DNA of 64,000 nt, taken from contig NZ_CM001024.1 of NCBI RefSeq assembly GCF_000160775.2, forward strand, positions 2,222,686-2,286,685, read 5' to 3'. Source of the DNA: Aeromicrobium marinum DSM 15272. GTDB lineage: Bacteria > Actinomycetota > Actinomycetes > Propionibacteriales > Nocardioidaceae. The position numbers were made by a program, and so were the translations under genes. Numbering within the stretch: position 1 is the stretch's first letter; the number at the start of each line of letters is the position of its first letter. Shown here piece by piece: positions 1 through 64,000 of the stretch. Under the pieces are notes generated by a model, which was given only the letters and a program-made list of their open reading frames with translations, was not told where the DNA came from and searched no databases.

Positions 1-1702
1 CCGAGCCCTGGTACCCGCCGCTGCGGGGACCCCGCTGGCGGGCCGGCGGCGGGCCGTCGTCCACCCGCAGGTCGATGCGCTTGCCCGAGATCCGGGTGTC
101 GGCCAACGCGTCGAACACCGCGTCGGGCAGGTCGGCCGGCAGCTCGACGACGGCGTGCTCGACACCGATCGTGATCTTGCCGAAGTCGGTGCGCCGCAGC
201 CCGCCCTCGTTGGCCATCGCCCCCACGATGGCCGAAGGGCCGATGCGGTGCCGCTTGCCGACGGCCAGCCGGTACCGGCGCCACCCCTCGGGGGCCTCCT
301 GCCCGGCCTGCTCCTGGACGTCACGACGAGGACGGTCGTCCCGCTCGGTCCGCTCCCGCTTCGGCCGCTCCTTGACCGGCGGGTCGGGCCGCAGGAAGAA
401 CTCCTTGTCGTCGGTGTTCATCACCGCCAGCGCGGCGGCCACGTCGGTCATGTCGACCTCGTGCGCGGCAGCGTACTCCTCGACGAGCCGGCGGAACGGG
501 TGGAACTGCGGCGACCCCAGGCTCTCGGTGATGGCGGCGGCGAAGCGCTCCGACCGCTGCGTGTTGACCTCCTCGGCGCTCGGGACGCTCATCTCCTCGA
601 CCGGCCGGCCCGACACCTTCTCGATCGCCGAGAGCATCCGCCGTTCACGGGGGGTGACGAACAGGACGGCCTCGCCGGAGCGACCCGCCCGGCCCGTGCG
701 CCCGATGCGGTGCACGTAGGACTCGGCGTCGTGCGGGATGTCGTGGTTGATCACGTGGGTGATGCGGTCGACGTCGAGCCCTCGGGCCGCGACGTCGGTC
801 GCCACGAGGATGTCGAGGCTGCCGCCCTTGAGCTGGCCCACGATGCGCTCACGCTGCGCCTGCACGAGGTCGCCGTTCAGGGCTGCCGCATCGAAGCCCC
901 GCGACCGCAGCTTCTCGGCGAGCTCCTCGGTGGCCTGCTTGGTGCGGACGAAGATGATCATCCCGTCGCCGTTCTCGACCTCCAGCAGGCGGGTGAGCGC
1001 GTCGAACTTGCCGTGGTGCGGCACCGAGATCCAGCGCTGACGCACCGTCGTGGTCGACCGGGTGGCAGCCGGCGTCGCCACGTCGACCGGGTCGTTGAGG
1101 TACTTCTTGGCGAGGCGTCGGATCGCCGGGGGCATCGTGGCCGAGAACAGCGCGACCTGCTTGTCCTCGGGGGTGTCGGCCAGGATCCGCTCGACGTCCT
1201 CGGCGAACCCCATCGTCAGCATCTCGTCGGCCTCGTCGAGCACGAGGTGGTCGAGGCCGGACAGCTCGAGGCTGCCGCGGTCGAGGTGGTCGATGACACG
1301 ACCGGGCGTGCCCACGACCACGTGCGCGCCCCGCTGCAACCCACGCAGCTGGGCCGCGTAGCCCTGGCCGCCGTAGACCGGCAGGATGCGCAGACCCGGC
1401 GTGCGGGCGGCGTAGGTGGCGAAGGCGTCGCTGACCTGCAGCGCCAGCTCACGCGTGGGGGCGAGGATCAGGGCCTGCGTCTCGGCGCGGTCGGGGTCGA
1501 GCCGCTCGAGGATCGGCAGCGCGAAGGCGGCCGTCTTGCCCGTGCCGGTCTGCGCCAGGCCGACCACGTCGCGTCCGTCGAGCAACGGCCCGATGGCCTG
1601 CGCCTGGATGGGGGTCGGGGTCTCGTAGCCGAGGCCGGCGAGGACCGCCACGAGGGCGTCCCCCAGGCCGAGGTCGGCGAAGGACGGGACGGACTCGCTC
1701 AT
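1..1702 (-). CDS. DEAD-box ATP-dependent RNA helicase (3' end outside window)
   Basis: ATP-dependent RNA helicase of the DeaD/CsdA type, acting in RNA unwinding, ribosome assembly and RNA turnover. Reading from the ATG at 1702, the Q motif (TPTPIQAQAI) comes first, then the Walker A AQTGTGKT and the VLDEADEM box near 1230-1250. The helicase C domain follows. Near the window edge there is a DbpA-like RNA-binding domain (RISGKRIDLRV) and a Gly/Arg-rich tail. An AGGAG ribosome-binding site lies six bases before the start. No stop codon is reached, so the C-terminus lies outside the window. It is divergent from the tyrosine kinase gene. Confidence 0.93.
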   Translation of the reverse strand, partial: MSESVPSFADLGLGDALVAVLAGLGYETPTPIQAQAIGPLLDGRDVVGLAQTGTGKTAAFALPILERLDPDRAETQALILAPTRELALQVSDAFATYAARTPGLRILPVYGGQGYAAQLRGLQRGAHVVVGTPGRVIDHLDRGSLELSGLDHLVLDEADEMLTMGFAEDVERILADTPEDKQVALFSATMPPAIRRLAKKYLNDPVDVATPAATRSTTTVRQRWISVPHHGKFDALTRLLEVENGDGMIIFVRTKQATEELAEKLRSRGFDAAALNGDLVQAQRERIVGQLKGGSLDILVATDVAARGLDVDRITHVINHDIPHDAESYVHRIGRTGRAGRSGEAVLFVTPRERRMLSAIEKVSGRPVEEMSVPSAEEVNTQRSERFAAAITESLGSPQFHPFRRLVEEYAAAHEVDMTDVAAALAVMNTDDKEFFLRPDPPVKERPKRERTERDDRPRRDVQEQAGQEAPEGWRRYRLAVGKRHRIGPSAIVGAMANEGGLRRTDFGKITIGVEHAVVELPADLPDAVFDALADTRISGKRIDLRVDDGPPPARQRGPRSGGYQGS

Positions 1703-1817
1703 CAGAACTCCTGGGGTACGGCGACGGCCAGCGGCGACGGCAGCGTGGATGCACACCGACCCTCTCGGCATACCGTAGTGTTTGGCCGGCGGGAGGCCCA
1801 GCACAGGGGAGGATCAG

Positions 1818-3146
1818 TTGCGGACGACACTCGGCGCGATCGCCGGACGATGGACGTCAATTCTACTCATCACCGCCCTGACCGTGGCCGTGGTGGCCGC
1901 GGTCGCGGCCGTCGTGCCGCGGCAGTACACCGCCTCCACCGACCTGCTGCTGCTGCAGGTCGACGAGGCCGGGTCCGCCGGGTCCCCCGGTGAGCGGGCC
2001 ATCGCCTCCTACGCCGCCGTGCTGGAGGGCAGGACCCTGATCGGGTCGACCGAGGGCGCCACCGACGTCGAGGTCCGTGCGACCCCTCGCGAGGGGGCCG
2101 ACGTCATCCGGCTCGACGTCCGGGCCGACACCGCGCGCGAGGCGGCTGCGGCCGCCACCGCCCTGGGCAACCGGTTCGCCGCCTGGTTGGACCTCGAGCA
2201 GCCCGAGGCAGGGCCGCAGGTCTCCTCGCAGGTGATCTCCCCCGCCGGGGCGCCGGACTCCCCCAGCCGTCCCGACTGGCCCACGTGGCTCGCGATCGCG
2301 ACCGTCGTCGGGCTCGTGGTCGGATCCGTCCGCGCCGTCTTCCGCGGCGTCCCGCCCGGCGTCGTCGACACCTCGGCCCAGGCCAAGGAGATCCTCGGGG
2401 CTCCGGTGCTCGCCAGCGTCGCCACCGACCCGGACGTGCGGACCCGTCCGCTGCTGTCCGACCTCGAGCCGCACCACCCCCGTCACGAGGCGCTGCGGAT
2501 CCTCCGCACGAACCTGCAGTTCCTCGACGTCGACCAGGCCCAGCAGGTCATCACGGTGACCAGCGCCCTGCCGGGCGACGGCAAGACCACCACGACCTGC
2601 GCGTTGGCGCAGGCGATCGCCGAGACCGGCCGCAGCGTCGTGGTCGTCGAGGGCGACCTGCGACGTCCCCGCCTGGCCGAGATGTTCGGCATCGAGCGCA
2701 CGGTCGGGCTCACCACCGCCCTGGTCGGCAGGATCCCGATCGACGAGGCCGTGCAGGCCAGCGGCACTCCGGGGCTGGACGTCCTGACCAGCGGCGCCCT
2801 GCCGCCCAACCCCACCGAGATCCTGCAGACCACGGCCATGGCCCGCCTGGTCGACGGCCTGAGGGACCGCTACGACGTGGTGCTCATCGACGCGCCCCCG
2901 CTGCTGCCGGTCAGCGACGCCGCCCTGCTCGCGGCCCTGTCGGACGGGGCGATCGTCCTGGTCCGGCACGGCCGGACGCGCGCCGACGAGCTCGAGCTGG
3001 CGGCCGAGCGGCTCCGGGCCGTCGACGCCACGGTACTCGGCACCGTCCTCACGATGACGCCGCGCCGCGAGGCCCGGCGGTACGGCTACGGACCGGAGGG
3101 TTCGACCTCGTCACGGCAGCGCGGCACCCGGCGCGCCGCCCGCTGA
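1818..3146 (+). CDS. Wzz-domain tyrosine autokinase (BY-kinase)
   Basis: Polysaccharide co-polymerase and tyrosine autokinase for exopolysaccharide or capsule synthesis at the membrane. A transmembrane segment spans about residues 14-34 and a second about 170-188, with the Wzz periplasmic domain between them. The cytoplasmic kinase domain follows, with Walker A PGDGKTTTT near 253, Walker A' VVVVEGDLRRPR near 274 and Walker B VVLIDAPP near 354. The tail has a short tyrosine cluster (YGYG). I chose the TTG at 1818 because GGGGAGGA lies four bases upstream; an in-frame TTG at 1782 has no ribosome-binding site. The 3' end overlaps the convergent phosphatase gene by 36 bases, which places kinase and candidate counteracting phosphatase together. 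Confidence 0.88.
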   Translation: MRTTLGAIAGRWTSILLITALTVAVVAAVAAVVPRQYTASTDLLLLQVDEAGSAGSPGERAIASYAAVLEGRTLIGSTEGATDVEVRATPREGADVIRLDVRADTAREAAAAATALGNRFAAWLDLEQPEAGPQVSSQVISPAGAPDSPSRPDWPTWLAIATVVGLVVGSVRAVFRGVPPGVVDTSAQAKEILGAPVLASVATDPDVRTRPLLSDLEPHHPRHEALRILRTNLQFLDVDQAQQVITVTSALPGDGKTTTTCALAQAIAETGRSVVVVEGDLRRPRLAEMFGIERTVGLTTALVGRIPIDEAVQASGTPGLDVLTSGALPPNPTEILQTTAMARLVDGLRDRYDVVLIDAPPLLPVSDAALLAALSDGAIVLVRHGRTRADELELAAERLRAVDATVLGTVLTMTPRREARRYGYGPEGSTSSRQRGTRRAAR

Positions 3147-3698
3147 CGAGCCACCCACCCCGACGAGGGCGTTGAGCCGCGCGGCGATCGTGGAGCACGC
3201 CCGGTCGATCTCGTCCGCGGTGTCCCGGTGCACCTGGGGGCTGCGCCGGTAGGGGTCCTGGATGTCCAGGACGGAGCCGGCGCTGCCGCGCAGACGGGCC
3301 GCCTCCGCCACCAGGGCCGGTGGCGAGTCCGCGTCGACGGTGTCGACCAGGTCGGCGAACTCCAACAGGGTGAAGCTGCGCCGCAGCGCCAGGGGGCTGT
3401 GCTCGAGCACGGCCGAGCGGTGCTCGCGGGTGGCGGTCAGCACGAGGTTGGCCGACCCCACCAGGTAGCCGTCGATGGGGTGGGACTCGAACCCGGTCGG
3501 GTCGTGGCCGAGCCGCATGAGCTCCATGGCCGCCATCGCGTCCATGGGCGACCGGTCCCATCCCCGCACCCCGGCGCTCGCGACCTCGAAGTGCCGGGGG
3601 TCCAGCCGGGAGCGCAGCAGCACCTCCATGATCGGCGAGCGGCAGATGTTCGCGGTGCACACCGCCAGGACCGTGAACCGCCGCGTCACCTCAGCCAC
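3111..3698 (-). CDS. Low-molecular-weight protein tyrosine phosphatase
   Basis: Cytoplasmic phosphatase likely to dephosphorylate tyrosine-kinase clients. The LMW-PTP signature C-T-A-N-I-C-R-S is at residues 14-21 (catalytic Cys14, Arg20), and a late QDPY supplies the general-acid aspartate. The protein is 195 aa, slightly longer than the usual 150-180. The GTG at 3698 overlaps the stop of the YgfZ gene by eight bases, indicating translational coupling; a GTG at 3689 is a possible alternative. Its 3' end overlaps the BY-kinase gene on the other strand, consistent with a kinase/phosphatase pair in polysaccharide control. Confidence 0.88.
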   Translation of the reverse strand: MAEVTRRFTVLAVCTANICRSPIMEVLLRSRLDPRHFEVASAGVRGWDRSPMDAMAAMELMRLGHDPTGFESHPIDGYLVGSANLVLTATREHRSAVLEHSPLALRRSFTLLEFADLVDTVDADSPPALVAEAARLRGSAGSVLDIQDPYRRSPQVHRDTADEIDRACSTIAARLNALVGVGGSSAGGAPGAALP

Positions 3699-4647
3699 CG
3701 AGCCGCGGACGCACGTGCAGGCCGATCTCGGGATCGACCAGCACCTCCTGGGAGGCGGGCACCCCGTCGGCGGTGAGCACCAGCGTCGGGTCGACGTTGC
3801 GTTTGACCACACCGAGGGCGACAGGACCGAGCTCGTGGTGGCGGGCCGAGGTGCCGATGGCGCCCACCCGGGTGCCGGCCGGGTCGAGCAGGTCCGTCCC
3901 GACCGGCGGCAGGTGGTCGACCGAGCCGTCGAGGTGCAGCCGGACGAGGCGGCGCGGCGGTCGGCCGAGCGTGTGCACGCGCGCGACGGTCTCCTGACCG
4001 CGGTAGCAGCCCTTGTCGAGGTGCACGGCGCTGCCGAGCAGGCCGAGCTCGTTGGGGATGGCCCGTTCGTCGGTGTCCAGACCGATGCGTGGCCGACCCG
4101 CCTCGATGCGCAGCGCCTCCCACGCCCACGACCCGACGGGGTCGCCGAGCACGGCCGGCAGCGACGCCAGGTCGGCCCGCGGGCGGACCTCCCAGGCCAG
4201 GCCGGGCAGACCGATGACGGCCCACTGGTCGGTGGCGAGGGTGACCTCGACCCTGGACATGAAGCGCATGCGGTCGAGGAACTCCACCAGGGGAGCGCCG
4301 GCGCCCGGCTCGGTGTGCACCGTGAAGGTCGCGCCGTCGTCGACGCCGGTGAAGGCGTGCTCGATCCGGCCCTGCGGCGACAGCAGCAGGACGTCGGTGG
4401 GCCGGCCCGGAGGCAGGTCCAGCAGGTACTGGGTCGTGAGGGCGTGCAACCAGGTCAGGCGGTCCGGGCCGGCCACGGTGACGACGTCCCGGTGTGAGAG
4501 GTCGACGAAGGTGCCGCCGGCGAGCAGGGTGCGCTGCTCGGCGACGATCGACCCGTAGTGCGCGGCCACGGCGGCGTCGGGGGCGTCGGCCGCCACCGCT
4601 CCGGGCAGGTCCAGCAGCGGCGAACGGCGCTCGGTGGACTCAGACAC
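3691..4647 (-). CDS. YgfZ/GcvT-domain folate-binding protein
   Basis: Folate-binding protein of the YgfZ family, which supports assembly or repair of certain iron-sulfur enzymes in the cytoplasm. The family signature K-G-C-Y-R-G-Q-E is present about two thirds into the protein, preceded by the GcvT-like fold ([12 protein letters not shown]). It is 318 aa, close to family length. The GTG start at 4647 overlaps the end of the nitrobindin gene by eight bases, so it is probably the second gene of a three-gene operon with nitrobindin and the phosphatase. Confidence 0.88.
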
Positions 4648-5131
4648 GCTCGAGCTTCCCCCACAGGTGGGACTGCATCTCCTCGCCACCGGCCGCCATG
4701 TCGTAGGCGTACATGAGGGCACCCTCGACCAACCCGTACATGCGCTGGCCCGCGGTGTACTCCTTGGCGGTGGTGGTGCGGGCGACGAGATCGGTGGTCA
4801 TCGTGATGCGCGGACCGTCGACGACGCCGTACCAGACCTCGGCGTAGCCGGTGGGATGCGCCAGTACCATCTCGACCCCGTCGGTGACCGGCCGGAGGAA
4901 CCCGGTCTCCAGTGCCCCGGGACGGATCCGCTCGCCGGCGTCGTCGGTGATCCACGACCGGCTGAAGTAGTGCAGGAACGGCCGGGTGTCATGGGCGAAC
5001 ACGACGTCCTGCTCGAACCCGAAGGCATCGATGCCGGGGTAGTCGCCGCGGCCGTTGCCGTGCCACGTGCCGAGCAGCCACGCCATCGGCACGAGATCCG
5101 GGTGCAGGTCGGACGGGATCTCGAAGGCCAT
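4640..5131 (-). CDS. Nitrobindin-like heme-binding beta-barrel protein
   Basis: Ten-stranded FABP-like barrel protein of the nitrobindin family (DUF1794/THAP4-like), which binds ferric heme and reacts with nitric oxide or peroxynitrite in characterised members. The N-terminus carries the family motif [19 protein letters not shown]. The protein is 163 aa, the usual length. A conserved late segment includes the aromatic and Met residues near MQSHLW. It is the first gene of a minus-strand operon with ygfZ, the same neighbourhood as in mycobacteria (recalled from memory). Confidence 0.87.
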
Positions 5132-5215
5132 GCCTCCAGCCTACCGGCCGACCCGGGCCCGACCGGCGTGAGAGGCGTCCCACCGCCGACACCGACGTCG
5201 TGCGATGGTGGCCCC

Positions 5216-5638
5216 GTGCGAGCAGTGGTGCAGCGGGTGACCAGGGCCGGGGTCGTCGTCGACGGGACCGAGGTGGGGGCCATCGGTCCCGGCCTCGTGG
5301 TCCTGCTGGGCGTCACGCACGACGACACCCCCGAGCTCGCCGACCGCCTGGCGGCCAAGGTGCACTCCCTGCGGATCCTGCGCGGGGAGACCTCGTTGGC
5401 CGACGGAGCCGGCTCCGCGCTGGTCGTCAGCCAGTTCACCCTCTACGGCGACACGCGCAAGGGCCGCCGGCCGTCGTGGACCGCGGCAGCGCCCGGCCCG
5501 GTGGCCGAACCCATCTACGAGCGGTTCTGCGACGAACTACGCAGGAGAGGTACGACGGTGTCGACCGGGGTCTTCGGCGCCGAGATGGCCGTCTCGCTGG
5601 TCGGCGACGGACCGGTGACGCTGGTCCTCGACCTGTGA
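5216..5638 (+). CDS. dtd: D-aminoacyl-tRNA deacylase
   Basis: Hydrolyses D-aminoacyl-tRNAs and mischarged glycyl-tRNA, keeping D-amino acids out of translation. The 140-aa protein has the family N-terminus [13 protein letters not shown], the catalytic SQFTLYGD motif near residue 77 and the GPVAEPIY region equivalent to the Gly-cis-Pro substrate loop. The start is the GTG at 5216; an ATG-like alternative is absent. It is divergent from the nitrobindin operon and 96 bases upstream of the LCP gene. Confidence 0.93.
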
Positions 5639-5734
5639 CGTCGGCCGGGAACAGTTGGCCGGCGGGGCACGACCCGGCACACTGGACCGGTTGAGAGTTG
5701 CACGGAGCGGGGCAGACCGAACAGACAGGACAGC

Positions 5735-6847
5735 ATGGCGAGGCGACCCAGGAGCGGGCGGAGGTACCGAGACGCCGGCAAGAGGCGTCTCGGCGGACAG
5801 CCGTTCCGTCGTCGGCACCGCCGACTCATCACGGGCGTCACCACCGTCCTCGTGCTGCTCATGGGGTCGGTGGCGGGCTACGCGTACCACCTCAACGCCC
5901 AGCTGAACCAGTTCGGTCGGGTCGACATCTCCGCGGTCGGTGACGGCGACGTCGACCCCGACGAGGGGCGCGCGCTCAACATCCTGCTGCTCGGGTCGGA
6001 CCAGGGCGAGGGCTCCGAGGGTGGCGACTCCATCGAGGAGGACGCCGCGGCGGCCAGCTGGCCGTCGGGCAAGTACCGCAGCGACACCCTGATGGTGGTG
6101 CACATCCCGCGCGACCGCAGTGCCGTCCACCTGGTCTCGATCCCTCGCGACACGTACACCGACATCCTCGACGAGGACGGCGAGGTGCAGTCCCGCGAGA
6201 AGATCAACGCGGCCTTCTCGACCTACGGACCCCGTGGCGCGGTCAACACCGTGGAGGCGCTGACCGGCCTGTCGATCGACCACCTGGCGATCATCGACTG
6301 GGCCGGGTTCAAGGACATCACGACCGCCGTGGGCGGCGTCGAGGTCTTCATCCCGAACACCTTCTACGACCCCAGCCAGAAGATCCGCTGGGAGGCCGGC
6401 GACCAGGTCCTGGAGGGCGAGCGGGCGTTGCAGTACGTCCGCACCCGGTACGGTCTGCTGCGCGGTGACTTCGACCGCATCGCCCGCCAGCAGAACTTCA
6501 TGCGGTCGGTCATGAACAAGATGCTGTCGCGCGGGGTGCTGGCCAACCCGGTGTCACTCGCCAACACGCTCGGCGCCCTGGCCGACAACATGACGCTCGA
6601 CAGCGGCTGGTCGACGGGCAACCTGCGCAACCTCGCGCTGTCCTTGCGCGGCGTGGGCTCCGGCACCGTCAACTTCCTCACGGCGCCGGTCGCGACCACC
6701 GAGGAGCTCGCCGGCGTCGGCAGCATCGTGCGGTTGGACGAGGCGCGCGCGACCGAGCTGTGGCAGGCCATCGCGAGCGACACGATCCAGACCTACCTCG
6801 ACGCCTACCCCGACGAGGAGCTCGGCTCGGACCGCGAGATCGCCTGA
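5735..6847 (+). CDS. LytR-CpsA-Psr (LCP) family cell-wall ligase
   Basis: Membrane-anchored LCP phosphotransferase, the family that links teichoic acids, arabinogalactan or capsule to peptidoglycan. The N-terminus is basic and is followed by one transmembrane helix at about residues 31-52. The extracellular LCP domain shows NILLLGSD, RSDTLMVVHIPRDR and the SIPRDT motif, with conserved arginines that bind the polyprenyl pyrophosphate. A later ALQYVRTRYG-like segment with R-x-D is also typical. The start is the ATG at 5735. It lies with DUF4012 and the BY-kinase in an envelope-polysaccharide neighbourhood. Confidence 0.92.
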   Translation: MARRPRSGRRYRDAGKRRLGGQPFRRRHRRLITGVTTVLVLLMGSVAGYAYHLNAQLNQFGRVDISAVGDGDVDPDEGRALNILLLGSDQGEGSEGGDSIEEDAAAASWPSGKYRSDTLMVVHIPRDRSAVHLVSIPRDTYTDILDEDGEVQSREKINAAFSTYGPRGAVNTVEALTGLSIDHLAIIDWAGFKDITTAVGGVEVFIPNTFYDPSQKIRWEAGDQVLEGERALQYVRTRYGLLRGDFDRIARQQNFMRSVMNKMLSRGVLANPVSLANTLGALADNMTLDSGWSTGNLRNLALSLRGVGSGTVNFLTAPVATTEELAGVGSIVRLDEARATELWQAIASDTIQTYLDAYPDEELGSDREIA

Positions 6848-6869
6848 CGGTCTGTCAGCCTGCCGTCAG
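6844..6869. terminator. Candidate hairpin between convergent genes
   Basis: CTGACGG at 6844-6850 is repeated inverted as CCGTCAG at 6863-6869, between the ends of the LCP and DUF4012 genes. It could serve both strands. It has no strong T tract, so this is a weak call. Confidence 0.4.
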
Positions 6870-8674
6870 CAGGCGCTGCGGATCCGCAGGTCGTTCGGGG
6901 CGCTGGTGATGCCGGGGGTGCTGGTCAGCACGCCGTCCGCCGTCTGGCCCTCGCCGGTGCGGATGTCCGCGGTGATGACGTACCGGTCGCCGGGCGCCAG
7001 CCGCAGGGTCACGTAGGTGACCGGGCGGCCGTTCAGCTCCTCGGCGTAGATCGTCTGCGGCTCGCCGTCGACCCGGACGTCGGTGACCTGTCCGCCGAAC
7101 GGGGCGTAGAGGTCGACACCGACGTCCATCGAGCCGCGCGGCACCCGGAACCCGGGCCCCGTCACGGTGACCGGCAGGCTGGCCGCGTCGGCGGGAGCCG
7201 TCGACTCGACCACCGTGCGCAACGAGAGCGTCTGACGGTCGTCCTCGCAGCTGCTCGCCTCCACCCGGGTGGAGTACTGCAGGTAGAACTGCATCTTGGT
7301 GGCGGTGCCGTCGTTCAGGTAGACCCCGACGTGCGGCACGTCGCCGGTGTCACCGGCCAGCCCACCGGCGATCCCGGTCGCGGCCAGCGCCTCCTGGATC
7401 TGCTCGTCGGCGCTCCACACCATCAGCCGGTTCTCGAGCGCGCCCTGGGCCAGCGCCCGCAGCACGACGGACGCGTCGCCCTGCCCGGCGCTGACCGCGT
7501 CGAAGATCCGCTTGGCCGCGCCCTCGAAGAAGTCGTCCTGCTCGGGACCCTCGGGGATGACGGCGTACGCACGGTTCAGCAGGGCCACCACGGCGTTGTC
7601 GGCGGTCAGGACGCCGCCGAACTCGGGCGGGACCACCGCGGGGTTGCCGACCTCGACGGGTCCGGTGCCGGCCAGCAGGAAGGACAGCACCACCGGGTCC
7701 ACCGAGATCACGCCGTCGACAGCGATGCCCTGACGCTCCAGCAGCAGCGCGCGGGCGATCTGCGCGGTCCGCGGGAAGTCCGGGGTGATCGTGGTGTTGC
7801 GGAAGTCGGTCGCGAGCGTGCGGTTGAACAGGCTCAGCTCGTCCTCGGCCAGCTCGACCACGGGGGCGTCGACCGGCGCGATGTCGGCCGACCCGCCCTG
7901 CTCCCGCATCTCCACGACACCGTTCTCGGCGTGGATGACGGCCCACGACCCGGCCACTCCGCCGGCGGACCGGATCTCGGCGTTGGTCTGCACCATGAGC
8001 AGGTAGTCGCGCGGACCCTCGGCACCCAGCATGCGGGGCAGCAGGCGCGAACCCTCGGCGGCGGTGCTCACGGCGGTCTGGGCCTCCACGAGGCGGGTCT
8101 GCAGGCCCGCCACGGGGCGACGCAGCCGGCCGAACAGGTCGGCGGGGTCGATCTCGGCCACCGGCGCGACCGCCTCGGTGAGGGCCTCGTCGGCCTGCTG
8201 GAAGGCCGGCGCGATGGCCGCCATGGCCGCGATGTCGACACGGCCGTCGGTGGGGGTGAAGACGTCGGCCTCGACCTGGTCGGAGACCTCCAGGATCGGC
8301 GGCAGCGCCTCGGCGACCGCGGCATCCAAGGACGACGAGATGGTGCTGATGGCGTCGACCGTCGAGCCGAGCACCGGCAGCTTCGCCGCCAGCCACCAGA
8401 TCGGCCCGTCGCTGGAGGACCGGGCGCGGGAGGTGGAGTCGGCCAGTGCGTCGTAGGCCTCGGCGGCCAGCTCGTTGTCGCCGTCGACCAGTGCCTGACG
8501 CAGGATCTCGGACTGGTCGGCGGCCCGGTCCAGCGACAGCGCCGCCCGCGGGACCTCGTACGCCGTCCACAGCACCGCGGCCCCGACGACGACGCCGAGG
8601 GCGATCAGGATCCGTCGCCGCGTCACGGCACGACGGATCCGGGCGCGCCGGGACACCTCATGTGATCTCGACAT
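6866..8674 (-). CDS. DUF4012 domain membrane-anchored protein
   Basis: A 602-aa protein with a basic N-terminus (RRARIRRAVTRRR) and one signal-anchor helix at about residues 22-40. A long helical extracellular part follows, then the DUF4012 core, recognised from RDYLLMVQTNAEIRSAGG near residue 220 and the later L-x-N-R segments. DUF4012 proteins occur beside exopolysaccharide and cell-wall glycopolymer genes; their biochemical role is unknown. The neighbouring LCP ligase supports an envelope role. The start is the ATG at 8674. Confidence 0.85.
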   Translation of the reverse strand: MSRSHEVSRRARIRRAVTRRRILIALGVVVGAAVLWTAYEVPRAALSLDRAADQSEILRQALVDGDNELAAEAYDALADSTSRARSSSDGPIWWLAAKLPVLGSTVDAISTISSSLDAAVAEALPPILEVSDQVEADVFTPTDGRVDIAAMAAIAPAFQQADEALTEAVAPVAEIDPADLFGRLRRPVAGLQTRLVEAQTAVSTAAEGSRLLPRMLGAEGPRDYLLMVQTNAEIRSAGGVAGSWAVIHAENGVVEMREQGGSADIAPVDAPVVELAEDELSLFNRTLATDFRNTTITPDFPRTAQIARALLLERQGIAVDGVISVDPVVLSFLLAGTGPVEVGNPAVVPPEFGGVLTADNAVVALLNRAYAVIPEGPEQDDFFEGAAKRIFDAVSAGQGDASVVLRALAQGALENRLMVWSADEQIQEALAATGIAGGLAGDTGDVPHVGVYLNDGTATKMQFYLQYSTRVEASSCEDDRQTLSLRTVVESTAPADAASLPVTVTGPGFRVPRGSMDVGVDLYAPFGGQVTDVRVDGEPQTIYAEELNGRPVTYVTLRLAPGDRYVITADIRTGEGQTADGVLTSTPGITSAPNDLRIRSAC

Positions 8675-8712
8675 CAGTGCTCAGGCGTCGCGTCGCGAGG
8701 ACACGACCGCCA

Positions 8713-9324
8713 TCAGGAGCTGCGGCGACGTGCTGCGACGGTGACGGCGCCGCCGCCGACGACCAGGGCGCCACCGGCCACGAGCAGCCACAGCGGGAAG
8801 CCGCCGGTGCCCGGCAGGAAGCCGTTGGAGTCGGTCGAGTCGCCGCCGCGCGGCAGGAGGATGACCTCGGCCGTGGCCGAGGCGGACGACGGGTACGCCA
8901 GCGGGAGCGTGACGCTGTAGGTCGCCTGCGTCGCCGAGGCGGTTCCGGACGAGGCGGCAGCAGGTGCGGCGTCGAGCTCGACCACGCCGCAGGTGGCGGT
9001 GACCGAGGTGGGGGTGCGGCTGGGCACGACCGGCGAGGCCAGGTTGGCCGAGAAGGTCTTGGACGGAGAGGTGGACGACGCGGTGCCGCCGCCGGCGATG
9101 TTCAGCGTCAGGGTCCAGTTGCAGATGATGTCGTCGTTCTCGACCTCGACCGAGACGGGCACGAGGTCACCACCGAAGTAGGTGCCCCCACCGACGTCGA
9201 TCAGGAGGTTGACGTCCCACGGCGCATAGTCGTCGACCGTGTCGGCCGAGGCAGAGGGGGCGGCGAAGACCGCGATCATGCACGCCGCCATGAAGGCGAC
9301 GAAGGATCCGAGAGTCCGGTTCAT
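8713..9324 (-). CDS. Secreted surface protein with sortase-like LPGTG signal
   Basis: A 203-aa exported protein of unknown function. The signal peptide spans residues 1-27 (cleavage near ASA-DT). The mature part is Thr/Ser/Ala-rich with two cysteines that could pair. The C-terminus is a classic cell-wall sorting signal: LPGTGG at residue 170, a hydrophobic helix and an RRR tail. The ATG at 9324 is preceded by TGGAGCATC and was preferred over upstream in-frame starts because the signal peptide begins there. No sortase gene is visible in the window. Confidence 0.72.
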   Translation of the reverse strand: MNRTLGSFVAFMAACMIAVFAAPSASADTVDDYAPWDVNLLIDVGGGTYFGGDLVPVSVEVENDDIICNWTLTLNIAGGGTASSTSPSKTFSANLASPVVPSRTPTSVTATCGVVELDAAPAAASSGTASATQATYSVTLPLAYPSSASATAEVILLPRGGDSTDSNGFLPGTGGFPLWLLVAGGALVVGGGAVTVAARRRSS

Positions 9325-9456
9325 GATGCTCCAAGTCTGGACGAGCGTTCGCGTGGGTTGCCTGAGTCTACATGGATGAAGGGTCCACGTGCACTCACCA
9401 GGGTCCAACGATCACTGTGACGGAAGGTGACGGTGAGGTACGGGGTGCTGCGGGAC

Positions 9457-9496
9457 GCGCGACGCCCCGGAGCCGCAGGGCTCCGGGGCGTCGCGC
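9457..9496 (-). terminator. Strong hairpin terminator after the sulfurtransferase operon
   Basis: An 18-bp perfect inverted repeat (9457-9474 with 9479-9496) encloses a four-base loop, just downstream of the DUF1416 stop codon at 9511 on the minus strand. It lacks a U tract, which is common in high-GC actinobacteria. Confidence 0.75.
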
Positions 9497-9510
9497 GTGG
9501 GGGTCAGAGG

Positions 9511-9807
9511 TCAGACCGTGACCGCGACCTCGGCCACGCTGCCGGTGGCAGCGATGACCGGACGGTCGACCGAGGCCGACCGCGGGGCCAGGGTGCGCAC
9601 GGTCCACTCACCGGGGGCGGCGAAGAACCGGAACTGGCCCGTGACCGAGGTGGGCACCTCGGCGGTGAACTCACCGGTGCGGTCCAGCAGGCGCACGTAG
9701 GCGTTGCCCACCGGCTCGCCGTCGCGCGTGACGATGCCCTGGATGACGGCCTGGCCGGCCACGTCGACGCCCTCGAGGCTGGGGCCGCCGGAGATCGCTC
9801 CGCACAT
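9511..9807 (-). CDS. DUF1416 protein, sulfurtransferase partner
   Basis: A 98-aa protein of the DUF1416 family, which in actinobacteria (mycobacterial SseC) lies directly after a thiosulfate sulfurtransferase gene. It begins with the conserved MCGAISGGPSLEG, containing a cysteine at position 2, and has an Ig-like or transthyretin-like beta pattern (GNAYVRLLDRTGEF). GGGGAGG lies five bases before the ATG at 9807, and only one base separates it from the sulfurtransferase stop. It probably assists sulfur transfer; the mechanism is unknown. Confidence 0.88.
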   Translation of the reverse strand: MCGAISGGPSLEGVDVAGQAVIQGIVTRDGEPVGNAYVRLLDRTGEFTAEVPTSVTGQFRFFAAPGEWTVRTLAPRSASVDRPVIAATGSVAEVAVTV

Positions 9808-9808
9808 G

Positions 9809-10657
9809 TCAGGCCTCCCCGCGCTCGTCGCCGACCGCGACGGGAACCCCGCGCAGCGAGCCGTACTCGCTCCACGACCCGTCGTAGTTCTTGACCTTCG
9901 GGTACTCCAGGATCTCGTGCAGCACGAACCAGGTGTGCGAGCTGCGCTCACCGATCCTGCAGTAGGCGATCGAGTCCTTGCCCTCGTCGAACCCGACCTC
10001 GGCGTAGAGGTCCTTGAGCTCGTCGTCGCTCTTGAAGGTGCCGTCGTCGTTGGCCGCCTTGCTCCACGGCACGTTGCCCGCCGTCGGGATGTGGCCGGCG
10101 ATCTGCGCGGCCTCCTGGGGAAGGTGGGCCGGGGCCAGCAGGCGACCCGCGTACTCGTCGGGGCTGCGCACGTCGATGAGGTTCTGGCTGCCGATGGCGC
10201 TGACCACCTCGTCGCGGAACGCACGGATCCCGTCGTCGGGCTCGCCGGCCGAGTAGCTCGTGGCCGGGCGGTCGGCGACCTCGGTCGTGAGCTCGCGGCC
10301 GTCCAGCTCCCACTTCTTGCGCCCGCCGTCCAGCAGCCGCAGGTCGGTGTGGCCGTAGTACTTGAGGTACCAGTAGGCGTAGGCGGCGAACCAGTTGTTG
10401 TTGCCGCCGTAGAACACGAGGGTGTCGTCGTTGGCGATGCCACGGTCGGACAGCAGCTGCTCGAGGCGCTCCTTGTCGATGAAGTCGTGGCGGACGCCGT
10501 CCTGCAGGTCCTGGCGCCAGTCGAGCCGGACGGCTCCGCGGATGTGGCCGGTGTCGTAGGCCGAGACGTCCTCGTCGACCTCGATGAGGACGACCTTGGG
10601 GTCGTCGAGGTGGGCTTCGACCCAGTCGGCGTCGACGAGCGCAGTGGCGCGGCTCAT
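9809..10657 (-). CDS. Thiosulfate sulfurtransferase (two rhodanese domains)
   Basis: Transfers sulfane sulfur from thiosulfate or persulfides to acceptors such as cyanide or thiols, forming a cysteine persulfide. The 282-aa protein has two rhodanese domains. The N-terminal domain (about 1-120) is the inactive copy, and the C-terminal domain has the active loop YCRIGERSSHTW with the catalytic Cys. It matches the actinobacterial CysA/SseA type. It follows DUF4395 and precedes DUF1416 in a minus-strand operon probably controlled by a cysteine-sensing leader peptide. Confidence 0.92.
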   Translation of the reverse strand: MSRATALVDADWVEAHLDDPKVVLIEVDEDVSAYDTGHIRGAVRLDWRQDLQDGVRHDFIDKERLEQLLSDRGIANDDTLVFYGGNNNWFAAYAYWYLKYYGHTDLRLLDGGRKKWELDGRELTTEVADRPATSYSAGEPDDGIRAFRDEVVSAIGSQNLIDVRSPDEYAGRLLAPAHLPQEAAQIAGHIPTAGNVPWSKAANDDGTFKSDDELKDLYAEVGFDEGKDSIAYCRIGERSSHTWFVLHEILEYPKVKNYDGSWSEYGSLRGVPVAVGDERGEA

Positions 10658-10743
10658 GGTTCCTCCGTTTCGCCGTGGGAAGTTCCCACGGAAGATGGTG
10701 TGGTGGTCAGGGTGGGCAGTCGGTGTGGTTCAGGCGGGGTGGT

Positions 10744-11217
10744 TCAGGCGGCGCTGGGCGCCAGGCGGCGGACCAGCAGGTACATCTCGCAGCCGAGGCA
10801 GAACCCGACGACCGCGTTCAGCAGCGCGGCGACCAGGGCGAACCCGACCGCCACGAGGGCGACGACCGACGACCCCAGGGCGAACCCCAGGAGCCCGACG
10901 ACGGCGAAGGCCAGGCCGACGAGCTGGGCGAACTGCGGCGGACGGGCGTCCTCGAGCTCGGCCGGGGGCGCGAGCCGGGGCCGGATCGCTCGCGCGAAGA
11001 ACAGGCCGTAGGGCGAGTGCCGGACGCCGAGGAAGGCGCCGATCGCGAAGACGGCGGCCTGGACGGCGAGCAGACCGACGGCGATCGGCGTGGACGCCGA
11101 CGCCGTCAGCAGGACCAGCACGAGGACCGCGGCGGTGATGCCTGCAGCGGCTCGCAGCCCCCGGGGATCGACCTGGGGTGCGCCGGCCGCGACGGGACGG
11201 GAGGTGGACGTGGACAT
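10744..11217 (-). CDS. DUF4395 integral membrane protein
   Basis: A 157-aa membrane protein with about four helices (two at about residues 25-62 and two at about 100-140), ending in the conserved FCLGCEMYLL. That C-x-x-C pair near the last helix is typical of DUF4395 and suggests a thiol role. DUF4395 proteins occur with thioredoxins and sulfurtransferases. The ATG at 11217 has AGGAG five bases upstream. It is the first long gene after the 26-codon leader peptide. Confidence 0.85.
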   Translation of the reverse strand: MSTSTSRPVAAGAPQVDPRGLRAAAGITAAVLVLVLLTASASTPIAVGLLAVQAAVFAIGAFLGVRHSPYGLFFARAIRPRLAPPAELEDARPPQFAQLVGLAFAVVGLLGFALGSSVVALVAVGFALVAALLNAVVGFCLGCEMYLLVRRLAPSAA

Positions 11218-11303
11218 GGGAGCTCCTGGGCGCTGGCCGCGGGACGCGGCAGGGCGGGACCGCGGCGGAAGCCGCGGGAGGTGGACCGGACGGATGGGGT
11301 CGG
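11218..11303 (-). promoter_or_regulatory. Attenuator-like leader with alternative hairpins
   Basis: These 86 bases lie between the leader-peptide stop and the DUF4395 start. On the plus strand, CCGCGGC(GGAA)GCCGCGG at 11260-11277 forms a seven-bp stem and GCCGCG(GGA)CGCGGC at 11236-11250 a six-bp stem. The GCCGCG blocks could also pair with each other. Such mutually exclusive stems fit an attenuator that responds to translation of the upstream peptide. The mechanism is inferred. Confidence 0.5.
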
Positions 11304-11384
11304 TCAGCGAGCGCGACACAGCGCGGAGCGCGTACGGCAGTTGTCGACCGCCAGGCGCCGCGTCAGGTGGGTGTGCTCGAGCAT
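11304..11384 (-). CDS. 26-aa cysteine-containing leader peptide
   Basis: A 26-codon reading frame whose C-terminal half, RLAVDNCRTRSALCR, matches the recurring actinobacterial leader-peptide pattern VDxxRxxxALCR found upstream of sulfur-metabolism genes. In mycobacteria, polycysteine leaders of this kind attenuate a syntenic sulfurtransferase/DUF4395/DUF1416 operon in response to cysteine (established for Ms5788A). Here the two Cys codons are at positions 16 and 23. The ATG is six bases after a TACTCT box and has no ribosome-binding site, so it is probably translated from a leaderless transcript. Confidence 0.7.
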   Translation of the reverse strand: MLEHTHLTRRLAVDNCRTRSALCRAR

Positions 11385-11390
11385 GTGAAC

Positions 11391-11396
11391 AGAGTA
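11391..11396 (-). promoter_or_regulatory. -10 box of a leaderless promoter
   Basis: On the minus strand TACTCT (TANNNT type) ends six bases before the leader-peptide ATG at 11384, the spacing expected when transcription starts at the A of the start codon. The -35 region is weak (TGTTCC at 17-bp spacing). Confidence 0.5.
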
Positions 11397-11463
11397 CGGA
11401 GCCCGACCCGGCGGAACACCTCGGTGTCCCAGATGATGGACATTCATCCCAGGATGCGGACAA

Positions 11464-11916
11464 CTATCCCTGCGACGGGCCACCGACCGCTGCGATCGCA
11501 GCCTCGACCTGGTCCCGCGACGGCAGTCCCGAGGCCCGCCCGACGACCCGCCCGGAGCCGTCCAGCACCAGCACGGTGGGGGTGCGCAGGATGCCGAGCC
11601 GGCGGACCAGGTCGAGGTGGGCCTCGGCGTCGATCTCGACGTGGCGCACGTCCGAGCGGCCGGCCACCACGTCGTGCAGCAACGCGCGGGTCGCACGGCA
11701 CGGACTGCAGAACGCGCTCGAGAACTGTACGAGACTGACGCGCGACCCCAGCTCACCGCCGATCTCCGCCGCCGTGAGCCGCTCACCCGTCATGGCCTCG
11801 GACGGGGCGGAACGGGGCGGGGCGACCTCGCGGAAGCGACCGTTGCGGCGACGCATCAGCAGCGCGAGCGCGAAGGTCACGACGATCGCGACGGCCAGCA
11901 CCCAGATCCCGGTCAC
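11464..11916 (-). CDS. Membrane-anchored thioredoxin-fold protein
   Basis: A 150-aa protein with an N-terminal transmembrane helix (about residues 4-20), a stop-transfer RRR, and a thioredoxin fold from about residue 50. The active-site motif is C-S-P-C in SSAFCSPCRATR, and the cis-Pro loop is RTPTVLVLDG. It probably reduces or shuttles disulfides at the membrane. It lies between the leader peptide and a membrane protein, at the same relative position as mycobacterial ThiX/Rv0816c (recalled synteny). It starts with GTG. Confidence 0.85.
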   Translation of the reverse strand: MTGIWVLAVAIVVTFALALLMRRRNGRFREVAPPRSAPSEAMTGERLTAAEIGGELGSRVSLVQFSSAFCSPCRATRALLHDVVAGRSDVRHVEIDAEAHLDLVRRLGILRTPTVLVLDGSGRVVGRASGLPSRDQVEAAIAAVGGPSQG

Positions 11917-11936
11917 GCGTCCAGCCTACGTCGGCG

Positions 11937-12737
11937 TCAGAAGGCCGTGACGAGCTGACCGCCGACGTGCACCACGGGCGCGGTGAGCGCGACGGAGAGC
12001 GCGCCGGGGAACCCCCACCCGGCAGCGGCGTGCCGACGCGCCTTGGCCCAGGCGCGCCCGAGGACCTGCCCGAGGACCGCGAACAGACCGACCGCCAGAC
12101 CGACCGTGACCCCGAAGACAGGAGTGAGCGACGAGTCCAGCACGATCGCCGCGGCCGCCCCGCCAGCACCACCGGCGGTGATCGCCAGCGAGCCGCAGAT
12201 CCACCGGTCGAGCGGCACCGTCCACGTCAGCAGGGACGCCGCCACGGCAGCAGCACCGATGACCACGACCTCGGGGCCGTTGACGGCCTGCACCGCGCTG
12301 ATCCAGCCGACCGACAACGAAGCGAACATCGTCAGGGTGACCGCGTAGCCGGTCGAGCTCACCAGGTCGCGCCGGCCGTCGGACCTCAGCATCTGAGACA
12401 CGAGGGCCAGCATGACGCCGACGGCGACGGCGGGAAGGATGCCGGCCAGCGTGCCGCTCGCCACCCCGCCCGAGCTGCCCGAGACCGAACCCTCGGCGCC
12501 GACCAGCACGGACGGACGCACCGTGACGACGGTCGCCACGGTGGCCGCAGCGACCGTGGCGGCGACCTTGGGGGTCCGCACCGAACGGCCGCGGGCGTCC
12601 GCCGGGGGCGGGGCGGCCGCGACGAGGACCTGCACGACGGCCACGGTCACGGCGACCAGCCACACCTCCGCGTGGGCCGCGAGCGAGATGACGGCGACCA
12701 ACGCGATCGAGAGGGCGGTCGGAGCGAGGCGGGACAC
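11937..12737 (-). CDS. Polytopic membrane protein, unknown function
   Basis: About 266 aa with roughly eight hydrophobic helices and few soluble loops; a short polar loop, [15 protein letters not shown], follows the first hairpin. No motif I can name is present. The start is uncertain: a GTG at 12737 gives a plausible first helix, with GGAG directly adjacent. The gene sits between the thioredoxin and MoaD-like genes, where mycobacteria have a conserved exported or membrane protein (Rv0817c position), so it is probably an ortholog. Confidence 0.6.
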
Positions 12738-12805
12738 CTCCGCATGATCGCACCGCCGTCCGACGTGCCACCGCACCGCAGCCGACACGCCGATGGGGGA
12801 CGTCG

Positions 12806-13099
12806 TCAGCCGCCGGCGAAGGGCGGGAGGAACTCCACCGTGGTGCGCGTCCGCAGCTGCACCGACGCGGGATCCCGGGAGCCGACGGCGACGCCCTCGA
12901 CCAGCACCGAGCAGGCGTCCACGACATCGGAGAACCGCCGGTCGGCCGGGCGTCGGCGGGTGATCTCGGCCATGACGCCGGCCAGGGTGGTGGCCGCCAC
13001 GAGCTCGCTCTCGGTGCCCGCTGCGGCCTTCGCCCCGCCCCAGTACCGGCACGTGACGACGGTCACCCGTTCGTCATTCGATGGAGATCTGGACGTCAT
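12806..13099 (-). CDS. MoaD/ThiS-family ubiquitin-like sulfur carrier
   Basis: Small beta-grasp sulfur-carrier protein. The C-terminus ends in the diagnostic PPFAGG di-glycine, which is adenylated and thiocarboxylated in MoaD and ThiS proteins. The core reads [15 protein letters not shown], typical of MoaD. A dedicated target pathway cannot be read from the sequence; sulfurtransferases nearby could supply the sulfur. The ATG at 13099 gives 97 aa; a GTG at 13066 giving 86 aa fits the family N-terminus better, and neither has a strong ribosome-binding site. Confidence 0.8.
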
Positions 13100-13183
13100 C
13101 TGGGATATTCTGTCTCATGCAATGAGGCCATGGTGATGATTTCACCTGGCCTCGTCCTGTATCCGGGTTACATCGGAGGCACC

Positions 13184-13897
13184 ATGTCGCACCTGCTCCT
13201 GCTGACCAAGAGCACGCAGTCGTCGGTGGAGGTGCTGCCCGCTCTGGCCCTGCTGCCCCACCACGTGCGCATCCTCCCCGCCGAGGCCAGCGCCCTGCTC
13301 GACGCCCCACCCTGCGACGCCGTGCTCGTCGACGGTCGCCACGACCTCGCCCAGGTCCGCAGCCTGACCCGTGTCATCCGCACCACCGGCATCGAGTGCC
13401 CCCTGATCGTCATCCTGACCGAGGGCGGTCTCGCCGTCGCCGCCGCCGACTGGGGCATGGACGACGTCCTGCTCACCACCGCCGGGCCGGCCGAGCTCGA
13501 GGCCCGGCTGCGGCTCGGCATCGGCCGGATCGCGGCCGCCGGCGACGGTCCGGGCGAGACCCACGTGATCTCCTCCAGCGGTCTGGTGGTCGACGACGCC
13601 ACCTACACCGCCAAGCTCGAGGGCCGCACGCTCGACCTCACCTTCAAGGAGTTCGAGCTGCTCAAGTTCCTCGCCCAGCACCCCGGCCGGGTCTTCACCC
13701 GCCAGCAGCTGCTGCAGGAGGTGTGGGGCTACGACTACTTCGGCGGCACCCGCACGGTCGACGTCCACGTGCGCCGGCTGCGCGCCAAGCTGGGCACCGA
13801 CCACGAGACCCTGATCGGCACCGTCCGCAACGTCGGCTACCGGTTCGTCGCGACCAAGACCGAGCCCGCGCGCGACTCCGCCGACGCCCGCGCCTGA
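13184..13897 (+). CDS. glnR: GlnR-type orphan OmpR-family response regulator
   Basis: Global nitrogen regulator of actinobacteria, binding promoters of glutamine synthetase and ammonium genes. The 237-aa protein has an atypical receiver domain (residues 1-115; VLVDGRHDL around the pseudo-phosphorylation site, without the usual acidic pocket). It ends in an OmpR/PhoB winged helix with [22 protein letters not shown] and the recognition segment [23 protein letters not shown] lies four bases before the ATG at 13184. It is followed by accD and mshD; the mshD/pst neighbourhood resembles mycobacterial Rv0818. Confidence 0.88.
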
Positions 13898-13904
13898 CTC
13901 CCCC

Positions 13905-15329
13905 GTGACCCACCTGACCGTCCACGACCTGATGGACCTGGTGCTGGACGCCGGCTCCGTGCAGTCGTGGGACACCCCGGTCGACATCAGCGGGCACGCC
14001 CCGTCGTACCGGCGCGAGCTGGAGGCGGCGGCCGAGCGGGCCGGCACCGACGAGTCCGTGCTGACGGGTCGCGCCACGATGCAGGGCCGACCGGTCGCCT
14101 TCGTCGTCAACGAGTTCCGGTTCCTGGCCGGGTCCATCGGGCGCGCCGCAGCCGACCGCATCGTCGCGGCCGTCCGGCGGGCGACCGCCGAAGGGCTGCC
14201 CATCCTCGCTGCCACCTCCTCGGGTGGCACCCGTATGCAGGAGGGCACCCCCGCCTTCGTGCGGATGATCGACATCAGCCGCGCCATCATGGACCACCGC
14301 GCGGCCGGACTGCCGTACCTGGTGTACCTGCGCCACCCCACCACCGGAGGCGTGTTCGCGTCGTGGGGCTCACTGGGCCACATCCGGATCGCCGAGCCGG
14401 GTGCACTGATCGGCTTCCTGGGGCCCAAGGTCTACGAGCTGCTCGAGGGCAAGCCGTTCCCTCCGGGGGTGCAGACCGCCCAGAACCTCGCCCAGCACGG
14501 GATCATCGACGCCGTCGTCTTCCCCGAGGAGCTGCCGTCGGTCGTCGACCGTGCCCTGGCCCTCCTGGTCGACGGGCCGCAGCCGCGTTCCCTCGAACGA
14601 CGGGCGGGCCACGGCGGGCCGCGACGCGGCACGTGGGAGTCCATCGAGCTGACGCGAGCCCCGGGCCGCGCCGGTGTGCGGGAGGTCCTGCGCTACGGCA
14701 GCGACGCCACCATCCGCCTGCAGGGCACCGGGGAGGGCGAGCGGGACACCGCGATGATCGTGGCGCTGGCCCGCCTCGACGGTCAGCCGTGCGTGGTCAT
14801 CGGCCAGGACCGCTCCACGCAGACCAAGGACAACCCGATGGGACCGGCGGCCCTGCGGGAGGCCCGGCGCGGCATGCGGCTGGCCGAGGAGCTGCACCTG
14901 CCGCTGGTCTCGTTCATCGACACCCCCGGCGCCGAGCTCTCGCCGGAGGCCGAGCAGGGCGCGATCGCCGGCGAGATCGCCCGCTGCATCAGCCAGATGT
15001 CGATCCTGACCGTGCCGACCGTGTCGGTGCTGCTGGGCCAGGGCTGTGGCGGCGGAGCGTTGGCGCTGCTGCCGGCCGACGTCGTGGTCGCGGCCGAGAA
15101 CGCGTGGCTGTCGCCCCTGCCGCCCGAGGGGGCCAGCGCGATCGTGCACGGCGACGTCGACCATGCCGCCGAGATGGCCGAGGCCCAGCAGGTCAGCGCC
15201 GTCGCCCTGCACGGACACGGCGTGGTGCACCACCTGGTGCCCGAGTACGCCGACGACGACGCCGAGTCGTTCGCCCGGGCGATGGCCGCCGAGGTGGCGG
15301 TCCGCATCGAGACCCTGCGGTCACCGTGA
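13905..15329 (+). CDS. Acetyl-CoA carboxylase carboxyltransferase, fused beta-alpha subunits
   Basis: Transfers a carboxyl group from carboxybiotin to acetyl-CoA or a related acyl-CoA. The 474-aa protein contains the AccD (beta) domain first, with the oxyanion segment SSGGTRMQEGT near residue 105, and the AccA (alpha) domain second, with TPGAELSPEAEQGAIAG and GQGCGGGALALLPAD. The zinc-finger region of AccD is absent. This compact fused form resembles mycobacterial AccD3. The GTG at 13905 lies seven bases after the glnR stop, and the 3' end overlaps mshD by four bases, so the three genes probably form an operon. Confidence 0.87.
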   Translation: MTHLTVHDLMDLVLDAGSVQSWDTPVDISGHAPSYRRELEAAAERAGTDESVLTGRATMQGRPVAFVVNEFRFLAGSIGRAAADRIVAAVRRATAEGLPILAATSSGGTRMQEGTPAFVRMIDISRAIMDHRAAGLPYLVYLRHPTTGGVFASWGSLGHIRIAEPGALIGFLGPKVYELLEGKPFPPGVQTAQNLAQHGIIDAVVFPEELPSVVDRALALLVDGPQPRSLERRAGHGGPRRGTWESIELTRAPGRAGVREVLRYGSDATIRLQGTGEGERDTAMIVALARLDGQPCVVIGQDRSTQTKDNPMGPAALREARRGMRLAEELHLPLVSFIDTPGAELSPEAEQGAIAGEIARCISQMSILTVPTVSVLLGQGCGGGALALLPADVVVAAENAWLSPLPPEGASAIVHGDVDHAAEMAEAQQVSAVALHGHGVVHHLVPEYADDDAESFARAMAAEVAVRIETLRSP

Positions 15330-16150
15330 GCCTGCTCGACCTGGCTGCGTCGGTCGCCGCGCACGACGGCGTCGACCCGCTCAACGAGGCCTCCCGCCTG
15401 GCGCTCGACGCCGGCGACCCCCCACGCGTCGACCACCGGATCGAGGTGGGCGGCCGGCTCGTGGCCGCCGCGTTCTCCGCAGGCGAGGCGCCGGTCGAGA
15501 TCCTCGTGGCGCCGACCCACCGCCGAGGCGGTCTGGGCGGGCGGTTGCTCGACCTGTGCCGTACCGACGGCGAGACCGGGTTCTGGGCCCACGGCGACCT
15601 GGTCCCCGCCCGGGCGCTGGCCGGCTCCCGTGGCCTGTCGGCGGGGCGGACCCTGCTGGTGCTGCGGCTGCGGATGCCGCAGGCTCCCGCCCGCGAGACC
15701 GTCCCCGACGGGGTGACGCTGAGGACCTTCGAGGACGCCGACGCCGAGGCGGTGGTGACTGTGAACGCGCGAGCCTTCGCCGACCATCCCGAGCAGGGCG
15801 CGATGGACCTGGCCGACTTCCGGCGCCGCGCGGCCGCCGACTGGTTCGACCCGGCGGGGCTGTTCGTCGCCGAGCGCGACGGCGCCGTGGTGGGGTTCCA
15901 CTGGACCAAGGTCGAACCCGCCCCCGACGGGGAGCTCCTCGGCGAGGTGTACGTGGTCGGGGTCGATCCGTCGGAGCACGGCAAGGGGCTGGGGACGGCC
16001 CTGACCGCGCGCGGCCTGCGCCACCTGTTCGAGTCCGGCGTGCGCGTGGTCGATCTCTACGTCGAGGGCGACAACGAGGCGGCCCTCACCGTCTACCGGC
16101 GGCTCGGCTTCGACGAGCACGCCCGCGACACCCTGTACCGCGCCCCCTGA
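15326..16150 (+). CDS. mshD: Mycothiol synthase
   Basis: Final step of mycothiol synthesis: acetylates Cys-GlcN-Ins with acetyl-CoA. The 274-aa protein has two GNAT domains. The N-terminal one is degenerate but keeps RRGGLGGRLL, and the C-terminal one has the acetyl-CoA loop GVDPSEHGKGLGTALT and the conserved end YVEGDNEAALTVYRRLGF. The GTG at 15326 overlaps the accD stop (GTGA). Its presence marks the host as an actinomycete that uses mycothiol as its main thiol. Confidence 0.92.
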   Translation: MSLLDLAASVAAHDGVDPLNEASRLALDAGDPPRVDHRIEVGGRLVAAAFSAGEAPVEILVAPTHRRGGLGGRLLDLCRTDGETGFWAHGDLVPARALAGSRGLSAGRTLLVLRLRMPQAPARETVPDGVTLRTFEDADAEAVVTVNARAFADHPEQGAMDLADFRRRAAADWFDPAGLFVAERDGAVVGFHWTKVEPAPDGELLGEVYVVGVDPSEHGKGLGTALTARGLRHLFESGVRVVDLYVEGDNEAALTVYRRLGFDEHARDTLYRAP

Positions 16151-16178
16151 GGGCCCCGCGCTCGCTCCCCGCGCTCGG

Positions 16179-17222
16179 TCAGGACAGACCGCGCTGCAGG
16201 GCGCGCGAGATCCGCGCCACCGCAGCGGGAGCGGAGCGACCGAACGACACCATGTTGGCGTAGCCGTGGATCAGCCCCTCCTCGCACAGGTACTCCACCG
16301 TGACGCCGGCCGACCGCATCAGCTCGGCGTACGCGAGACCCTCGTCGAGCAGCGGGTCGAAGCCGGCGGTGACCACGAACGCGGGCGCCACACCCGAGAC
16401 GTCGCCGTGCAGCGGTGACAGGCGCGGGTCGGAGCGGTCCTCGTCACCCAGCAGGTAGTTCTCCTCGGCCAGGTCCATGAACCCGGTGGTGAGGAAGAAC
16501 CCGGTGCCGAACCGCTCCCGGCTGGGCGCGCGCTCGGCGAAGTCGGTCGCCGGGTAGATGAGCAGCTGGAACGCCGGCGCCTGCCCGTCCTCGCGGGCGG
16601 CCCGCTGCGCCACACCCGCCGCCAGGTTGCCTCCGGCGCTGTCGCCGCCGACCGCGATGCGGGACGGGTCGATGCCCAGGCCGACCGCGTGGTCGCGCAC
16701 CCAGGTCCAGGCGGCCCACGCGTCGTCGGTCGCGGCGGGGAACGGGGCCTCCGGCGCGAGCCGGTAGTCGACCGACACGACCCGGACCTGCGCCTGCTCG
16801 GCGAGGGTCCGGCAGAGCGCGTCGTGGGTGTCGAGCGACCCGTAGATCCAGCCACCACCGTGGTAGAACACGAGCGCGGCCGAGGTGCCGCGCAGCCCGC
16901 GAGGCGTGTAGAACCGCACGGGGAGCCGGCCGCCGGGCCCGGGGACGGTGCGCTCGGTCACCGCGCCGACCACCGGGGACCCGCCGACGAGCTGGGACTG
17001 CTCGGCCACGATCTTGCGCCCCTTGGTCACCGGCACGTCCTCGACGGAGGGCCCGGCCAGGCCCTGCAGCTTCAGCAGCAGCTGCATCTCGACGTCCAGC
17101 CGCTTGCCGTCGACCACCACGGGCGAGCCGGCCAGGGTCGCCAGCACCCGGCGCGGCAGCCGCATCAGACCTCGCGACCCGGTGTCGCGTGCGCCGATCA
17201 ACAGGTCAGGGACAGTCACCAT
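16179..17222 (-). CDS. Alpha/beta hydrolase, HSL-family esterase
   Basis: Carboxylesterase/lipase of the hormone-sensitive-lipase family. The oxyanion motif HGGG is present ([12 protein letters not shown]), as are the nucleophile elbow GDSAGG, the acid in DPLLDEG and the catalytic histidine in IHGYANM. It is 347 aa with an N-terminal cap of about 85 residues, usual for the family. The substrate is unknown. The ATG at 17222 was chosen; a GTG at 17240 is possible, and no clear ribosome-binding site supports either. It is divergent from ppk by 57 bases. Confidence 0.88.
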
Positions 17223-17279
17223 GGCGGCAAGGTATCGCACCGGGGACGGTTCACCGTCGCGTCACCCGAACCTGTCACC

Positions 17280-19424
17280 ATGGGCAGCATGGACAGTGCT
17301 GACCTCGAGGTCTCGGACGCAGGATCCCCCGACGAGTTCGATGTCGACCCGCCCTACGACTCCACGTCCGGCGAGCTGCCCTCCGACCGCTTCCTCGACC
17401 GTGAGCTGTCGTGGATCGCGTTCAACGCCCGCGTGCTCGAGCTGGCCGAGGACCCCGAGCTGCCGCTGCTCGAGCGGACCCGGTTCCTCGCGATCTTCGC
17501 CAGCAACCTGGACGAGTTCTTCATGGTGCGCATCGCCGGCCTCAAGCGCCGGATCGCCGCCGGTGTCGCCGTGCCGTCGGCCAGCGGGCTCAACCCCAAG
17601 GAGGTCCTGGCCCGCAGCTTCGCCGCCAGCCACGACCTGATGCTGCGCCACAGCCACCTCTTCCGCGACACGATCGTCGGCGAGCTGCGGGCCGAGGGCA
17701 TCGAGGTCCTGCACTGGGACGACCTCGACCCCGAGGAGCGGGACCGGGTCAGCACCACCTACCGCGAGCGGGTCTTCCCCGTGCTCACCCCGTTGGCCGT
17801 CGATCCCGCCCACCCGTTCCCCTACATCTCCGGGCTCTCGCTCAACCTCGCCCTGGTGCTGCGCAACCCCGACTCGGGCAAGGAGCACTTCGCCCGAGTC
17901 AAGGTGCCGCCCATCATCGACCGGTGGGTCGAGGTCTCGCCGCAGCGGTTCCTGCCGCTCGAGGACGTCATCGCGGCCCACCTCGACCTGCTGTTCCCGG
18001 GGATGGAGGTCATGGCGCACCACGCCTTCCGCGTGACCCGCAACGAGGACCTCGAGGTCGAGGAGGACGACGCCGAGAACCTCCTGAAGGCGCTCGAGCA
18101 GGAGCTGTTGCGCCGCAAGTTCGGCCCCCCGGTGCGCCTGGAGGTCGAGACGTCCATCTCGGCCGACGTGCTCGACCTGCTGGTGTCCGAGCTGGGCGTC
18201 CGCGCCGACGAGGTCGTCCACCTCGACGGTCCGCTCGACCTGCGGTCGCTCAACGAGATCGCCGACGTCGACCGTCCCGAGCTGAAGTTCGAGGCGTTCG
18301 TCCCGGGCACCCACGAACACCTCGCCGAGGTCGAGACCGCCAGCCCCGCCGACATGTTCAGCGCCCTGCGCAAGCGTGACGTGCTGGTGCACCACCCGTA
18401 CGACTCGTTCGCCACCAGCGTGCAGCGGTTCATCGAGCAGGCGGCCGCCGATCCCAAGGTGCTGGCCATCAAGCAGACGCTCTACCGCACCTCCGGCGAC
18501 TCGCCCATCATCGACTCCCTCATCGACGCCGCCCGCTCCGGCAAACAGGTCCTCGTGCTCGTCGAGATCAAGGCCCGCTTCGACGAGCAGGCCAACATCC
18601 GGTGGGCCCGCAAGCTGGAGCGGGCCGGCTGCCACGTCGTGTACGGCATCGTCGGATTGAAGACCCACTGCAAGCTCGCGCTGGTGCTGCGCGACGAGCC
18701 CGACGGGCTGCGCCGGTACGCCCACATCGGCACCGGCAACTACAACCCCAAGACCGCCCGGCACTACGAGGACCTGGGCCTGCTGACGTCGGACCCCGAC
18801 ATCACGCACGACCTCACCGACCTGTTCAACAACCTGTCGGGGTTCAGCCAGAAGACCGAGTACCGCAGCCTGCTGGTCGCGCCGGCCCGCCTGCGACAGG
18901 GCCTGCTCGACCGCATCGACCGCGAGATCGAGCACCACCGCGCCGGTCGCGGCGGTGCGGTGCGGTTCAAGGTCAACTCGTTGGTCGACGAGGAGCTCAT
19001 CGACAAGCTCTACGAGGCGTCCCGCGCCGGGGTGCCGGTCGACCTGGTCGTCCGTGGCATCTGCGCGATCCGTCCCGGTGTCCCCGGCCTGAGCGAGAAC
19101 ATCCGCGCCGTCAGCGTGCTCGGCCGGTTCCTCGAGCACAGCCGCGTCTACTGGTTCGGCGGCGGCGGCGAGCCGGAGGCCTGGATCGGCTCCGCCGACC
19201 TGATGCACCGCAACCTCGACCGACGGGTCGAGGTGCTGGTGTCGATCCCGTCGGCCTCCCACGTCGAGCGGCTGGGCGACCTGCTGGCGCTCTCCGCCGA
19301 CGACGACACGTCGTCGTGGCACCTCGGGCCCGACGGGGAGTGGGTGCGGCACGTCGGCTCGGTCGACCTGCAGGCGTCGCTCATCGACAAGGCCCGTCGG
19401 CGCCGCTCGCGCGCCACGACCTGA
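17280..19424 (+). CDS. ppk: Polyphosphate kinase 1
   Basis: Reversibly makes polyphosphate from ATP. The 714-aa protein contains all PPK1 domains: N-terminal [19 protein letters not shown], the middle [15 protein letters not shown] region, and the catalytic C1/C2 domains. The [24 protein letters not shown] segment carries the autophosphorylated histidine. The phospholipase-D-like second histidine region ([22 protein letters not shown]) is intact. The ATG at 17280 or nearby ATG at 17289 may start translation. It is grouped with mutT1, pst and pit genes in a phosphate-metabolism neighbourhood. Confidence 0.95.
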
Positions 19425-19435
19425 TCCCGCGCGGG

Positions 19436-20524
19436 TCAGCGGCAGGCGGCGAACAGCACCGGCCCGGTACCGGTCATCAGGACGGCCGAGTCGGGCGCGC
19501 GGTCGAAGGTCAGCACGGCGGTCGTGCCGCGCAGGGCGGCGGTGCCGTCACGCAGCGCGTCGTCGACCCGTCCGGTGCGACCGATGAACGGACCGGTGGC
19601 GAGCCCCTGCCGGACCGCAGCCTGCTCGGCGGCGACACCGGCCGTGTCGAAGCCGAACGCGAAGGTCATCTGCTGTTCGTCGCCGTCGTCGGCGACGGCG
19701 CGGGCCGACCAGCGGTAGGGCGTCAGCGGTCCGGTGCGAGCCAGCGCCGCGTCAGCCTGGGCGCGAGCGTCCTCGCCGACACCGGCGGGGTCGGCCGGTC
19801 CGCAGGCGAACTCCTCGGTCTGCGCCAGCACGGTGACCGCCTTGCGCAGCGGAGCGAGGACGTCCGCGGCGAGCGGCTCGCCGGCCAGGGCCGGGGCCCT
19901 GCCGTCGATGACCGCGAGCACGCGGTCGACCGATGCGTCGTCGACGGCCGAGACCGCGATCCGCTCACCGGGAACCACCGCGAGCCGTGTGAAGACGCCC
20001 TCGCCCGCGAGGCCGGCCGCCCTCAGGGGGGCCGAGTCGATGGTCCACCGCTGCACGTCACCGTCGCCGCCGGCCCGCTCGTACCCGACCTCGGTGAGCC
20101 GGTCGGCCAGGTCGCGCATCGACTGCGACTCCGGCAGGGAGATGATCAGCGCCCCGCCGGTGGGGGTCTGGACGAACGCCTCCCAGCCGATCGACCAGGG
20201 CGCCCATCCGAACAGCTCGTCGAGCAGCTCGGCCGAGGGCGACACCACGGACCGGGACGACAGGTCACGGGTCTGGGCGGTGGCCACCAGGTCGCTGCGC
20301 TGCTCGGCGGTGCCGCCCTCACCGAGCGCGTCGCGGATTCCGGCCCAGTCGGTCAGGTTCACCGTGTGGACGTCGGCGGGGACGAGCGAGGCCAGCCGCA
20401 CCAACGGAGCGCCGCGTGAATCGACCTGGGCCGAGGCCCACCAGCCGCCCGCGAGCGCTGCCACGAGGACGAGGGCGGTCACCACGACGGCGACCAGGGG
20501 ACGACGAGCGGTCCGCTCGGTCAT
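19436..20524 (-). CDS. Membrane-anchored extracytoplasmic protein, unknown
   Basis: A 362-aa protein with a basic N-terminus (TERTARRP) and one signal-anchor helix at about residues 10-30, followed by an Ala-rich extracytoplasmic domain. Recognisable stretches are ADVHTVNLTDWAGI and a late pair of cysteines (FACGP, AACR). I do not recognise the family. Proteins of this layout occur next to ppk or mutT1 in related genomes, but I cannot assign a role. The ATG at 20524 has GGAGGG eight bases upstream. Confidence 0.7.
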   Translation of the reverse strand: MTERTARRPLVAVVVTALVLVAALAGGWWASAQVDSRGAPLVRLASLVPADVHTVNLTDWAGIRDALGEGGTAEQRSDLVATAQTRDLSSRSVVSPSAELLDELFGWAPWSIGWEAFVQTPTGGALIISLPESQSMRDLADRLTEVGYERAGGDGDVQRWTIDSAPLRAAGLAGEGVFTRLAVVPGERIAVSAVDDASVDRVLAVIDGRAPALAGEPLAADVLAPLRKAVTVLAQTEEFACGPADPAGVGEDARAQADAALARTGPLTPYRWSARAVADDGDEQQMTFAFGFDTAGVAAEQAAVRQGLATGPFIGRTGRVDDALRDGTAALRGTTAVLTFDRAPDSAVLMTGTGPVLFAACR

Positions 20525-20576
20525 CGTCACCACCCTCCGCCGGTCGCCGGTCGACCGTGGGATGGAGAATACGTCC

Positions 20577-21455
20577 ATGGCGAGTGAGCGGACGATCCTG
20601 GCTGCCGGCGGCATCGTGTGGCGACGCCGCGCGGGCAGCCGCACGGGCGTCGAGGTGCTGGTGGCCCACCGCCCCCGCTACGACGACTGGACCTTCCCCA
20701 AGGGCAAGTCCGAGCCCGGCGAGTCGCTGCCCGTCACGGCCGTCCGCGAGATCGAGGAGGAGACCGGGTTCCGGGTCCGTCTCGGGGCCGACCTGCCCGA
20801 CGTGCGGTACCGCGTCGCCGCCGGGCCGAAGGTGGTGTCCTACTGGACCGCCCGCCTCGTCAAGGGCGATCCCGGCCGGTTCGTGCCCAACGACGAGGTG
20901 GACGCCGTGCAGTGGCTGCGGCCTCGCGACGCCGCCCGCCGGCTGACCTACGCGCACGACCTGGACCTGCTCGAGCACTTCCGGGTGCTGCGCGACACCG
21001 ACGGCCTGCGCACGCGCACCGTCGTGGTGCTGCGCCACGCCAAGGCCCAGTCGCGGGAGTCGTTCGCCGGCCGCGACGAGCAGCGCCCCCTGGCCGACGT
21101 CGGACGTCATCAGGCGTGCGCGCTGGCCCCGGTGCTGTCGGCCTTCGGCATCACCGCGGTGGTCACGAGCCCGGCCGTCCGGTGCGCCGACACCGTCGCA
21201 CCGTTCGCCGTGCAGGCAGGCGTGGCCGCTCGCACCGAGGCCCGGTTCGCCGAAGGTTCACGGCCCCGGGACACCACCCGCGCGGTGCGGGAGGCAATCG
21301 ACGCGTCCAAGCACGTGGTGCTGTGCAGCCACGGCCCGGTGCTGCCGGACATCTTCGCCGTGCTCGGCGTGCAGGATCCCGGCCTGGCCCCCGGGCACGG
21401 GGTCGTGGTGCACCGTCGCGGCGAGCGGGTCGTCGCGAGCAGCCTTCTGGGCTGA
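20577..21455 (+). CDS. mutT1: NUDIX hydrolase fused to histidine phosphatase (MutT1 type)
   Basis: Two-domain nucleotide-sanitising enzyme. The NUDIX box is present as GKSEPGESLPVTAVREIEEE (residues about 43-62), and the C-terminal SixA-like histidine phosphatase begins with VVVLRHAKAQSR around residue 145 and ends with LCSHGPVLPD. Mycobacterial MutT1 with this architecture converts 8-oxo-dGTP and diadenosine polyphosphates. The 292-aa length matches. An ATG at 20562 is an alternative start. It lies between ppk and pstS. Confidence 0.88.
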   Translation: MASERTILAAGGIVWRRRAGSRTGVEVLVAHRPRYDDWTFPKGKSEPGESLPVTAVREIEEETGFRVRLGADLPDVRYRVAAGPKVVSYWTARLVKGDPGRFVPNDEVDAVQWLRPRDAARRLTYAHDLDLLEHFRVLRDTDGLRTRTVVVLRHAKAQSRESFAGRDEQRPLADVGRHQACALAPVLSAFGITAVVTSPAVRCADTVAPFAVQAGVAARTEARFAEGSRPRDTTRAVREAIDASKHVVLCSHGPVLPDIFAVLGVQDPGLAPGHGVVVHRRGERVVASSLLG

Positions 21456-21495
21456 GCCGCCTGCCCGGCGTGATGTCGGTCACTGGACCACCCCC

Positions 21496-21564
21496 GTTCA
21501 CCTGCGGTCCATGCCGGTTACCGGGTCCAGCGTTACAGGATCGTTCACCTTGCGTTCACCAAGC
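21496..21564 (+). promoter_or_regulatory. PHO-box-like direct repeats upstream of pstS
   Basis: Two adjacent 11-bp units, GTTCACCTTGC (21543-21553) and GTTCACCAAGC (21554-21564), match the actinobacterial PhoP direct-repeat consensus GTTCACC. A further copy, GTTCACCTGCG, is at 21496-21506. They lie 90-160 bases before the pstS start in a 199-base gap without genes. This predicts induction by phosphate limitation; no PhoPR genes are in the window. Confidence 0.7.
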
Positions 21565-21654
21565 CCCATCCGGCGATACACCTGGGCCTCCTAGCGTCCC
21601 TCGAGTCAGTCAATCCGGGCTGCCCCCGCAGCCTGCACTCGAGAGGTATTCCCC

Positions 21655-22617
21655 GTGAACCGACGCACCAAGCTCCTGGTGGCCCTTCCAGCCGCCGCGG
21701 TCCTGACCCTCGGCCTTGCCGCCTGCGGTGGCGACGCCGACGGCGGCTCGTCCGACTCCGGCTCCATCTCCGGCGAGGTCGTCTCCGACGGCTCCTCCAC
21801 CGTCCAGCCCCTGACCGCCGCGGCCGGCGAGCTCTTCGGCTCCGAGAACAGCGGCGTCAACGTCTCGGTCGGCACCTCCGGCACCGGCGGCGGCTTCGAG
21901 AAGTTCTGCCTCGGCGAGACCGACATCTCCAACGCCTCGCGTCCGATCGGCGACGACGAGATCGTCATCTGCGAGGAGAACGGCATCGAGTTCACCGAGC
22001 TGCGCGTCGCCTCCGACGCCCTCTCGATCGTGGTCTCGCAGGACAACGAGTTCCTCGAGTGCCTCACCACCGACGAGCTGGCCACCCTGTGGGGCCCGGC
22101 CGCCGAGGGCACCATCACCAGTTGGGACCAGGTCAACCCGGAGTTCCCGGCCGAGACCATCGAGCTCTACGGCCCCGGTACCGACTCGGGCACGTTCGAC
22201 TACTTCACCGACGAGATCAACGGCGAGGAGGGCGCCAGCCGCTCCGACTACAACGCATCTGAGGACGACAACGTCATCGTGCAGGGCGTCTCCGGCTCGG
22301 AGTTCGCGCTGGGCTACTTCGGCCTCAGCTACTTCCTCGAGAACTCCGGTTCGTTGAAGACCGTCCAGGTCGACAGCGGTGACGGCTGCGTCGAGCCCAG
22401 CGCCGAGACGGTCGCCGACGACACCTACACCCCGCTCGGCCGTCCGCTCTTCATCTACGTGAAGAACGAGTCCTACGCCGACAAGCCGCAGGTCGCGGCG
22501 TTCGTGGACTACTTCGTCGAGCAGTCGGCGTCCATCGCCGAGGCCGCCGAGTTCATCGCGCTGAACGACGAGCAGCAGGGCGAGCTCGAGGACGTCCTGG
22601 CCGGCCTCGCGGGCTGA
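21655..22617 (+). CDS. pstS: Phosphate ABC transporter substrate-binding lipoprotein
   Basis: High-affinity periplasmic/cell-surface phosphate receptor. The lipoprotein signal has a lipobox LAAC with lipidated Cys24. The phosphate-binding motif DGSSTVQPLT follows, and GPGTDSGTFDYFTDEI supplies the second binding loop. The protein is 320 aa. The GTG at 21655 has GAGAGG eight bases upstream. It is the first gene of pstSCAB, directly behind PHO-box-like repeats. Confidence 0.95.
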   Translation: MNRRTKLLVALPAAAVLTLGLAACGGDADGGSSDSGSISGEVVSDGSSTVQPLTAAAGELFGSENSGVNVSVGTSGTGGGFEKFCLGETDISNASRPIGDDEIVICEENGIEFTELRVASDALSIVVSQDNEFLECLTTDELATLWGPAAEGTITSWDQVNPEFPAETIELYGPGTDSGTFDYFTDEINGEEGASRSDYNASEDDNVIVQGVSGSEFALGYFGLSYFLENSGSLKTVQVDSGDGCVEPSAETVADDTYTPLGRPLFIYVKNESYADKPQVAAFVDYFVEQSASIAEAAEFIALNDEQQGELEDVLAGLAG

Positions 22618-22648
22618 CCGGACGCACCGAGAGAAAGTCACCTTCACC

Positions 22649-23617
22649 GTGAGCTCCACCGTGACCCGCGGGGGTTCGTCCGACCGGACGAACCCCCGCG
22701 GGGGTGCTCCCACCACGAACCCCTTGGCGAAATCCTCCCCCCGCACGGGCGAGAAGATCGTCATGGTCGTTCTGTTCGGCGCCGCCGCCACCTCCGTCGT
22801 CGTGACGATCGGCATCTTCCTGGCGCTGCTGTTCCCCTCCATCAACTTCTTCCGCGAGATCAACCCGATCGACTTCCTCACCGGAACCCGATGGGCGCCG
22901 ACCTTCGCCGATGCCTCGTTCGGTGTCGTGCCGCTGATCAGCGGCACGTTCTGGACGACGCTCATCGGGCTGTCGCTCGCGATCCCGATCGGGCTGGCCT
23001 CCGCGGTCTACCTCAGCGAGTACGCACCCCAGCGCATCCGCAAGATCCTGAAGCCCGTCCTGGAGATCCTCGCCGGCATCCCCTCGGTCGTGTACGGCTA
23101 CTTCGCCCTGTTCTTCGTGGCGCCGTTCATCCTCAACGACCTGCTGGGCATCAACGTCGGTACGTTCAGCGTGCTGTCGGCCGGTCTCGTGCTCGGCATC
23201 ATGATCATCCCCACGGTCGCCTCGTTGTCCGAGGACGCCATGAGCGCGGTGCCCCAGGCCCTGCGCCAGGGCAGCTACGCCCTCGGCGCCAACAAGATGC
23301 GCACCACCTTGCGGGTCGTCTTCCCGGCCGCGATCTCCGGTATCACCGCCTCGATCGTCCTGGCCCTGTCCCGCGCGGTCGGCGAGACGATGATCGTGGC
23401 GCTCGCCGCCGGCACCCGGGCGAGCGTCGTCAACGACCCGACCGATGCCGGTCAGACCATGACCGGCTTCATCGCGCAGACCGCGACCGGTGAGAGCACG
23501 CCGGGGTCGCTGACGTACAACACCCTGTTCGCCGTCGGCCTGCTGCTGTTCCTCATCACCCTCACCATCAACATCATCGCCGGCATCATCGTGCGGCGGA
23601 TCCGGGAGGAGTACTGA
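22649..23617 (+). CDS. pstC: Phosphate ABC transporter permease PstC
   Basis: Inner-membrane channel subunit of the Pst phosphate importer. It is 322 aa with six predicted helices. The N-terminus is a disordered polar extension (about 40 residues), then the permease core with IPSVVYGYFALFF and the ABC-binding EAA loop at VPQALRQGSYALGANKMRTTLRVVFPAAISG. The stop overlaps the PstA start by one base (TGATG), so translation is coupled. Confidence 0.94.
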   Translation: MSSTVTRGGSSDRTNPRGGAPTTNPLAKSSPRTGEKIVMVVLFGAAATSVVVTIGIFLALLFPSINFFREINPIDFLTGTRWAPTFADASFGVVPLISGTFWTTLIGLSLAIPIGLASAVYLSEYAPQRIRKILKPVLEILAGIPSVVYGYFALFFVAPFILNDLLGINVGTFSVLSAGLVLGIMIIPTVASLSEDAMSAVPQALRQGSYALGANKMRTTLRVVFPAAISGITASIVLALSRAVGETMIVALAAGTRASVVNDPTDAGQTMTGFIAQTATGESTPGSLTYNTLFAVGLLLFLITLTINIIAGIIVRRIREEY

Positions 23618-24522
23618 TGGCCACCATCGGAGCGCTTGCCACACCCCCGCCCCGCGCCCTGCGGACGGCGAAGCACGGTGACACCAGTTTCGCGTCGATC
23701 GGCTTCCTGATCGCCCTGTGGGCGGCGTTGGCCTTCGCCGTGCTGGCCCTGGTGGTCCTGCTGGTCACGTCGTTCATCGACGGCGCCAGCCGGCTCGACG
23801 GTGCCCTGCTCACCAACTACACGAGCCAGGTGTTCCCCGAGACCGCCGGTGCACGTGCCGCCATTCTCGGGTCCGCATGGGTCATCTCGACCACGGCCCT
23901 CCTGGCCATCCCGCTCGGCATCGCCGCCGGGGTCTACCTGGAGGAGTTCGCCGACAACCGCAAGTGGTGGAACAAGTTCATCGAGACCAACATCTCGAAC
24001 CTCGCTGCGGTCCCGGCCATCGTGTACGGCATGCTGACCGCCGGCTTCGCCCTCGCGATCGGGATGGAACGACGGATCGTGCTGGCCGGCGGCATCGCCC
24101 TGGCCCTGTTGATCCTGCCGGTCATCATCATCTCGACCCGGGAGGCCTTGCGGGCCGTGCCTCAGGAGATCCGCCAGGGCTCGATCGCCCTCGGTGCGAC
24201 TCCGTTGCAGACCGTCTGGCGGCAGACCCTGCCGTCGGCCGTGCCCGGTATCGCGACCGGCTCGATCCTGGCGCTCTCCCGCGCGTTGGGCGAGGCAGCG
24301 CCGTTGCTGCTGTTGGGTGGCCTGGTCTTCGTGACCTACGATCCCAACGGACTCTTCTCCGGTTTCACCACCCTGCCCATCCAGATCTTCAACTGGGCCG
24401 GTCAGCCGCAGCTGGAGTTCCAGCAGGTGGCCTCGGCAGCCATCATCCTGATGCTGGGGCTGCTGCTGATCATGAACGCCCTGGCCATCTTCATCCGCAA
24501 TCGATTCCAGAACCGGTGGTGA
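23617..24522 (+). CDS. pstA: Phosphate ABC transporter permease PstA
   Basis: Second channel subunit of the Pst importer, 301 aa with six helices. The EAA loop reads [28 protein letters not shown]-type, and IYLEEFADN-type and [12 protein letters not shown] segments mark the family. It starts at the ATG overlapping the pstC stop. The next gene, pstB, begins within six bases of its stop. Confidence 0.94.
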
Positions 24523-24527
24523 CCACC

Positions 24528-25409
24528 ATGGCAGCTTTCGCGACCGGACAGACTCCGGCCAACCAGACCACGAAGTCGACAGAACCAACCCCGGAGGCCC
24601 GCGTGGAACGCGAGATCCCGACCACCCCGCGACGCATCATGGCCTGCGAGGACGTCAACGTGTACTACGGCGACTTCCGCGCCGTCACGAGCGTCGACCT
24701 CACGTTCGGCAAGAACGAGATCACGGCCCTCATCGGCCCCTCGGGTTGCGGCAAGTCGACGCTCCTGCGTTCGCTCAACCGGATGAACGACATGGTGCTC
24801 GGCGCGCGGGTCGAGGGATCGGTGACGTTCCACGACCAGGAGATCTATGCCAAGGAGGTCGACCCGATCGAGGTCCGCCGCCGCATCGGCATGGTCTTCC
24901 AGAAGCCCAACCCGTTCCCCAAGTCGATCTACGACAACATCGCGTACGGCCCGAAGGTCACCGGCATGAAGGTCTCGAGCATGGACGACCTGGTCGAGGA
25001 GGCACTCACCCGCGCGGCGCTGTGGGGCGAAGTCAAGGACAAGCTCAAGCAGTCCGCCTACGGCCTCTCCGGTGGCCAGCAGCAGCGCCTGTGCATCGCG
25101 CGCACCATCGCGGTCAATCCCGAGGTCATCCTGATGGACGAGCCGTGCTCGGCGCTCGACCCCATCGCGACGTCGCGCATCGAGGACCTGATGGTCGAGC
25201 TCCGCGAGGACTACTCGATCATCATCGTCACGCACAACATGCAGCAGGCTGCACGCGTCGCCGACCGCACCGCGTTCTTCACGGCTCTCGCCGACGAGGG
25301 CACCGGTGACCGCACCGGCGTCCTGGTCGAGTACGACAAGACGGCGACCATCTTCGGCTCGCCCGCTGACCAGCGCACGGAGGACTACATCTCCGGTCGC
25401 TTCGGCTGA
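24528..25409 (+). CDS. pstB: Phosphate ABC transporter ATPase PstB
   Basis: ATP-hydrolysing subunit of the Pst importer. It carries Walker [10 protein letters not shown], the Q loop [19 protein letters not shown], signature LSGGQQQR, Walker [14 protein letters not shown] and the switch histidine in [10 protein letters not shown]. The 293-aa length includes an N-terminal extension of about 35 residues before [12 protein letters not shown]. The ATG at 24528 has GGTGG upstream; the GTG at 24519 overlapping the pstA stop is an alternative. Confidence 0.95.
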
Positions 25410-25422
25410 TCCTTCAGCCTCG

Positions 25423-25476
25423 GACCGGCCCCGTGGGCCGCGGCGTAGTCACGGCGCCGCGGTCACGGGGCCGGTC
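25423..25476. terminator. Long bidirectional hairpin between pstB and pit
   Basis: A perfect 13-bp stem (25423-25435 with 25464-25476) encloses a second eight-bp stem (25438-25445 with 25455-25462), giving one long extended hairpin. It lies between the convergent pstB and pit genes and is followed by TCGTCTTT on the plus strand. Confidence 0.8.
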
Positions 25477-25490
25477 TCGTCTTTCCGCCG

Positions 25491-26504
25491 TCAGGGCAGG
25501 AACGGCGTCGCGGCGAAGTAGCTGAGGGCGGCGATGGCCGCGGCGGCCGGCATCGTGATGATCCAGGCGGTGATGATGCCGCGAGCGACGCCCCACCGGA
25601 CGGCGCTGAGCCGCTTGGTGGCACCCGAGCCCATGATGGCCGAGGTGATGGTGTGGGTGGTCGACACCGGAGCCTGCAGACCGATCGCCATGACGTAGAG
25701 GACCGAGGCCGCGGTGGCCTCGGCCGCGAACCCCTTGGGTGGGTCGAGGTCGATGATGCGCCGCCCGAGGGTCCGCATGATCCGCCAGCCGCCGGAGTAG
25801 GTGCCCAGGGCGATGGCGGTGGCCGCGGCGAGGATGACCCAGAACGGCACCTCGGAGCCGTCGGCGTAGCCGCCCGCGACCAGGGCCAGCACGATGACGC
25901 CCATCGTCTTCTGGGCGTCCTGCAGTCCGTGACCGAGCGACATGCCGGCGGCCGAGACGGTCTGGGCCAGCCGGAACCCTCGCGCCACGCGGGCGGGGCG
26001 GGCGCGGCGGAAGATCCAGAGGATCGAGGTCATCAGCGCGAACGCGCCGAGGAACCCGATGGCCGGCGACAGCACCAGTGGGATGGCGACCTTGGTCACC
26101 AGGGTGTCCCAGTCGACCGAGGTCGCCGAGGCGATGCCGGCGCCCACGATGCCGCCGATCAGCGCGTGCGACGACGACGACGGGATGCCGAAGTACCACG
26201 TGATGAGGTTCCACGTGATCGCCCCGACCAGTGCCGACATGACGACGGTGAGGGCCAGCGCGCTCTGGTCGGCCGGGATCTCCTCGATCGCGATGATGCC
26301 CTGGATGGTCTGGGCCACCCCCACGCCCAACAGGGCGCCGGCGAAGTTGAGGATCGCCGCCATGGCGAGCGCGACCCGCGGGGTCAGGGCGCGCGTCGAC
26401 ACCGACGTCGCGATCGCGTTGGCCGCGTCGTGGAAGCCGTTGGTGTAGTCGAAGACGAGCGCGACGACGACGACGGTGATCACCATCACCAGGGTCAGGT
26501 CCAC
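25491..26504 (-). CDS. pit: PiT-family inorganic phosphate transporter
   Basis: Low-affinity, proton-coupled phosphate (metal-phosphate) symporter. The 337-aa protein has about ten helices and the two PiT signatures: FDYTNGFHDAANAIATSV at the N-terminus and the repeat GLQAPVSTTHTITSAIMGSG near the C-terminus. It starts with the GTG at 26504, three bases after the stop of the PhoU-like gene, so the two form an operon. Confidence 0.93.
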   Translation of the reverse strand: MDLTLVMVITVVVVALVFDYTNGFHDAANAIATSVSTRALTPRVALAMAAILNFAGALLGVGVAQTIQGIIAIEEIPADQSALALTVVMSALVGAITWNLITWYFGIPSSSSHALIGGIVGAGIASATSVDWDTLVTKVAIPLVLSPAIGFLGAFALMTSILWIFRRARPARVARGFRLAQTVSAAGMSLGHGLQDAQKTMGVIVLALVAGGYADGSEVPFWVILAAATAIALGTYSGGWRIMRTLGRRIIDLDPPKGFAAEATAASVLYVMAIGLQAPVSTTHTITSAIMGSGATKRLSAVRWGVARGIITAWIITMPAAAAIAALSYFAATPFLP

Positions 26505-26507
26505 CGG

Positions 26508-27125
26508 TCAGGACTCCTTGACGGCGATCTGCTCCACGATGTTGGCCACCGTCTCGAGCGCGTCGATGGCCTGCTCGACGGACTCGACGACGTCCTTGAG
26601 CTTCAGCACCTGCAGGGTCTTGTAGGAGCCGCTGAACAGCTCGGCGAGGATGCGCCGGTGGTTGCGGTCGCCCTCGTTCTCGAGGCGGTTGATCTCGATC
26701 CAGTACTCGTCGAGGTCCTTCATGCTGCGCAACCGGGGCATGGCCTCGGCGGTCAGCCGCGTCGCACGCTGCAGGATGTGCACCTGCTCGGCGAACTGCG
26801 CCGGGAGCTCGTCGACCTTGTAGAGCACGATGGTGTCGACGGTCTCCTCCATGAAGTCCATGACGTCGTCGAGGGCGCTGGCCAACGCGTAGATGTCCTC
26901 GCGGTCGAACGGCGTCACGAACGTGCTGTTGACGCGACGGACGATCTCGTGGGTGGTCTCGTCGGCCGCGTGCTCGGCCTCCCGCATGGCCTCCGAGACG
27001 GCCACACGATCAGCGTCGTCGTCAAGGATCGAGGCGAGCAGGTCGGCACCTGCCACGAGGTGGTTCGCCGCGGTGGTGAACAGGTCGTAGAACACTGTCT
27101 CCACGGGTCGGAGGCTGATCCGCAC
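26508..27125 (-). CDS. DUF47/PhoU-like Pit accessory protein
   Basis: A 205-aa all-helical protein of the DUF47 (YkaA, PhoU-like) family that is encoded with PiT transporters and probably gates or regulates them. Conserved metal-coordinating segments include TPFDREDIYALASALDDVMDF. It starts with the GTG at 27125, which has AGGAG six bases upstream, and is the first gene of the pit operon. Length and motifs match the family. Confidence 0.9.
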   Translation of the reverse strand: MRISLRPVETVFYDLFTTAANHLVAGADLLASILDDDADRVAVSEAMREAEHAADETTHEIVRRVNSTFVTPFDREDIYALASALDDVMDFMEETVDTIVLYKVDELPAQFAEQVHILQRATRLTAEAMPRLRSMKDLDEYWIEINRLENEGDRNHRRILAELFSGSYKTLQVLKLKDVVESVEQAIDALETVANIVEQIAVKES

Positions 27126-27224
27126 GCTGAACTCCTGTCGACGCAGAGGTGGCCGCCACCATGCTAGGGGGTGACCAACCTCCCACGGCCCCGCCCCGGG
27201 GATCGGGTCGTCACGGCCCGGCGA

Positions 27225-27398
27225 TCAGCCGAACGGCTCGGTGCGGTGGCGGCGCGCGGACAACCCCAGCAGCTCGTCGACCTCACCGGCCGTCAGGTGC
27301 CGGTCGGTGGCGGAGGCAGCGATCATCAGACGACTCGTCAGCTCGATCTCGTCGAGTGCGGCGTCGTCGCGAAGTCGCTCGTCCAATGGCTCCGTCAT
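27225..27398 (-). CDS. 57-aa conserved small acidic protein
   Basis: A short frame with a clear ATG (27398) encoding a mostly helical acidic protein containing LDEIELTSRLMIAASATDRHL and TAGEVDELLGL. Small proteins of this pattern (ELTxxLMxAA...L...EVDxLLG) are common in actinobacterial genomes and have no known function. It lies between the pit operon and the tRNA-Lys gene. Confidence 0.65.
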   Translation of the reverse strand: MTEPLDERLRDDAALDEIELTSRLMIAASATDRHLTAGEVDELLGLSARRHRTEPFG

Positions 27399-27541
27399 CG
27401 AAGCGGGCTCCCTCTCCCCCTACGTCTGGAGCGCCAGAATACCTGCGCCGTCCGACCCGTGATCGTGAATCGGCGAAACCTGTCCCGTGCGACCGGCGCG
27501 CTACTGACAGACTGGTGCCGCGCCGGGCACCGGACCGGCGA

Positions 27542-27617
27542 GGGGCTCTAGCTCAACTGGCAGAGCAGCGGACTTTTAATCCGCGGGTTGTGGGTTCGAG
27601 TCCCACGGGCCCTACCA
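27542..27617 (+). tRNA. tRNA-Lys(TTT)
   Basis: A 76-base cloverleaf with encoded CCA. The acceptor GGGGCTC pairs with GGGCCCT, the anticodon stem GCGGA/TCCGC closes a CTTTTAA loop with anticodon TTT, and the T arm is GTGGG-TTCGAGT-CCCAC. Its 3' half is the integration site of the downstream mobile element, which restores the gene sequence. Confidence 0.95.
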
Positions 27618-28794
27618 GGAATCCCCCCTGCGCTTGCAGCGAAGCGGCCGAATCGGTCGCCCTGGGGAGCGCCGCAACACCGGTCCCAGTCCGCAGGTAG
27701 TCCGCACGAGCTCCAGAAGCGGTCGTTTCAAGGCGCTCCGCGAGGGCATCCATGTCCTCGTCAAACAGGTCCGCGTAGACGTCCAGCGTCATGGCGGCAC
27801 TCGCGTGACCGAGCATCTTTTGCACCGCCTTGACGTTGGCGCCGGCCGACACTGCGATGCTCGCGGCGGTGTGCCGAAGGCCGTGCGGCGTGATGTGCGG
27901 GAGTCCTGCCCGGGCGACCGCCGGATCGAAGTCCCGGCGGCGGAAGTTCCGCAGATGAAGCCATCCGCCGCCGGGGGCGGCGAAGAGTGGATCGTCCGGA
28001 CCGCGACCGTCAATCAACGCTTCGAGCTCGACGGCCAGACTCTTCGTGATGGGGACTGTCCTCGTGGCGTGGCTCTTGGTAGTGCCGAACACCAGACTTC
28101 CCCGGACCTCCGAGATGGACCGCCGCACATGGATACGACGCCCCAGGAGGTCGACGTCCGACACTCGGAGCGCAGACGCCTCGCCCCACCTGAGTCCTGT
28201 GTAGCCCAAGGTGAGGATCAAGACCCTTCCGTCCCCTGCCGCTCCGGCTAGAGCCTCGAGTTGGCGCGGAGTCAGGTACTTCTTGGCGCGGTCTCTCTGC
28301 ACGGGCGGCACCATGGAGCGTGATCGCCCGCTCGCGGGCTTGGCCGAGTTCCGCGCTAATCGCCCATCCTCTACGGCAAGGTCGAGCATCATCGTCAGCA
28401 CCTGATAGGCCTGTTTCGTGCGGGAAGCGCTTAGCGGCCTGCCGTTCTGCTGGCGCATTCCGGCGACCCACGCCTTCACGTCGGCCAGGGCGACGGACTC
28501 CAGCCGCACCGCTCCCCAGCGCGGCAGGACGTGGCAACGCAGGAGCGATTCGTACGACTCCATCGTCTTGGGCTTCACGACCAGCGTCGCCAGCCACGTC
28601 TCCGCCCATTCGGAGACGGTGATGCGGGACATTTCGGGGTCGACCCACTCCCCGCGCCGAACCTTCCGCTCCTGCTCGTCGGCCCACGTCCTCGCTTCAC
28701 CCTTCGTGGGGAATGTCTTGGTGCGCTCCCGGCCGGCCTTATCGCGATAGCGCCCCAACCACCTGCCGGGGCCGCGCCTCGTCGCGCTAGCCAT
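27553..28794 (-). CDS. Tyrosine site-specific recombinase (integrase)
   Basis: Phage-type integrase, 413 aa. There is an N-terminal arm-binding region (about 10-60, PGRWLGRYRDKAGRERTK), a SAM-like core-binding domain (MSRITVSEWAETWL) and the catalytic domain with Arg in LGYTGLRWGEA, Lys in TKSHATRT, HGLRH, and the late His and Tyr in LGHASAAMTLDVYADLF. The ATG at 28794 overlaps the stop of the upstream gene. The last 20 or so codons run through the att repeat into the tRNA gene, so the tail (GLEPTTRGLKVRC) is host sequence in disguise; in the excised circle the C-terminus could differ. Confidence 0.93.
   Translation of the reverse strand: MASATRRGPGRWLGRYRDKAGRERTKTFPTKGEARTWADEQERKVRRGEWVDPEMSRITVSEWAETWLATLVVKPKTMESYESLLRCHVLPRWGAVRLESVALADVKAWVAGMRQQNGRPLSASRTKQAYQVLTMMLDLAVEDGRLARNSAKPASGRSRSMVPPVQRDRAKKYLTPRQLEALAGAAGDGRVLILTLGYTGLRWGEASALRVSDVDLLGRRIHVRRSISEVRGSLVFGTTKSHATRTVPITKSLAVELEALIDGRGPDDPLFAAPGGGWLHLRNFRRRDFDPAVARAGLPHITPHGLRHTAASIAVSAGANVKAVQKMLGHASAAMTLDVYADLFDEDMDALAERLETTASGARADYLRTGTGVAALPRATDSAASLQAQGGFLVGPVGLEPTTRGLKVRCSAS
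27573..27619 (+). repeat. attL: 3' end of tRNA-Lys, copy 1 of 3
   Basis: A 47-bp segment from the anticodon loop to two bases past CCA. It is repeated exactly at 47924-47970 and, with one mismatch over 41 bp, at 50195-50235. Only this copy is part of a whole tRNA gene. Confidence 0.93.
27688..27706 (+). promoter_or_regulatory. Candidate integrase arm-type sites, left end
   Basis: AGTCCGCA occurs at 27688-27695 and again at 27699-27706, an 11-bp period. A matching pair with the same period lies near the right att copy at 47797-47815. Paired short repeats flanking att cores are typical of integrase arm-binding sites. Confidence 0.5.
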
Positions 28795-29374
28795 CCGACC
28801 CACCCGCTTCTCCTGCCTGCTGTTCCAGCAGCGCAACGGCAGCCGGGGTCAGGCTCCCGCCGTCGCCCTCGTCCGGTCGTGTGAGCAGTCCCCTATCGCG
28901 GGCCACGCGAATCCGTGCACTCAGTGTGTTTCGACTGATGCCATAGCGAACAGAAAGGTTCTTGATGGGGTTCCGCTGACCCGCGGCCACGGCATCGGCA
29001 TAGATCCTCGCGAGCAGAGCAAAATCTCGATCCGTCGAGAAGCGCGAGGGAATTGGATCCATGTAGCCATGAGTCTGCGCCCACTCAAGCTTGGCGCGCT
29101 TGATCCGTCGGCGCGCATCTTGCATCGGCACCGCGCGCAACACGTCGCCGGTAAGCAACTCGTCCCTAGACGACTCCTCTGCCCTCCCGTCCTCATCTAC
29201 GAACGGTTCGACGGTGAGAGTCTCCGGGCCGGTATCGAGACCCGAGGTTGCCGAGCGGATCGTAACCATCCAAAGATCGAGCACTCGGTACCTCACCTCT
29301 ACGTCGTCGTCCACATCTGATCCGGAGAGCTCCGACACCAGCTCAGCCCCATCCGTAATTCGCGTGTAGGTCAT
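28787..29374 (-). CDS. Predicted DNA-binding regulator of the element
   Basis: A 195-aa protein I cannot assign to a named family. The N-terminal half is acidic and beta-rich. The C-terminal half has a helix-turn-helix-like segment, NPIKNLSVRYGISRNTLSARIRVAR-type (about residues 125-165), followed by a short helical tail. It is cotranscribed with the integrase, overlapping its start by eight bases. It is divergent from the Xis-like gene, the usual place for an element repressor or activator. Confidence 0.6.
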   Translation of the reverse strand: MTYTRITDGAELVSELSGSDVDDDVEVRYRVLDLWMVTIRSATSGLDTGPETLTVEPFVDEDGRAEESSRDELLTGDVLRAVPMQDARRRIKRAKLEWAQTHGYMDPIPSRFSTDRDFALLARIYADAVAAGQRNPIKNLSVRYGISRNTLSARIRVARDRGLLTRPDEGDGGSLTPAAVALLEQQAGEAGGSDG

Positions 29375-29489
29375 GGGTCGAGATTAACACACGACACGCG
29401 GCAAGAGGCCCTTGTAGCGGCGTCTAGGTATTCGTAGATTGGTCTCGTTGGCCCCAGCCGTATGGCCCTTCGACCTTGAGTCACCCGCC

Positions 29490-29540
29490 AGGCATGCGTG
29501 GTCCAAATTTCGCCCATCGCGGCTGAGCAGCCGCATGCCT
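29490..29540. promoter_or_regulatory. Inverted repeat in the divergent regulatory gap
   Basis: AGGCATGCG at 29490-29498 is repeated inverted as CGCATGCCT at 29532-29540, within the 178-base gap between the divergent regulator/integrase and Xis operons. It could be an operator or a looped site. It ends 12 bases before the Xis start. Confidence 0.4.
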
Positions 29541-29552
29541 ACAGGAGCTTCA

Positions 29553-29747
29553 ATGCCCACCACCATTGCTGAGCCGTTTTGCGACACCGAGGAAGCAGCG
29601 GCCTTCCTCCACAAGCCGCCCAGCTGGGTGTATGCCAATGCGGGGCGCCTCAGGATCCCCCGCTACAAGGTCGGCAATCACTGGCGCTACCGACTGAGTG
29701 AGCTGGCCTCGTGGGTCGAGTCCCACGCGTCAGGGTCGCTCAAGTGA
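29553..29747 (+). CDS. Excisionase-like helix-turn-helix protein
   Basis: A 64-aa MerR-like/excisionase-family DNA-binding protein: CDTEEAAAFLHKPPSWVYAN forms the winged-helix entry and IPRYKVGNHWRYRLSELASWV the wing and recognition part. Such proteins direct integrase toward excision or act as element regulators. AGGAG lies six bases before the ATG at 29553. Its stop overlaps the next start (GTGA), so it heads the rightward operon. Confidence 0.8.
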   Translation: MPTTIAEPFCDTEEAAAFLHKPPSWVYANAGRLRIPRYKVGNHWRYRLSELASWVESHASGSLK

Positions 29748-30046
29748 CGGCTGCATCGGCCTTCGCCGACGCCCGCCCAGTTGGCCCAGCGATCAATGAG
29801 GAACAGACGAGGCTGGTCATCAGGGCCGGCGACCGGGTCGAGGAACTCCACGCGCAGTACGCCAAGGCGGTCCATGACTGGCGGAGAGCCCGCGGCGTGC
29901 AGGTCACCCCGGCGTTCGCTGAGGTGCAGCGCCTTGTTCTCGCCATCGACGTCGCTGAAGCTGAACTCGATAGAGCGCAGGCAGGTGGGCCCGTTGCCGT
30001 TCACCCCTTTGGCCCACGACGTCGGTCCACAGGTGGTTGCTTGTGA
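29744..30046 (+). CDS. 100-aa hypothetical protein, helical
   Basis: Begins at a GTG overlapping the Xis stop and ends just inside the start of the ATPase gene. It is mostly helical (NEEQTRLVIRAGDRVEELHA; EVQRLVLAIDVAEAELDRA), possibly a short coiled coil. I recognise no domain. Its position between the Xis-like and ATPase genes suggests a replication or regulation accessory. Confidence 0.6.
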   Translation: MTAASAFADARPVGPAINEEQTRLVIRAGDRVEELHAQYAKAVHDWRRARGVQVTPAFAEVQRLVLAIDVAEAELDRAQAGGPVAVHPFGPRRRSTGGCL

Positions 30047-30999
30047 TCAGCCTCAAGCGACTCGAGGACGTGGAACTCACGGCCTACGAAGACTCGTTCC
30101 TCATCGGCGACCTACTGACCAATCGCGCCACCATACTTAGTGGCGAACCGAAGTCCGGCAAGACGCTCTTGGCGGCGGGCATGGTGATCGCCCTACTCAA
30201 CGGTGAAGACACCTTCCTGGATCTGCCGATCTTCCGACAGGCACACCACGTCGTCTTTGGCCTCACCGACGACGGCGCAGAGGAAGAGCTCAAGGCCCGC
30301 CTGCACGATGCGGTCCCCCCGGGCAGCGTGAGCGTCTTCTCGATCCGTGAGCCGGGCGAACCCGACTACTGGGTCACGGTGCGCGACAAACTCGCAGAGT
30401 CAGGGGCGGACCTGTTCGTTCTCGACAACATGCTGGGCTCGTTGAAGGCTGGAGAAGACATCGCCAACTCCGTCACCGGGCAGGGCATCGTCACAATTCT
30501 TCGCATCCTGACCGGCAGCGGTGTCCCGGTGCTGGCGATAACCCACACGCCGAAGGGCAACTCCGAGGGCCTGTCGGTTTCCTCTTCGGTCATTGGCGGC
30601 CGAGCTATCGCTGCCGGTGCGCGTGGAGTAGCAACCCTCCGCAATAGCCAGAAGCAGGGACGCCGTTTGGCCACGGCAATGAACCGCGGCCACCAAGAGC
30701 TAGACATCAGGGTCAGCGTGGAGCGACGGTCCCCGGACTCCGAGGTGCCTGTCTGGAGCCGTGCTATCGCACCTGCCGCGGAATCCAAGAAGCGCAATCG
30801 GGCCGGGGACGACGCCGTGAACATGGGGCGCCTTGCCGACTACCTCGTTGCCGAGCAGCCGGCGGACGCCGGCAGCTTCAGGGCCGTCGCTGAGAAGCAT
30901 GCCCAGCAGTTCCGGGTGTCGAAGAACAAGGCCCAGCGAGGACTGAAGAACTTCGCCCACCTGGACGGCGGCAAGTGGATTGCCGGGGCCAAGCCGTGA
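30043..30999 (+). CDS. RecA-like/RepA-type AAA ATPase
   Basis: A 318-aa RecA-fold ATPase of the AAA_25/RepA type found in plasmids, phages and satellites, where hexamers act as replicative helicases. Walker A is GEPKSGKTLL near residue 40, Walker B DLFVLDNMLGS near 125-136, and the sensor segment VLAITHTPKG follows. A C-terminal winged-helix-like tail (FRAVAEKHAQQFRVSKNKAQRGL) may bind DNA. It starts at the GTG 30043 after AGGTGG; an upstream TTG at 30037 is possible. It suggests the element can replicate after excision. Confidence 0.78.
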   Translation: MISLKRLEDVELTAYEDSFLIGDLLTNRATILSGEPKSGKTLLAAGMVIALLNGEDTFLDLPIFRQAHHVVFGLTDDGAEEELKARLHDAVPPGSVSVFSIREPGEPDYWVTVRDKLAESGADLFVLDNMLGSLKAGEDIANSVTGQGIVTILRILTGSGVPVLAITHTPKGNSEGLSVSSSVIGGRAIAAGARGVATLRNSQKQGRRLATAMNRGHQELDIRVSVERRSPDSEVPVWSRAIAPAAESKKRNRAGDDAVNMGRLADYLVAEQPADAGSFRAVAEKHAQQFRVSKNKAQRGLKNFAHLDGGKWIAGAKP

Positions 31000-31446
31000 C
31001 CTCGCGTGCGGCGTGCGTGTGTGCGTACCCCCCCTTAGTAGAACCCCCCGCACGCACACACATGAAAAACGCCGGGGCGACCCTAGGAGCACCGGCACGC
31101 CGGGCCGCAGGGAGCGCGCTGACGACGCCTGCGGGCGTCGACAGGCGCCGAGTAGCCATGACGCACGTAGGCACTCTGCCCTGGGCAGAGCGCCGGGCGC
31201 GCAATGAGGGCGTCGTGGGACTCCGCCCTGTCGCTGGTCCCGGTAGAGCGCTTCAGCGCTCTCCATTCACGTCCGTCCCGGTCAGGCGTGCGGTAGCTCG
31301 CCTGCGTTGACCTCTGGGCCGCTGGTCTGACGACCAGCCCCGGTTTCTGTTTCGTCCGTTCGCTGCGCACCAGCGCAGCGCCCATCCATTCCCCCTTTGG
31401 GGGCATCGCTGCCGGTGCCCTCCTGGGGCACCCGTTAGGGGTACTC
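31000..31446 (+). promoter_or_regulatory. Hairpin-dense noncoding leader or origin candidate
   Basis: I see no convincing gene in these 447 bases. There is a row of hairpins: 31174-31190 (CTCTGCC/GGCAGAG), 31245-31262 (AGAGCGCT/AGCGCTCT), 31321-31338 (GCTGGTC/GACCAGC), 31361-31380 (CGCTGCGC/GCGCAGCG), a CCCCC-TTT-GGGGG stem near 31391-31403 and GGTGCC/GGCACC near 31415-31433. They lie between the ATPase and SNF2 genes. This could be a structured 5' leader, a small RNA, or an origin of replication or transfer; none is proven. Confidence 0.5.
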
Positions 31447-32874
31447 ATGATCGACACCTTGTCCGCCCCGGACATCTTCACTGGCTCACTTGAACCGCAC
31501 CAGCTCGACGCTGCCGACTGGCTGATGGACCACCCTCGCGCGCTCTTGGCCGACGACGTCGGCTTGGGCAAGACCGTCGAGGCGATCGCCTACATCGCTC
31601 GCTTGGACTACGCAGGCGAGCTGCCTGAAGGTCGCACGTCGGTCATCTGGATCACTGAGGCGAGCCTGCTGAAGCAGACGGCCGAGGAGTTCGCTCGCTT
31701 CGCTCCCAGCCTGGCCGTGCTGACGTCCGACGATCGTCTCTTCGAGCCCGGCGGAAGCACGCTGCGCTGGGCGAGGTTCCATTCGAAATTCCCGTCTGGC
31801 GTGGACGTGGTGGTCGTGTCGCACGAACTGGCCGGCAATCGTGGCAGCGTCCTCAACGACAGGTTCGGTACCCCACCCCTTGTGGTGATCGACGAGGCGA
31901 TGGCGCTGAAGAGCGGCGGACCACGCCACACCAGGATTTCCGAGATCACGGCGGCTGCCACGCGGGTGTTGGCGATGACAGCGACGCCGTACGAGAACTC
32001 GCCGCTTGAGACATACAACATTCTGCGTCTGCTGCACCTGCCGGACCTCTGGACGTCCGGTGAGTTCGACAGCCGCTTCGTGGAGTGGGCGCCCGCGTAT
32101 CAGATTCCAGGTACGTGGAAGACGGTTCCGGCGAGGCCGCTGGGGGTGCGGCCGGAGGCCCGGGCCGAGCTTGCTGCCTACCTGCACAAGGTGATGCTTC
32201 GGCGGACGGTGGAAGACATCGGGGGTGCCGTGCCCGTTCGGGTTGGTGAGCAGGTGCGCTGGGTTGAGCTCTCGTCGGAACAGGCTGATGCGTACGACGT
32301 CGCCGCTCAGAACCGCGGCGGTGTCGGGCACATCCGGCGCACGGTCGCTGCCCGTGGGGCGGGTGACAGCTCTGCGCTGGTGGACGAGTTCATGCGCTAC
32401 CTGGACTCACCGAAGACCCCGTCGAAGGTGATCGTCTACTGCGAAACGCTCGGGATCATCCACATGGTGTGCGAGCGGCTTGAGGCCGCCGGTATCGGCC
32501 ACGTCAGCATCGAAGGCGCCAACAAGGCACCCGACCGGACCATCGCCCTTGCGGCGTTCCGAGACCGGCCAGAGGTCCGCGTGCTCGTTGGCTCGAAAGT
32601 CCTCGAGCTCGGTCTGAACATTCAGCACTGCAACGCCCTCGTGACGCTCGACTGCTCCGACAACCCGCAACGGGAGCGCCAGCGGGAGGGCCGCATCCGA
32701 CGGCTGGGGTCGCCGCACGAGACGTACACGCATCTGACCCTCATGCCGGAGACCCCGACGGCGCGCAAGAAGTGGCAGACGCTCGAGCGCAAACGACGCG
32801 AAGCCGAAGCGCTGCTCAGGCGCCAGGACAACCAGACGACCGACCCCACCACCACGTACGGAGATCACCGATGA
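31447..32874 (+). CDS. SNF2-family DEAD/DEAH-like helicase
   Basis: A 475-aa superfamily 2 helicase with SNF2-type order: DDVGLGKTVEAIAYIARL (motif I), VIWITEASLL, VVVSHELAG, VVIDEAMALK (motif II, DEAM instead of DEAH), MTATPYENS (motif III), then the helicase C domain with KVIVYCETLGI and a degenerate motif VI in RQREGRIRRLG. It is compact and lacks a visible targeting domain. Phages often carry such short SNF2-like helicases for recombination or replication. The stop overlaps the start of the giant gene (ATGA), so they are coupled. Confidence 0.85.
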   Translation: MIDTLSAPDIFTGSLEPHQLDAADWLMDHPRALLADDVGLGKTVEAIAYIARLDYAGELPEGRTSVIWITEASLLKQTAEEFARFAPSLAVLTSDDRLFEPGGSTLRWARFHSKFPSGVDVVVVSHELAGNRGSVLNDRFGTPPLVVIDEAMALKSGGPRHTRISEITAAATRVLAMTATPYENSPLETYNILRLLHLPDLWTSGEFDSRFVEWAPAYQIPGTWKTVPARPLGVRPEARAELAAYLHKVMLRRTVEDIGGAVPVRVGEQVRWVELSSEQADAYDVAAQNRGGVGHIRRTVAARGAGDSSALVDEFMRYLDSPKTPSKVIVYCETLGIIHMVCERLEAAGIGHVSIEGANKAPDRTIALAAFRDRPEVRVLVGSKVLELGLNIQHCNALVTLDCSDNPQRERQREGRIRRLGSPHETYTHLTLMPETPTARKKWQTLERKRREAEALLRRQDNQTTDPTTTYGDHR

Positions 32875-35800
32875 GCAACTTCCTCAACGACCTGTGGGAG
32901 AAGACGAAGAACACAGGCAAGGCGACGATCCAGATCGCCACGCTCCCCGCGGGCCTCGCCATGGATGTGGCGCGGCAGCTGCCGGGCACTGAGGCGCTGG
33001 ATGATGGTCCGGCCGGCTTCTTCACCGGCAAGGGCGCCGCTGACTTCCTGATCGGCGAGGGCACCCTGACCGGCTGGTCAGTGAACCGCGCCGGCGAGGG
33101 CCTGGACTGGACGTACCGCAACGCGATCGAGAACCCGATCGAGACGACCTGGTTGAAGTTCTCGTCGTGGGCGTCGCACGACTCGTGGTCGCCGAACGCT
33201 GGCATCTCGTGGGCTGAGGCGTGGGAACGCTCCCGCGAGCGCAGCCTCGGACAGACGTTGCAGCTGGTTGGCAACGAGATGGCTGAGACGGTGCGTGATG
33301 GCACCGGCCTCAACACCCAGGATGCCATCGGGTCTATCCCGTTTGTGGGCGCGTACTTGTCTGGTGCTGGCATCGGCGTCGAGGAGAACAGCGACATCGT
33401 CGCGGCAGACCGTGACGCCTGGGCTGAGTTTCAGGAGTATTCGCCGTTCTGGTCGGGCGCGTTGGCGACGACCACGGACCTCAGCGCGCAGGTCGCGCTT
33501 GACCCGTTCCTGCTGGCGGCGAAGCCGCTGGGCGCCCTGCGCCAGGCCCGCAACCAGCGCCCCGTCCGCGAGGGCGAGGAGAACAACCTCGCCGAGCTGA
33601 TGGCGACGGAAGACCGGGGCGAGGTGCCGGTCTTCGGGATGACGTTCTCGCAGCGTCGCGCGGGCCTGCGCTCGCGCACGGACCCACTGATCGGGACGAC
33701 GAAGTCTGAGACGGTTTTCGAGGACGGCGTCGCCGTGTTCGACGAGGCCGGGAACCCGGTCGAGCGCGTCGTTACCGACAGGGCTGGCTGGCTGGATGGC
33801 AAGTCGGCGACGCAGGTGTACGCAGGTCTGAACCTGCGCACGCATGCGTACGGCACGGAGATTGCCACGCTGCTGTCGCGCACGAACCAGATCGCTGATG
33901 CCGGCGCGCGGGTGGATACCCGCCGCGACATCCTCGCGGCCATGGGCGGCGATCCGACTGCGATGGGCCGCCTGGCTGAGCGCGCGGAGACGGAGGAGTT
34001 CTCCTACGTCCTGTCGAACGCGATGCGCGCCCGCGGTGACGGCAGCCTCCAGGTGGCGATCACTGACGAGATGAACGCTGCCGCGATCGCCCGCGGAGAG
34101 GCTCTCCCCGCCTACTCCGATCCGGCCGTCGTGGCCGGCATTGAGCGTGAGATCACGTCCGCCGAGGGCTACTCCACGTGGCTGTACGGCGCGATGAAGG
34201 ACCGCACCTTCCGGGTGAGTCCTGGCGGGCAGCGCGCGCTGGCGCGGCTGGATCGCCGCGGCCTTGGCCGCGACGGCACCCTGAACACTGGCTTTGAGCG
34301 TGTCGACAACTTCGTCAACGACCGCATGCTGGGTCGCTGGCGCTCCAACGGCTCACCCGTGGACGAGGCTCTGGCGGCCTCTGACGAGCTGAACCCGGCA
34401 CCGCTGGCTGATGATGCCCTCGCCAACGGTCGCGTGTACCAGCCGGAGCGCTCGGTGCGGTTCACCTCGAGCAATGGCACGCCTGCCATCGCCATCCGTT
34501 CGGGCCTGAAGACGGCCGGCTGGGTTGCCGGCGGCTGGATTCCGAAGGCAGGCGCCGCGGTGTCGGACGCCTTGCGCGGTCGCGTCACCCACGGCTCTCT
34601 GAATGTCGAAGACCCGCACCTGTCGGTGGCTGTCGCGCAGGACATGGCCCGCCGCGCCGGCCTTGCACCGGAGCGCGTGCAGGCCCTCACCGACGGCGTG
34701 ATCGCCGCGGAGACTGCGCCGGCGCGCGCCATCGCTGTCGCCCGCGCCCAGGACGAGGCGATGGCTGCCATCGCTGAGCGCTACGGCGTCGACAAGGACA
34801 CCCTGGCGGCCATCTCGCAGGACCACTCGAAGCGTGCCGAGGCTGTCGCTGCCGCCATGCGCGGTCAGTCGTACAGCGGCCACGTGCGTGTGGGTGACGA
34901 CGGTCGCCCCACACGCGGCGACGTGATGATGCTGCCCGACGAGGGCGGCACCGTGGTCGCGCCGATCCTCAACACGCAGACCGCGAACCACATGCTGCTG
35001 ATGGACCTGGACTACGTCGAGGCGTGGCTGAAGCGTGACAACGTGCTCGCTTCGGTGAGCGCGGTACTGCGCAACGGCCGCAACCCGAACCCGCTGGTGG
35101 CTCGCGCCAACGAGGCCGGTTTCAACTCGAAGGTGACGAGCACCTGGAAGGGCACGTCGGACCGCCTGGTGCGTGTTGGCGCTGAGCGCAGCAACACGTG
35201 GTGGAAGCGTTCGGTGCTCCTGCTGCGTGCCCCGTCGTACGCGGCGCGCAACTCCATCGAGGAGGAGCTGCGCGTGATGGCTGTCGGCCGCACCGCGGCC
35301 GTGACCGACGAGGCTGTCGCGCAGGCGTACCATGACGCCCGTGACTTCGCCCGCCGTCGTGGCTGGACGAAGGATCAGGTCAACGAGTCTCTGCCGGCGT
35401 TCACCGAGCTGAACCTCGCTCGGACGCGCTTGGCGGACCTGACCGAGGATGCCTCCGACCCGGACCTCGCCGCCGAGGTCGCCACGATCAAGGCGGAGCT
35501 GAAGCGACTGCGGAGCCAGCGTGAACGACAGTTGAAGGATGGCGGTGACGTCGCGCAGGTGGATGCTCGAATCGCGTACCTCGAGTCGCGCCCCGCCCTG
35601 CTCGAGCAGGCGCAGTGGAGCGAGGAGGCTGCGGCGCTGCGCGCCCAGGTGGAGTCCCTCGAGGCCGCCCTGAAAGACCCGCAGTTCTCGGGCCAGGGCA
35701 CTCGCACGCTGCCCGGCTTCGGCGACACGCAGTTCCCGAACGCTTTCGAGGGCAGCCGCGGCGCCATCTACCGCGAGCTGTCGAAGACCAGCCAGTTCGA

Positions 35801-38177
35801 CAATGATGTCACCGGTTTCGCTGACGGCACCTACGCCCGCTTCCGCGGGCTGGGAGAGGCTGTCGATATTGACGTGTCCGTGGCCGGCACGCCGCAGGAC
35901 GTCATTGACCGCCACGGCGAGGCTTGGTCCTGGATTCTGAACAAGCAGATTGCTCAGGATGCGGCCGGCCGGGTGGTTCTCCGTGGCATGGCTGACGAGC
36001 TCGAGCCTGACGAGATCGTGGCCCGCGTGCAGCGCTTCCTGAAGTCCGACGAAGGCCGGGACTACCGCAACGGCAACATCGTCCGCCACCACGACCCGGA
36101 CGCGTGGGCCGAGGAGATCACCGACATGGTGATGCACTACGCCCCCACGTCGAACCTGTCGCGGAACCTCCTCGAGCGCGAGGTCGGCTTCGACGAGTTG
36201 CAGGCGGCGTTCCCGGACCACACTGTGCGCCCCCGGGCGCACCCCGCCGGCGTGGATTCCCTGATCGGCGTCAAGGCCGGTCGCATCGACCGGTGGTCTG
36301 CGCACGCCTTCCAATGGATCGACAAGATGTCGGTGCAGCGCATGACACGCCACCCCATGTTCAAGGTGCACTTCGAGGCGGAGCAGACGCGCCTCGCCGG
36401 CGACTACCTGCGCAAGGCGCAGCTTGAGCGCGGCGACGACGCCATGATCTCACTGGACGAGATCAACGACATCACGGAGCAGGCTCGCCGCTCGGCGGCG
36501 CTGAACGTGCGTCGCACCTTCTACGACACCACGTCGCGTTCGCACGCGGCGGAGAAGATGAAGTACCTGTACCCGTTCTTCGCGGCGCACCAGGACTCCA
36601 TGTCGTTCTGGGGTCGCGCCATCGCGCAGCGACCTGAGGTGCTGCGCGGGTTGCAGATCGCGTTCAACCAGCCGTATGCGCTGGGTCTGGTCGTTGACCA
36701 GGACGGCAACGTGGTGGAGCCGGGCGAGGGCATCCTCGAGTCGGATCACCGGGTGCTGTTGCAGGTGCCGGCCGCTTGGGGCGGACCGGACCCGGAAGAT
36801 CCGACACAGCAGGGAACCGGGTGGAGCGTCAACATCAACTCCGCCAACCTGATCACGCAGAACGGGTCCATCCTGAATCCAGGTGCCGGTCCGCTAGCTG
36901 CGATCCCGGCCGCGTACATCGCCACCAAGTTCGGCTCCTCTGATGAGCGAATCGGCGGCATGATGCGCTGGTTCAACGCCTTCGGCGCCCCGAACACGGG
37001 TGACAATCCGCTGCTGCCGGAGGCACTGCAAGCACTCGACCAAGCGATTCCGACGCCGATCAAGCGACTCGGCACCTTGTTTGATGCCTACAGCCAGAAG
37101 CACTCGCGTGAGTTCGTCGACATGTGGTCGATCAAGTTCCAAGAGGCTCAGGTCGAGTTCCACGAGAAGTACGATCGCCCCCCGAACTCGCAGGAGGCGG
37201 CCGAGCTCGAGCGCGAGGTCGACGAGGTCGTGAAGTCGATGGCGCTCCTGCGAGCGTTCTCCTCGATCCTGTCGCCGGTGCAGCCCCGGCCCCAGTCCAA
37301 GTTCGAGGGCTTCATCAAGGAGTACCAGCGTCTCGCCGACGAGGGCCGCAACAGCGGCCAGGGCTGGGCCTGGGCCACCGACAAGTTCCTTGACCGCTAT
37401 GGCGAGGAGTACATCTACCTGACGCGTTCGTCGTCGGAGTACCGGGCCAACATCGACCCGACGACGGCGACGGTGCGCGCGCTGAAGGCGTACGAAGACC
37501 TCACTGAGGACACGCCGCCGGAGGTGTGGCAGGCGATTGTCGGCGGCGAGGGTGAGGGTGCGTTCAGCATCGACGCCTACCGCTGGATGCAGCAGAAGGA
37601 CATCGCCCTGACCCAGGGCGGGGGCAAGCTGATCGACCGCAAGAGCGTGCGTGACGCCATGTTCTCGACTGCTGTCAGCGCCGGCTACCGCGAGTACAAC
37701 AAGGCGATGGACCTGTTGCAGTCCATCGCCACGCAGAACGGTCTGGTGTCGCCGAACGATCACCCCGAACTGCGCAGACTCCGCGCGGAGGTCATCGACG
37801 AGCTGTCTGAGCGGTTCCCGCAGTGGGCGGAGAACCGGATCGGTAAGCGCGACTACGAGTCGACGATCCTGCCTGGCCTACGGAAGGTTGCCGCTGATCG
37901 GCGGCTGTCGCGCGACCCTGCCCGTGGTGACATCCGAGCACTCAACGACTACCTGTTCTACCGCGGAGTCATCGTCGATGAACTCCAGAAGCGCGTAGAC
38001 GCAGGAGAACCTGGCTCGATCACGGCGCAGGCGAACGCCGACATCCTCACGCTGTTCGTGGGGATGGTGGACGAGCTGAGCGAGAGCAATACCCACTTCG
38101 CCAACTATCACGTCCCGGGTCTGATCGACCGTGACCCCTTGTACCGCCCCGACCTAATTGGAGAGACGACCAGATGA
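32871..38177 (+). CDS. Giant 1,768-aa phage-like protein, unknown function
   Basis: The largest gene of the element. It is not repetitive and has no signal peptide. Visible parts: an N-terminal hydrophobic or amphipathic stretch (residues 15-35), a Gly-rich hydrophobic segment SIPFVGAYLSGAGIGV (about 150-165), a charged coiled-coil region (about 855-940), and a YLYPFFAAHQDSMSFWGRAI segment near 1230-1250 like the aromatic F-F-x-A motif of very large phage and polyvalent proteins. The C-terminus is helical and charged. Size and amphipathic segments fit an internal virion/ejection protein or a polyvalent MGE protein; this is inference. GGAG precedes the ATG, which overlaps the helicase stop. 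Confidence 0.7.
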   Translation: MSNFLNDLWEKTKNTGKATIQIATLPAGLAMDVARQLPGTEALDDGPAGFFTGKGAADFLIGEGTLTGWSVNRAGEGLDWTYRNAIENPIETTWLKFSSWASHDSWSPNAGISWAEAWERSRERSLGQTLQLVGNEMAETVRDGTGLNTQDAIGSIPFVGAYLSGAGIGVEENSDIVAADRDAWAEFQEYSPFWSGALATTTDLSAQVALDPFLLAAKPLGALRQARNQRPVREGEENNLAELMATEDRGEVPVFGMTFSQRRAGLRSRTDPLIGTTKSETVFEDGVAVFDEAGNPVERVVTDRAGWLDGKSATQVYAGLNLRTHAYGTEIATLLSRTNQIADAGARVDTRRDILAAMGGDPTAMGRLAERAETEEFSYVLSNAMRARGDGSLQVAITDEMNAAAIARGEALPAYSDPAVVAGIEREITSAEGYSTWLYGAMKDRTFRVSPGGQRALARLDRRGLGRDGTLNTGFERVDNFVNDRMLGRWRSNGSPVDEALAASDELNPAPLADDALANGRVYQPERSVRFTSSNGTPAIAIRSGLKTAGWVAGGWIPKAGAAVSDALRGRVTHGSLNVEDPHLSVAVAQDMARRAGLAPERVQALTDGVIAAETAPARAIAVARAQDEAMAAIAERYGVDKDTLAAISQDHSKRAEAVAAAMRGQSYSGHVRVGDDGRPTRGDVMMLPDEGGTVVAPILNTQTANHMLLMDLDYVEAWLKRDNVLASVSAVLRNGRNPNPLVARANEAGFNSKVTSTWKGTSDRLVRVGAERSNTWWKRSVLLLRAPSYAARNSIEEELRVMAVGRTAAVTDEAVAQAYHDARDFARRRGWTKDQVNESLPAFTELNLARTRLADLTEDASDPDLAAEVATIKAELKRLRSQRERQLKDGGDVAQVDARIAYLESRPALLEQAQWSEEAAALRAQVESLEAALKDPQFSGQGTRTLPGFGDTQFPNAFEGSRGAIYRELSKTSQFDNDVTGFADGTYARFRGLGEAVDIDVSVAGTPQDVIDRHGEAWSWILNKQIAQDAAGRVVLRGMADELEPDEIVARVQRFLKSDEGRDYRNGNIVRHHDPDAWAEEITDMVMHYAPTSNLSRNLLEREVGFDELQAAFPDHTVRPRAHPAGVDSLIGVKAGRIDRWSAHAFQWIDKMSVQRMTRHPMFKVHFEAEQTRLAGDYLRKAQLERGDDAMISLDEINDITEQARRSAALNVRRTFYDTTSRSHAAEKMKYLYPFFAAHQDSMSFWGRAIAQRPEVLRGLQIAFNQPYALGLVVDQDGNVVEPGEGILESDHRVLLQVPAAWGGPDPEDPTQQGTGWSVNINSANLITQNGSILNPGAGPLAAIPAAYIATKFGSSDERIGGMMRWFNAFGAPNTGDNPLLPEALQALDQAIPTPIKRLGTLFDAYSQKHSREFVDMWSIKFQEAQVEFHEKYDRPPNSQEAAELEREVDEVVKSMALLRAFSSILSPVQPRPQSKFEGFIKEYQRLADEGRNSGQGWAWATDKFLDRYGEEYIYLTRSSSEYRANIDPTTATVRALKAYEDLTEDTPPEVWQAIVGGEGEGAFSIDAYRWMQQKDIALTQGGGKLIDRKSVRDAMFSTAVSAGYREYNKAMDLLQSIATQNGLVSPNDHPELRRLRAEVIDELSERFPQWAENRIGKRDYESTILPGLRKVAADRRLSRDPARGDIRALNDYLFYRGVIVDELQKRVDAGEPGSITAQANADILTLFVGMVDELSESNTHFANYHVPGLIDRDPLYRPDLIGETTR

Positions 38178-39028
38178 GTACCTTGCTTGAACTCTTGATG
38201 CGCGCCGCCCGAGGCGGAAGCCAGACCGAACGGCCACGTCCAAGCGGCAGCAAACTGTCACAGATCCAAGCCTTGGCGGAGGGCCGAATCAATCTGTCCG
38301 ACCTGGGTGGCGGCGGCACCGCTCGCCGCGAGGATGAGGGCGGCGTGTGGCTGGGCGAGTGGGGCCGCAATGGCGGTATCCGCTCCGGCGTCAGCCCGAC
38401 CTACGCCTCGAACCTGCCGCTTGGCTGGTCGCAGAAGAAGCAGCAGCAGGCGTTCGACCGCATGTCCAACGCCTACGGCGTCCCGGTCGGGCTGGACGAC
38501 TTTCTGGGCGAGTGGGATGCGGCTGTGAAGCTTGCTGCGCGCTCCTGGGAGGCGACGAACGGGGGCAAGACCGGCACCCCGCTGTCCGTGTGGGATGTGA
38601 TCGACCTGCGCGCCCGCTCCGCCGGCGGCAGCGGTGGCCGCGGCGGTGGTGGTGGCGGTGGTCGCCCTCGCACGATCACACAGACGTCGCGCACCATCAA
38701 CGAGATCACCGAGGGTGGCGCGTGGGCGCTGATGACGGACGCCGCGCGTCAGGCATTGGGCCGTGCCCCGACGGATGAGGAGGTGCGCGCGTTCGCGCAG
38801 CGCGCCAACCAGATCGCGTCGGCGAACCCGCAGATCACCAAGAGCACGATGACGCAGAACGCGGACGGCTCGTCGCAGACGACGAACACGACCGTGCAGC
38901 CTGGCGCCACCGGCGACGACTTCGCACTCGAGGCGAAGAAGATGACGGACACGCCTGAGGCCGGCGCCTACCAGGCGTCGACCACGTACTTCGATGCGCT
39001 CATGCGGGGCATCGGCTCGGTGGTGTGA
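38174..39028 (+). CDS. 284-aa phage-like protein with Gly-rich linker
   Basis: Starts by overlapping the giant gene's stop (ATGA). An N-terminal domain of about 145 residues contains WGRNGGIRSGVSPTYASNLP and FDRMSNAYGVPVGLDDFLGEW. A poly-Gly linker (about 155-168) follows. The C-terminal domain holds ALMTDAARQALGRAPTDEEVRAF-like helices and a Thr/Gln-rich strand region. I do not recognise a family. Coupling to the giant gene suggests both act in the same particle or complex. Confidence 0.65.
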   Translation: MSTLLELLMRAARGGSQTERPRPSGSKLSQIQALAEGRINLSDLGGGGTARREDEGGVWLGEWGRNGGIRSGVSPTYASNLPLGWSQKKQQQAFDRMSNAYGVPVGLDDFLGEWDAAVKLAARSWEATNGGKTGTPLSVWDVIDLRARSAGGSGGRGGGGGGGRPRTITQTSRTINEITEGGAWALMTDAARQALGRAPTDEEVRAFAQRANQIASANPQITKSTMTQNADGSSQTTNTTVQPGATGDDFALEAKKMTDTPEAGAYQASTTYFDALMRGIGSVV

Positions 39029-39124
39029 TGGTGACCGCCACAATCACTGCATGACCGTTTGACCTGTCCCGAGTTCCCCGGACACCGATGTTGGAGCGAG
39101 AATCGCTTCACGAGAGGAGTCTGG

Positions 39125-39412
39125 ATGCCTGCAGCAAAGCCCGAGGAGTTCCGTCGCAGGGCGGTGGAGTTGGCGCGGTCCGGTGACAAGCCGGTGGCGC
39201 AGATCGCGAAGGACTTGGGGATCAGCGAGTCCGGTCTTCGCCGGTGGATGGCGCAGGCCGAGGTCGAGAACGGTGAGCGTCCCGGTTTGAGCAAGGACGA
39301 GCGGTCCGAGCTGGTGCGTCTTCGTCGTGAGAATCGTGTTCAGGCGATGGAGATCGAGATCCTGAAGCGGGCGTCGGCGTACTTCGCCAAGGAGAACGTC
39401 CTCCCAAAATAG
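39125..39412 (+). CDS. IS3-family transposase OrfA
   Basis: A 95-aa DNA-binding subunit: a helix-turn-helix (PVAQIAKDLGISESGLRRWM) recognises the IS ends, and a C-terminal leucine-zipper helix (ELVRLRRENRVQAMEIEILKRA) dimerises. AGGAG precedes the ATG at 39125. A CCCAAAA slippery heptamer at 39403-39409, just before the stop, allows -1 frameshifting to make the OrfAB transposase. Confidence 0.9.
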   Translation: MPAAKPEEFRRRAVELARSGDKPVAQIAKDLGISESGLRRWMAQAEVENGERPGLSKDERSELVRLRRENRVQAMEIEILKRASAYFAKENVLPK

Positions 39413-40284
39413 GGTTCCGGCTGGTCCACGAGCTCGCCGCGGATGGCTTTGCCGTCGCGGTGATCTGCCGGGTCCTGGGTGTCTCGACGTCGGGCTACTA
39501 CGAGTGGCGCAGCCGGCCGCCATCGGCGCGTGATGTCGCCGACGCGCACCTGCTGAACGTCATCCGCGAGATCCATGCCGCGTCGCGGCAGACCTACGGG
39601 GTCCGGCGGGTCCACGCCGAACTGCGCCTGGGCCGCCAGATCCGGTGCAGTCGCGGCCGGGTCGAACGGCTCATGGTCCTGGGCGGCCTGCAGGGTGTTC
39701 ACCGCCGCAAATGGCGCCACGCAGGTGGCCGGTCGCCGGCGGTGTTCGAGGACCACGTCAGACGCGAGTTCGTTGCTGATGCGCCCGACAAGCTGTGGGT
39801 CACCGACATCACCCAACACAGAACCGTCGAAGGGTGGGTCTACTGCGCTGCGGTGATCGACGTCTACTCCCGCCGATGCGTCGGGTGGTCGATCGCCGAT
39901 CACCTGCGCACCGAGTTGGTCGTCGACGCGATCGACATGGCCAGATGGCGTCGCAAGCCGTTGCCGGGAACGGTGGTCCACTCCGACCGCGGAACCCAGT
40001 TCACGTCCTGGCTGTTCGGCAACCGGCTCCGCGAGGCCGGACTGATGGGATCGATGGGCAAGGTCGCCTGCGCCTACGACAACTCCCTCATGGAGTCGTT
40101 CTTCGGCTCGATGCAGATCGAACTGCTCGACCGCCGGAACTGGTCAACCCGCGCCGAGCTGGCCAACGGGATCTTCGAGTGGATCGAAGCGTTCTACAAC
40201 CCGACCCGCCGCCACTCGAGCCTGGACTACCTCAGCCCAATCGAGTACGAAACCCTTCACACCGCCACCGACCAAGCGGCATGA
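39409..40284 (+). CDS. IS3-family transposase OrfB (DDE catalytic part)
   Basis: Catalytic part of the transposase, made as an OrfAB fusion by -1 frameshift at CCCAAAA. The N-terminal HTH_21 segment (ASRQTYGVRRVHAEL) precedes the RNase-H-like core with catalytic D in LWVTDITQH, D in VVHSDRGTQF and E in NSLMESFFGSM. The C-terminus FYNPTRRHSSLDYLSP is typical of IS3. Alone it could start at the GTG 39460. Confidence 0.9.
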   Translation: MGFRLVHELAADGFAVAVICRVLGVSTSGYYEWRSRPPSARDVADAHLLNVIREIHAASRQTYGVRRVHAELRLGRQIRCSRGRVERLMVLGGLQGVHRRKWRHAGGRSPAVFEDHVRREFVADAPDKLWVTDITQHRTVEGWVYCAAVIDVYSRRCVGWSIADHLRTELVVDAIDMARWRRKPLPGTVVHSDRGTQFTSWLFGNRLREAGLMGSMGKVACAYDNSLMESFFGSMQIELLDRRNWSTRAELANGIFEWIEAFYNPTRRHSSLDYLSPIEYETLHTATDQAA

Positions 40285-40702
40285 TCAACACACAAGAACC
40301 GTCCGGGAAACCCGGGACAGGTCAGTTCGCAACAACATCGCAGCAGTTCTGACTGCGGCTTTCGTCGGTGGCCTGACAGGGTCGGGCGCAGTCCTCCTAC
40401 TTGGCCCGGATGAAGGCCCGCGCGGTGAACGTGGTCCGCGCGGGCCTGAGGGTCAGGCGGGCGCGGTCTACCCACTTCCGTCCGGGTCCGGCTTCTTGCA
40501 GCACCAGTTCGATTTCTGTCCATCGGGCACAAGAACCGGAGGGCTGATCGCCGAGTACCGATCGTCGTTCCCGGGTGAACAGGAGATTTTCGACTTCCTT
40601 GAGGTTTGCATCGTCAGGTAGCACGGGCTCGACTCTTCTCGACCACCCACCCATGCGATCACGCAGAACCAGGAGAACCATCAGTAGGTTCGGGAACGAC
40701 GA

Positions 40703-40732
40703 AAGGCCCCACGCCGTTAAGCGTGGGGCCTT
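40703..40732. terminator. Hairpin terminator T1
   Basis: A perfect 12-bp stem AAGGCCCCACGC/GCGTGGGGCCTT with a six-base loop. It lies directly after the stop of the small minus-strand membrane-protein gene. Nearly the same sequence recurs at 46823-46846 beside the second small membrane-protein gene. Confidence 0.8.
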
Positions 40733-40742
40733 TGTCGTGAGT

Positions 40743-40922
40743 TCAGAAAACGTAGTAGATGAGGGCGCTGATGCCGGCCCACAGGCCGATGCCATAGAAC
40801 AGGGCCAGCGCTCCGTAGAACAGGGCTGTCGACCACGGCCACCGCTGGAACTGTCCGCGCACCGTCGTCGCCGGATGCGTGTACCACTTCTCCGCCCGGG
40901 GCACTGGGTACCTGTCCGTCAT
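40743..40922 (-). CDS. 59-aa small membrane protein, copy 1
   Basis: Begins MTDRYPVPRAEKWYTH at the ATG 40922 and ends in one long hydrophobic segment (about residues 30-58, TALFYGALALFYGIGLWAG). It resembles the 68-aa protein at 46860-47066 in layout (MTD start, Arg-rich middle, single C-terminal helix) and in the shared terminator after the stop. Its function is unknown; a holin-like or phage-exclusion role is possible but unsupported. Confidence 0.6.
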   Translation of the reverse strand: MTDRYPVPRAEKWYTHPATTVRGQFQRWPWSTALFYGALALFYGIGLWAGISALIYYVF

Positions 40923-41013
40923 CCCCGGGATCGTACTACCAATTGATGATGCGCATGGTGGCCGTCAGCGGCCAAGCAAGACCTCCGGCGTACGCAGCGG
41001 TGCGGCTCTCGCG

Positions 41014-41142
41014 ACGCGCCTGCGCGCGTCAGGAGAAGCGACGAAACAGGTCCTCGAAACCGTTGGGGGTACGAATACCCCACCGTGAGGCTGATAGACG
41101 GTGTACGGCTAGCGGTTGTAACGATTTCGACCTCAAGAGGGA
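41014..41142 (+). repeat. Direct repeat R1, about 129 bp
   Basis: About 80% identical to 46691-46820 in the same orientation. Both copies contain AAGCGACGAAACAGG, a GGGGTA/TACCCC six-bp hairpin with a four-base loop, and ACGGCTAGCGGTTGTA. The gap 40923-41233 around it has no gene that I can support; it also holds a CAAGAGG/CCTCTTG hairpin at 41134-41149. The repeats bracket the cargo block. Confidence 0.8.
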
Positions 41143-41233
41143 CCTCTTGCGGCGATCTCTCAAGCTCGTGATGGGTCGCCCCGGAACGACCAGACGACAG
41201 CGTCAAGAGCGGTGCTGCCCGGGGGCGATAGCT

Positions 41234-41548
41234 CTACCGATTCCGAGACGACGAACTGCTGAAGCAGCCAACGTCGCGCAGCAGAGGTGCGGCTGCCTCG
41301 AAGTCTTCGGTTTTAGGGTCGATCTCATTTCGAATCTTGAACAAGTCGGGGCAATCGACGCCACGGTCGATCGCAGACTCAAGTTCAGTGAGGGTCACCC
41401 CGCCGAGATCACCATCGCTTGCTTCGCCACAGGAAACCAGCGTGGGCAAGATGCACGCAGCCATTGCCAATCGCAGGAACGTGCCTACGCGGCTCGAGGG
41501 TTCCGATTTCACTACTGGGTCACCATCACCGCATCCGCGGATGCTCAT
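41234..41548 (-). CDS. Putative 104-aa lipoprotein
   Basis: The ATG at 41548 overlaps the stop of the preceding gene (ATGA). A hydrophobic stretch LRLAMAACILPTLVSCG gives a lipobox-like LVSC at about residues 37-40, preceded by Lys and Arg; the 20-residue N-terminal tail is long for a signal peptide, so a GTG (VKSEPSS) start may be used instead. The mature part is short and acidic with two Cys. The family is unknown. Confidence 0.5.
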   Translation of the reverse strand: MSIRGCGDGDPVVKSEPSSRVGTFLRLAMAACILPTLVSCGEASDGDLGGVTLTELESAIDRGVDCPDLFKIRNEIDPKTEDFEAAAPLLRDVGCFSSSSSRNR

Positions 41549-41904
41549 TGCCCGTTGTCCCGCTGCCATCGCGCAGCATCAAGATGCTTCTGCGCCATGA
41601 ATCGATCCTGGTCATCGAAGAGGTCGGCCCAGCGTTCGTCCAACACTGCTCGCTCCACGGTGAGCTCTTCGCAGCCGAGCACAAGGAGCCTCAAGAGTCC
41701 GCTGTTCACGTTCGTACTGTGGACCAGCCGGCGAGATGCCTCGACCGCCCCGTGACGATCAATCATTTGCTCCCACGCCGTTGGCGCGTACCCAAGATTT
41801 CTCGACTTTGCGATCGCGGCTTGGCATGCCGTCAGGTAGTCAGCTTCATCGTTCACCATCCCAGTGTCGGCCGAAGTAGTGCCGTGAATCCACGACATCG
41901 CCAA
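41545..41904 (-). CDS. 119-aa protein with a helical domain often found in defence-linked genes
   Basis: The core reads LGYAPTAWEQMIDRHGAVEASRRLVH, then GLLRLLVLGCEELTVERAVLDERWADLF and an A-x-x-x-L end. This Y-x-P-x-x-F/W-x-x-M ... LTVE ... LF pattern recurs as a small stand-alone or C-terminal domain in many hypothetical and restriction-like proteins; I know of no assigned function. It is coupled to the downstream lipoprotein gene by a four-base overlap. A start at MVNDEADY is an alternative. Confidence 0.6.
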   Translation of the reverse strand: MAMSWIHGTTSADTGMVNDEADYLTACQAAIAKSRNLGYAPTAWEQMIDRHGAVEASRRLVHSTNVNSGLLRLLVLGCEELTVERAVLDERWADLFDDQDRFMAQKHLDAARWQRDNGQ

Positions 41905-41957
41905 ACTCGGCCAATCAGGCCCTCTGGGACTGCGGGTAGGGACACTCCACCGGAGCG

Positions 41958-42368
41958 CTACCAGTAGGGCCGGGGCATGTACCGGTGAGGACCCAGCCGG
42001 AGGATCGCAGTGAGCTCTCCGTCGCGCCCGTCGCGGCTCAAGAACACCGTGGCTGCGTTGATGCCTGACTGGAGCGCCTCGAGAAGAGCCGGATCGCGCT
42101 CCATCTGATCCTGCACGATCCGCCCGACGACCACAGACTTGCCATTCTCAAGCCTTACCAAGACGTCAATCTCGATGGTGCCGGCCAGTTTCCCCGAAGC
42201 CACCCGTCGCGTCCTCAAGTCACACCACAGGTTGCCCCTGCCCCGGTCCCCCAAGGCGGCGTTCCGCTCCGGGAACCACCCCTCCTTCGGTCGAAGCTGG
42301 ACCTCAATGAGCTTCCCTTGGTAGAGCAACGGTCGCTCCGGGGTCTTCTTCCTCCTGAACATGGCCAT
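41958..42368 (-). CDS. 136-aa hypothetical protein
   Basis: Begins MAMFRRKKTPERPL and is soluble and mixed alpha/beta. It has a nucleic-acid-like basic start, LWCDLRTRRV, IEIDVLVRLENGKSVVVGRI and a C-terminal GPHRYMPRPYW. No family is recognised. The ATG at 42368 was chosen over upstream in-frame starts because the sequence before it looks noncoding. It stands alone on the minus strand in the cargo block. Confidence 0.55.
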   Translation of the reverse strand: MAMFRRKKTPERPLLYQGKLIEVQLRPKEGWFPERNAALGDRGRGNLWCDLRTRRVASGKLAGTIEIDVLVRLENGKSVVVGRIVQDQMERDPALLEALQSGINAATVFLSRDGRDGELTAILRLGPHRYMPRPYW

Positions 42369-42512
42369 GCAAAGAACGTACTGAAGAGACGGCCACGCGT
42401 GCCGAGATAGTTCGCCAGAAACACCCAAGGGGACCCGTCGAGCCTCCGGCTCGAGGGTGGCTAAGGGGTGCCCCGGGCGGCACAGCATTGAGGTTGGCCG
42501 CCCCGCCCAGCG

Positions 42513-43391
42513 CTATGGGGCACTGGCAAGAAGGCTCTCGGCCTCGTGAGCAATGGAAGCCTCGTCACCAGCCGCATACGCCTTCACGTCCAGATCATCC
42601 CAGGCCGACTTTGCAGCACTGAACGCTGAGTGCTGTTCTGTCGTCTCGGGTGGCACGTAGAGCACCCGCACTGGCACGTCTGGGTCGACCTCAGCAATCG
42701 GGTTCTTCCTTCGCGCACTGTTCCTCACCTCACCGCCGCGTCGTCGCAGCTGGCCGACCGCGAAGCTCCAGGCCTGTACGTCCTGGAGCAAGTTGTCCAT
42801 GCCTTGGCGCTGGAATGAAACGACACGCGAGAGCTGCCTCACATGCTCGCTGCCAATCGCAAACTCAAAATGGGCAACCTGCTTCATCGTCTCGAGTTTG
42901 ACGTCTCGCTGAATCTGGCGGGGACGGATTCCCTGCCCGCCGAGGTATGCCTCACCGAGCCTCGTCACTGCCTCAGCGCGTGCCGTACGTCCGCGCCCCA
43001 GCGGTGGTTCGAGCACCAGTGCGGGAAAGAGGCGAGACACAGCTTCAGTTGCCGACTCGGCCGCAACGGGTGTGCCTTCCGAAATCTGTACAGAGTTGTT
43101 TAGTCGACCCCTCTGATGCTCAAGCCACGCGAGCGATGGCGGACGTGACTCGTATCCCGGTTCGTGATCGAGATCGAGGTATCGCACATCCGTCTGGCCG
43201 AATCGGCGTTCCAGTCGATTCAGCCAATACTCAGCACGGCTAGCGTCGCCGCCCAGCTTCGATGCACGCCTCAGGGAGATGACGCGACGCATGTCCCAAT
43301 CGCCATCAGCGTTGCCTACTACGACTCCGATGTTTACGAACTCGGCGCGCAATGAGTCAGGTACGTACCGGAGCACCCAGTACTTGTACAT
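42513..43391 (-). CDS. DUF3037 domain protein
   Basis: A 292-aa protein starting MYKYWVLRYVPDSLRAEFVNIGVVV, the DUF3037 hallmark. A middle charged part and a C-terminal domain (EFAIGSEHVRQLSRVVSFQRQGMDNLL; VRVLYVPPETTEQH) follow. GGAGG lies eight bases before the ATG at 43391. It begins 17 bases after a HipA-like kinase gene. DUF3037 genes are regularly paired with such kinases; the joint function is not established. Confidence 0.85.
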   Translation of the reverse strand: MYKYWVLRYVPDSLRAEFVNIGVVVGNADGDWDMRRVISLRRASKLGGDASRAEYWLNRLERRFGQTDVRYLDLDHEPGYESRPPSLAWLEHQRGRLNNSVQISEGTPVAAESATEAVSRLFPALVLEPPLGRGRTARAEAVTRLGEAYLGGQGIRPRQIQRDVKLETMKQVAHFEFAIGSEHVRQLSRVVSFQRQGMDNLLQDVQAWSFAVGQLRRRGGEVRNSARRKNPIAEVDPDVPVRVLYVPPETTEQHSAFSAAKSAWDDLDVKAYAAGDEASIAHEAESLLASAP

Positions 43392-43407
43392 CGAAGTCAC
43401 CTCCATC

Positions 43408-44196
43408 TCAGTGCGCAGCCCGAGCTGATAATTCTCGCAGACGCTGGGCGACCGGTCCTCGACGACGATAGAGCGCCCATGCGACAGTCTCGAGTTCCGA
43501 TTCCGAGACCCCCCACTCAACTGGAACAGAAGCCACTGCCCCAATGAGTTGCTGCGGAGTCACACCCTCAAGCCTGACAGCAGCTGCCTCGAATGCCTCG
43601 GGGTTACTCCCGGCGACTGGACCTCCCCACCTCCAGTCACGATCCACCATGGTGGCAAGTGACTCGGCATCCCAGCCGGGGCCTCCGCCTAGCCACCAGC
43701 CGTGGTCGAAGGTCCACATTGCGTAGTCCTTTGACTGATCGAACAGCCACTGTTCGTCGTCCCCCATGCACCAGTCCCAGAGCGCGAAGAAAGACGGCAT
43801 CCTGTCCGGGTTGCCATCACGGCGGGAGTAGACGAGGCGGTCGCCTTCCTCGGCAGAGTCCAGTACGAGCGAACCGTGGGCGATGCCTGGCCTTAGGCGG
43901 TGAAACGTCGCGTACTCCCAGCCGCTCAATGCCTCCGGGACTTCGATCAACTCGACCTTGACCGCGGGAGCTTCAATCAGCATCGCTGCTGCGGCGACGA
44001 TCTGTTCTGCGCTCAGAATCTCGTCGCCCTGAGCATTCCCAGGCACCTTCAACCAGTACGAGCGGCCGTCGTCCGCCAATCCTAGAAACGCGTTTGACCC
44101 TGACCCGCTCTTCCGAACTGGCGCGATAAGCCTCACAGCGGGACGGCCTCGCGGGGCTCCGGCTAGTGCCCCGTTCCAATCGGCGCGATCGAACAT
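43408..44196 (-). CDS. HipA-like kinase-fold protein
   Basis: A 262-aa protein resembling the short HipA_2 family encoded beside DUF3037. Features seen are RLIAPVRKSGSGSNAFLGLADDGRSYWLKVPGN, with a P-loop-like Gly/Ser stretch and the lysine that would bind ATP, then EYATFHRLRPG, and the late WTFDHGWWLGGGPGW with the Asp expected to bind Mg. The usual N-x-D-R-x-x-N loop is altered (WCMGDDEQWLF), so activity is uncertain. It is the first gene of the two-gene unit. Confidence 0.78.
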   Translation of the reverse strand: MFDRADWNGALAGAPRGRPAVRLIAPVRKSGSGSNAFLGLADDGRSYWLKVPGNAQGDEILSAEQIVAAAAMLIEAPAVKVELIEVPEALSGWEYATFHRLRPGIAHGSLVLDSAEEGDRLVYSRRDGNPDRMPSFFALWDWCMGDDEQWLFDQSKDYAMWTFDHGWWLGGGPGWDAESLATMVDRDWRWGGPVAGSNPEAFEAAAVRLEGVTPQQLIGAVASVPVEWGVSESELETVAWALYRRRGPVAQRLRELSARAAH

Positions 44197-44340
44197 GGAT
44201 GGATGGTGTCACAGCGAAGAGCGGAAGGTGGCCCGACTCCCATGACCGGGGCTGACTCCAATCAGGCGGGCTCAGCCGGCAACTGCCGCCGTGGGGCGCG
44301 CTAGTGCACTAGCGCGGTTTGCGAACTCTCGACTCGGTGG

Positions 44341-45057
44341 GTGCAGTGCTGGATCTGCTGGCGGCGCCCCCTCCCACTGGTTGATACTGACGCCGCGACA
44401 GGCACCAACCGAAAGTGGTCCACGCGGGCACTGTGTACGTGGGTCGCCGCCACGTTCCTCGGAACCCTCCTCAGCACATTCCTCGTGTCGGCTCTAGAGC
44501 CACGAGTCGATGGCTGGATGGAGTCGGCCGGTCTCCGCGAGCCCACTGTCGAGGTGGTCACTGAGAGCCTCAACTGCCCCGTCAGCGTAGGTGGCGAAGA
44601 CACCGAGACCGGTCTGACGATGAAGGTCCGGTTCGACGAGTACTCCTGCTGGAGGGACGAGATTGCCCCCCTCCAGGCTGGACAAACCTTCGAAGTCGTC
44701 TTCGCTGCCCGGAACATGTCGTCTGAGCAGATTGACGACTGGACTCTTCGCGTGGAACTCCCAGATGGTGTATCCCTCGTTCCCGACTCAGTCCTCTGGG
44801 GGAACGCGAGGATTCCCGACGGGGTGCGAGCTTCGAACGGAGCATTCACCGAGGCCGGCGGGAACTTTGGCAGCTACTCCCCAGGGGGAAGCTTCTACGT
44901 GATGGCGACGCTGATTGTTGGTGAGGCAACCGCCTTGGATTGTGGGGAGGCCCAAGCCATGAACCTGGTCGGCGTGGTCACCACTTCCACCGGCGAATCG
45001 GATCGGGCTTGGGTGCGGGCCTACGTTCGGATGCCTTGCCCGGCTTCGGGCGGGTGA
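44341..45057 (+). CDS. Membrane-anchored extracytoplasmic protein with beta-sandwich-like domain
   Basis: About 238 aa from the GTG at 44341 (start uncertain). A helix at about residues 33-52 (LCTWVAATFLGTLLSTFLVSAL) follows a short basic segment. The outside part has four or more cysteines and DUF11-like strands (GQTFEVVFAARNMSSEQIDDWTLRVELPDGV). It is divergent from the HipA/DUF3037 pair. The function is unknown; surface display is inferred. Confidence 0.6.
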   Translation: MQCWICWRRPLPLVDTDAATGTNRKWSTRALCTWVAATFLGTLLSTFLVSALEPRVDGWMESAGLREPTVEVVTESLNCPVSVGGEDTETGLTMKVRFDEYSCWRDEIAPLQAGQTFEVVFAARNMSSEQIDDWTLRVELPDGVSLVPDSVLWGNARIPDGVRASNGAFTEAGGNFGSYSPGGSFYVMATLIVGEATALDCGEAQAMNLVGVVTTSTGESDRAWVRAYVRMPCPASGG

Positions 45058-45216
45058 CTGTAGGGGCCAGATCCGGCAGAAGGCCACCGGTCCTCTCACA
45101 CGCAGCCGCCTCTAGGTGGTCCGACGAGCACTGATGATCGGCGTTCTCGCTATAACCGGTACACACGCCTGAAATGGCTCGTAGCCTGACGGTTGATCCA
45201 AGGTCAGGTACATGCA

Positions 45217-46662
45217 ATGAGTGACGGCAACGGATGGCCCCCCGGCTGGTACGACTACGGGCGCGGCTCATCCCGATGGTGGGACGGTTCTCAGTGGACC
45301 TCCCACGTCGAACCCCGCGACTCGACGGTTCCGCCGCCCCCTCCCACGTCGTCATCGCCCGCCGTCGCACCACCACCGCCCCCGCCGCCTCCGCCGCATG
45401 GCAACGCGTGGCCGCCAACCCCCTCTTCAGTCGGCGGAGTCGGCAAGACGCTCGAATGGGGACCAGCCGTCTGGTTCGGCTGGTCCGGCTTGGCCCTCAT
45501 GTGCCTGATGGGGCTCGTTGACTCAGGCCTCGAGGGGTTGCTCGGCTTCTCCGGCCTCTACGTCTTGGGCGTGGCTGTCGTCGCGCTGATCCGCGGCCAC
45601 GTGGAGTGGGCTGGGATGCGCAGTCGAGCCCTTGGCGGGGTCGCCCTGGCCACGGCTTTCGCTCTCATCGCCTTCAGCGGCGCAAGCGCTGACCCGCAAC
45701 CCGAGTCATCCTCTGCGGCGGTAGCCAGCGAGGAATCAGTAGACAAGGAAGACGAGGAGCCTGAGCCGGCTCCGACACCCGAACCCACGTCTGAACCAAC
45801 GACGCCGGCAGTCAGCCCGGCGTCGGCCGAACAAGGCACGGCGCTGTCCGCAGTCGCAGCGTTGGCGGTAAAGGGCCGCGCTCCCAAGACCGGGTACTCG
45901 CGCGAAGCCTTCGGTCAGGCTTGGTTCGATGCCGACCGCAACGGTTGCGACACACGCAACGACATGCTCCGGCGCGACCTGGTCGAGAAGAACATGTCCA
46001 ACTCGTGCAAAGTCCTTGCCGGGACGCTGCGGCCCGACCCCTACACCGGTCAGGAGATCAGATTCGAGGTCGGAGGCCCCAGCGAGGTCGATATCGACCA
46101 TGTCGTGGCCCTCAGCGACGCGTGGCAGAAGGGCGCCGGGACGTGGTCAGCAGAGCGCCGCCTCGCTTTCGCCAACGACCCGCTCAACCTCTTGGCCGTC
46201 GATGCCGGGGCCAACCGATCCAAAGGTGACGGCGATGCGGCCACCTGGCTGCCGCCCAACAGGCCCTATCGCTGCGAGTACATCGCGCGCCAAGTGGCAG
46301 TGAAGGTCAAGTACGAAGTATGGGTCACCGCTGCGGAACGCGACGCCATGGTTCGAGTGCTGTCCAACTGCGCCGACCTGGCCGCAACGGACCCGGGCAC
46401 TGCGCCCACCGAGGCTGCACTCCCGCGAAGCAGCGCGCCGACCACACCCCCGCCGGCGCCGGCGCCCGCGCCCGCGCCTGCACCATTCGCACCCCAGCCA
46501 CCGCCACCGCCCGCTCCCGCCCCTCCACCTCCGGCCCCCAGCAGCGTCTACTACGAGAATTGCACCGCCGTGCGAGCAGCAGGAGCGGCCCCCATCTACG
46601 CAGGACAACCCGGCTACTCAAACAAGCTCGACCGCGATGGTGACGGCGTCGCCTGCGAGTAA
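45217..46662 (+). CDS. DUF2510-membrane-HNH nuclease-Excalibur protein
   Basis: A 481-aa multidomain protein. A DUF2510 tryptophan-rich domain (WPPGWYDYG...RWWDGSQWT, about 5-33) is followed by a Pro-rich linker, two or three membrane helices (about 85-165) and an acidic Pro/Glu spacer. Next comes an HNH nuclease domain of the DUF1524/GmrSD-C type (EVDIDHVVALSDAWQKGAG; DPLNLLAVDAGANRSKGD; about 290-345). The C-terminus is a Pro/Ala-rich spacer and an Excalibur calcium-binding motif (DRDGDGVACE). The nuclease probably acts outside the membrane, on incoming DNA or rivals' DNA. Confidence 0.82.
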   Translation: MSDGNGWPPGWYDYGRGSSRWWDGSQWTSHVEPRDSTVPPPPPTSSSPAVAPPPPPPPPPHGNAWPPTPSSVGGVGKTLEWGPAVWFGWSGLALMCLMGLVDSGLEGLLGFSGLYVLGVAVVALIRGHVEWAGMRSRALGGVALATAFALIAFSGASADPQPESSSAAVASEESVDKEDEEPEPAPTPEPTSEPTTPAVSPASAEQGTALSAVAALAVKGRAPKTGYSREAFGQAWFDADRNGCDTRNDMLRRDLVEKNMSNSCKVLAGTLRPDPYTGQEIRFEVGGPSEVDIDHVVALSDAWQKGAGTWSAERRLAFANDPLNLLAVDAGANRSKGDGDAATWLPPNRPYRCEYIARQVAVKVKYEVWVTAAERDAMVRVLSNCADLAATDPGTAPTEAALPRSSAPTTPPPAPAPAPAPAPFAPQPPPPPAPAPPPPAPSSVYYENCTAVRAAGAAPIYAGQPGYSNKLDRDGDGVACE

Positions 46663-46690
46663 GCCATCGACATCGTGACGATCCGCCAGG

Positions 46691-46820
46691 ACGCCTTCTG
46701 CGCGCGTCAGAAAAAGCGACGAAACAGGCCCTAGAAACGGTCGGGGGTACAAATACCCCGCAGTGAGGCCGCTAGGCGCTCCACGGCTAGCGGTTGTAGT
46801 GGATTCGACCCCGAGAGGGA
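46691..46820 (+). repeat. Direct repeat R2, about 130 bp
   Basis: Second copy of R1 (41014-41142), same orientation, about 80% identical. Here a CCGCTAG/CTAGCGG seven-bp stem is perfect, whereas in R1 it is weakened. It ends three bases before terminator T2. R1 and R2 delimit the 5.5-kb cargo block. Confidence 0.8.
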
Positions 46821-46822
46821 GT

Positions 46823-46846
46823 GCCCCACGCCGTGAAGCGTGGGGC
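46823..46846. terminator. Hairpin terminator T2
   Basis: Nine-bp stem GCCCCACGC/GCGTGGGGC with a six-base loop, closely matching T1 (40703-40732), followed by CTTTGTCG. It lies just after the stop of the second small membrane-protein gene. Confidence 0.75.
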
Positions 46847-46859
46847 CTTTGTCGTGCGC

Positions 46860-47066
46860 TCAGAAGATGACGGTGATGGCGCCGTACACGAGGGCGAACA
46901 ACCCGAACAGCCAGAACGCGGGGATCGCGTACCGGATGGCACGGTCCGACAGCGACGGGTTCGGGAACATGCGCCGCTCACGCTCGTACGACCAGTGCTG
47001 GTCGTACGGCGGGTGGATCGGCTGCTCCCACACGGAGCGCCGCTCGGCCTTCGGATCATCCGTCAC
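46860..47066 (-). CDS. 68-aa small membrane protein, copy 2
   Basis: Begins MTDDPKAERRSVWEQP, has a basic and aromatic middle (DQHWSYERERRMF) and one C-terminal hydrophobic helix (IRYAIPAFWLFGLFALVYGAI). Layout and shared terminator suggest common origin with the 59-aa protein at 40743-40922, with strong divergence in sequence. Its function is unknown. Confidence 0.6.
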   Translation of the reverse strand: MTDDPKAERRSVWEQPIHPPYDQHWSYERERRMFPNPSLSDRAIRYAIPAFWLFGLFALVYGAITVIF

Positions 47067-47429
47067 ATGCGAAGGCTATCGGCGACCGCTGACACCAAGC
47101 TTGCTTCTACACGGCGCGGTGCAGGGCACGGCTCCGATCCCCCGAATTTAGGTTCGGACACAGAGAGGGAGACAGAGAGGGAGAGGGAGCGGCGAGTTTA
47201 AAACCCCCGGGTCAAGCGTGGGCGCGCACAGCCGGCCGCGCACCCCTCCCCCTCCCCCTGGCACGGCTAAGTGACGCGGTGCGCCGTGACGCTCACCCAC
47301 CGGGCCAGCCAGCGGCAAGCGACGAGCGCAGGTACAAGTCCTTGTGGGTCAGTCCAATATCCGGCGGCACGTCAACGAGGGGCAGGCGGTGTGCCTGCCC
47401 CTCGTGTGTGTCGCCGCTCAGCCTGAACC
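47067..47429. other. 363-bp gene-free region with purine repeats
   Basis: I see no supported gene. The segment contains a tandem 12-bp purine-rich repeat, ACAGAGAGGGAG, at 47160-47171 and 47172-47183 plus a partial third unit, then GTTTAAAACCCCC and pyrimidine-rich tracts. It could be a packaging, origin or transfer site of the element, which I cannot test. The terminator at 47377-47403 lies in its right part. Confidence 0.4.
47377..47403. terminator. Hairpin terminator after the 92-aa gene
   Basis: Perfect 11-bp stem GAGGGGCAGGC/GCCTGCCCCTC with a five-base loop, 27 bases downstream of the minus-strand gene's stop at 47430. Confidence 0.75.
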
Positions 47430-47708
47430 TCAGGCGGCTGCCGCATCTTCGTAGGAGAGGGCGAGGTAGACCATGTCTCGACCGCGGTCCGCGTCGCACG
47501 GCCCGGCAAACCGGGTGACCTCGTACGGCTGACCCACGTGCTCAGGCAGCAGCGAGTCCAGTGCGAAACCCTCGAGGGCGGACCAGTAGTCGACGTCGGA
47601 ACCGACCACCTCAGGGAGGTTGAGCAATTCGACGACGTATTCAGTGGTGGATTCGCCCTCGTCGCACTCGAGCTGGAATCGGGACAGATCGAAGATGTAC
47701 TGAGCCAT
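47430..47708 (-). CDS. 92-aa acidic hypothetical protein
   Basis: Begins MAQYIFDLSRFQLECDEGES and is acidic with mixed alpha/beta prediction (TTEYVVELLNLPEVVGSDVDYW; YEVTRFAGPCDADRGRDMVYLALSYED). A strong AGGAGG lies five bases before the ATG at 47708. It has its own terminator downstream and an inverted repeat upstream, so it appears to be a single-gene unit at the right end of element 1. The family is unknown. Confidence 0.65.
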   Translation of the reverse strand: MAQYIFDLSRFQLECDEGESTTEYVVELLNLPEVVGSDVDYWSALEGFALDSLLPEHVGQPYEVTRFAGPCDADRGRDMVYLALSYEDAAAA

Positions 47709-47761
47709 GATGACCTCCTGGGTGGGAACGTACTTCCACATTAATGCACACGCGACCCGCC

Positions 47762-47783
47762 GTCTACTGTGTGTTGTGTAGAC
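47762..47783 (-). promoter_or_regulatory. Inverted repeat upstream of the 92-aa gene
   Basis: GTCTAC at 47762-47767 and GTAGAC at 47778-47783, ten bases apart, about 55 bases before the gene start. This may be an operator for the single-gene unit. Confidence 0.4.
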
Positions 47784-47796
47784 ATTTTTCGGTCCC

Positions 47797-47815
47797 GATC
47801 CGCACGCAGTCCGCA
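47797..47815 (+). promoter_or_regulatory. Candidate integrase arm-type sites, right end
   Basis: GATCCGCA (47797-47804) and AGTCCGCA (47808-47815) form an 11-bp-period pair matching the pair near attL (27688-27706). Another AGTCCGCA is at 50040-50047 near the third att copy. Confidence 0.5.
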
Positions 47816-47923
47816 AGCGGACTGGACCGCTCAGCAACAGACCGGTGTAGGCGCCACCGGAATTGCCCGCCGTTCCGAGCGACCTCACGGCACGGCGGGC
47901 GCCCCGCTAGTCCGCGGAGGGAT

Positions 47924-47970
47924 CTTTTAATCCGCGGGTTGTGGGTTCGAGTCCCACGGGCCCTACCAGG
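47924..47970 (+). repeat. attR of element 1: tRNA-Lys 3' end, copy 2 of 3
   Basis: Identical over 47 bp to 27573-27619. The rest of the tRNA is absent upstream, so this is an att site and not a gene. Confidence 0.93.
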
Positions 47971-48024
47971 CGGTTCCGGCGAAATGTCACTGTTGGACTC
48001 CCCCGACTTGGGGTCATCGGCCCT

Positions 48025-48045
48025 GTGTGAGAACACTGTGGGAAC
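48025..48045 (+). repeat. Element 2 end repeat, left copy
   Basis: A tandem of TGTGAGAACAC and TGTGGGAACAC. The same 21-bp unit, with two mismatches, is at 50049-50069. These are likely arm-type sites of a second integrase, because their motif differs from the AGTCCGCA arms of element 1. Confidence 0.5.
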
Positions 48046-48155
48046 ACGAGCCCCCGGAGCCCGTGGGACGAGCGCCATGGCGGCCTCCGCGGCCTGCCGG
48101 CCGACGCCCTGGCTGACCGTGCCGGAGTGTCGGCGGGCGGTCATACGCTCGGCCG

Positions 48156-48329
48156 ATGGGCGACGATGACCGGAATGAGGGCGACGGTCCGGGCGAGTGC
48201 CTCGAGCACGCCTGGAAGCTGAAGGGTGTGACGATCGCGATGGACGGTGCCCACGAGGACTACAAGTGTCTGCGGTGCGGAGCTGTTTCGATGCAGCAGT
48301 CTGGGCCCGGGTGGCACCCGGGGTACTAG
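48156..48329 (+). CDS. 57-aa zinc-ribbon-like small protein
   Basis: ATG at 48156. The sequence contains ECLEHAWKLKGVTIAMDGAHEDYKC and YKCLRCGAVSM, giving an H-x-W ... C-x-x-C pattern seen in many small actinophage proteins thought to bind zinc. The stop overlaps the stop of the opposite-strand gene through a shared CTAG. Its function is unknown. Confidence 0.6.
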   Translation: MGDDDRNEGDGPGECLEHAWKLKGVTIAMDGAHEDYKCLRCGAVSMQQSGPGWHPGY

Positions 48330-48484
48330 TCGATGGTGTGCGTCGGGTCGACGGTGCCGCGGATGACCGGGAGCATGTACTCCGCAGCTCCGCGCGTCCG
48401 CCCATCCGTCATACGGGCAGCGATGATGTCCTCGTCAGAGGCGCGCTCGCAGTCCTCTTCGGACATCGTCAGCGGGTACATCAT
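48326..48484 (-). CDS. 52-aa hypothetical protein
   Basis: Begins MMYPLTMSEEDCERASDEDI and is helical and charged. It converges with the zinc-ribbon-like gene and is flanked by other tiny genes. It is supported only by a clean frame and codon bias like its neighbours, so it may not be real. Confidence 0.4.
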   Translation of the reverse strand: MMYPLTMSEEDCERASDEDIIAARMTDGRTRGAAEYMLPVIRGTVDPTHTID

Positions 48485-48552
48485 GGTGCCGAGGGTACGC
48501 CCCTGGCTGACATCAAGGCGTCCCGTCGGCGATCGCCTGCATACTGGTGCGC

Positions 48553-48708
48553 ATGTCCGCACAGCACCCGTCACGGTCGTTCCGCGGATGTGGTCTGTGC
48601 AAGCCGCACCAGCGCCGCGGCCTGGGCCGGTCGGAGCGTGAGCCGTTCGCTGTCCGCCGGCAGATCGGGAAGACGAAGCGACTCACCCGCCGCTGGATCG
48701 TGGACTGA
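48553..48708 (+). CDS. 51-aa basic Cys-containing small protein
   Basis: Begins MSAQHPSRSFRGCGLCKPHQ, is strongly basic, has a C-x-x-C pair and ends RLTRRWIVD. The layout (CGLCKPHQRRGL ... AVRRQIGKTKR) is typical of small nucleic-acid-binding proteins in actinophages. It lies 39 bases before the RelA/SpoT-domain gene. Confidence 0.55.
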   Translation: MSAQHPSRSFRGCGLCKPHQRRGLGRSEREPFAVRRQIGKTKRLTRRWIVD

Positions 48709-48747
48709 ACCACACCGCTGCAGAGGTGTTTCACCTAGCCTGACGTC

Positions 48748-49497
48748 ATGCCGCCCGAGATCATCGTTCCCTCCAAGAACCAGATCCGGAAGGCCGGAAA
48801 GTTCCTGCGGGACCTTGATCAAGAACCCGATCTGTCAGCACTGGACGGGACCAAGGTCGACGAGGCACTCGAGATCGTTCAGTTGTTCCGCGCGGCGCAC
48901 GCCTACCCGATGCTGAAGGTACGGATCGGACTCGAGGGTTTCGTGAGAACGACCAAGGTCAACGGGGGAACGACGCAGCGACACAAACGAGTTGCTCGCA
49001 TCGTTCGGAAACTGCGTCGGACGCGAGACGGACCAGGCGGCGGCACCGCGCTCGATCGCCTTGAGGACATCGGGGGGTGCCGGACGGTCGTCGCCACGCC
49101 TCAGGAACTCTCGAAGCTAGCGGCACACATCCGCAGGCGGTGGAGTGGCCAGTTCGTGCGGAGCCCTCGCGACTACGTCGCCATGCCGAAGGACATGGGA
49201 TACCGGGCGATCCACTTCGTCGTCGAACGTGACAAGCGAGCGATCGAGATCCAACTCCGGACGCGAGGTCAGCAGCAGTGGGCCGATGCTGTTGAAGCAG
49301 CTGACGCGCGCTGGGCAACGGTCGACGGCATCAACCTGAAAGATGAGGTTGCACCGGAGGAGTTGAAGAACTTCTTCCGCACCGCAGGCGAGATGATCTA
49401 TCGTCGTGAGTTCGGGATCGCGCTCGACGATGCCTTCCACGCAGAGTTCGACGAGGCCCGCCGGCAAGTGATTGCGGCCGGCTTCTACACTGGCTAG
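48748..49497 (+). CDS. RelA/SpoT-domain protein, candidate toxic small alarmone synthetase
   Basis: A 249-aa single-domain (p)ppGpp-synthetase-fold protein. The synthetase motifs are visible: RHKRVARIVRKLRR, LEDIGGCRTVV, the PRDYVAMPKDMGYRAIHFVV block that positions the nucleotides and EIQLRTRGQQQWAD with the catalytic Glu. No hydrolase, TGS or ACT domain is present. Known toxSAS enzymes (FaRel, PhRel, CapRel) in phages and islands pyrophosphorylate nucleotides or tRNA and are neutralised by neighbouring antitoxins. Placement in a prophage-like remnant, with a small gene 13 bases downstream, supports that reading; activity is untested. Confidence 0.82.
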   Translation: MPPEIIVPSKNQIRKAGKFLRDLDQEPDLSALDGTKVDEALEIVQLFRAAHAYPMLKVRIGLEGFVRTTKVNGGTTQRHKRVARIVRKLRRTRDGPGGGTALDRLEDIGGCRTVVATPQELSKLAAHIRRRWSGQFVRSPRDYVAMPKDMGYRAIHFVVERDKRAIEIQLRTRGQQQWADAVEAADARWATVDGINLKDEVAPEELKNFFRTAGEMIYRREFGIALDDAFHAEFDEARRQVIAAGFYTG

Positions 49498-49510
49498 ACA
49501 GGAGGTCCGG

Positions 49511-49771
49511 ATGTCCAACACCACCGTCCACGTGTTGATCGTCTACCGCTACGACGACCATCACCTCGACATTCAACAGTTCGACGACATCGCCGAGGCC
49601 ACCGCGGCTTACGCCGAGATGGAAGCACTGCACGTCAAGGACGCTGACAAGTTCGAGGTTGTACTGGTCGGAGCGGACAGCCTCGCCACGATCGAGAAGA
49701 CCCACGGGCACTACTTCGCGAAGGCGGCCGACTCGCTGACGGAGTCGCTGTTCTCGGAGTTTCTCAGGTAG
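49511..49771 (+). CDS. 86-aa partner of the RelA/SpoT-domain protein
   Basis: GGAGG lies five bases before the ATG at 49511, 13 bases after the RelA/SpoT-domain gene, so the two are cotranscribed. The protein is small and acidic (VYRYDDHHLDIQQFDDIAEATAAYAEME; DKFEVVLVGADSLATIEKTH) with alternating strands and helices. I recognise no family. An antitoxin role is inferred from position; it could also be an unrelated accessory. Confidence 0.65.
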   Translation: MSNTTVHVLIVYRYDDHHLDIQQFDDIAEATAAYAEMEALHVKDADKFEVVLVGADSLATIEKTHGHYFAKAADSLTESLFSEFLR

Positions 49772-49870
49772 TCCCAGGAAGAGAACACCCCACAGTCGGC
49801 CAACGCCAGGGGCGACGTCCTCGTCAGTGAACCGCCACGTCGAGGCGTACCGAGAAGGTCGCATGTGTGG

Positions 49871-49984
49871 CTACGGGTTGGCGGCCGCGCAACGGCGCCG
49901 CACAAAGTCGACTGTCACTCCGGAGCGGTCTGCGACCTCGTCGATCGAGTGGAGCGGGGACAGGCGGTCAGCGTGTGCTGTCAT
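49871..49984 (-). CDS. 37-aa Xis-like helix-turn-helix fragment
   Basis: The frame reads MTAHADRLSPLHSIDEVADR and SGVTVDFVRRRCAAANP, matching the first two helices of MerR/excisionase-like proteins (I-x-E-V-A-x-x-S-G-V). It may be a very short Xis or a truncated remnant. The rest of 49772-50242, apart from the end repeat and att copy 3, contains nothing I can support as a gene. Confidence 0.4.
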   Translation of the reverse strand: MTAHADRLSPLHSIDEVADRSGVTVDFVRRRCAAANP

Positions 49985-50048
49985 GCGACCACCGTGCCGC
50001 CCGGCGGTGACAGTCAGTGGTCTGCCAGCACGCCATGACAGTCCGCAG

Positions 50049-50069
50049 GTGTGAAAACACTGTGAGAAC
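50049..50069 (+). repeat. Element 2 end repeat, right copy
   Basis: TGTGAAAACAC and TGTGAGAACGG in tandem, matching 48025-48045 at 19 of 21 positions. It lies directly after an AGTCCGCA motif at 50040-50047. Confidence 0.5.
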
Positions 50070-50194
50070 GGAGGCGCGCAGAACGGCCGGACGCCGCCGA
50101 CACTACCCGGCACGAAACGGCTGACATCCCGGTACAGAACGGACGAACCTGACATCAGACGTCACCGCCCGGCACGTCCTCGACAGGACTATTG

Positions 50195-50235
50195 ATCCGC
50201 AGGTTGTGGGTTCGAGTCCCACGGGCCCTACCAGG
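50195..50235 (+). repeat. tRNA-Lys 3' end, copy 3 of 3
   Basis: A 41-bp segment matching the tRNA-Lys end with one mismatch (A for G at 50201). It marks the outer right boundary of the tandem array; core genes resume after it. Confidence 0.88.
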
Positions 50236-50242
50236 ACCGACC

Positions 50243-51583
50243 TCAGCGAGCGCCCGCGCCGCCGAGGGTGAGGACGCCGGCCTGCGGCGCGCCGCAGCAG
50301 CCACCGCCGGAGGCGGCGGGGTCGTCGAACGCGCCGGCACCGTCGCACACCCCGGTCTCGGGCAGCACGAGGTCGACGCGGTCGGCCGCCTCGAGGTCGC
50401 CGTCCAGCGCGGCGACGACCGAGCGGACCTGCTCGTACCCGGTCATGGCGAGGAAGGACGGCGCGCGGCCGTAGGACTTCATGCCGACGATGAAGAAGTC
50501 TCGCTCGGGTTGGGCCAGCTCGCGGTGGCCGTGCGGAGCCACGTCACCGCAGCTGTGGTGGTCGGGGTGGATCTGGTCGGCGAGGATCCGCGCAGCGCCG
50601 AGGGCTGGGTCGAGGTCCAAGCGAACCTCGGCCAGGAAGCTGAAGTCCGGGCGGTAGCCGGTCACCACGATCACCTCGTCGACGTCCTGGACCCGCTGAC
50701 CGCCGGTGGAGACGAGCGTCAGTCGACCGTTCGACTGCGTCTCGGCGGACACCGTGCGGAACTGGGTCACATCCGTCACGACTCCGCTCGCCGCCGCGGT
50801 CCGGGCGTCCTGCCCGAGCTTGCCGCGCTGCTCGAGCTGGTCGTTGTCGCCGCCGCCGAACGCATCGCCGACGCTCGGGCGGCGCAGCAGCCAGGAGACG
50901 CGGGTCGCCGGTTCGTGACCGGCGAGGCGGGCCAGACCGATGAGCGCGCCCTGCGCGGACGCCCCCTTGCCTGCGACGGCGACGTGCCTGCCGACGTAGC
51001 GTGCGGCCACAGCCGGGTCGGTGAAGTCAGGAATGCCATAGATGAACCGGTCAGCGTTCTCGCGCTCCCCCAGGGCGGGCCAGCCGTCGGCGCCGAGCGG
51101 GTTCGGTCGGGTCCATGTGCCGGACGCGTCGACCACGGCGCTCGCCAGCAGGCGCTCACGCCCGTCGGCGGTCTCGACGTGCACGGCGAACGGATCGGCG
51201 TCGCGACCGGAGTCGACCAGGAGGTCACGGCCCGCCCGGCTCACCCCGGTCACCCGGGCGCCGAAGTGGACCGAGCCCCGCTCGGACGCGTCGAGGACGT
51301 CGGCGAGGGGGCGCAGGTACCGCTCGCGCCACTCACCACCGGTGGGGTAGGTCGCCTCGTCGGGCGCGATCCACCCGGTGCCGGCGTCGAGGAGTTGCCG
51401 TGCGACGGGGTCGACCAGCTCGGACCAGGACGAGAACAGGCGGACGTGCGCCCACTCGCCCACGGCTGCCCCGGCGTCGCGGCCGGCCTCGAGCACGACG
51501 AAGTCCATGCCGCGCGAGGCGGCGTTGGCGGCGGCGGCGAGGCCGACGGGACCGGCGCCGATGATGACCACGGGGTGCTGCAC
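50243..51583 (-). CDS. FAD/NAD(P)-dependent flavoprotein of the arsenic cluster (ArsO-like)
   Basis: A 446-aa flavin-dependent oxidoreductase. An N-terminal dinucleotide-binding motif VVIIGAGPVGLAAAANAASRG is followed by a second nucleotide site (HVAVAGKGASAQGALIG) and an ATG-like VIVVTGYRPDFSFL motif. The C-terminus ends with GGGCCGAPQ, a Cys pair that could bind arsenic or zinc. Position divergent to an ArsR-ArsN gene and near arsC/acr3 suggests ArsO-like organoarsenical or arsenite metabolism. The GTG at 51583 was chosen because AAGGAG lies six bases upstream. Confidence 0.8.
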   Translation of the reverse strand: MQHPVVIIGAGPVGLAAAANAASRGMDFVVLEAGRDAGAAVGEWAHVRLFSSWSELVDPVARQLLDAGTGWIAPDEATYPTGGEWRERYLRPLADVLDASERGSVHFGARVTGVSRAGRDLLVDSGRDADPFAVHVETADGRERLLASAVVDASGTWTRPNPLGADGWPALGERENADRFIYGIPDFTDPAVAARYVGRHVAVAGKGASAQGALIGLARLAGHEPATRVSWLLRRPSVGDAFGGGDNDQLEQRGKLGQDARTAAASGVVTDVTQFRTVSAETQSNGRLTLVSTGGQRVQDVDEVIVVTGYRPDFSFLAEVRLDLDPALGAARILADQIHPDHHSCGDVAPHGHRELAQPERDFFIVGMKSYGRAPSFLAMTGYEQVRSVVAALDGDLEAADRVDLVLPETGVCDGAGAFDDPAASGGGCCGAPQAGVLTLGGAGAR

Positions 51584-51610
51584 AGGAGGCTCCTTGATTC
51601 GGGACAACTT

Positions 51611-51654
51611 CATCGACGTGTGTCGATGGATCAAACGTATCGACAGTCATCGAT
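51611..51654. promoter_or_regulatory. ArsR-type operators between divergent ars genes
   Basis: CATCGACGTGTGTCGATG (51611-51628) is a perfect interrupted palindrome. ATCGA(CAGTCA)TCGAT follows at 51639-51654. The same ATCGAC/GTCGAT arms recur before acr3 at 54129-54144, linking both promoters to the same regulator type. Confidence 0.7.
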
Positions 51655-51676
51655 GAATGCAAGGTATCGTTCTGGC

Positions 51677-52546
51677 ATGTCGAAGCCACGAGTCGCGGCG
51701 ACGCCGTCGCGTGACCGTCGTCCGGCGCCGAACCTGAGCCGAGAGGACGCGGAGAACTACGCCGCGTGGTTCGCGCTGCTGGCCGACCCCACGCGGGTCC
51801 GCCTGTTGCACCACCTCTCCACCTCGCCCGCCGGAGCGTTGAGGATCGGCGACCTGGCCCATCAGCTGGAGATCAGCCAGAGCACCTGCAGCCACCACGC
51901 CGACCTGCTGAAGAAGCTGGGATTCGTCGTGGTCGACAAGGTCGGCACCTCCAGCGTGGTGTCGGTCAACACCGCCTGCTGCACCGGCCTCCCCCACGCC
52001 GCCGATGTCGTCATGGGTTCGCTCGCGGCGCCCCCCTGCTGCCCCGCGGACCTGCCGACCGACGTGGCCGTGCGCCCGGTGGCGGACGCGGACATGCCGC
52101 GCGTGCTCGCCATCTACGACCAAGGCCTGGCGACCCGCAACGCGACCTTCGAGACCACCGTCCCGAGCGCGGACCAGCTGCGGTCCCGGTGGCGTCCCGG
52201 GCTGGCCTGGGTGGCCGAGCTCGACGGCGAGGTCGTCGGCTGGACCGCGGTGACGCCGACCTCGGACCGCGAGTGCTACGCCGGCGTCGGCGAGACCTCC
52301 GTGTACGTCGCGGAGTCGGCCCGGGGCCGCGGCGTCGGCAAGGCCCTGCTGTTCGCCCAGGTCACCGAGGCGGACGCCGCCGGGCTCTGGACCCTGCAGA
52401 CGTCGATCTTCCCGGAGAACCGCGCCAGCCTCGCCCTGCACCACTCGGCCGGCTACCGGACCCTCGCGGTGCGGACCCGCATCGGTCAGCTCGACGGCGT
52501 GTGGCGCGACACCGTACTGCTGGAACGTCGCAGCCACGTCCTCTGA
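51677..52546 (+). CDS. ArsR repressor fused to ArsN-like N-acetyltransferase
   Basis: A 289-aa fusion. The first 115 or so residues are an ArsR winged helix (WFALLADPTRVRLLHHL; EISQSTCSHHADLLKKLGFV) followed by Cys pairs NTACCTGLP and APPCCPADLP, likely arsenite ligands. The rest is a GNAT domain (VAVRPVADADMPRVLAIYDQGL; ESARGRGVGKALL) of the ArsN/phosphinothricin acetyltransferase type. ArsN1 enzymes acetylate arsinothricin. The fusion would couple arsenic sensing to detoxification. The ATG at 51677 is divergent from the flavoprotein, with operators between. Confidence 0.85.
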   Translation: MSKPRVAATPSRDRRPAPNLSREDAENYAAWFALLADPTRVRLLHHLSTSPAGALRIGDLAHQLEISQSTCSHHADLLKKLGFVVVDKVGTSSVVSVNTACCTGLPHAADVVMGSLAAPPCCPADLPTDVAVRPVADADMPRVLAIYDQGLATRNATFETTVPSADQLRSRWRPGLAWVAELDGEVVGWTAVTPTSDRECYAGVGETSVYVAESARGRGVGKALLFAQVTEADAAGLWTLQTSIFPENRASLALHHSAGYRTLAVRTRIGQLDGVWRDTVLLERRSHVL

Positions 52547-52574
52547 GCACCTCGACGCACGGGGCAGGCCCTTG

Positions 52575-52988
52575 CTATGCCTCGGCCGCCGGGGTGAGGG
52601 ACGCCAACAGCGCCTCGATGCGAGTCCGGATCTCGTCACGGATCGGTCGGACCGACTCGATGCCCTGACCGGCCGGGTCGTCGAGCACCCAGTCCTCGTA
52701 GCGCTTCCCGGGAAAGTACGGGCACTCATCGCCGCACCCCATGGTGATGACGACATCGGACTCGAGCACGGCCTGCTCGGTGAGCTTCTTGGGCTGCTCG
52801 CCGGCGATGTCGATGCCGACCTCGGCCATCGCCGCGACCGCGACCGGGTTGATCTGCTCGCCGGGCATCGACCCGGCCGACCGGACCTCGACCGCACCCT
52901 CGGACAGCGTGGAGAGGAACCCGGCGGCCATCTGGGACCGGCCGGCGTTGTGGACGCAGACGAACAGGACGGAGGGACGATCAGTCAC
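52575..52988 (-). CDS. arsC: Arsenate reductase, LMW-phosphatase type
   Basis: Reduces arsenate to arsenite with a thiol partner. The 137-aa protein has the CVHNAGRSQMA active-site loop (C-x5-R-S) and later cysteines in MGCGDECPYFPG, and DWVLDDPAGQG with the acid. These match the mycothiol/thioredoxin-linked actinobacterial ArsC. It starts at the GTG 52988 and overlaps the end of acr3 by eight bases, so it is translated from the same operon. Confidence 0.92.
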   Translation of the reverse strand: MTDRPSVLFVCVHNAGRSQMAAGFLSTLSEGAVEVRSAGSMPGEQINPVAVAAMAEVGIDIAGEQPKKLTEQAVLESDVVITMGCGDECPYFPGKRYEDWVLDDPAGQGIESVRPIRDEIRTRIEALLASLTPAAEA

Positions 52989-54087
52989 GGGTGACTCCTC
53001 GGGCAGCGTCGGTGGACGGGAAGAACCGTCGCGCCCACAGCGCGACGTAGACGAGGCCGACGAGGACCGGCACCTCGATGAGCGGGCCGACGACCCCGGC
53101 CAGCGCCTGACCCGAGGTGACGCCGAAGGTGCCGATCGCCACGGCGATGGCCAGTTCGAAGTTGTTGCCCGACGCCGTGAAGGCCAGCGTCGCGGTCTTG
53201 GCGTAGCCGAGGCCGAGCCACCGCCCCACCACCATGCCGAGCGCGAACGTCACGGCGAAGTACACCAGCAGCGGTACCGCGATTCGCACGACGTCGAACG
53301 GCTCGCTCGTGATGGCGTCGCCCTGCAGGGCGAAGAGCACGACGATCGTGAACAGCAGCCCGTAGAGGGCCCACGGACCGAGGCGCGGCAGGAAGGTCTC
53401 CTCGTACCACTCACGCCCCTTCGCCCGCTCCCCGATCGTGCGGGTGAGGAAACCCGCCACCAACGGGATCCCTAGGAACACCAGGACGCTCACGGTGATC
53501 GCCCAGAACGAGAAGTCGGCGCTCGTGGTCTCGAGCCCCAGCCAGCCGGGCAGTGTCTGCAGGTAGAACCAGCCGAGGGCAGAGAAGGCGAACACCTGGA
53601 AGACCGAGTTGATCGCCACCAGCACGGCGGCGGCCTCTCGGTCGCCGCAGGCCAGGTCGTTCCAGATCAGCACCATCGCGATGCAGCGCGCGAGACCGAC
53701 GATGATCAGGCCGGTGCGGAACTCCGGCAGGTCGGGCAGCAGCAGCCACGCCAAGGCGAACATCAACGCGGGTCCGATCACCCAGTTGAGGACCAGAGAG
53801 GCGGCGAGGAGCCGGCGGTCGCCGGTGACCCGATGGGTCTCGTCGTACCGGACCTTCGCGAGGACGGGGTACATCATGACCAGCAGCCCGACGGCGATCG
53901 GCAACGACACCGAGCCGATCTTCGCCTGGTCGAGCGCGTCGTCGAGCCCGTCGACGGTGCGGCCCAGCACGAGGCCGACCGCCATCGCCACGACGATCCA
54001 CACCGGGAGGAAGCGGTCGAGCCGGGACAGGCCAGCCACGACCTCGGCGTCGGACCGGGCTGCTGGGCGGGGCTCGGCTGAGGTCAC
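52981..54087 (-). CDS. acr3: Acr3-family arsenite efflux transporter
   Basis: Ten-helix membrane exporter of As(III), 368 aa. Conserved features are MMYPVLAKVRYDE, LVLNWVIGPALMFALAWL and GLARCIAMVLIWNDLACGD, the last holding the essential cysteine of helix 4 (GLARCIAMV). It is the first gene of the acr3-arsC operon, starting at a GTG. It lies downstream of an ATCGAC(ATCT)GTCGAT operator shared with the divergent arsR. Confidence 0.93.
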   Translation of the reverse strand: MTSAEPRPAARSDAEVVAGLSRLDRFLPVWIVVAMAVGLVLGRTVDGLDDALDQAKIGSVSLPIAVGLLVMMYPVLAKVRYDETHRVTGDRRLLAASLVLNWVIGPALMFALAWLLLPDLPEFRTGLIIVGLARCIAMVLIWNDLACGDREAAAVLVAINSVFQVFAFSALGWFYLQTLPGWLGLETTSADFSFWAITVSVLVFLGIPLVAGFLTRTIGERAKGREWYEETFLPRLGPWALYGLLFTIVVLFALQGDAITSEPFDVVRIAVPLLVYFAVTFALGMVVGRWLGLGYAKTATLAFTASGNNFELAIAVAIGTFGVTSGQALAGVVGPLIEVPVLVGLVYVALWARRFFPSTDAARGVTRD

Positions 54088-54128
54088 GCGGACTCCTGGG
54101 AGATGCGGGAGGGGCGACGGGAGAACCC

Positions 54129-54199
54129 ATCGACATCTGTCGATCTAGTCAAGCACATCCGGCGGGCGCATCGACCACCGCATCGGCGACGGTCGATGC
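54129..54199. promoter_or_regulatory. ArsR operators between acr3 and arsR
   Basis: ATCGAC(ATCT)GTCGAT at 54129-54144 and GCATCGACC at 54168-54176, repeated inverted as GGTCGATGC at 54191-54199. Both lie in the divergent gap and match the arms upstream of the ArsR-ArsN gene. Confidence 0.7.
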
Positions 54200-54213
54200 G
54201 TCATACTCGACGC

Positions 54214-54555
54214 ATGACCTCCGCCGACCCGATCTGCTGCGTGCCGCTGACGTCGGCGCCGATCGGCACGGACGCCGCGGCGACCCTCGCGCGGACGTTC
54301 AAGGCGTTGGGCGATCCCACCCGCGTTCGCCTGTTGTCGCTCGTGGCGGCGCACGCGGGTGGCGAGGCCTGCGTCTGCGACATCACCGAGCCCCTCGGCC
54401 TGAGTCAACCGACCGTCTCGCACCACCTGAAGGTGCTGGTGGATGCCGGACTCCTGGCCCGCGAGCAGCGCGGGATCTGGGCGTTCTACTCGGTCGTGCC
54501 TGGCGCGCTCGGCCGACTGGCCGAGGTGCTGCGCGACCCGGTCGCGTCGAACTAG
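54214..54555 (+). CDS. arsR: ArsR-family arsenic-responsive repressor
   Basis: A 113-aa winged-helix repressor. N-terminal cysteines PICCVPL and the helix-3 metal motif EACVCDITEPLGLSQPTVSHHLKVL give the arsenite-sensing set. The ATG at 54214 starts the family N-terminus; an upstream in-frame start would add unlikely sequence. It is divergent from acr3-arsC and probably represses both, relieved by arsenite. Confidence 0.9.
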   Translation: MTSADPICCVPLTSAPIGTDAAATLARTFKALGDPTRVRLLSLVAAHAGGEACVCDITEPLGLSQPTVSHHLKVLVDAGLLAREQRGIWAFYSVVPGALGRLAEVLRDPVASN

Positions 54556-54932
54556 CCGGCCACGAGCACGGCGACCAACAGACCGGCGACCACGACGGCC
54601 AGACCGACGCCGAGCAGGATCGGACCGATGAATCCCGGCAGCGGACCGCCCGTGCGCATCGCTCGCTCGGACCCGCGCCATCGCACCACGGCGTGGCCGA
54701 AGAACCCGAGGGCCAGCACCAGCAGGGCCGCCGCTGCGATCTCGCGTTCGACCTCGGGGAGGTCGAGGATCGGGCTGCGGACGGCCAGGGCCCCGGCGGC
54801 GACCGCCAGTCCGGTGCGCGTCCACGCCAGGTAGGTGCGCTCGTTGGCCAGGCTGAATCGCGCGTCGGGCTCGCCCCCGACGCGGTAGACCGATCGGGGC
54901 CGCCGGGGGTCGTCCTGCTCACGTGCGTCCAC
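54552..54932 (-). CDS. DUF202 family membrane protein
   Basis: A 126-aa protein beginning with a charged segment and the DUF202 hallmark RFSLANERTYLAWTRTGLAVAAGALA, followed by three helices. Its role is unknown; DUF202 proteins are common next to transporters. The GTG at 54932 is overlapped by the AAGGAG; a GTG at 54950 is an alternative. It shares its 5' gap and a CsoR-type operator with the divergent MMPL gene. Confidence 0.8.
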   Translation of the reverse strand: MDAREQDDPRRPRSVYRVGGEPDARFSLANERTYLAWTRTGLAVAAGALAVRSPILDLPEVEREIAAAALLVLALGFFGHAVVRWRGSERAMRTGGPLPGFIGPILLGVGLAVVVAGLLVAVLVAG

Positions 54933-54972
54933 TCCTTCATCGTGCCTCACCCCGTCGACACCACAGCTCACA

Positions 54973-54988
54973 ATACCCCGGGGGGTAT
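54973..54988. promoter_or_regulatory. CsoR/CstR-type operator 1
   Basis: ATACCCCGGGGGGTAT, two perfect seven-bp arms around two bases, upstream of the MMPL gene and of the divergent DUF202 gene. It matches the three related sites in this cluster. Confidence 0.8.
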
Positions 54989-55034
54989 CTGCTACAGTCA
55001 GCCGCGACCTGATCCGGCTCCCCGAGGAAGACCC

Positions 55035-57188
55035 ATGACGACCACCACCGAGCGACCCGCTCCCCCCGCCGCCCAGCACCGACCGCCCGGTCCCCTCGGC
55101 CGACTCGGCACCCGGATGGTCGACCACGCACGCGCCGTCGCCGTGGTGTGGGTGCTGGTCATCGCCGGACTCGGGTCGTTCGCGCCCAGCGTGTTCAGCG
55201 ACCTCGCCGGGGCCGGCTGGCAGGCCGACGACTCGGACTCGGTCGCGGCGCGCGAGCTGGCCGAGGAGCACTTCGGCGGCAACGCGTCGCACGCACTGCA
55301 GCTGGTGGTCCACACGCCCGACGGCTCGGTCGACGACCCCGCAGCCGTGGAGGCGCTCGACGCGGCCACCGGAATCCTCGCGGCGGACGCGCGGTTCGCC
55401 ACGATCGTGCCGCCACGGCGGGGAATGACCGTCAGCCAGGACGGGCGCACGGCGATCCTGCTCGCCGGCGCGGCCGCGAGCCCCGACGACATGGTGCGCG
55501 CCGTCGACGATCTCTCGGACGAGCTCACGGCGCTGTCGGGCGACGGGGTCGAGGTGTACCCCACCGGCGCGTCGGCGCTGTGGAGCGACTTCAACCACGC
55601 CAACCACGACGCGATGATCAAGGCCGAGCTGATCTCGTGGCCCGTGACCCTGACGATCATGGTGATCGCCTTCGGTTCGCTGGTCGCCGCCGGCCTCCCC
55701 CTGCTGCTCACGATGGCCGGCCTCGGTGCGTCCGCCGGCGCGCTCGTGCTGCTCAACCAGGTCGTCCCGATCTCCGTCTGGGCGATGAACTTCGCGATGA
55801 TGTTCGCGCTCGCCCTGGGGATCGACTACGCCCTGTTCCTCGTGCACCGGTTCCGGTCGGCACTCCACCACGGCAGCTCTCCCCGACAGGCGGTCGCCGA
55901 GACGATGGACACCGCGGGCAAGGCCGTCCTGCTGTCGGGACTGACCGTGCTCGTCAGCCTCTCGGCGGTCCTGGTGGTGCCCGCACCGGCCGTCCGCACG
56001 ATGGCGGTCGGCATCATGCTCGCCGTCGTGTTCGTGCTGGCCGCCACCCTCACCCTGCTGCCCGCCGTGCTCGGCGCCCTCGGCCCGCGGGTCGACCGGG
56101 CCGGGCTGCCCTGGGCGAAGGCCCACCAGCCCCGGTCGCCGAAGTTCGCTGCCTGGGGCCGGTTGCTGCACCGCCGGCCGTGGCCGTTCGCCATCGCCTC
56201 GGTGGGCATCCTGGTGGCCCTCGCCATCCCGGTGTTCGGCCTCAAGGTCGCGATGCCGTCCATCGAGGTCGTCCCCGAGGACGCGCCCGTGCGTCAGGGC
56301 TACGCCGTGGTGCAGGAGTCGTTCGGTGACGGCGCCCCCGGTGCCCTGCAGGTGATCGCGCCGGCCACGGACACCGATGAGGTCCTGGCGGCGCTCGCAG
56401 GACGCGGCGACGACCTCGCGATGATCACCCCCGCCCAGCCCGCCCTCGACGACAGCGGGCTGGTGATGGTGCAGGCCATCCCCTCGGTCGACCCCTCCGA
56501 CCCCGCGATGGAGGACATCCTGTCGGGGATGCGCGCGGACCTGCCGTCCTCGGCGGTCGTCGGCGGCGCCCCGGCGGAGAACCTGGACCTTCAGAAGGCC
56601 CTGAACACCTGGTTCCCGGTCGTCGTCGGCATCATCCTGACCCTCGGGTTCGTGCTGCTGCTGATCGCGCTGCAGGCGCCGCTGATCGCGCTGCTGGGCA
56701 CCCTGGTGAGCCTGCTGTCGACGGCGGCGGCGTTCGGCGTGGCCCGCCTGGTGTTCCAGGAGGGCGTCGGGGCCGACCTGCTCGGGTTCGAGCCCCAGGG
56801 GTTCCTCAACGGATGGGGACCGGTGTTCTTCTTCGCGATGATCTTCGCGATCGCGATGGACTACACGGTGTTCCTGCTGGCGACCGCCAAGGAGCACTAC
56901 GAGCTCTCGCAGGATCCCGAGACCGCCCAGGTCGACGGCCTGGCCCACTCCGGCCGGGTGATCTTCGCCGCGGCCGCGGTGATGGTCGCTGTCTTCTTCA
57001 CCTTTGCGCTCGCCGAGCCCCTGCCGCCGAAGGAGATGGGCATCATCCTGGGCCTCGCGGTGCTGCTCGACGCGGCGCTGGTCCGCCTGATCCTGCTGCC
57101 CGTCATCCTCCGGCTGACCGGACACGGCGCGTGGTGGTCGCCGGCCTGGCTGCGCCGGGTGCTGCCGTCGGTGCGCTTCTCGCACTGA
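55035..57188 (+). CDS. MMPL-family (RND) exporter
   Basis: A 717-aa membrane exporter of the MMPL family. The first helix is at about residues 32-52, followed by a large extracytoplasmic loop, a five-helix block with GSLVAAGLPLLLTMAGLG and ALGIDYALFLVHRFR, a second loop, and a second block with FAIAMDYTVFLLATAKEHYE. The two Asp-Tyr pairs are the proton-relay residues of MMPL proteins. GAGGA lies eight bases before the ATG. The substrate is unknown; the CsoR/CstR operator places it under the sulfur- or metal-stress repressor. Confidence 0.9.
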   Translation: MTTTTERPAPPAAQHRPPGPLGRLGTRMVDHARAVAVVWVLVIAGLGSFAPSVFSDLAGAGWQADDSDSVAARELAEEHFGGNASHALQLVVHTPDGSVDDPAAVEALDAATGILAADARFATIVPPRRGMTVSQDGRTAILLAGAAASPDDMVRAVDDLSDELTALSGDGVEVYPTGASALWSDFNHANHDAMIKAELISWPVTLTIMVIAFGSLVAAGLPLLLTMAGLGASAGALVLLNQVVPISVWAMNFAMMFALALGIDYALFLVHRFRSALHHGSSPRQAVAETMDTAGKAVLLSGLTVLVSLSAVLVVPAPAVRTMAVGIMLAVVFVLAATLTLLPAVLGALGPRVDRAGLPWAKAHQPRSPKFAAWGRLLHRRPWPFAIASVGILVALAIPVFGLKVAMPSIEVVPEDAPVRQGYAVVQESFGDGAPGALQVIAPATDTDEVLAALAGRGDDLAMITPAQPALDDSGLVMVQAIPSVDPSDPAMEDILSGMRADLPSSAVVGGAPAENLDLQKALNTWFPVVVGIILTLGFVLLLIALQAPLIALLGTLVSLLSTAAAFGVARLVFQEGVGADLLGFEPQGFLNGWGPVFFFAMIFAIAMDYTVFLLATAKEHYELSQDPETAQVDGLAHSGRVIFAAAAVMVAVFFTFALAEPLPPKEMGIILGLAVLLDAALVRLILLPVILRLTGHGAWWSPAWLRRVLPSVRFSH

Positions 57189-57192
57189 CCCG

Positions 57193-58116
57193 ATGCCGTC
57201 GGACGCGGAGTTCGCCGAGGAGCTGGTCGCCCTGCGCGACCGGCTCCTCGCGTACGCCCGCCGGCTGACCGCATCCGGGGACCAGGGCGATGCGGAGGAC
57301 CTCGTGCAGGCAACGGTCGAGCGGGCGTGGGCTCGGCGCGGGACGTTCCGTGGTGAGGCGAGCGCCAGCACCTGGGTGCACCGGATCCTCATCAACCTCG
57401 CCCACGACCGCGCCCGGCGGACCCACGAGGTGCCCCTGGCCCCGATCCCCGACCGACCGGTCCCCGACGTGCACCACCTCGACCTGGAGCGCGCCGAGGA
57501 CTCCGCGGTCGTCCGCGCGGCGCTGAGCCGGTTGTCCGTCCCGGACCGCGCCGTCATCGCCCTACGGGATGCCGAGGGGTGGAGCATGGTCGACACCGCG
57601 GCCGTCGTGGGGTGCTCGGTCCCGAGCACCCAGAAGCGACTGCAGCGGGCTCGGGCACGTCTGGCCCGGTCCGTCGAGCTGGTGCGGGCCGAGAAGGCAC
57701 CCGTCCCCCTGCTCGGGTGCTCCGAGGCTCGCGTCCTGGCGGCCGCCTACCTGGCGGGGACCCTCAGCGACCGGCACGCCCTCTCGGTCGAGGCGCATCT
57801 CGCCGCGTGCGCCGCGTGCCCGCCGGTCCTGCAGGCTCTGCCGACCGTGCGAGAAGCGGTCGCCGGCGGCCGGCTGTCCCTCCGGGGTCTGTCAGGCGTC
57901 GCGACCACGGATCAGGAACCCGACGAGGCAGACGTCGAGGAGCCCGGCCAGCAAAGGGACGACGCCGACGACCGCGAGCACGACACCGCCGGCGCCGCCG
58001 ACCGCGGCCAGTCCCACGATGATCATCGCGACTCCTGCCACGATGCGCAGCAGACGTCCGGCGGGGCTGTTCATGAAGGTGACGAAGGCCATGGAAGTTC
58101 CTCTGTTCGGCGGTGA
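57193..58116 (+). CDS. ECF-type sigma factor with Cys-rich tail
   Basis: Extracytoplasmic-function sigma factor. Region 2 reads DAEDLVQATVERAWARRGTF with TWVHRILINLAHDRARR, and region 4 reads RLSVPDRAVIALRDAEGWS, VGCSVPSTQKRLQRARARL. After it a zinc-finger-like segment follows (HLAACAACPPVLQ), typical of fused anti-sigma elements. It starts four bases after the MMPL stop. The last 75 codons (57892-58116) are antisense to the YgaP-like gene and have no recognisable fold; the functional end may be earlier or the frame altered. Confidence 0.75.
   Translation: MPSDAEFAEELVALRDRLLAYARRLTASGDQGDAEDLVQATVERAWARRGTFRGEASASTWVHRILINLAHDRARRTHEVPLAPIPDRPVPDVHHLDLERAEDSAVVRAALSRLSVPDRAVIALRDAEGWSMVDTAAVVGCSVPSTQKRLQRARARLARSVELVRAEKAPVPLLGCSEARVLAAAYLAGTLSDRHALSVEAHLAACAACPPVLQALPTVREAVAGGRLSLRGLSGVATTDQEPDEADVEEPGQQRDDADDREHDTAGAADRGQSHDDHRDSCHDAQQTSGGAVHEGDEGHGSSSVRR
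57892..58092 (-). CDS. YgaP-like DUF2892 membrane protein
   Basis: A 66-aa membrane protein with the DUF2892 start FMNSPAGRLLRIVAGVAMI, two short helices and a Cys (LLDVCLVG). DUF2892 domains are fused to or encoded beside rhodaneses (YgaP), consistent with the next gene. GAGGAAC precedes the ATG at 58092. It overlaps the end of the sigma factor frame on the other strand. Confidence 0.75.
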   Translation of the reverse strand: MAFVTFMNSPAGRLLRIVAGVAMIIVGLAAVGGAGGVVLAVVGVVPLLAGLLDVCLVGFLIRGRDA

Positions 58117-58176
58117 TGACTTCTGTTGGACGGCCGGCGAAGCATTTTCGGACAGGATCACCACGACCGAGTTCGC

Positions 58177-58629
58177 CTAGTCCGCGACGACCTCGCCTCC
58201 GGCGTCCTGCCAGGCCTGGATCCCCCCGGCCAGGTGGTAGGTCGAGGTGAAGCCGGCGTCGACCATCAGGTCGACCGCCACGGCCGACCGGTTGGCCGAG
58301 CGGCAGTAGACCGCGTACGGCACGGCCGGGTCGAGCTCGGCGATCCGATCGGCGAAGTCGGGGGCCTGCACGTCGATCAGCACGGCACCCGGCAGGTGGC
58401 CGGCGGCGAACTCCTCGGGGGTCCGGACGTCGACGACGACCGTCCCCGTCCGCTTGAGGGCCGCCGCGAACTCGGTCGCGTCGACCTCGGCGCCGTTCGA
58501 CGGCGCGGCGGAGGCGGTGGGGCCCGCCGAGACACTGACCGACGACGAGCTGCCCGCGCCGCTCGAACCGCAGGCGCCGATCGTCAGGGCGGCGACCGTG
58601 GCGAGGACGGCGAGCCGGGCGAGCCTCAT
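58177..58629 (-). CDS. Rhodanese-domain lipoprotein
   Basis: Secreted, lipid-anchored sulfurtransferase. Signal peptide with lipobox IGAC (Cys20), a Ser/Ala-rich spacer, then a rhodanese domain (VVVDVRTPEEFAAGHLPGAV; active loop YCRSANRS with catalytic Cys; HLAGGIQAW). The 150-aa protein probably handles sulfane sulfur outside the membrane. It is coupled to the preceding DUF2892 gene by a four-base overlap. Confidence 0.9.
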   Translation of the reverse strand: MRLARLAVLATVAALTIGACGSSGAGSSSSVSVSAGPTASAAPSNGAEVDATEFAAALKRTGTVVVDVRTPEEFAAGHLPGAVLIDVQAPDFADRIAELDPAVPYAVYCRSANRSAVAVDLMVDAGFTSTYHLAGGIQAWQDAGGEVVAD

Positions 58630-58844
58630 CGGCCGGCCGGCTGCCACGCACACGAGTCGGCACTCAGGGCGCAGACCGGACAGAAGCCGGTGACCCCGGT
58701 CAGCAGCGGCGCCAGGGCGACCACGGCCATGACCGTGCCGGCGGTCCCGCCGACGACCACGAGTCCGACCACGATGAGGACGAGACCGACAGCCACGCGC
58801 ACGAGTCGACCCCACGGGCCGTTCATGAAGGACAGGAAGGACAT
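58626..58844 (-). CDS. DUF2892 membrane protein with C-P-V-C
   Basis: A 72-aa protein with the DUF2892 N-terminus FMNGPWGRLVRVAVGLVLIVVG, two helices, and a CPVC pair in TGFCPVCALSADSC. The cysteines suggest thiol or persulfide chemistry. It heads the rhodanese operon, directly behind CsoR/CstR operator 2; its stop overlaps the rhodanese start. Confidence 0.8.
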   Translation of the reverse strand: MSFLSFMNGPWGRLVRVAVGLVLIVVGLVVVGGTAGTVMAVVALAPLLTGVTGFCPVCALSADSCAWQPAGR

Positions 58845-58873
58845 GACGCCTCTTTCTCTCGGAGACCGTCAGT

Positions 58874-58889
58874 ATACCCCTAGGGGTAT
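58874..58889. promoter_or_regulatory. CsoR/CstR-type operator 2
   Basis: ATACCCCTAGGGGTAT is a perfect 16-bp palindrome in the gap between the DUF2892-rhodanese operon and the divergent methyltransferase. It overlaps a TATACT -10-like box on the minus strand. Confidence 0.85.
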
Positions 58890-58924
58890 TTGACATGTCG
58901 AGCGCGGACCATGAGGATCACCCC

Positions 58925-59560
58925 ATGGGACTTGCCGAGCAGTGGGACCGACACGTCGTGCCGCGCCTCGTCGACGTGGCACTCAACGACCGCATGACGC
59001 ACCGGTGGCGCGAGTCGGTAGCGGCCGGCGCGCGGGGCACCGTGCTGGACGTGGGGTTCGGCTCCGGCCGCAACCTGCCGTTCCTCGACCCGGCCGTGGT
59101 CGACCGGGTGCTGGTGGTCGAACCGTCCGACGTGGCGTGGGAGCGGTCGGCCGCGGCGCGCCGGGCCTTCGGGCGGCCGGTCGAGCGCGTGGGCCTCGAC
59201 GGCGCCGCCCTCGACCTCGCGGCCGACAGCGTCGACACCGCGGTGACCACGTGGACCCTCTGCACGATCCCCGACGTCACCAGCGCCCTGGCCGAGATGG
59301 CGCGGGTGGTGCGACCCGGTGGCACCCTGCGGTTCGCCGAGCACTCGCTGGCCCCCGACGCCGGTCCCCGCCGGACGGCACGACGCATCCAGCCGGTGTG
59401 GGGCCGGTTGGCCGGCGGCTGCCACCTGACGCGCGACATCCCCCGTCTGGTCGCGGACGCGGGCTACGAGGTGACCCTCACGCAGACCAGGTACGCGACA
59501 CCGCTGCGCGCCACCCGGTTCTCCAGCTGGTTCGTCACGGGCTCGGCCACGCCCCGCTGA
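58925..59560 (+). CDS. Class I SAM-dependent methyltransferase
   Basis: A 211-aa UbiE/MenG-like methyltransferase with motif I VLDVGFGSGRNLPFL, the acidic VVEPSD motif, and TTWTLCTIPDV and MARVVRPGGTLRFAEHSL. The substrate is unknown; similar proteins methylate lipids, quinones or small thiols. The ATG at 58925 has GAGGA seven bases upstream and was preferred to the ATG at 58895. CsoR/CstR operator 2 is directly upstream. Confidence 0.8.
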   Translation: MGLAEQWDRHVVPRLVDVALNDRMTHRWRESVAAGARGTVLDVGFGSGRNLPFLDPAVVDRVLVVEPSDVAWERSAAARRAFGRPVERVGLDGAALDLAADSVDTAVTTWTLCTIPDVTSALAEMARVVRPGGTLRFAEHSLAPDAGPRRTARRIQPVWGRLAGGCHLTRDIPRLVADAGYEVTLTQTRYATPLRATRFSSWFVTGSATPR

Positions 59561-59563
59561 CCC

Positions 59564-59824
59564 TCAGGCCAGGGAGAGGAACATCTTCTCCATCTGCTCG
59601 ACGTCCATGTCGCCGCTGTCGGGATCGGCCATGCACTGCCGGAGTCCGAGCGCGATGGTCGCGAACCCGGCACGGTCGACGGCCTTGGAGACGGCCGCGA
59701 GCTGCATGACGACGTCCTGGCACTCCCGACCCTCCTCGATCATCGTCAGGATGCCGCCGATCTGACCCTGGGCGCGACGGAGTCGTCGCACCACGGCCTG
59801 CATGTCGTCACGGTCCAGTTGCAT
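59564..59824 (-). CDS. CsoR-family repressor, probably CstR-type persulfide sensor
   Basis: An 86-aa four-helix repressor of the CsoR/RcnR family: LRRAQGQIGGILTMIEEGRECQDVVMQLAAVSKAVDRAGF-type core. Ligand positions show Cys in GRECQDV and Cys in GLRQC; the histidine of copper-sensing CsoR (HxxxC) is replaced by a leucine/glycine segment. Two Cys without His is the CstR pattern, which senses sulfane sulfur by di- or polysulfide bonding. Operators of the ATACCCC type lie before it and before the rhodanese, methyltransferase, MMPL and CoA-disulfide reductase genes. Confidence 0.82.
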   Translation of the reverse strand: MQLDRDDMQAVVRRLRRAQGQIGGILTMIEEGRECQDVVMQLAAVSKAVDRAGFATIALGLRQCMADPDSGDMDVEQMEKMFLSLA

Positions 59825-59850
59825 GACGCCTCCTCGTGTCGATCACCACG

Positions 59851-59866
59851 ATACCCCGGGGTGCAT
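59851..59866. promoter_or_regulatory. Degenerate CsoR/CstR-type operator 3
   Basis: ATACCCCGGGGTGCAT has one perfect arm and a weak second arm, 27 bases upstream of the repressor start. This suggests autoregulation at lower affinity. Confidence 0.6.
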
Positions 59867-59869
59867 GGG

Positions 59870-60031
59870 TCACCGCCGGAACCAGGAGCGGCGGGGAACC
59901 GTGGACGACTGCTTCTCGTGTCCGACACAGCGGGCCGAGCGCGGCACGCCGGCCAGCGCCTCCTCCACGTGCTGGCCGCACCCGGCCCACGTCGGCTTCT
60001 TGCACTCCTTGCAGAGGATCTGTCGGCACAT
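59870..60031 (-). CDS. 53-aa Cys-rich small protein
   Basis: Begins MCRQILCKECKKPTWAGCGQHVEEALAGVP, with Cys at 2, 7, 10, 18 and 35 and several His. It belongs to a very common actinobacterial small-protein type of the MCR...TWAGCGxHV pattern; it is presumably zinc-binding, function unknown. GGGAGAGG lies close before the ATG at 60031. Its promoter (TATAGT at 60076-60081 on the minus strand) overlaps operator 4. Confidence 0.7.
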   Translation of the reverse strand: MCRQILCKECKKPTWAGCGQHVEEALAGVPRSARCVGHEKQSSTVPRRSWFRR

Positions 60032-60078
60032 GGCCTCTCCCTTCGTCGGTGCGGTCGACGACCGCTCGTGCCATCACT

Positions 60079-60094
60079 ATACCCCCTGGGGTAT
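60079..60094. promoter_or_regulatory. CsoR/CstR-type operator 4
   Basis: ATACCCCCTGGGGTAT, seven-bp arms around two bases. It overlaps a TATTAT box that sits seven bases before the oxidoreductase ATG and a TATAGT box of the divergent small gene, so one repressor dimer could block both promoters. Confidence 0.85.
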
Positions 60095-60104
60095 TATCGT
60101 CCCC

Positions 60105-61756
60105 ATGAGCCCATCCCTGAAGGTCGTCATCGTCGGCGGTGTCGCCGGCGGCATGTCCGCAGCCACCCGCCTGCGCCGCCTCGACGAGCACGCCGAGATC
60201 GTGGTGTTCGAGCGAGGACCCCACGTGTCGTTCGCCAACTGCGGTCTGCCGTACGTCGTCGGCGGGGTCATCGCCGAGCGGGACGACGTGCTGCTGCAAA
60301 CGCCCGAGGCGCTGCGTGCGCGGTTCGACCTCGACGTGCGGGTGCGGCACGAGGTCCTGCGCATCGATCCGGCCGCCCGCACCGTGACGGTGCGCGACCT
60401 CGAGGCCGACCGCGAGTGGGACGAGCCGTACGACGAGCTGGTCCTGAGTCCGGGGGCGACGCCTCTGCGCCCGCCGCTGTCCGGGATCGACCGTGCCCTG
60501 TCGCTGCGCGACGTGACCGACCTCGACGCGATGCTCGTCGCCACGGCCACGGCCAGCACCGCGGTGGTGATCGGTGCGGGCTTCATCGGGCTGGAGATGG
60601 CCGAGAACCTGCACCGGCGCGGGCTGCAGGTGAGCGTGGTCGAGGCGGGCCCGCAGGTCATGGGGCCGCTGGACGCCGAGATGGCGGTGCGGGTCGAGGC
60701 CGAGCTGCGCCGGCACGGCGTCGAGGTCCACCTCGGCGTGACGGCCTCGAGCATCGGCCCCGACGACGTGGAGCTCGCCGACGGCCGACGCATCCCCGCC
60801 GACCTGGTGGTGCTGGCGATCGGGGTCCGGCCCGAGAGCACCCTGGCCCGGGAGGCCGGGCTCGAGCTCGGCGCCCAGGGGGCGATCGTCGTGGACGACC
60901 AGCAGCGCACCAGCGCACCCCACGTGTACGCGGTGGGTGACGCCACGCTGAAGCGCGGTGACCACACCGCGGAGGTGCTCGCGCCCCTGGCCAACACCGC
61001 CAACCGCCAGGGCCGGCTGGTGGCCGACACGATTGCCGGGCGACCTTCTGCCCTGCGTCACACCCGGGGCACCGCGATCCTCGGCGTGTTCGACCTGCAG
61101 GTGGCGGTGACCGGCGAGAGCGAACGCGTCGCGCGGGCCCGTGGGGTCGAGCCGCGGGTCATCCACACCCACCCGGCCGACCACGCCGGGTACTACCCGG
61201 GGGCCGAGCCGATGGCGCTCAAGCTCGTCGTCGACCCCGACACCGACCGGATCCTGGGCGCCCAGGGGGTCGGAGGGCGAGGAGTCGACAAGCGCATCGA
61301 CGTGATCGCCACCGCGATGGCCGGGGGCTGCTGGCCAGCGACCTGGCCGACCTGGAGCTGGCCTACGCCCCGCAGTTCGGGGCGGCCAAGGACCCGGTCA
61401 ACATGCTGGGGTTCATCGCCGAGAACCGCCGCGACGGGATCGGGGACGCGGTGCAGTGGCACGAGCTCGACGCCGTCCTGGCCGCCGGTGCCCATCTGGT
61501 CGACGTGCGCAGCACCGCGGAGCACGCGGCCGAGTCGATCCCGGGCTCGGTGCTGGTGCCGCTGGACGAGCTGCGGTCCCGCCTCGACGAGCTGCCCGAC
61601 GGCGACCTGGTGGTCCACTGCGCCGTGGGCCAGCGGGGCCACGCCGCGGCACGGCTGCTCGCGCAGCACGGTCGCCGGGTGCGCAACCTCGACGGCGGTC
61701 TGCGGACGTGGGCCGACGGCACGGCGGTCGGGAGGCTGTCAGCCGCGACGTCGTGA
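60105..61756 (+). pseudogene. CoA-disulfide reductase-rhodanese fusion, frameshifted
   Basis: FAD/NAD(P)H oxidoreductase of the CoA-disulfide/persulfide reductase type with a C-terminal rhodanese domain. It shows VVIVGGVAGGMSAATRLRR at the N-terminus, active cysteine in SFANCGLPY, second site VVIGAGFIGLEMAENL, and VYAVGDATLK. After ATAMAGG near 61320 the frame shifts by one; a sixth G in the run at 61323-61327 would restore LLASDLADLELAYAPQFG and then the rhodanese VDVRSTAEHA...VVHCAVGQRGHAA. The defect is either real or a sequencing error. The ATG lacks a ribosome-binding site and may be leaderless. Confidence 0.85.
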
Positions 61757-62995
61757 GAGCGACCGCACGGCGAACCCGAGCACGCCCACCACCACGCCGG
61801 CCAGCAACGTGGCCGGGGGCAGGGTCACGACGAGCAGGAGGCAGGCGACGGCGCCCAGCACCTGGACGAAGCGGGGCGCCAACCGTTCGGCTGCCGGTTG
61901 CTTGAGGGCCGCGAGGTTGGCGACGAGGTAGTACAGCAGCACGCCGAGCGCCGAGAACTGGATCGCACCTCGCAGGTCGACGGTGAGGACCAGCACCACC
62001 ACCACCGCCCCGGCGGCGATCTCGGCGCGGTGCGGCACGCGGTACCGGGGATGCACCGCAGCGAGCCACGGCGGCAGGTCGGCCTCGCGCGCCATGGCCA
62101 TCGCCGTGCGGGCGACCCCGGCCAGCAGCACCAGCAACGAGCCGAGTGCGGCCAGCGCGGCTCCCACGGACACCACCGGGACGGCCCACCCCCAGCCCGC
62201 CACGTCGACGACGTCGGCCAACGGACGAGCGGACTCCGCCAGCCGGAAGGCACCGAGGGCCCGCAACGTCGCCCACGTGACCACGAGGTAGGTCACCACC
62301 ACGAGGCCGACCGACACCAGCACCGCGCGGGGGATCGTGCGAGCGGGGTCGCGGACCTCCTCGCCCATCGTCGTGAGGCGGGCGTAGCCGGCGAACGCGA
62401 AGAAGAACACCGCACCGGCCTGCGCGACCCCCACCCACCCGACCGTGCGCACACCGTCGGCGACGGCGAACGGCCCGGCCGCGGTGGTGTCGGGTGCGTT
62501 CAGGGCGGCCACGACCACCAGCCCGAGGGTGAGCAGCACCAGCGCGACCAGGACCCGCGTGACGGCGACCGTCCGATGCACCCCGAGACAGTTGACGGCG
62601 GCGAGCACGACCACCACCAGGGCCGCCACCGGCCGCACCCAGTCCTCCGGCACGGTGTACTGCGCCACCACCAGGGCGATCGCCGCACAGCTGCCGATCT
62701 TGCCGACGACGAAGCCGACCCCGGCCGCATACCCCCACCAGGGTCCGAGTCGCTCGCGGCCGTGGACGTACGCACCACCGGACGCCGGGCGGGCGGCGGA
62801 CAGCTGGGCCGAGGAGGTCGCGTTGGCCAGGGCCACGACCGCCGCGACCAGCACCCCGACGAGCACGGCGGAGCCGGCGATCGCCGCGGCGGGGGCGGCC
62901 GCCGCGAAGATGCCGGCACCCAGCATCGCGCCGAGCCCGACGACGATCCCGTCAGCGGTCCCGAGTCGTTGCTGGAGGGCCGGTCGGTCGGTCAC
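61739..62995 (-). CDS. APC-superfamily amino acid permease
   Basis: A 418-aa permease with about 12 helices. The family N-terminus is DGIVVGLGAMLGAGIFAAAAPAAAIAG (helix 1 with the G-A-G-I-F break). FFFAFAGYARLTTMGEEVRDPARTIPRAV marks the helix-6 break and the conserved E-x-x-x-P. The substrate is probably an amino acid or amine; it cannot be assigned. It starts at a GTG and overlaps the 3' end of the oxidoreductase by 18 bases. Confidence 0.9.
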   Translation of the reverse strand: MTDRPALQQRLGTADGIVVGLGAMLGAGIFAAAAPAAAIAGSAVLVGVLVAAVVALANATSSAQLSAARPASGGAYVHGRERLGPWWGYAAGVGFVVGKIGSCAAIALVVAQYTVPEDWVRPVAALVVVVLAAVNCLGVHRTVAVTRVLVALVLLTLGLVVVAALNAPDTTAAGPFAVADGVRTVGWVGVAQAGAVFFFAFAGYARLTTMGEEVRDPARTIPRAVLVSVGLVVVTYLVVTWATLRALGAFRLAESARPLADVVDVAGWGWAVPVVSVGAALAALGSLLVLLAGVARTAMAMAREADLPPWLAAVHPRYRVPHRAEIAAGAVVVVLVLTVDLRGAIQFSALGVLLYYLVANLAALKQPAAERLAPRFVQVLGAVACLLLVVTLPPATLLAGVVVGVLGFAVRSLSRRRG

Positions 62996-63057
62996 GGGCG
63001 CAACCTACCTCGTGCGGGTGAACCCCAGCCCCCCTTGCCGCTGGGCAGGTGGGGAGG

Positions 63058-63534
63058 TCAGGAGGGCGACGACTCCAGGTGGGACGCGAGGGCATCGAGG
63101 ATCGAACCGAACCCGGTCTCCCGCATCGCCCCGCCCTCGGGGTCGTCGAGGTGCAGGCCCTGCTCGGTCTGGGTCAGCCGGACGCCCCCGTCGACCGGGT
63201 CCAGGCGCAGGCACTGGGTCGAGGTCGAGATGTGCACCCCGTCGATCCACATGTCGTAGCTGATGACGATCCGGACGAGGTCGACGATGTCGGTGTACGT
63301 GGCGACGTAGCGCGACCGGGGGCCGTCGTGCCAGCGGCCGTCGTCGACGGTCCGGCCACCCACCCGGAAGTCGTGGCTCACCTCGTCGGCGTCGAAGTTC
63401 TCCTCACTGCCGAACCACGCCGCGCGCTCCTCGTCGACGGTCAGGGCCCGCCACAGGCGATCGACCGTCACGGGGAAGGTGCGCTCGAGGACGAAGGTGT
63501 GCGGGGTCTCGGACCGTTCGGGGGTGGTGGTCAT
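63058..63534 (-). CDS. SRPBCC (AHSA1-like) domain protein
   Basis: A 158-aa START-like protein with FVLERTFPVTVDRLWRALTVDEERAAWFG and a late SILDALASHL helix, typical of AHSA1/SRPBCC members that pair with ArsR-type regulators. The ligand is unknown. It follows the regulator gene with a one-base gap, so the two form an operon. Confidence 0.88.
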   Translation of the reverse strand: MTTTPERSETPHTFVLERTFPVTVDRLWRALTVDEERAAWFGSEENFDADEVSHDFRVGGRTVDDGRWHDGPRSRYVATYTDIVDLVRIVISYDMWIDGVHISTSTQCLRLDPVDGGVRLTQTEQGLHLDDPEGGAMRETGFGSILDALASHLESSPS

Positions 63535-63535
63535 C

Positions 63536-63871
63536 TCAGGTCTCCTGGGGTGAGGTGTTCAGGTGGTCGCCGAGTCGGTCGAGCCGGCGTTCGGCGGGCA
63601 GTCGCTGCCGCCCGATCCAGGCACCGGCGCCCGACAGCGCGTCGGGGGCCAGCTGCACCGTGCGGACGCGACCGACCTTCTCGCTGACGACGATCCCGGC
63701 CTCCTCGAGCACCGCGAGGTGCTGCAGGACGGCCGGCAACGACATCGGCAGGGGTTCGGCCAGCTGGCTGACCGAGGCCGGTGACTGCACGAGCCGCTCG
63801 ACCATGGCGCGACGGGTCGAGTCGGCCAGGGCGTGGAACACCCGGTCCATCCGCTCGCCATGGTTAAGCAT
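63536..63871 (-). CDS. ArsR-family regulator without metal-site cysteines
   Basis: A 111-aa winged-helix regulator: MDRVFHALADSTRRAMVERL, VSQLAEPLPMSLPAVLQHLAVLEEAGIV. It lacks cysteines, unlike arsenic- or zinc-sensing members, and is of the type encoded before AHSA1 proteins. The start is uncertain: the ATG at 63871 lies inside the GTTAAG palindrome, and the ATG at 63850 matches the usual family start. Confidence 0.85.
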   Translation of the reverse strand: MLNHGERMDRVFHALADSTRRAMVERLVQSPASVSQLAEPLPMSLPAVLQHLAVLEEAGIVVSEKVGRVRTVQLAPDALSGAGAWIGRQRLPAERRLDRLGDHLNTSPQET

Positions 63872-63880
63872 ATACTTAAC
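63863..63880. promoter_or_regulatory. Palindromic operator at the ArsR-family start
   Basis: GTTAAGCATATACTTAAC: six-bp arms around six bases, overlapping the ATG at 63871. It is the only AT-rich palindrome in this part of the window and a likely autoregulatory site. Confidence 0.6.
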
Positions 63881-63927
63881 TATTGAGGAACGGCGCTGGA
63901 CTGTCAAGACTCCCGATACCGTGAGGT

Positions 63928-64000
63928 GTGCCCGATCTCAGATCACCGTGGTGGCAGGCCTTCGTGGCCGTGTGCGGCATCCACCTCGTCCTGCTCGCGG
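63928..64000 (+). CDS. N-terminus of a membrane protein, cut by window end
   Basis: A GTG at 63928 opens a frame reading VPDLRSPWWQAFVAVCGIHL, the beginning of a hydrophobic helix, to the window edge. The pattern could fit a YhhN/lysoplasmalogenase-like membrane protein, but too little is visible. It is divergent from the ArsR-family regulator. Confidence 0.4.
   Translation, partial: MPDLRSPWWQAFVAVCGIHLVLLA

What the first reader, a model, noticed from the sequence alone, without database searches (positions are those of the whole stretch)
27553..40922. Phage-like element with RecA-like ATPase, SNF2 helicase and a giant protein but no capsid or terminase
Int, regulator, Xis, RepA-like ATPase, SNF2-type helicase, a 1,768-aa protein and a coupled 284-aa protein form an ordered operon with overlapping starts. 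No structural, packaging or conjugation genes are recognisable. This may be a satellite or replicating island family that has not been described; the giant protein would be its hallmark.
Basis: inference. Interest (0 to 1): 0.8.

Follow-up and report, generated by a model that had tools for sequence, protein, structure and literature searches.

The report
Integrated island with podovirus virion genes
A 20-kb mobile island in a bacterial chromosome carries its own integration and replication genes plus two genes related to particle-module genes of short-tailed phages, but no shell or packaging genes; it is either a phage parasite that relies on another phage to move, or the remains of a phage.

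Summary
At a tRNA-Lys gene, between 47/47-identical repeats 20.35 kb apart, lie int, regulator, Xis-like HTH, AAA ATPase, SNF2 helicase, an intact 1,768-aa ORF and a coupled 284-aa ORF, with no terminase, portal or capsid found. The giant is not a new hallmark: it and the 284-aa protein are homologs of two adjacent late-module genes of Streptomyces Beephvirinae (short-tailed) phages. In IMG/VR, 59 of 59 giant loci and 79 of 80 284-aa loci carry terminase, portal or capsid; the 80th carries tail-module genes.

What is unusual: here the pair sits alone, start-stop coupled to an SNF2 helicase. One other genus has an island with homologous regulator, Xis-like protein and SNF2 in the same order, also at a tRNA-Lys, with a broken giant of another branch and no portal. 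A recent IS with a clean target duplication lies just after the 284-aa gene, so the IS did not remove the missing genes.

I favour a satellite-like element carrying its own ejection-type virion proteins (0.40), nearly tied with a reduced prophage (0.38). No helper, packaging site, excision or transfer is shown.

The parts
27542..27617 (+). tRNA-Lys (ttt), integration site
   Evidence: ARAGORN; Rfam tRNA
27573..27619 (+). left att repeat (47/47 identical to 47924-47970)
27553..28794 (-). tyrosine integrase, 413 aa; 3' end overlaps the tRNA
   Evidence: Pfam Phage_integrase E 7e-24; best phage match 38.7% Gordonia phage Finkle
28787..29374 (-). winged-helix type regulator, 195 aa
   Evidence: phrog_11473; 36% to G236 counterpart
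29553..29747 (+). Xis-like HTH_17 protein, 64 aa (role inferred)
   Evidence: HTH_17 E 4e-10; 48% to G236 counterpart
29744..30046 (+). 100-aa ORF, no family match
   Evidence: GTGA overlaps at both ends; no Pfam match
30043..30999 (+). AAA_25 (RepA-like) ATPase, likely replication
   Evidence: AAA_25 E 3e-9
31447..32874 (+). SNF2-type helicase, 475 aa
   Evidence: 43% to G236
32871..38177 (+). giant protein, 1,768 aa, homolog of Beephvirinae late-module giant
   Evidence: phrog_10618 E 2e-54; 29 phage records; end-to-end alignment
38174..39028 (+). 284-aa protein, homolog of the gene next to the giant in Beephvirinae
   Evidence: phrog_13037 E 7e-18; 29 phage records; alignment
39060..40324 (+). 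IS3-type insertion sequence, 1,265 bp, GTT duplication at 39057-39059 and 40325-40327
   Evidence: 24-nt end repeats 92% complementary; two further 100% full copies in the genome; Pfam rve and HTH_Tnp_1
40325..40621 (+). open frame of 98 codons right of the IS; hydrophobic stretch, then a short collagen-like run
   Evidence: Pfam Collagen E 0.007, below the curated cut-off
40702..40733 (.). perfect 13-bp inverted repeat, possible end of operon (not listed as a terminator by the scan)
42513..44196 (-). cargo: DUF3037 gene and overlapping HipA_2-like ORF (below curated cut-off)
45193..46662 (+). cargo: DUF2510, GmrSD_C (HNH-type) and Excalibur domains, 489 aa
47924..47970 (+). right att repeat

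Best explanation
An integrative, satellite-like element of short-tailed (Beephvirinae-like) phages. Shown: it sits in tRNA-Lys between 47-bp perfect repeats; it encodes integrase, Xis-like, regulator, AAA_25 ATPase and SNF2 genes; it has an intact, start-stop coupled pair of virion-module genes (giant and 284-aa); no terminase, portal, scaffold or capsid was found. Inferred: when a related short-tailed phage infects or is induced, it excises, replicates with its own ATPase and helicase and is packaged in the helper's particle. Its own giant (an ejection or internal virion type protein) and 284-aa partner then join or replace the helper's, which would favour its own delivery. Between such events it carries cargo genes, some defence-like.
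For: att repeats and tRNA. Giant ORF unbroken over 1,768 codons with GC3 0.86, SNF2 0.83, 284-aa 0.85. ATGA overlaps join SNF2-giant-284. The IS after the 284-aa gene is recent with a clean 3-bp duplication, and the frame to its right ends at 40621 with no module profile hit beyond. A second island (G236) at another tRNA-Lys shares regulator 36%, HTH_17 48%, SNF2 43%, order and a giant remnant. This SNF2 type was found at E<=1e-40 in 2 of 288 family genomes, both with a giant beside it. The giants of the two islands come from different branches (AU p 1.2e-7), as expected if the slot is refilled from different phages. G236 cargo scores as PD-Lambda-2 and cll defence parts.
Against: Only one intact example. 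The G236 giant is broken, its N-terminal part is not statistically recognisable and the 284-aa gene is absent, so portal and terminase could have been deleted there. The G236 replication protein is of another type and the integrases are only generically alike (29% over part). No helper prophage with this portal in the same genome. No packaging site, excision, induction or virion data. The ejection role rests on position and a low-confidence helical model without fold match. The tree has long branches.
Confidence: 0.4

Rival explanations
1. A reduced (defective) prophage of a temperate Beephvirinae-like phage: terminase to portal and tail to capsid were lost, leaving int, replication genes and two virion genes, later joined by cargo and an IS.
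For: All recognised relatives of giant plus 284-aa outside the islands are in virion modules (59 of 59 and 79 of 80 IMG/VR loci with terminase, portal or capsid). A prophage with the module exists in the same family, G013, and others in G677 and G832. Decay of such elements is seen: G236 giant broken, G050 giant fragment beside an integrase fragment.
Against: Two losses would have to leave an exact ATGA overlap with SNF2 and an intact 284-aa gene; the IS caused no loss. No SNF2 of this kind in any of the 59 or 80 viral loci within the held flanks, nor in the four viral records searched whole (which had no positive control). In G013, 12 of 13 called genes just before the late module are on the other strand, so a simple deletion of such a prophage would not give this operon.
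Confidence: 0.38
2. A chromosomal interference island: giant and 284-aa protein act as decoys that poison assembly or ejection of infecting short-tailed phages; mobility is secondary or lost.
For: Isolated virion-type genes beside defence-like cargo: RelA/SpoT gene PDC-S33 next door (E 1e-46), DUF3037 gene weakly PDC-M66B; in G236 PD-Lambda-2 and cll.
Against: Expression outside infection is unknown; perfect att repeats and an intact integrase suggest recent or present mobility.
Confidence: 0.12
3. An actinomycete integrative conjugative element (AICE) or plasmid-like island that picked up phage genes.
For: int, xis and replication genes at a tRNA resemble AICE left parts (recalled).
Against: No FtsK/SpoIIIE-type transfer domain among the 20 island ORFs scanned with Pfam, some of which are probably not genes; no plasmid match for giant or ATPase.
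Confidence: 0.05

Closest known systems
Beephvirinae short-tailed Streptomyces phages (Dennebes, Immanuel3, Manuel, Stella read here; phrog_10618 and phrog_13037)
   Same: Giant and 280-aa genes adjacent and in the same order; giants align end to end at 23-24%, 280-aa proteins at 29-30%
   Different: Here no other late gene; integrase and SNF2 present; upstream neighbour is SNF2 instead of small genes behind a portal
Prophage in genome G013 and IMG/VR contigs L020-L024, L026 (nearest giants)
   Same: Nearest giant branch (100/99); 29% giant to G013; 284-aa best match 41% in the L024 contig
   Different: They have capsid, and portal or terminase where the held stretch reaches; no SNF2 of this type
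Phage satellites (PICI, P4-like; Streptomyces MiniFlayer and MulchRoom, PMC10690885)
   Same: Small integrated unit with its own int and replication genes (PICI and P4: recalled); MulchRoom also has integrase plus regulator (paper, Results part 1)
   Different: MiniFlayer and MulchRoom encode terminase, portal and capsid and lack primase (paper); here it is the reverse: replication genes, no shell, ejection-type virion genes
Podovirus ejection proteins (T7 gp15/gp16 type, PMC8954989)
   Same: Large, helical, fast-diverging proteins in small gene clusters (passages); C-terminal giant model is mostly helical
   Different: No sequence or fold match to solved proteins; 1,768 aa is above the 609-1,337 aa quoted for gp16-like proteins

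Membership tests
Beephvirinae-type phage or complete prophage | giant and 280-aa genes of the late module | tested here: met
Beephvirinae-type phage or complete prophage | terminase, portal, scaffold, capsid, tail genes | tested here: not met
   19 of 21 profiles without a hit in 64 kb; 13 of 21 hit in G013. Portal profile: no hit in the window's genome; the hit in G013 is by construction, since G013 is in that profile
Phage satellite (general) | integrase and att-bounded integration at a tRNA | tested here: met
Phage satellite (general) | own replication or regulation genes, incomplete or no virion set | tested here: met
   AAA_25, SNF2 and regulator; no terminase, portal or capsid
Phage satellite (general) | induction, packaging and transfer by a helper phage | not testable with these tools
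   needs phage and strain; no helper candidate in the genome
Capsid-encoding satellites (cf-PICI; MiniFlayer, MulchRoom) | own capsid, portal, terminase | tested here: not met
   profiles are of Beephvirinae type only, other capsid types were sought only among the scanned ORFs
AICE | FtsK/SpoIIIE-type transfer gene | tested here: inconclusive
   none among 20 island ORFs scanned, not every ORF
Podovirus ejection proteins | located inside virions and ejected | not testable with these tools
   position beside portal and tail genes in phages and a helical model of low confidence only

The most novel reading that the evidence does not exclude
A class of actinobacterial tRNA-integrated phage satellites that carry replication genes and, instead of capsid or packaging genes, their own copy of a helper-type ejection apparatus (giant plus 280-aa partner), taken again and again from different phage lineages into a fixed slot after an SNF2 helicase, so that the satellite takes over the entry step of the helper particle rather than its shell.
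Probability: 0.25. Interest if true: 0.78.

Novelty: new variant of a known kind. Interest (0 to 1): 0.5.

Why it matters
Known satellites are described as taking over a helper's shell, packaging motor or tail (recalled). An element that keeps only ejection-type virion genes would add DNA delivery as a point of attack, and would offer a way to test what the uncharacterised giant protein of Streptomyces short-tailed phages does. If it is only a reduced prophage, it still adds an integrase-bearing relative of this phage group in another actinobacterial family and shows that its giant gene can outlast the rest of the module.

Tried and rejected
Rejected: the giant as an orphan hallmark. Rejected: IS-caused deletion as the reason for the missing late genes. 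The regulator search gave 14 of 341 genomes: the window, G236 and 12 weaker ones. I fetched 10 of those 12 neighbourhoods (G151 and G167 not); they hold no giant, SNF2 or integrase of this kind, so they look like plain HTH matches. Giant hits in G144 and G292 were not confirmed by the profile on called genes. G667 has a 1,488-aa ORF with a weak giant-like stretch (profile 42 bits; PHROG E 0.003) and no recognised portal: left as a lead. That the 155-aa ORF in G236 is the giant's N-terminus is not established: with one profile it ranked second of 201 behind a shuffle; with a wide profile it fell among the shuffles; with a third profile it ranked first after the G013 giant itself among 130 called proteins, at E 0.1. 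My note states that start as fact and is superseded. Scans with no relative found: giant in IMG/VR and genome contigs, alignment A1 in genome contigs, ATPase in IMG/VR, ATPase in phages, regulator in phages, giant and ATPase in plasmids. SNF2: 121 phage records, all under 60% and about 25% in the best rows; 6 weak IMG/VR loci; plasmids only distant, best listed rows about 25-28%. Fold and sequence searches against solved structures gave no usable match.

Limits: the genome search holds one genome per species and draws part of a group. Neighbourhood tables use a home-made gene caller and profiles from four Beephvirinae genomes. In the scripts the Xis query was in a wrong frame and the 100-aa ORF query was empty, so they say nothing about those two; Xis was redone. 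The viral loci share many contigs, so 59 and 80 are not independent sets. Taxonomy was read for four of the 29 phage records (all Beephvirinae) and for Abafar from the paper. The host genus of the window is not known to me.
Full report
What is there. The window lies in a one-contig 3.08-Mb genome. A tRNA-Lys gene at 27542-27617 opens a unit of lower G+C (0.655 against 0.715 left and 0.721 right). Its 3' end is repeated 47/47 at 47924-47970 and 94% at 50186-50236, so the unit is 20.35 kb, with a second 2.3-kb repeat-flanked piece behind it. On the minus strand are the integrase and a regulator. On the plus strand follow a 64-aa HTH_17 (Xis-like) protein, a 100-aa ORF, an AAA_25 ATPase, a 447-bp gap, an SNF2-type helicase, the 1,768-aa giant and the 284-aa ORF. 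Four junctions are GTGA or ATGA overlaps.

What the two unknown genes are. The giant matches phrog_10618 (E 2e-54) and the 284-aa protein phrog_13037 (E 7e-18), both without known function. tblastn against 50,697 phage records finds each in 29 records, all Streptomyces phages. In the four genomes I read, all Beephvirinae, the two genes are neighbours in the late module: terminase, endolysin, portal, small genes, giant, 280-aa gene, tail genes, scaffold, capsid. Abafar, one of the 29, is podoviral by electron microscopy (PMC11536984, passages). The window giant aligns end to end with these giants (23-24% identity, 29% with G013), and the 284-aa protein at 29-34%.

Where else they occur. The giant alignment found 59 IMG/VR loci: 59 of 59 hold terminase, portal or capsid, and 0 of 59 this SNF2. 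The 284-aa alignment kept 80 loci of 95: 79 of 80 hold terminase, portal or capsid, the other (L144) holds giant and tail genes, and 0 of 80 this SNF2. Many contigs are in both sets. In genomes: the family draw of 294 gave 6 hits, namely the window, G013 (prophage), G236 (island), G050 (remnant), and G144 and G292, which the profile did not confirm. The order draw of 391 gave the window and G236. The genus of G236 (118) gave G236 only. The phylum draw of 326 gave the window, G677 and G832 (both with portal and other module genes), and a weak G667.

The rest of the module is missing here. Of 21 profiles from four Beephvirinae genomes, two hit in the 64-kb window and 13 in G013. A portal profile finds nothing in the window's genome, G236, G050 or G667; its hit in G013 is by construction, since G013 is one of its rows.

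Is it a deletion remnant? The IS at 39060-40324 has 24-nt ends that are 92% complementary, a GTT duplication and two further identical full copies in the genome. It is recent and took nothing away. To its right an open frame of 98 codons with a short collagen-like run (Pfam Collagen E 0.007, below cut-off) ends at 40621; a perfect 13-bp inverted repeat lies at 40702-40733, though the terminator scan does not list it. No module profile hits beyond. On the left the SNF2 stop and giant start overlap. In G013, 12 of 13 called genes just before the late module lie on the other strand, and 17 of 21 in the early half of contig G884, so a simple deletion of such a phage would not give this operon. G013 also has plus-strand genes after its late module, so more complex losses stay open.

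The second island. G236, another genus of the same family, has at another tRNA-Lys (ctt) a 15.9-kb unit bounded by a repeat of the tRNA end: int, a 69-aa HTH_17 ORF, regulator (36% to the window's), HTH_17 protein (48%), a 504-aa winged-helix replication-type protein unlike the window's ATPase, SNF2 (43%), 60-aa and 155-aa ORFs, and the C-terminal 663 aa of a giant. The integrases are only generically alike (29% over part). No portal, terminase or 284-aa gene was found. Its cargo includes Beta_protein and cll-like genes that score as PD-Lambda-2 and cll defence parts. This SNF2 type reaches E<=1e-40 in 2 of 288 family genomes, both with a giant beside it; a draw of 225 order genomes at E<=1e-45 gave the window only. 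Against this: the G236 giant is broken and its N-terminus not recognisable with significance, so portal and terminase may have been deleted there.

Ancestry of the giants. In trees of the conserved C-terminal part, the window giant groups with contig L024 (99/98; 100/98) and with the G013, L021, L022, L026 giants (100/99). The G236 giant falls outside, and holding the two islands together is rejected (AU p 1.2e-7), with the caution that G236 and L024 are long branches. If true, related islands took giants from different phage lineages into the same slot, or reduced different prophages in parallel.

Function. The C-terminal 1,009 residues are predicted mostly helical (pLDDT 65, pTM 0.34) and match nothing solved; the 284-aa model (pLDDT 74, pTM 0.43) matches nothing either. 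Large, helical, fast-diverging proteins in small clusters fit the ejection-protein description of PMC8954989 (passages), by position and build only.

Verdict. The giant is an ordinary late-module gene of a known phage group. What is out of the ordinary is its isolated, coupled, unbroken state in a tRNA island with its own replication genes, and a partial second case. I put satellite-like element at 0.40, reduced prophage at 0.38, interference island at 0.12, AICE-like at 0.05, the rest other. Five paper searches listed no paper whose title or abstract start describes a satellite carrying ejection-type virion proteins; only open-licence PubMed Central papers are held. Of the listed papers I saw PMC10690885 (outline, abstract, part 1 of Results) and passages of PMC11536984 and PMC8954989; the others only as listings.

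Noticed in passing
47971-50236: A 2.3-kb piece between two more att-like copies, without an integrase seen, holds a RelA/SpoT-domain gene (48748-49497) that scores as candidate defence family PDC-S33 (E 1e-46); it looks like an accreted repeat-flanked cassette.
   Followed up: partly
41020-41142 and 46698-46820; 40706-40748 and 46823-46865: Two pairs of repeats (83% over 123 nt; 93% over 43 nt including the hairpin) beside two small minus-strand ORFs; the 123-nt repeat occurs nowhere else in the genome. Role unknown.
   Followed up: partly
31000-31446: A 447-bp non-coding gap between ATPase and SNF2 with several short inverted repeats; possible origin or promoter region.
   Followed up: no
L202 (G667) 12360-18405: A 1,488-aa giant-like ORF with only weak similarity, beside a WhiB-type gene and with no recognised portal; possibly a second kind of isolated giant.
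   Followed up: partly
L013 (G050) 10058-11442: A giant N-terminal fragment directly before an integrase C-terminal fragment at a tRNA-Met: a worn remnant of a giant-bearing integrated element.
   Followed up: partly
42513-44196: A DUF3037 gene and an overlapping HipA_2-like ORF on the minus strand, a pair that may be a defence or toxin-type system.
   Followed up: no
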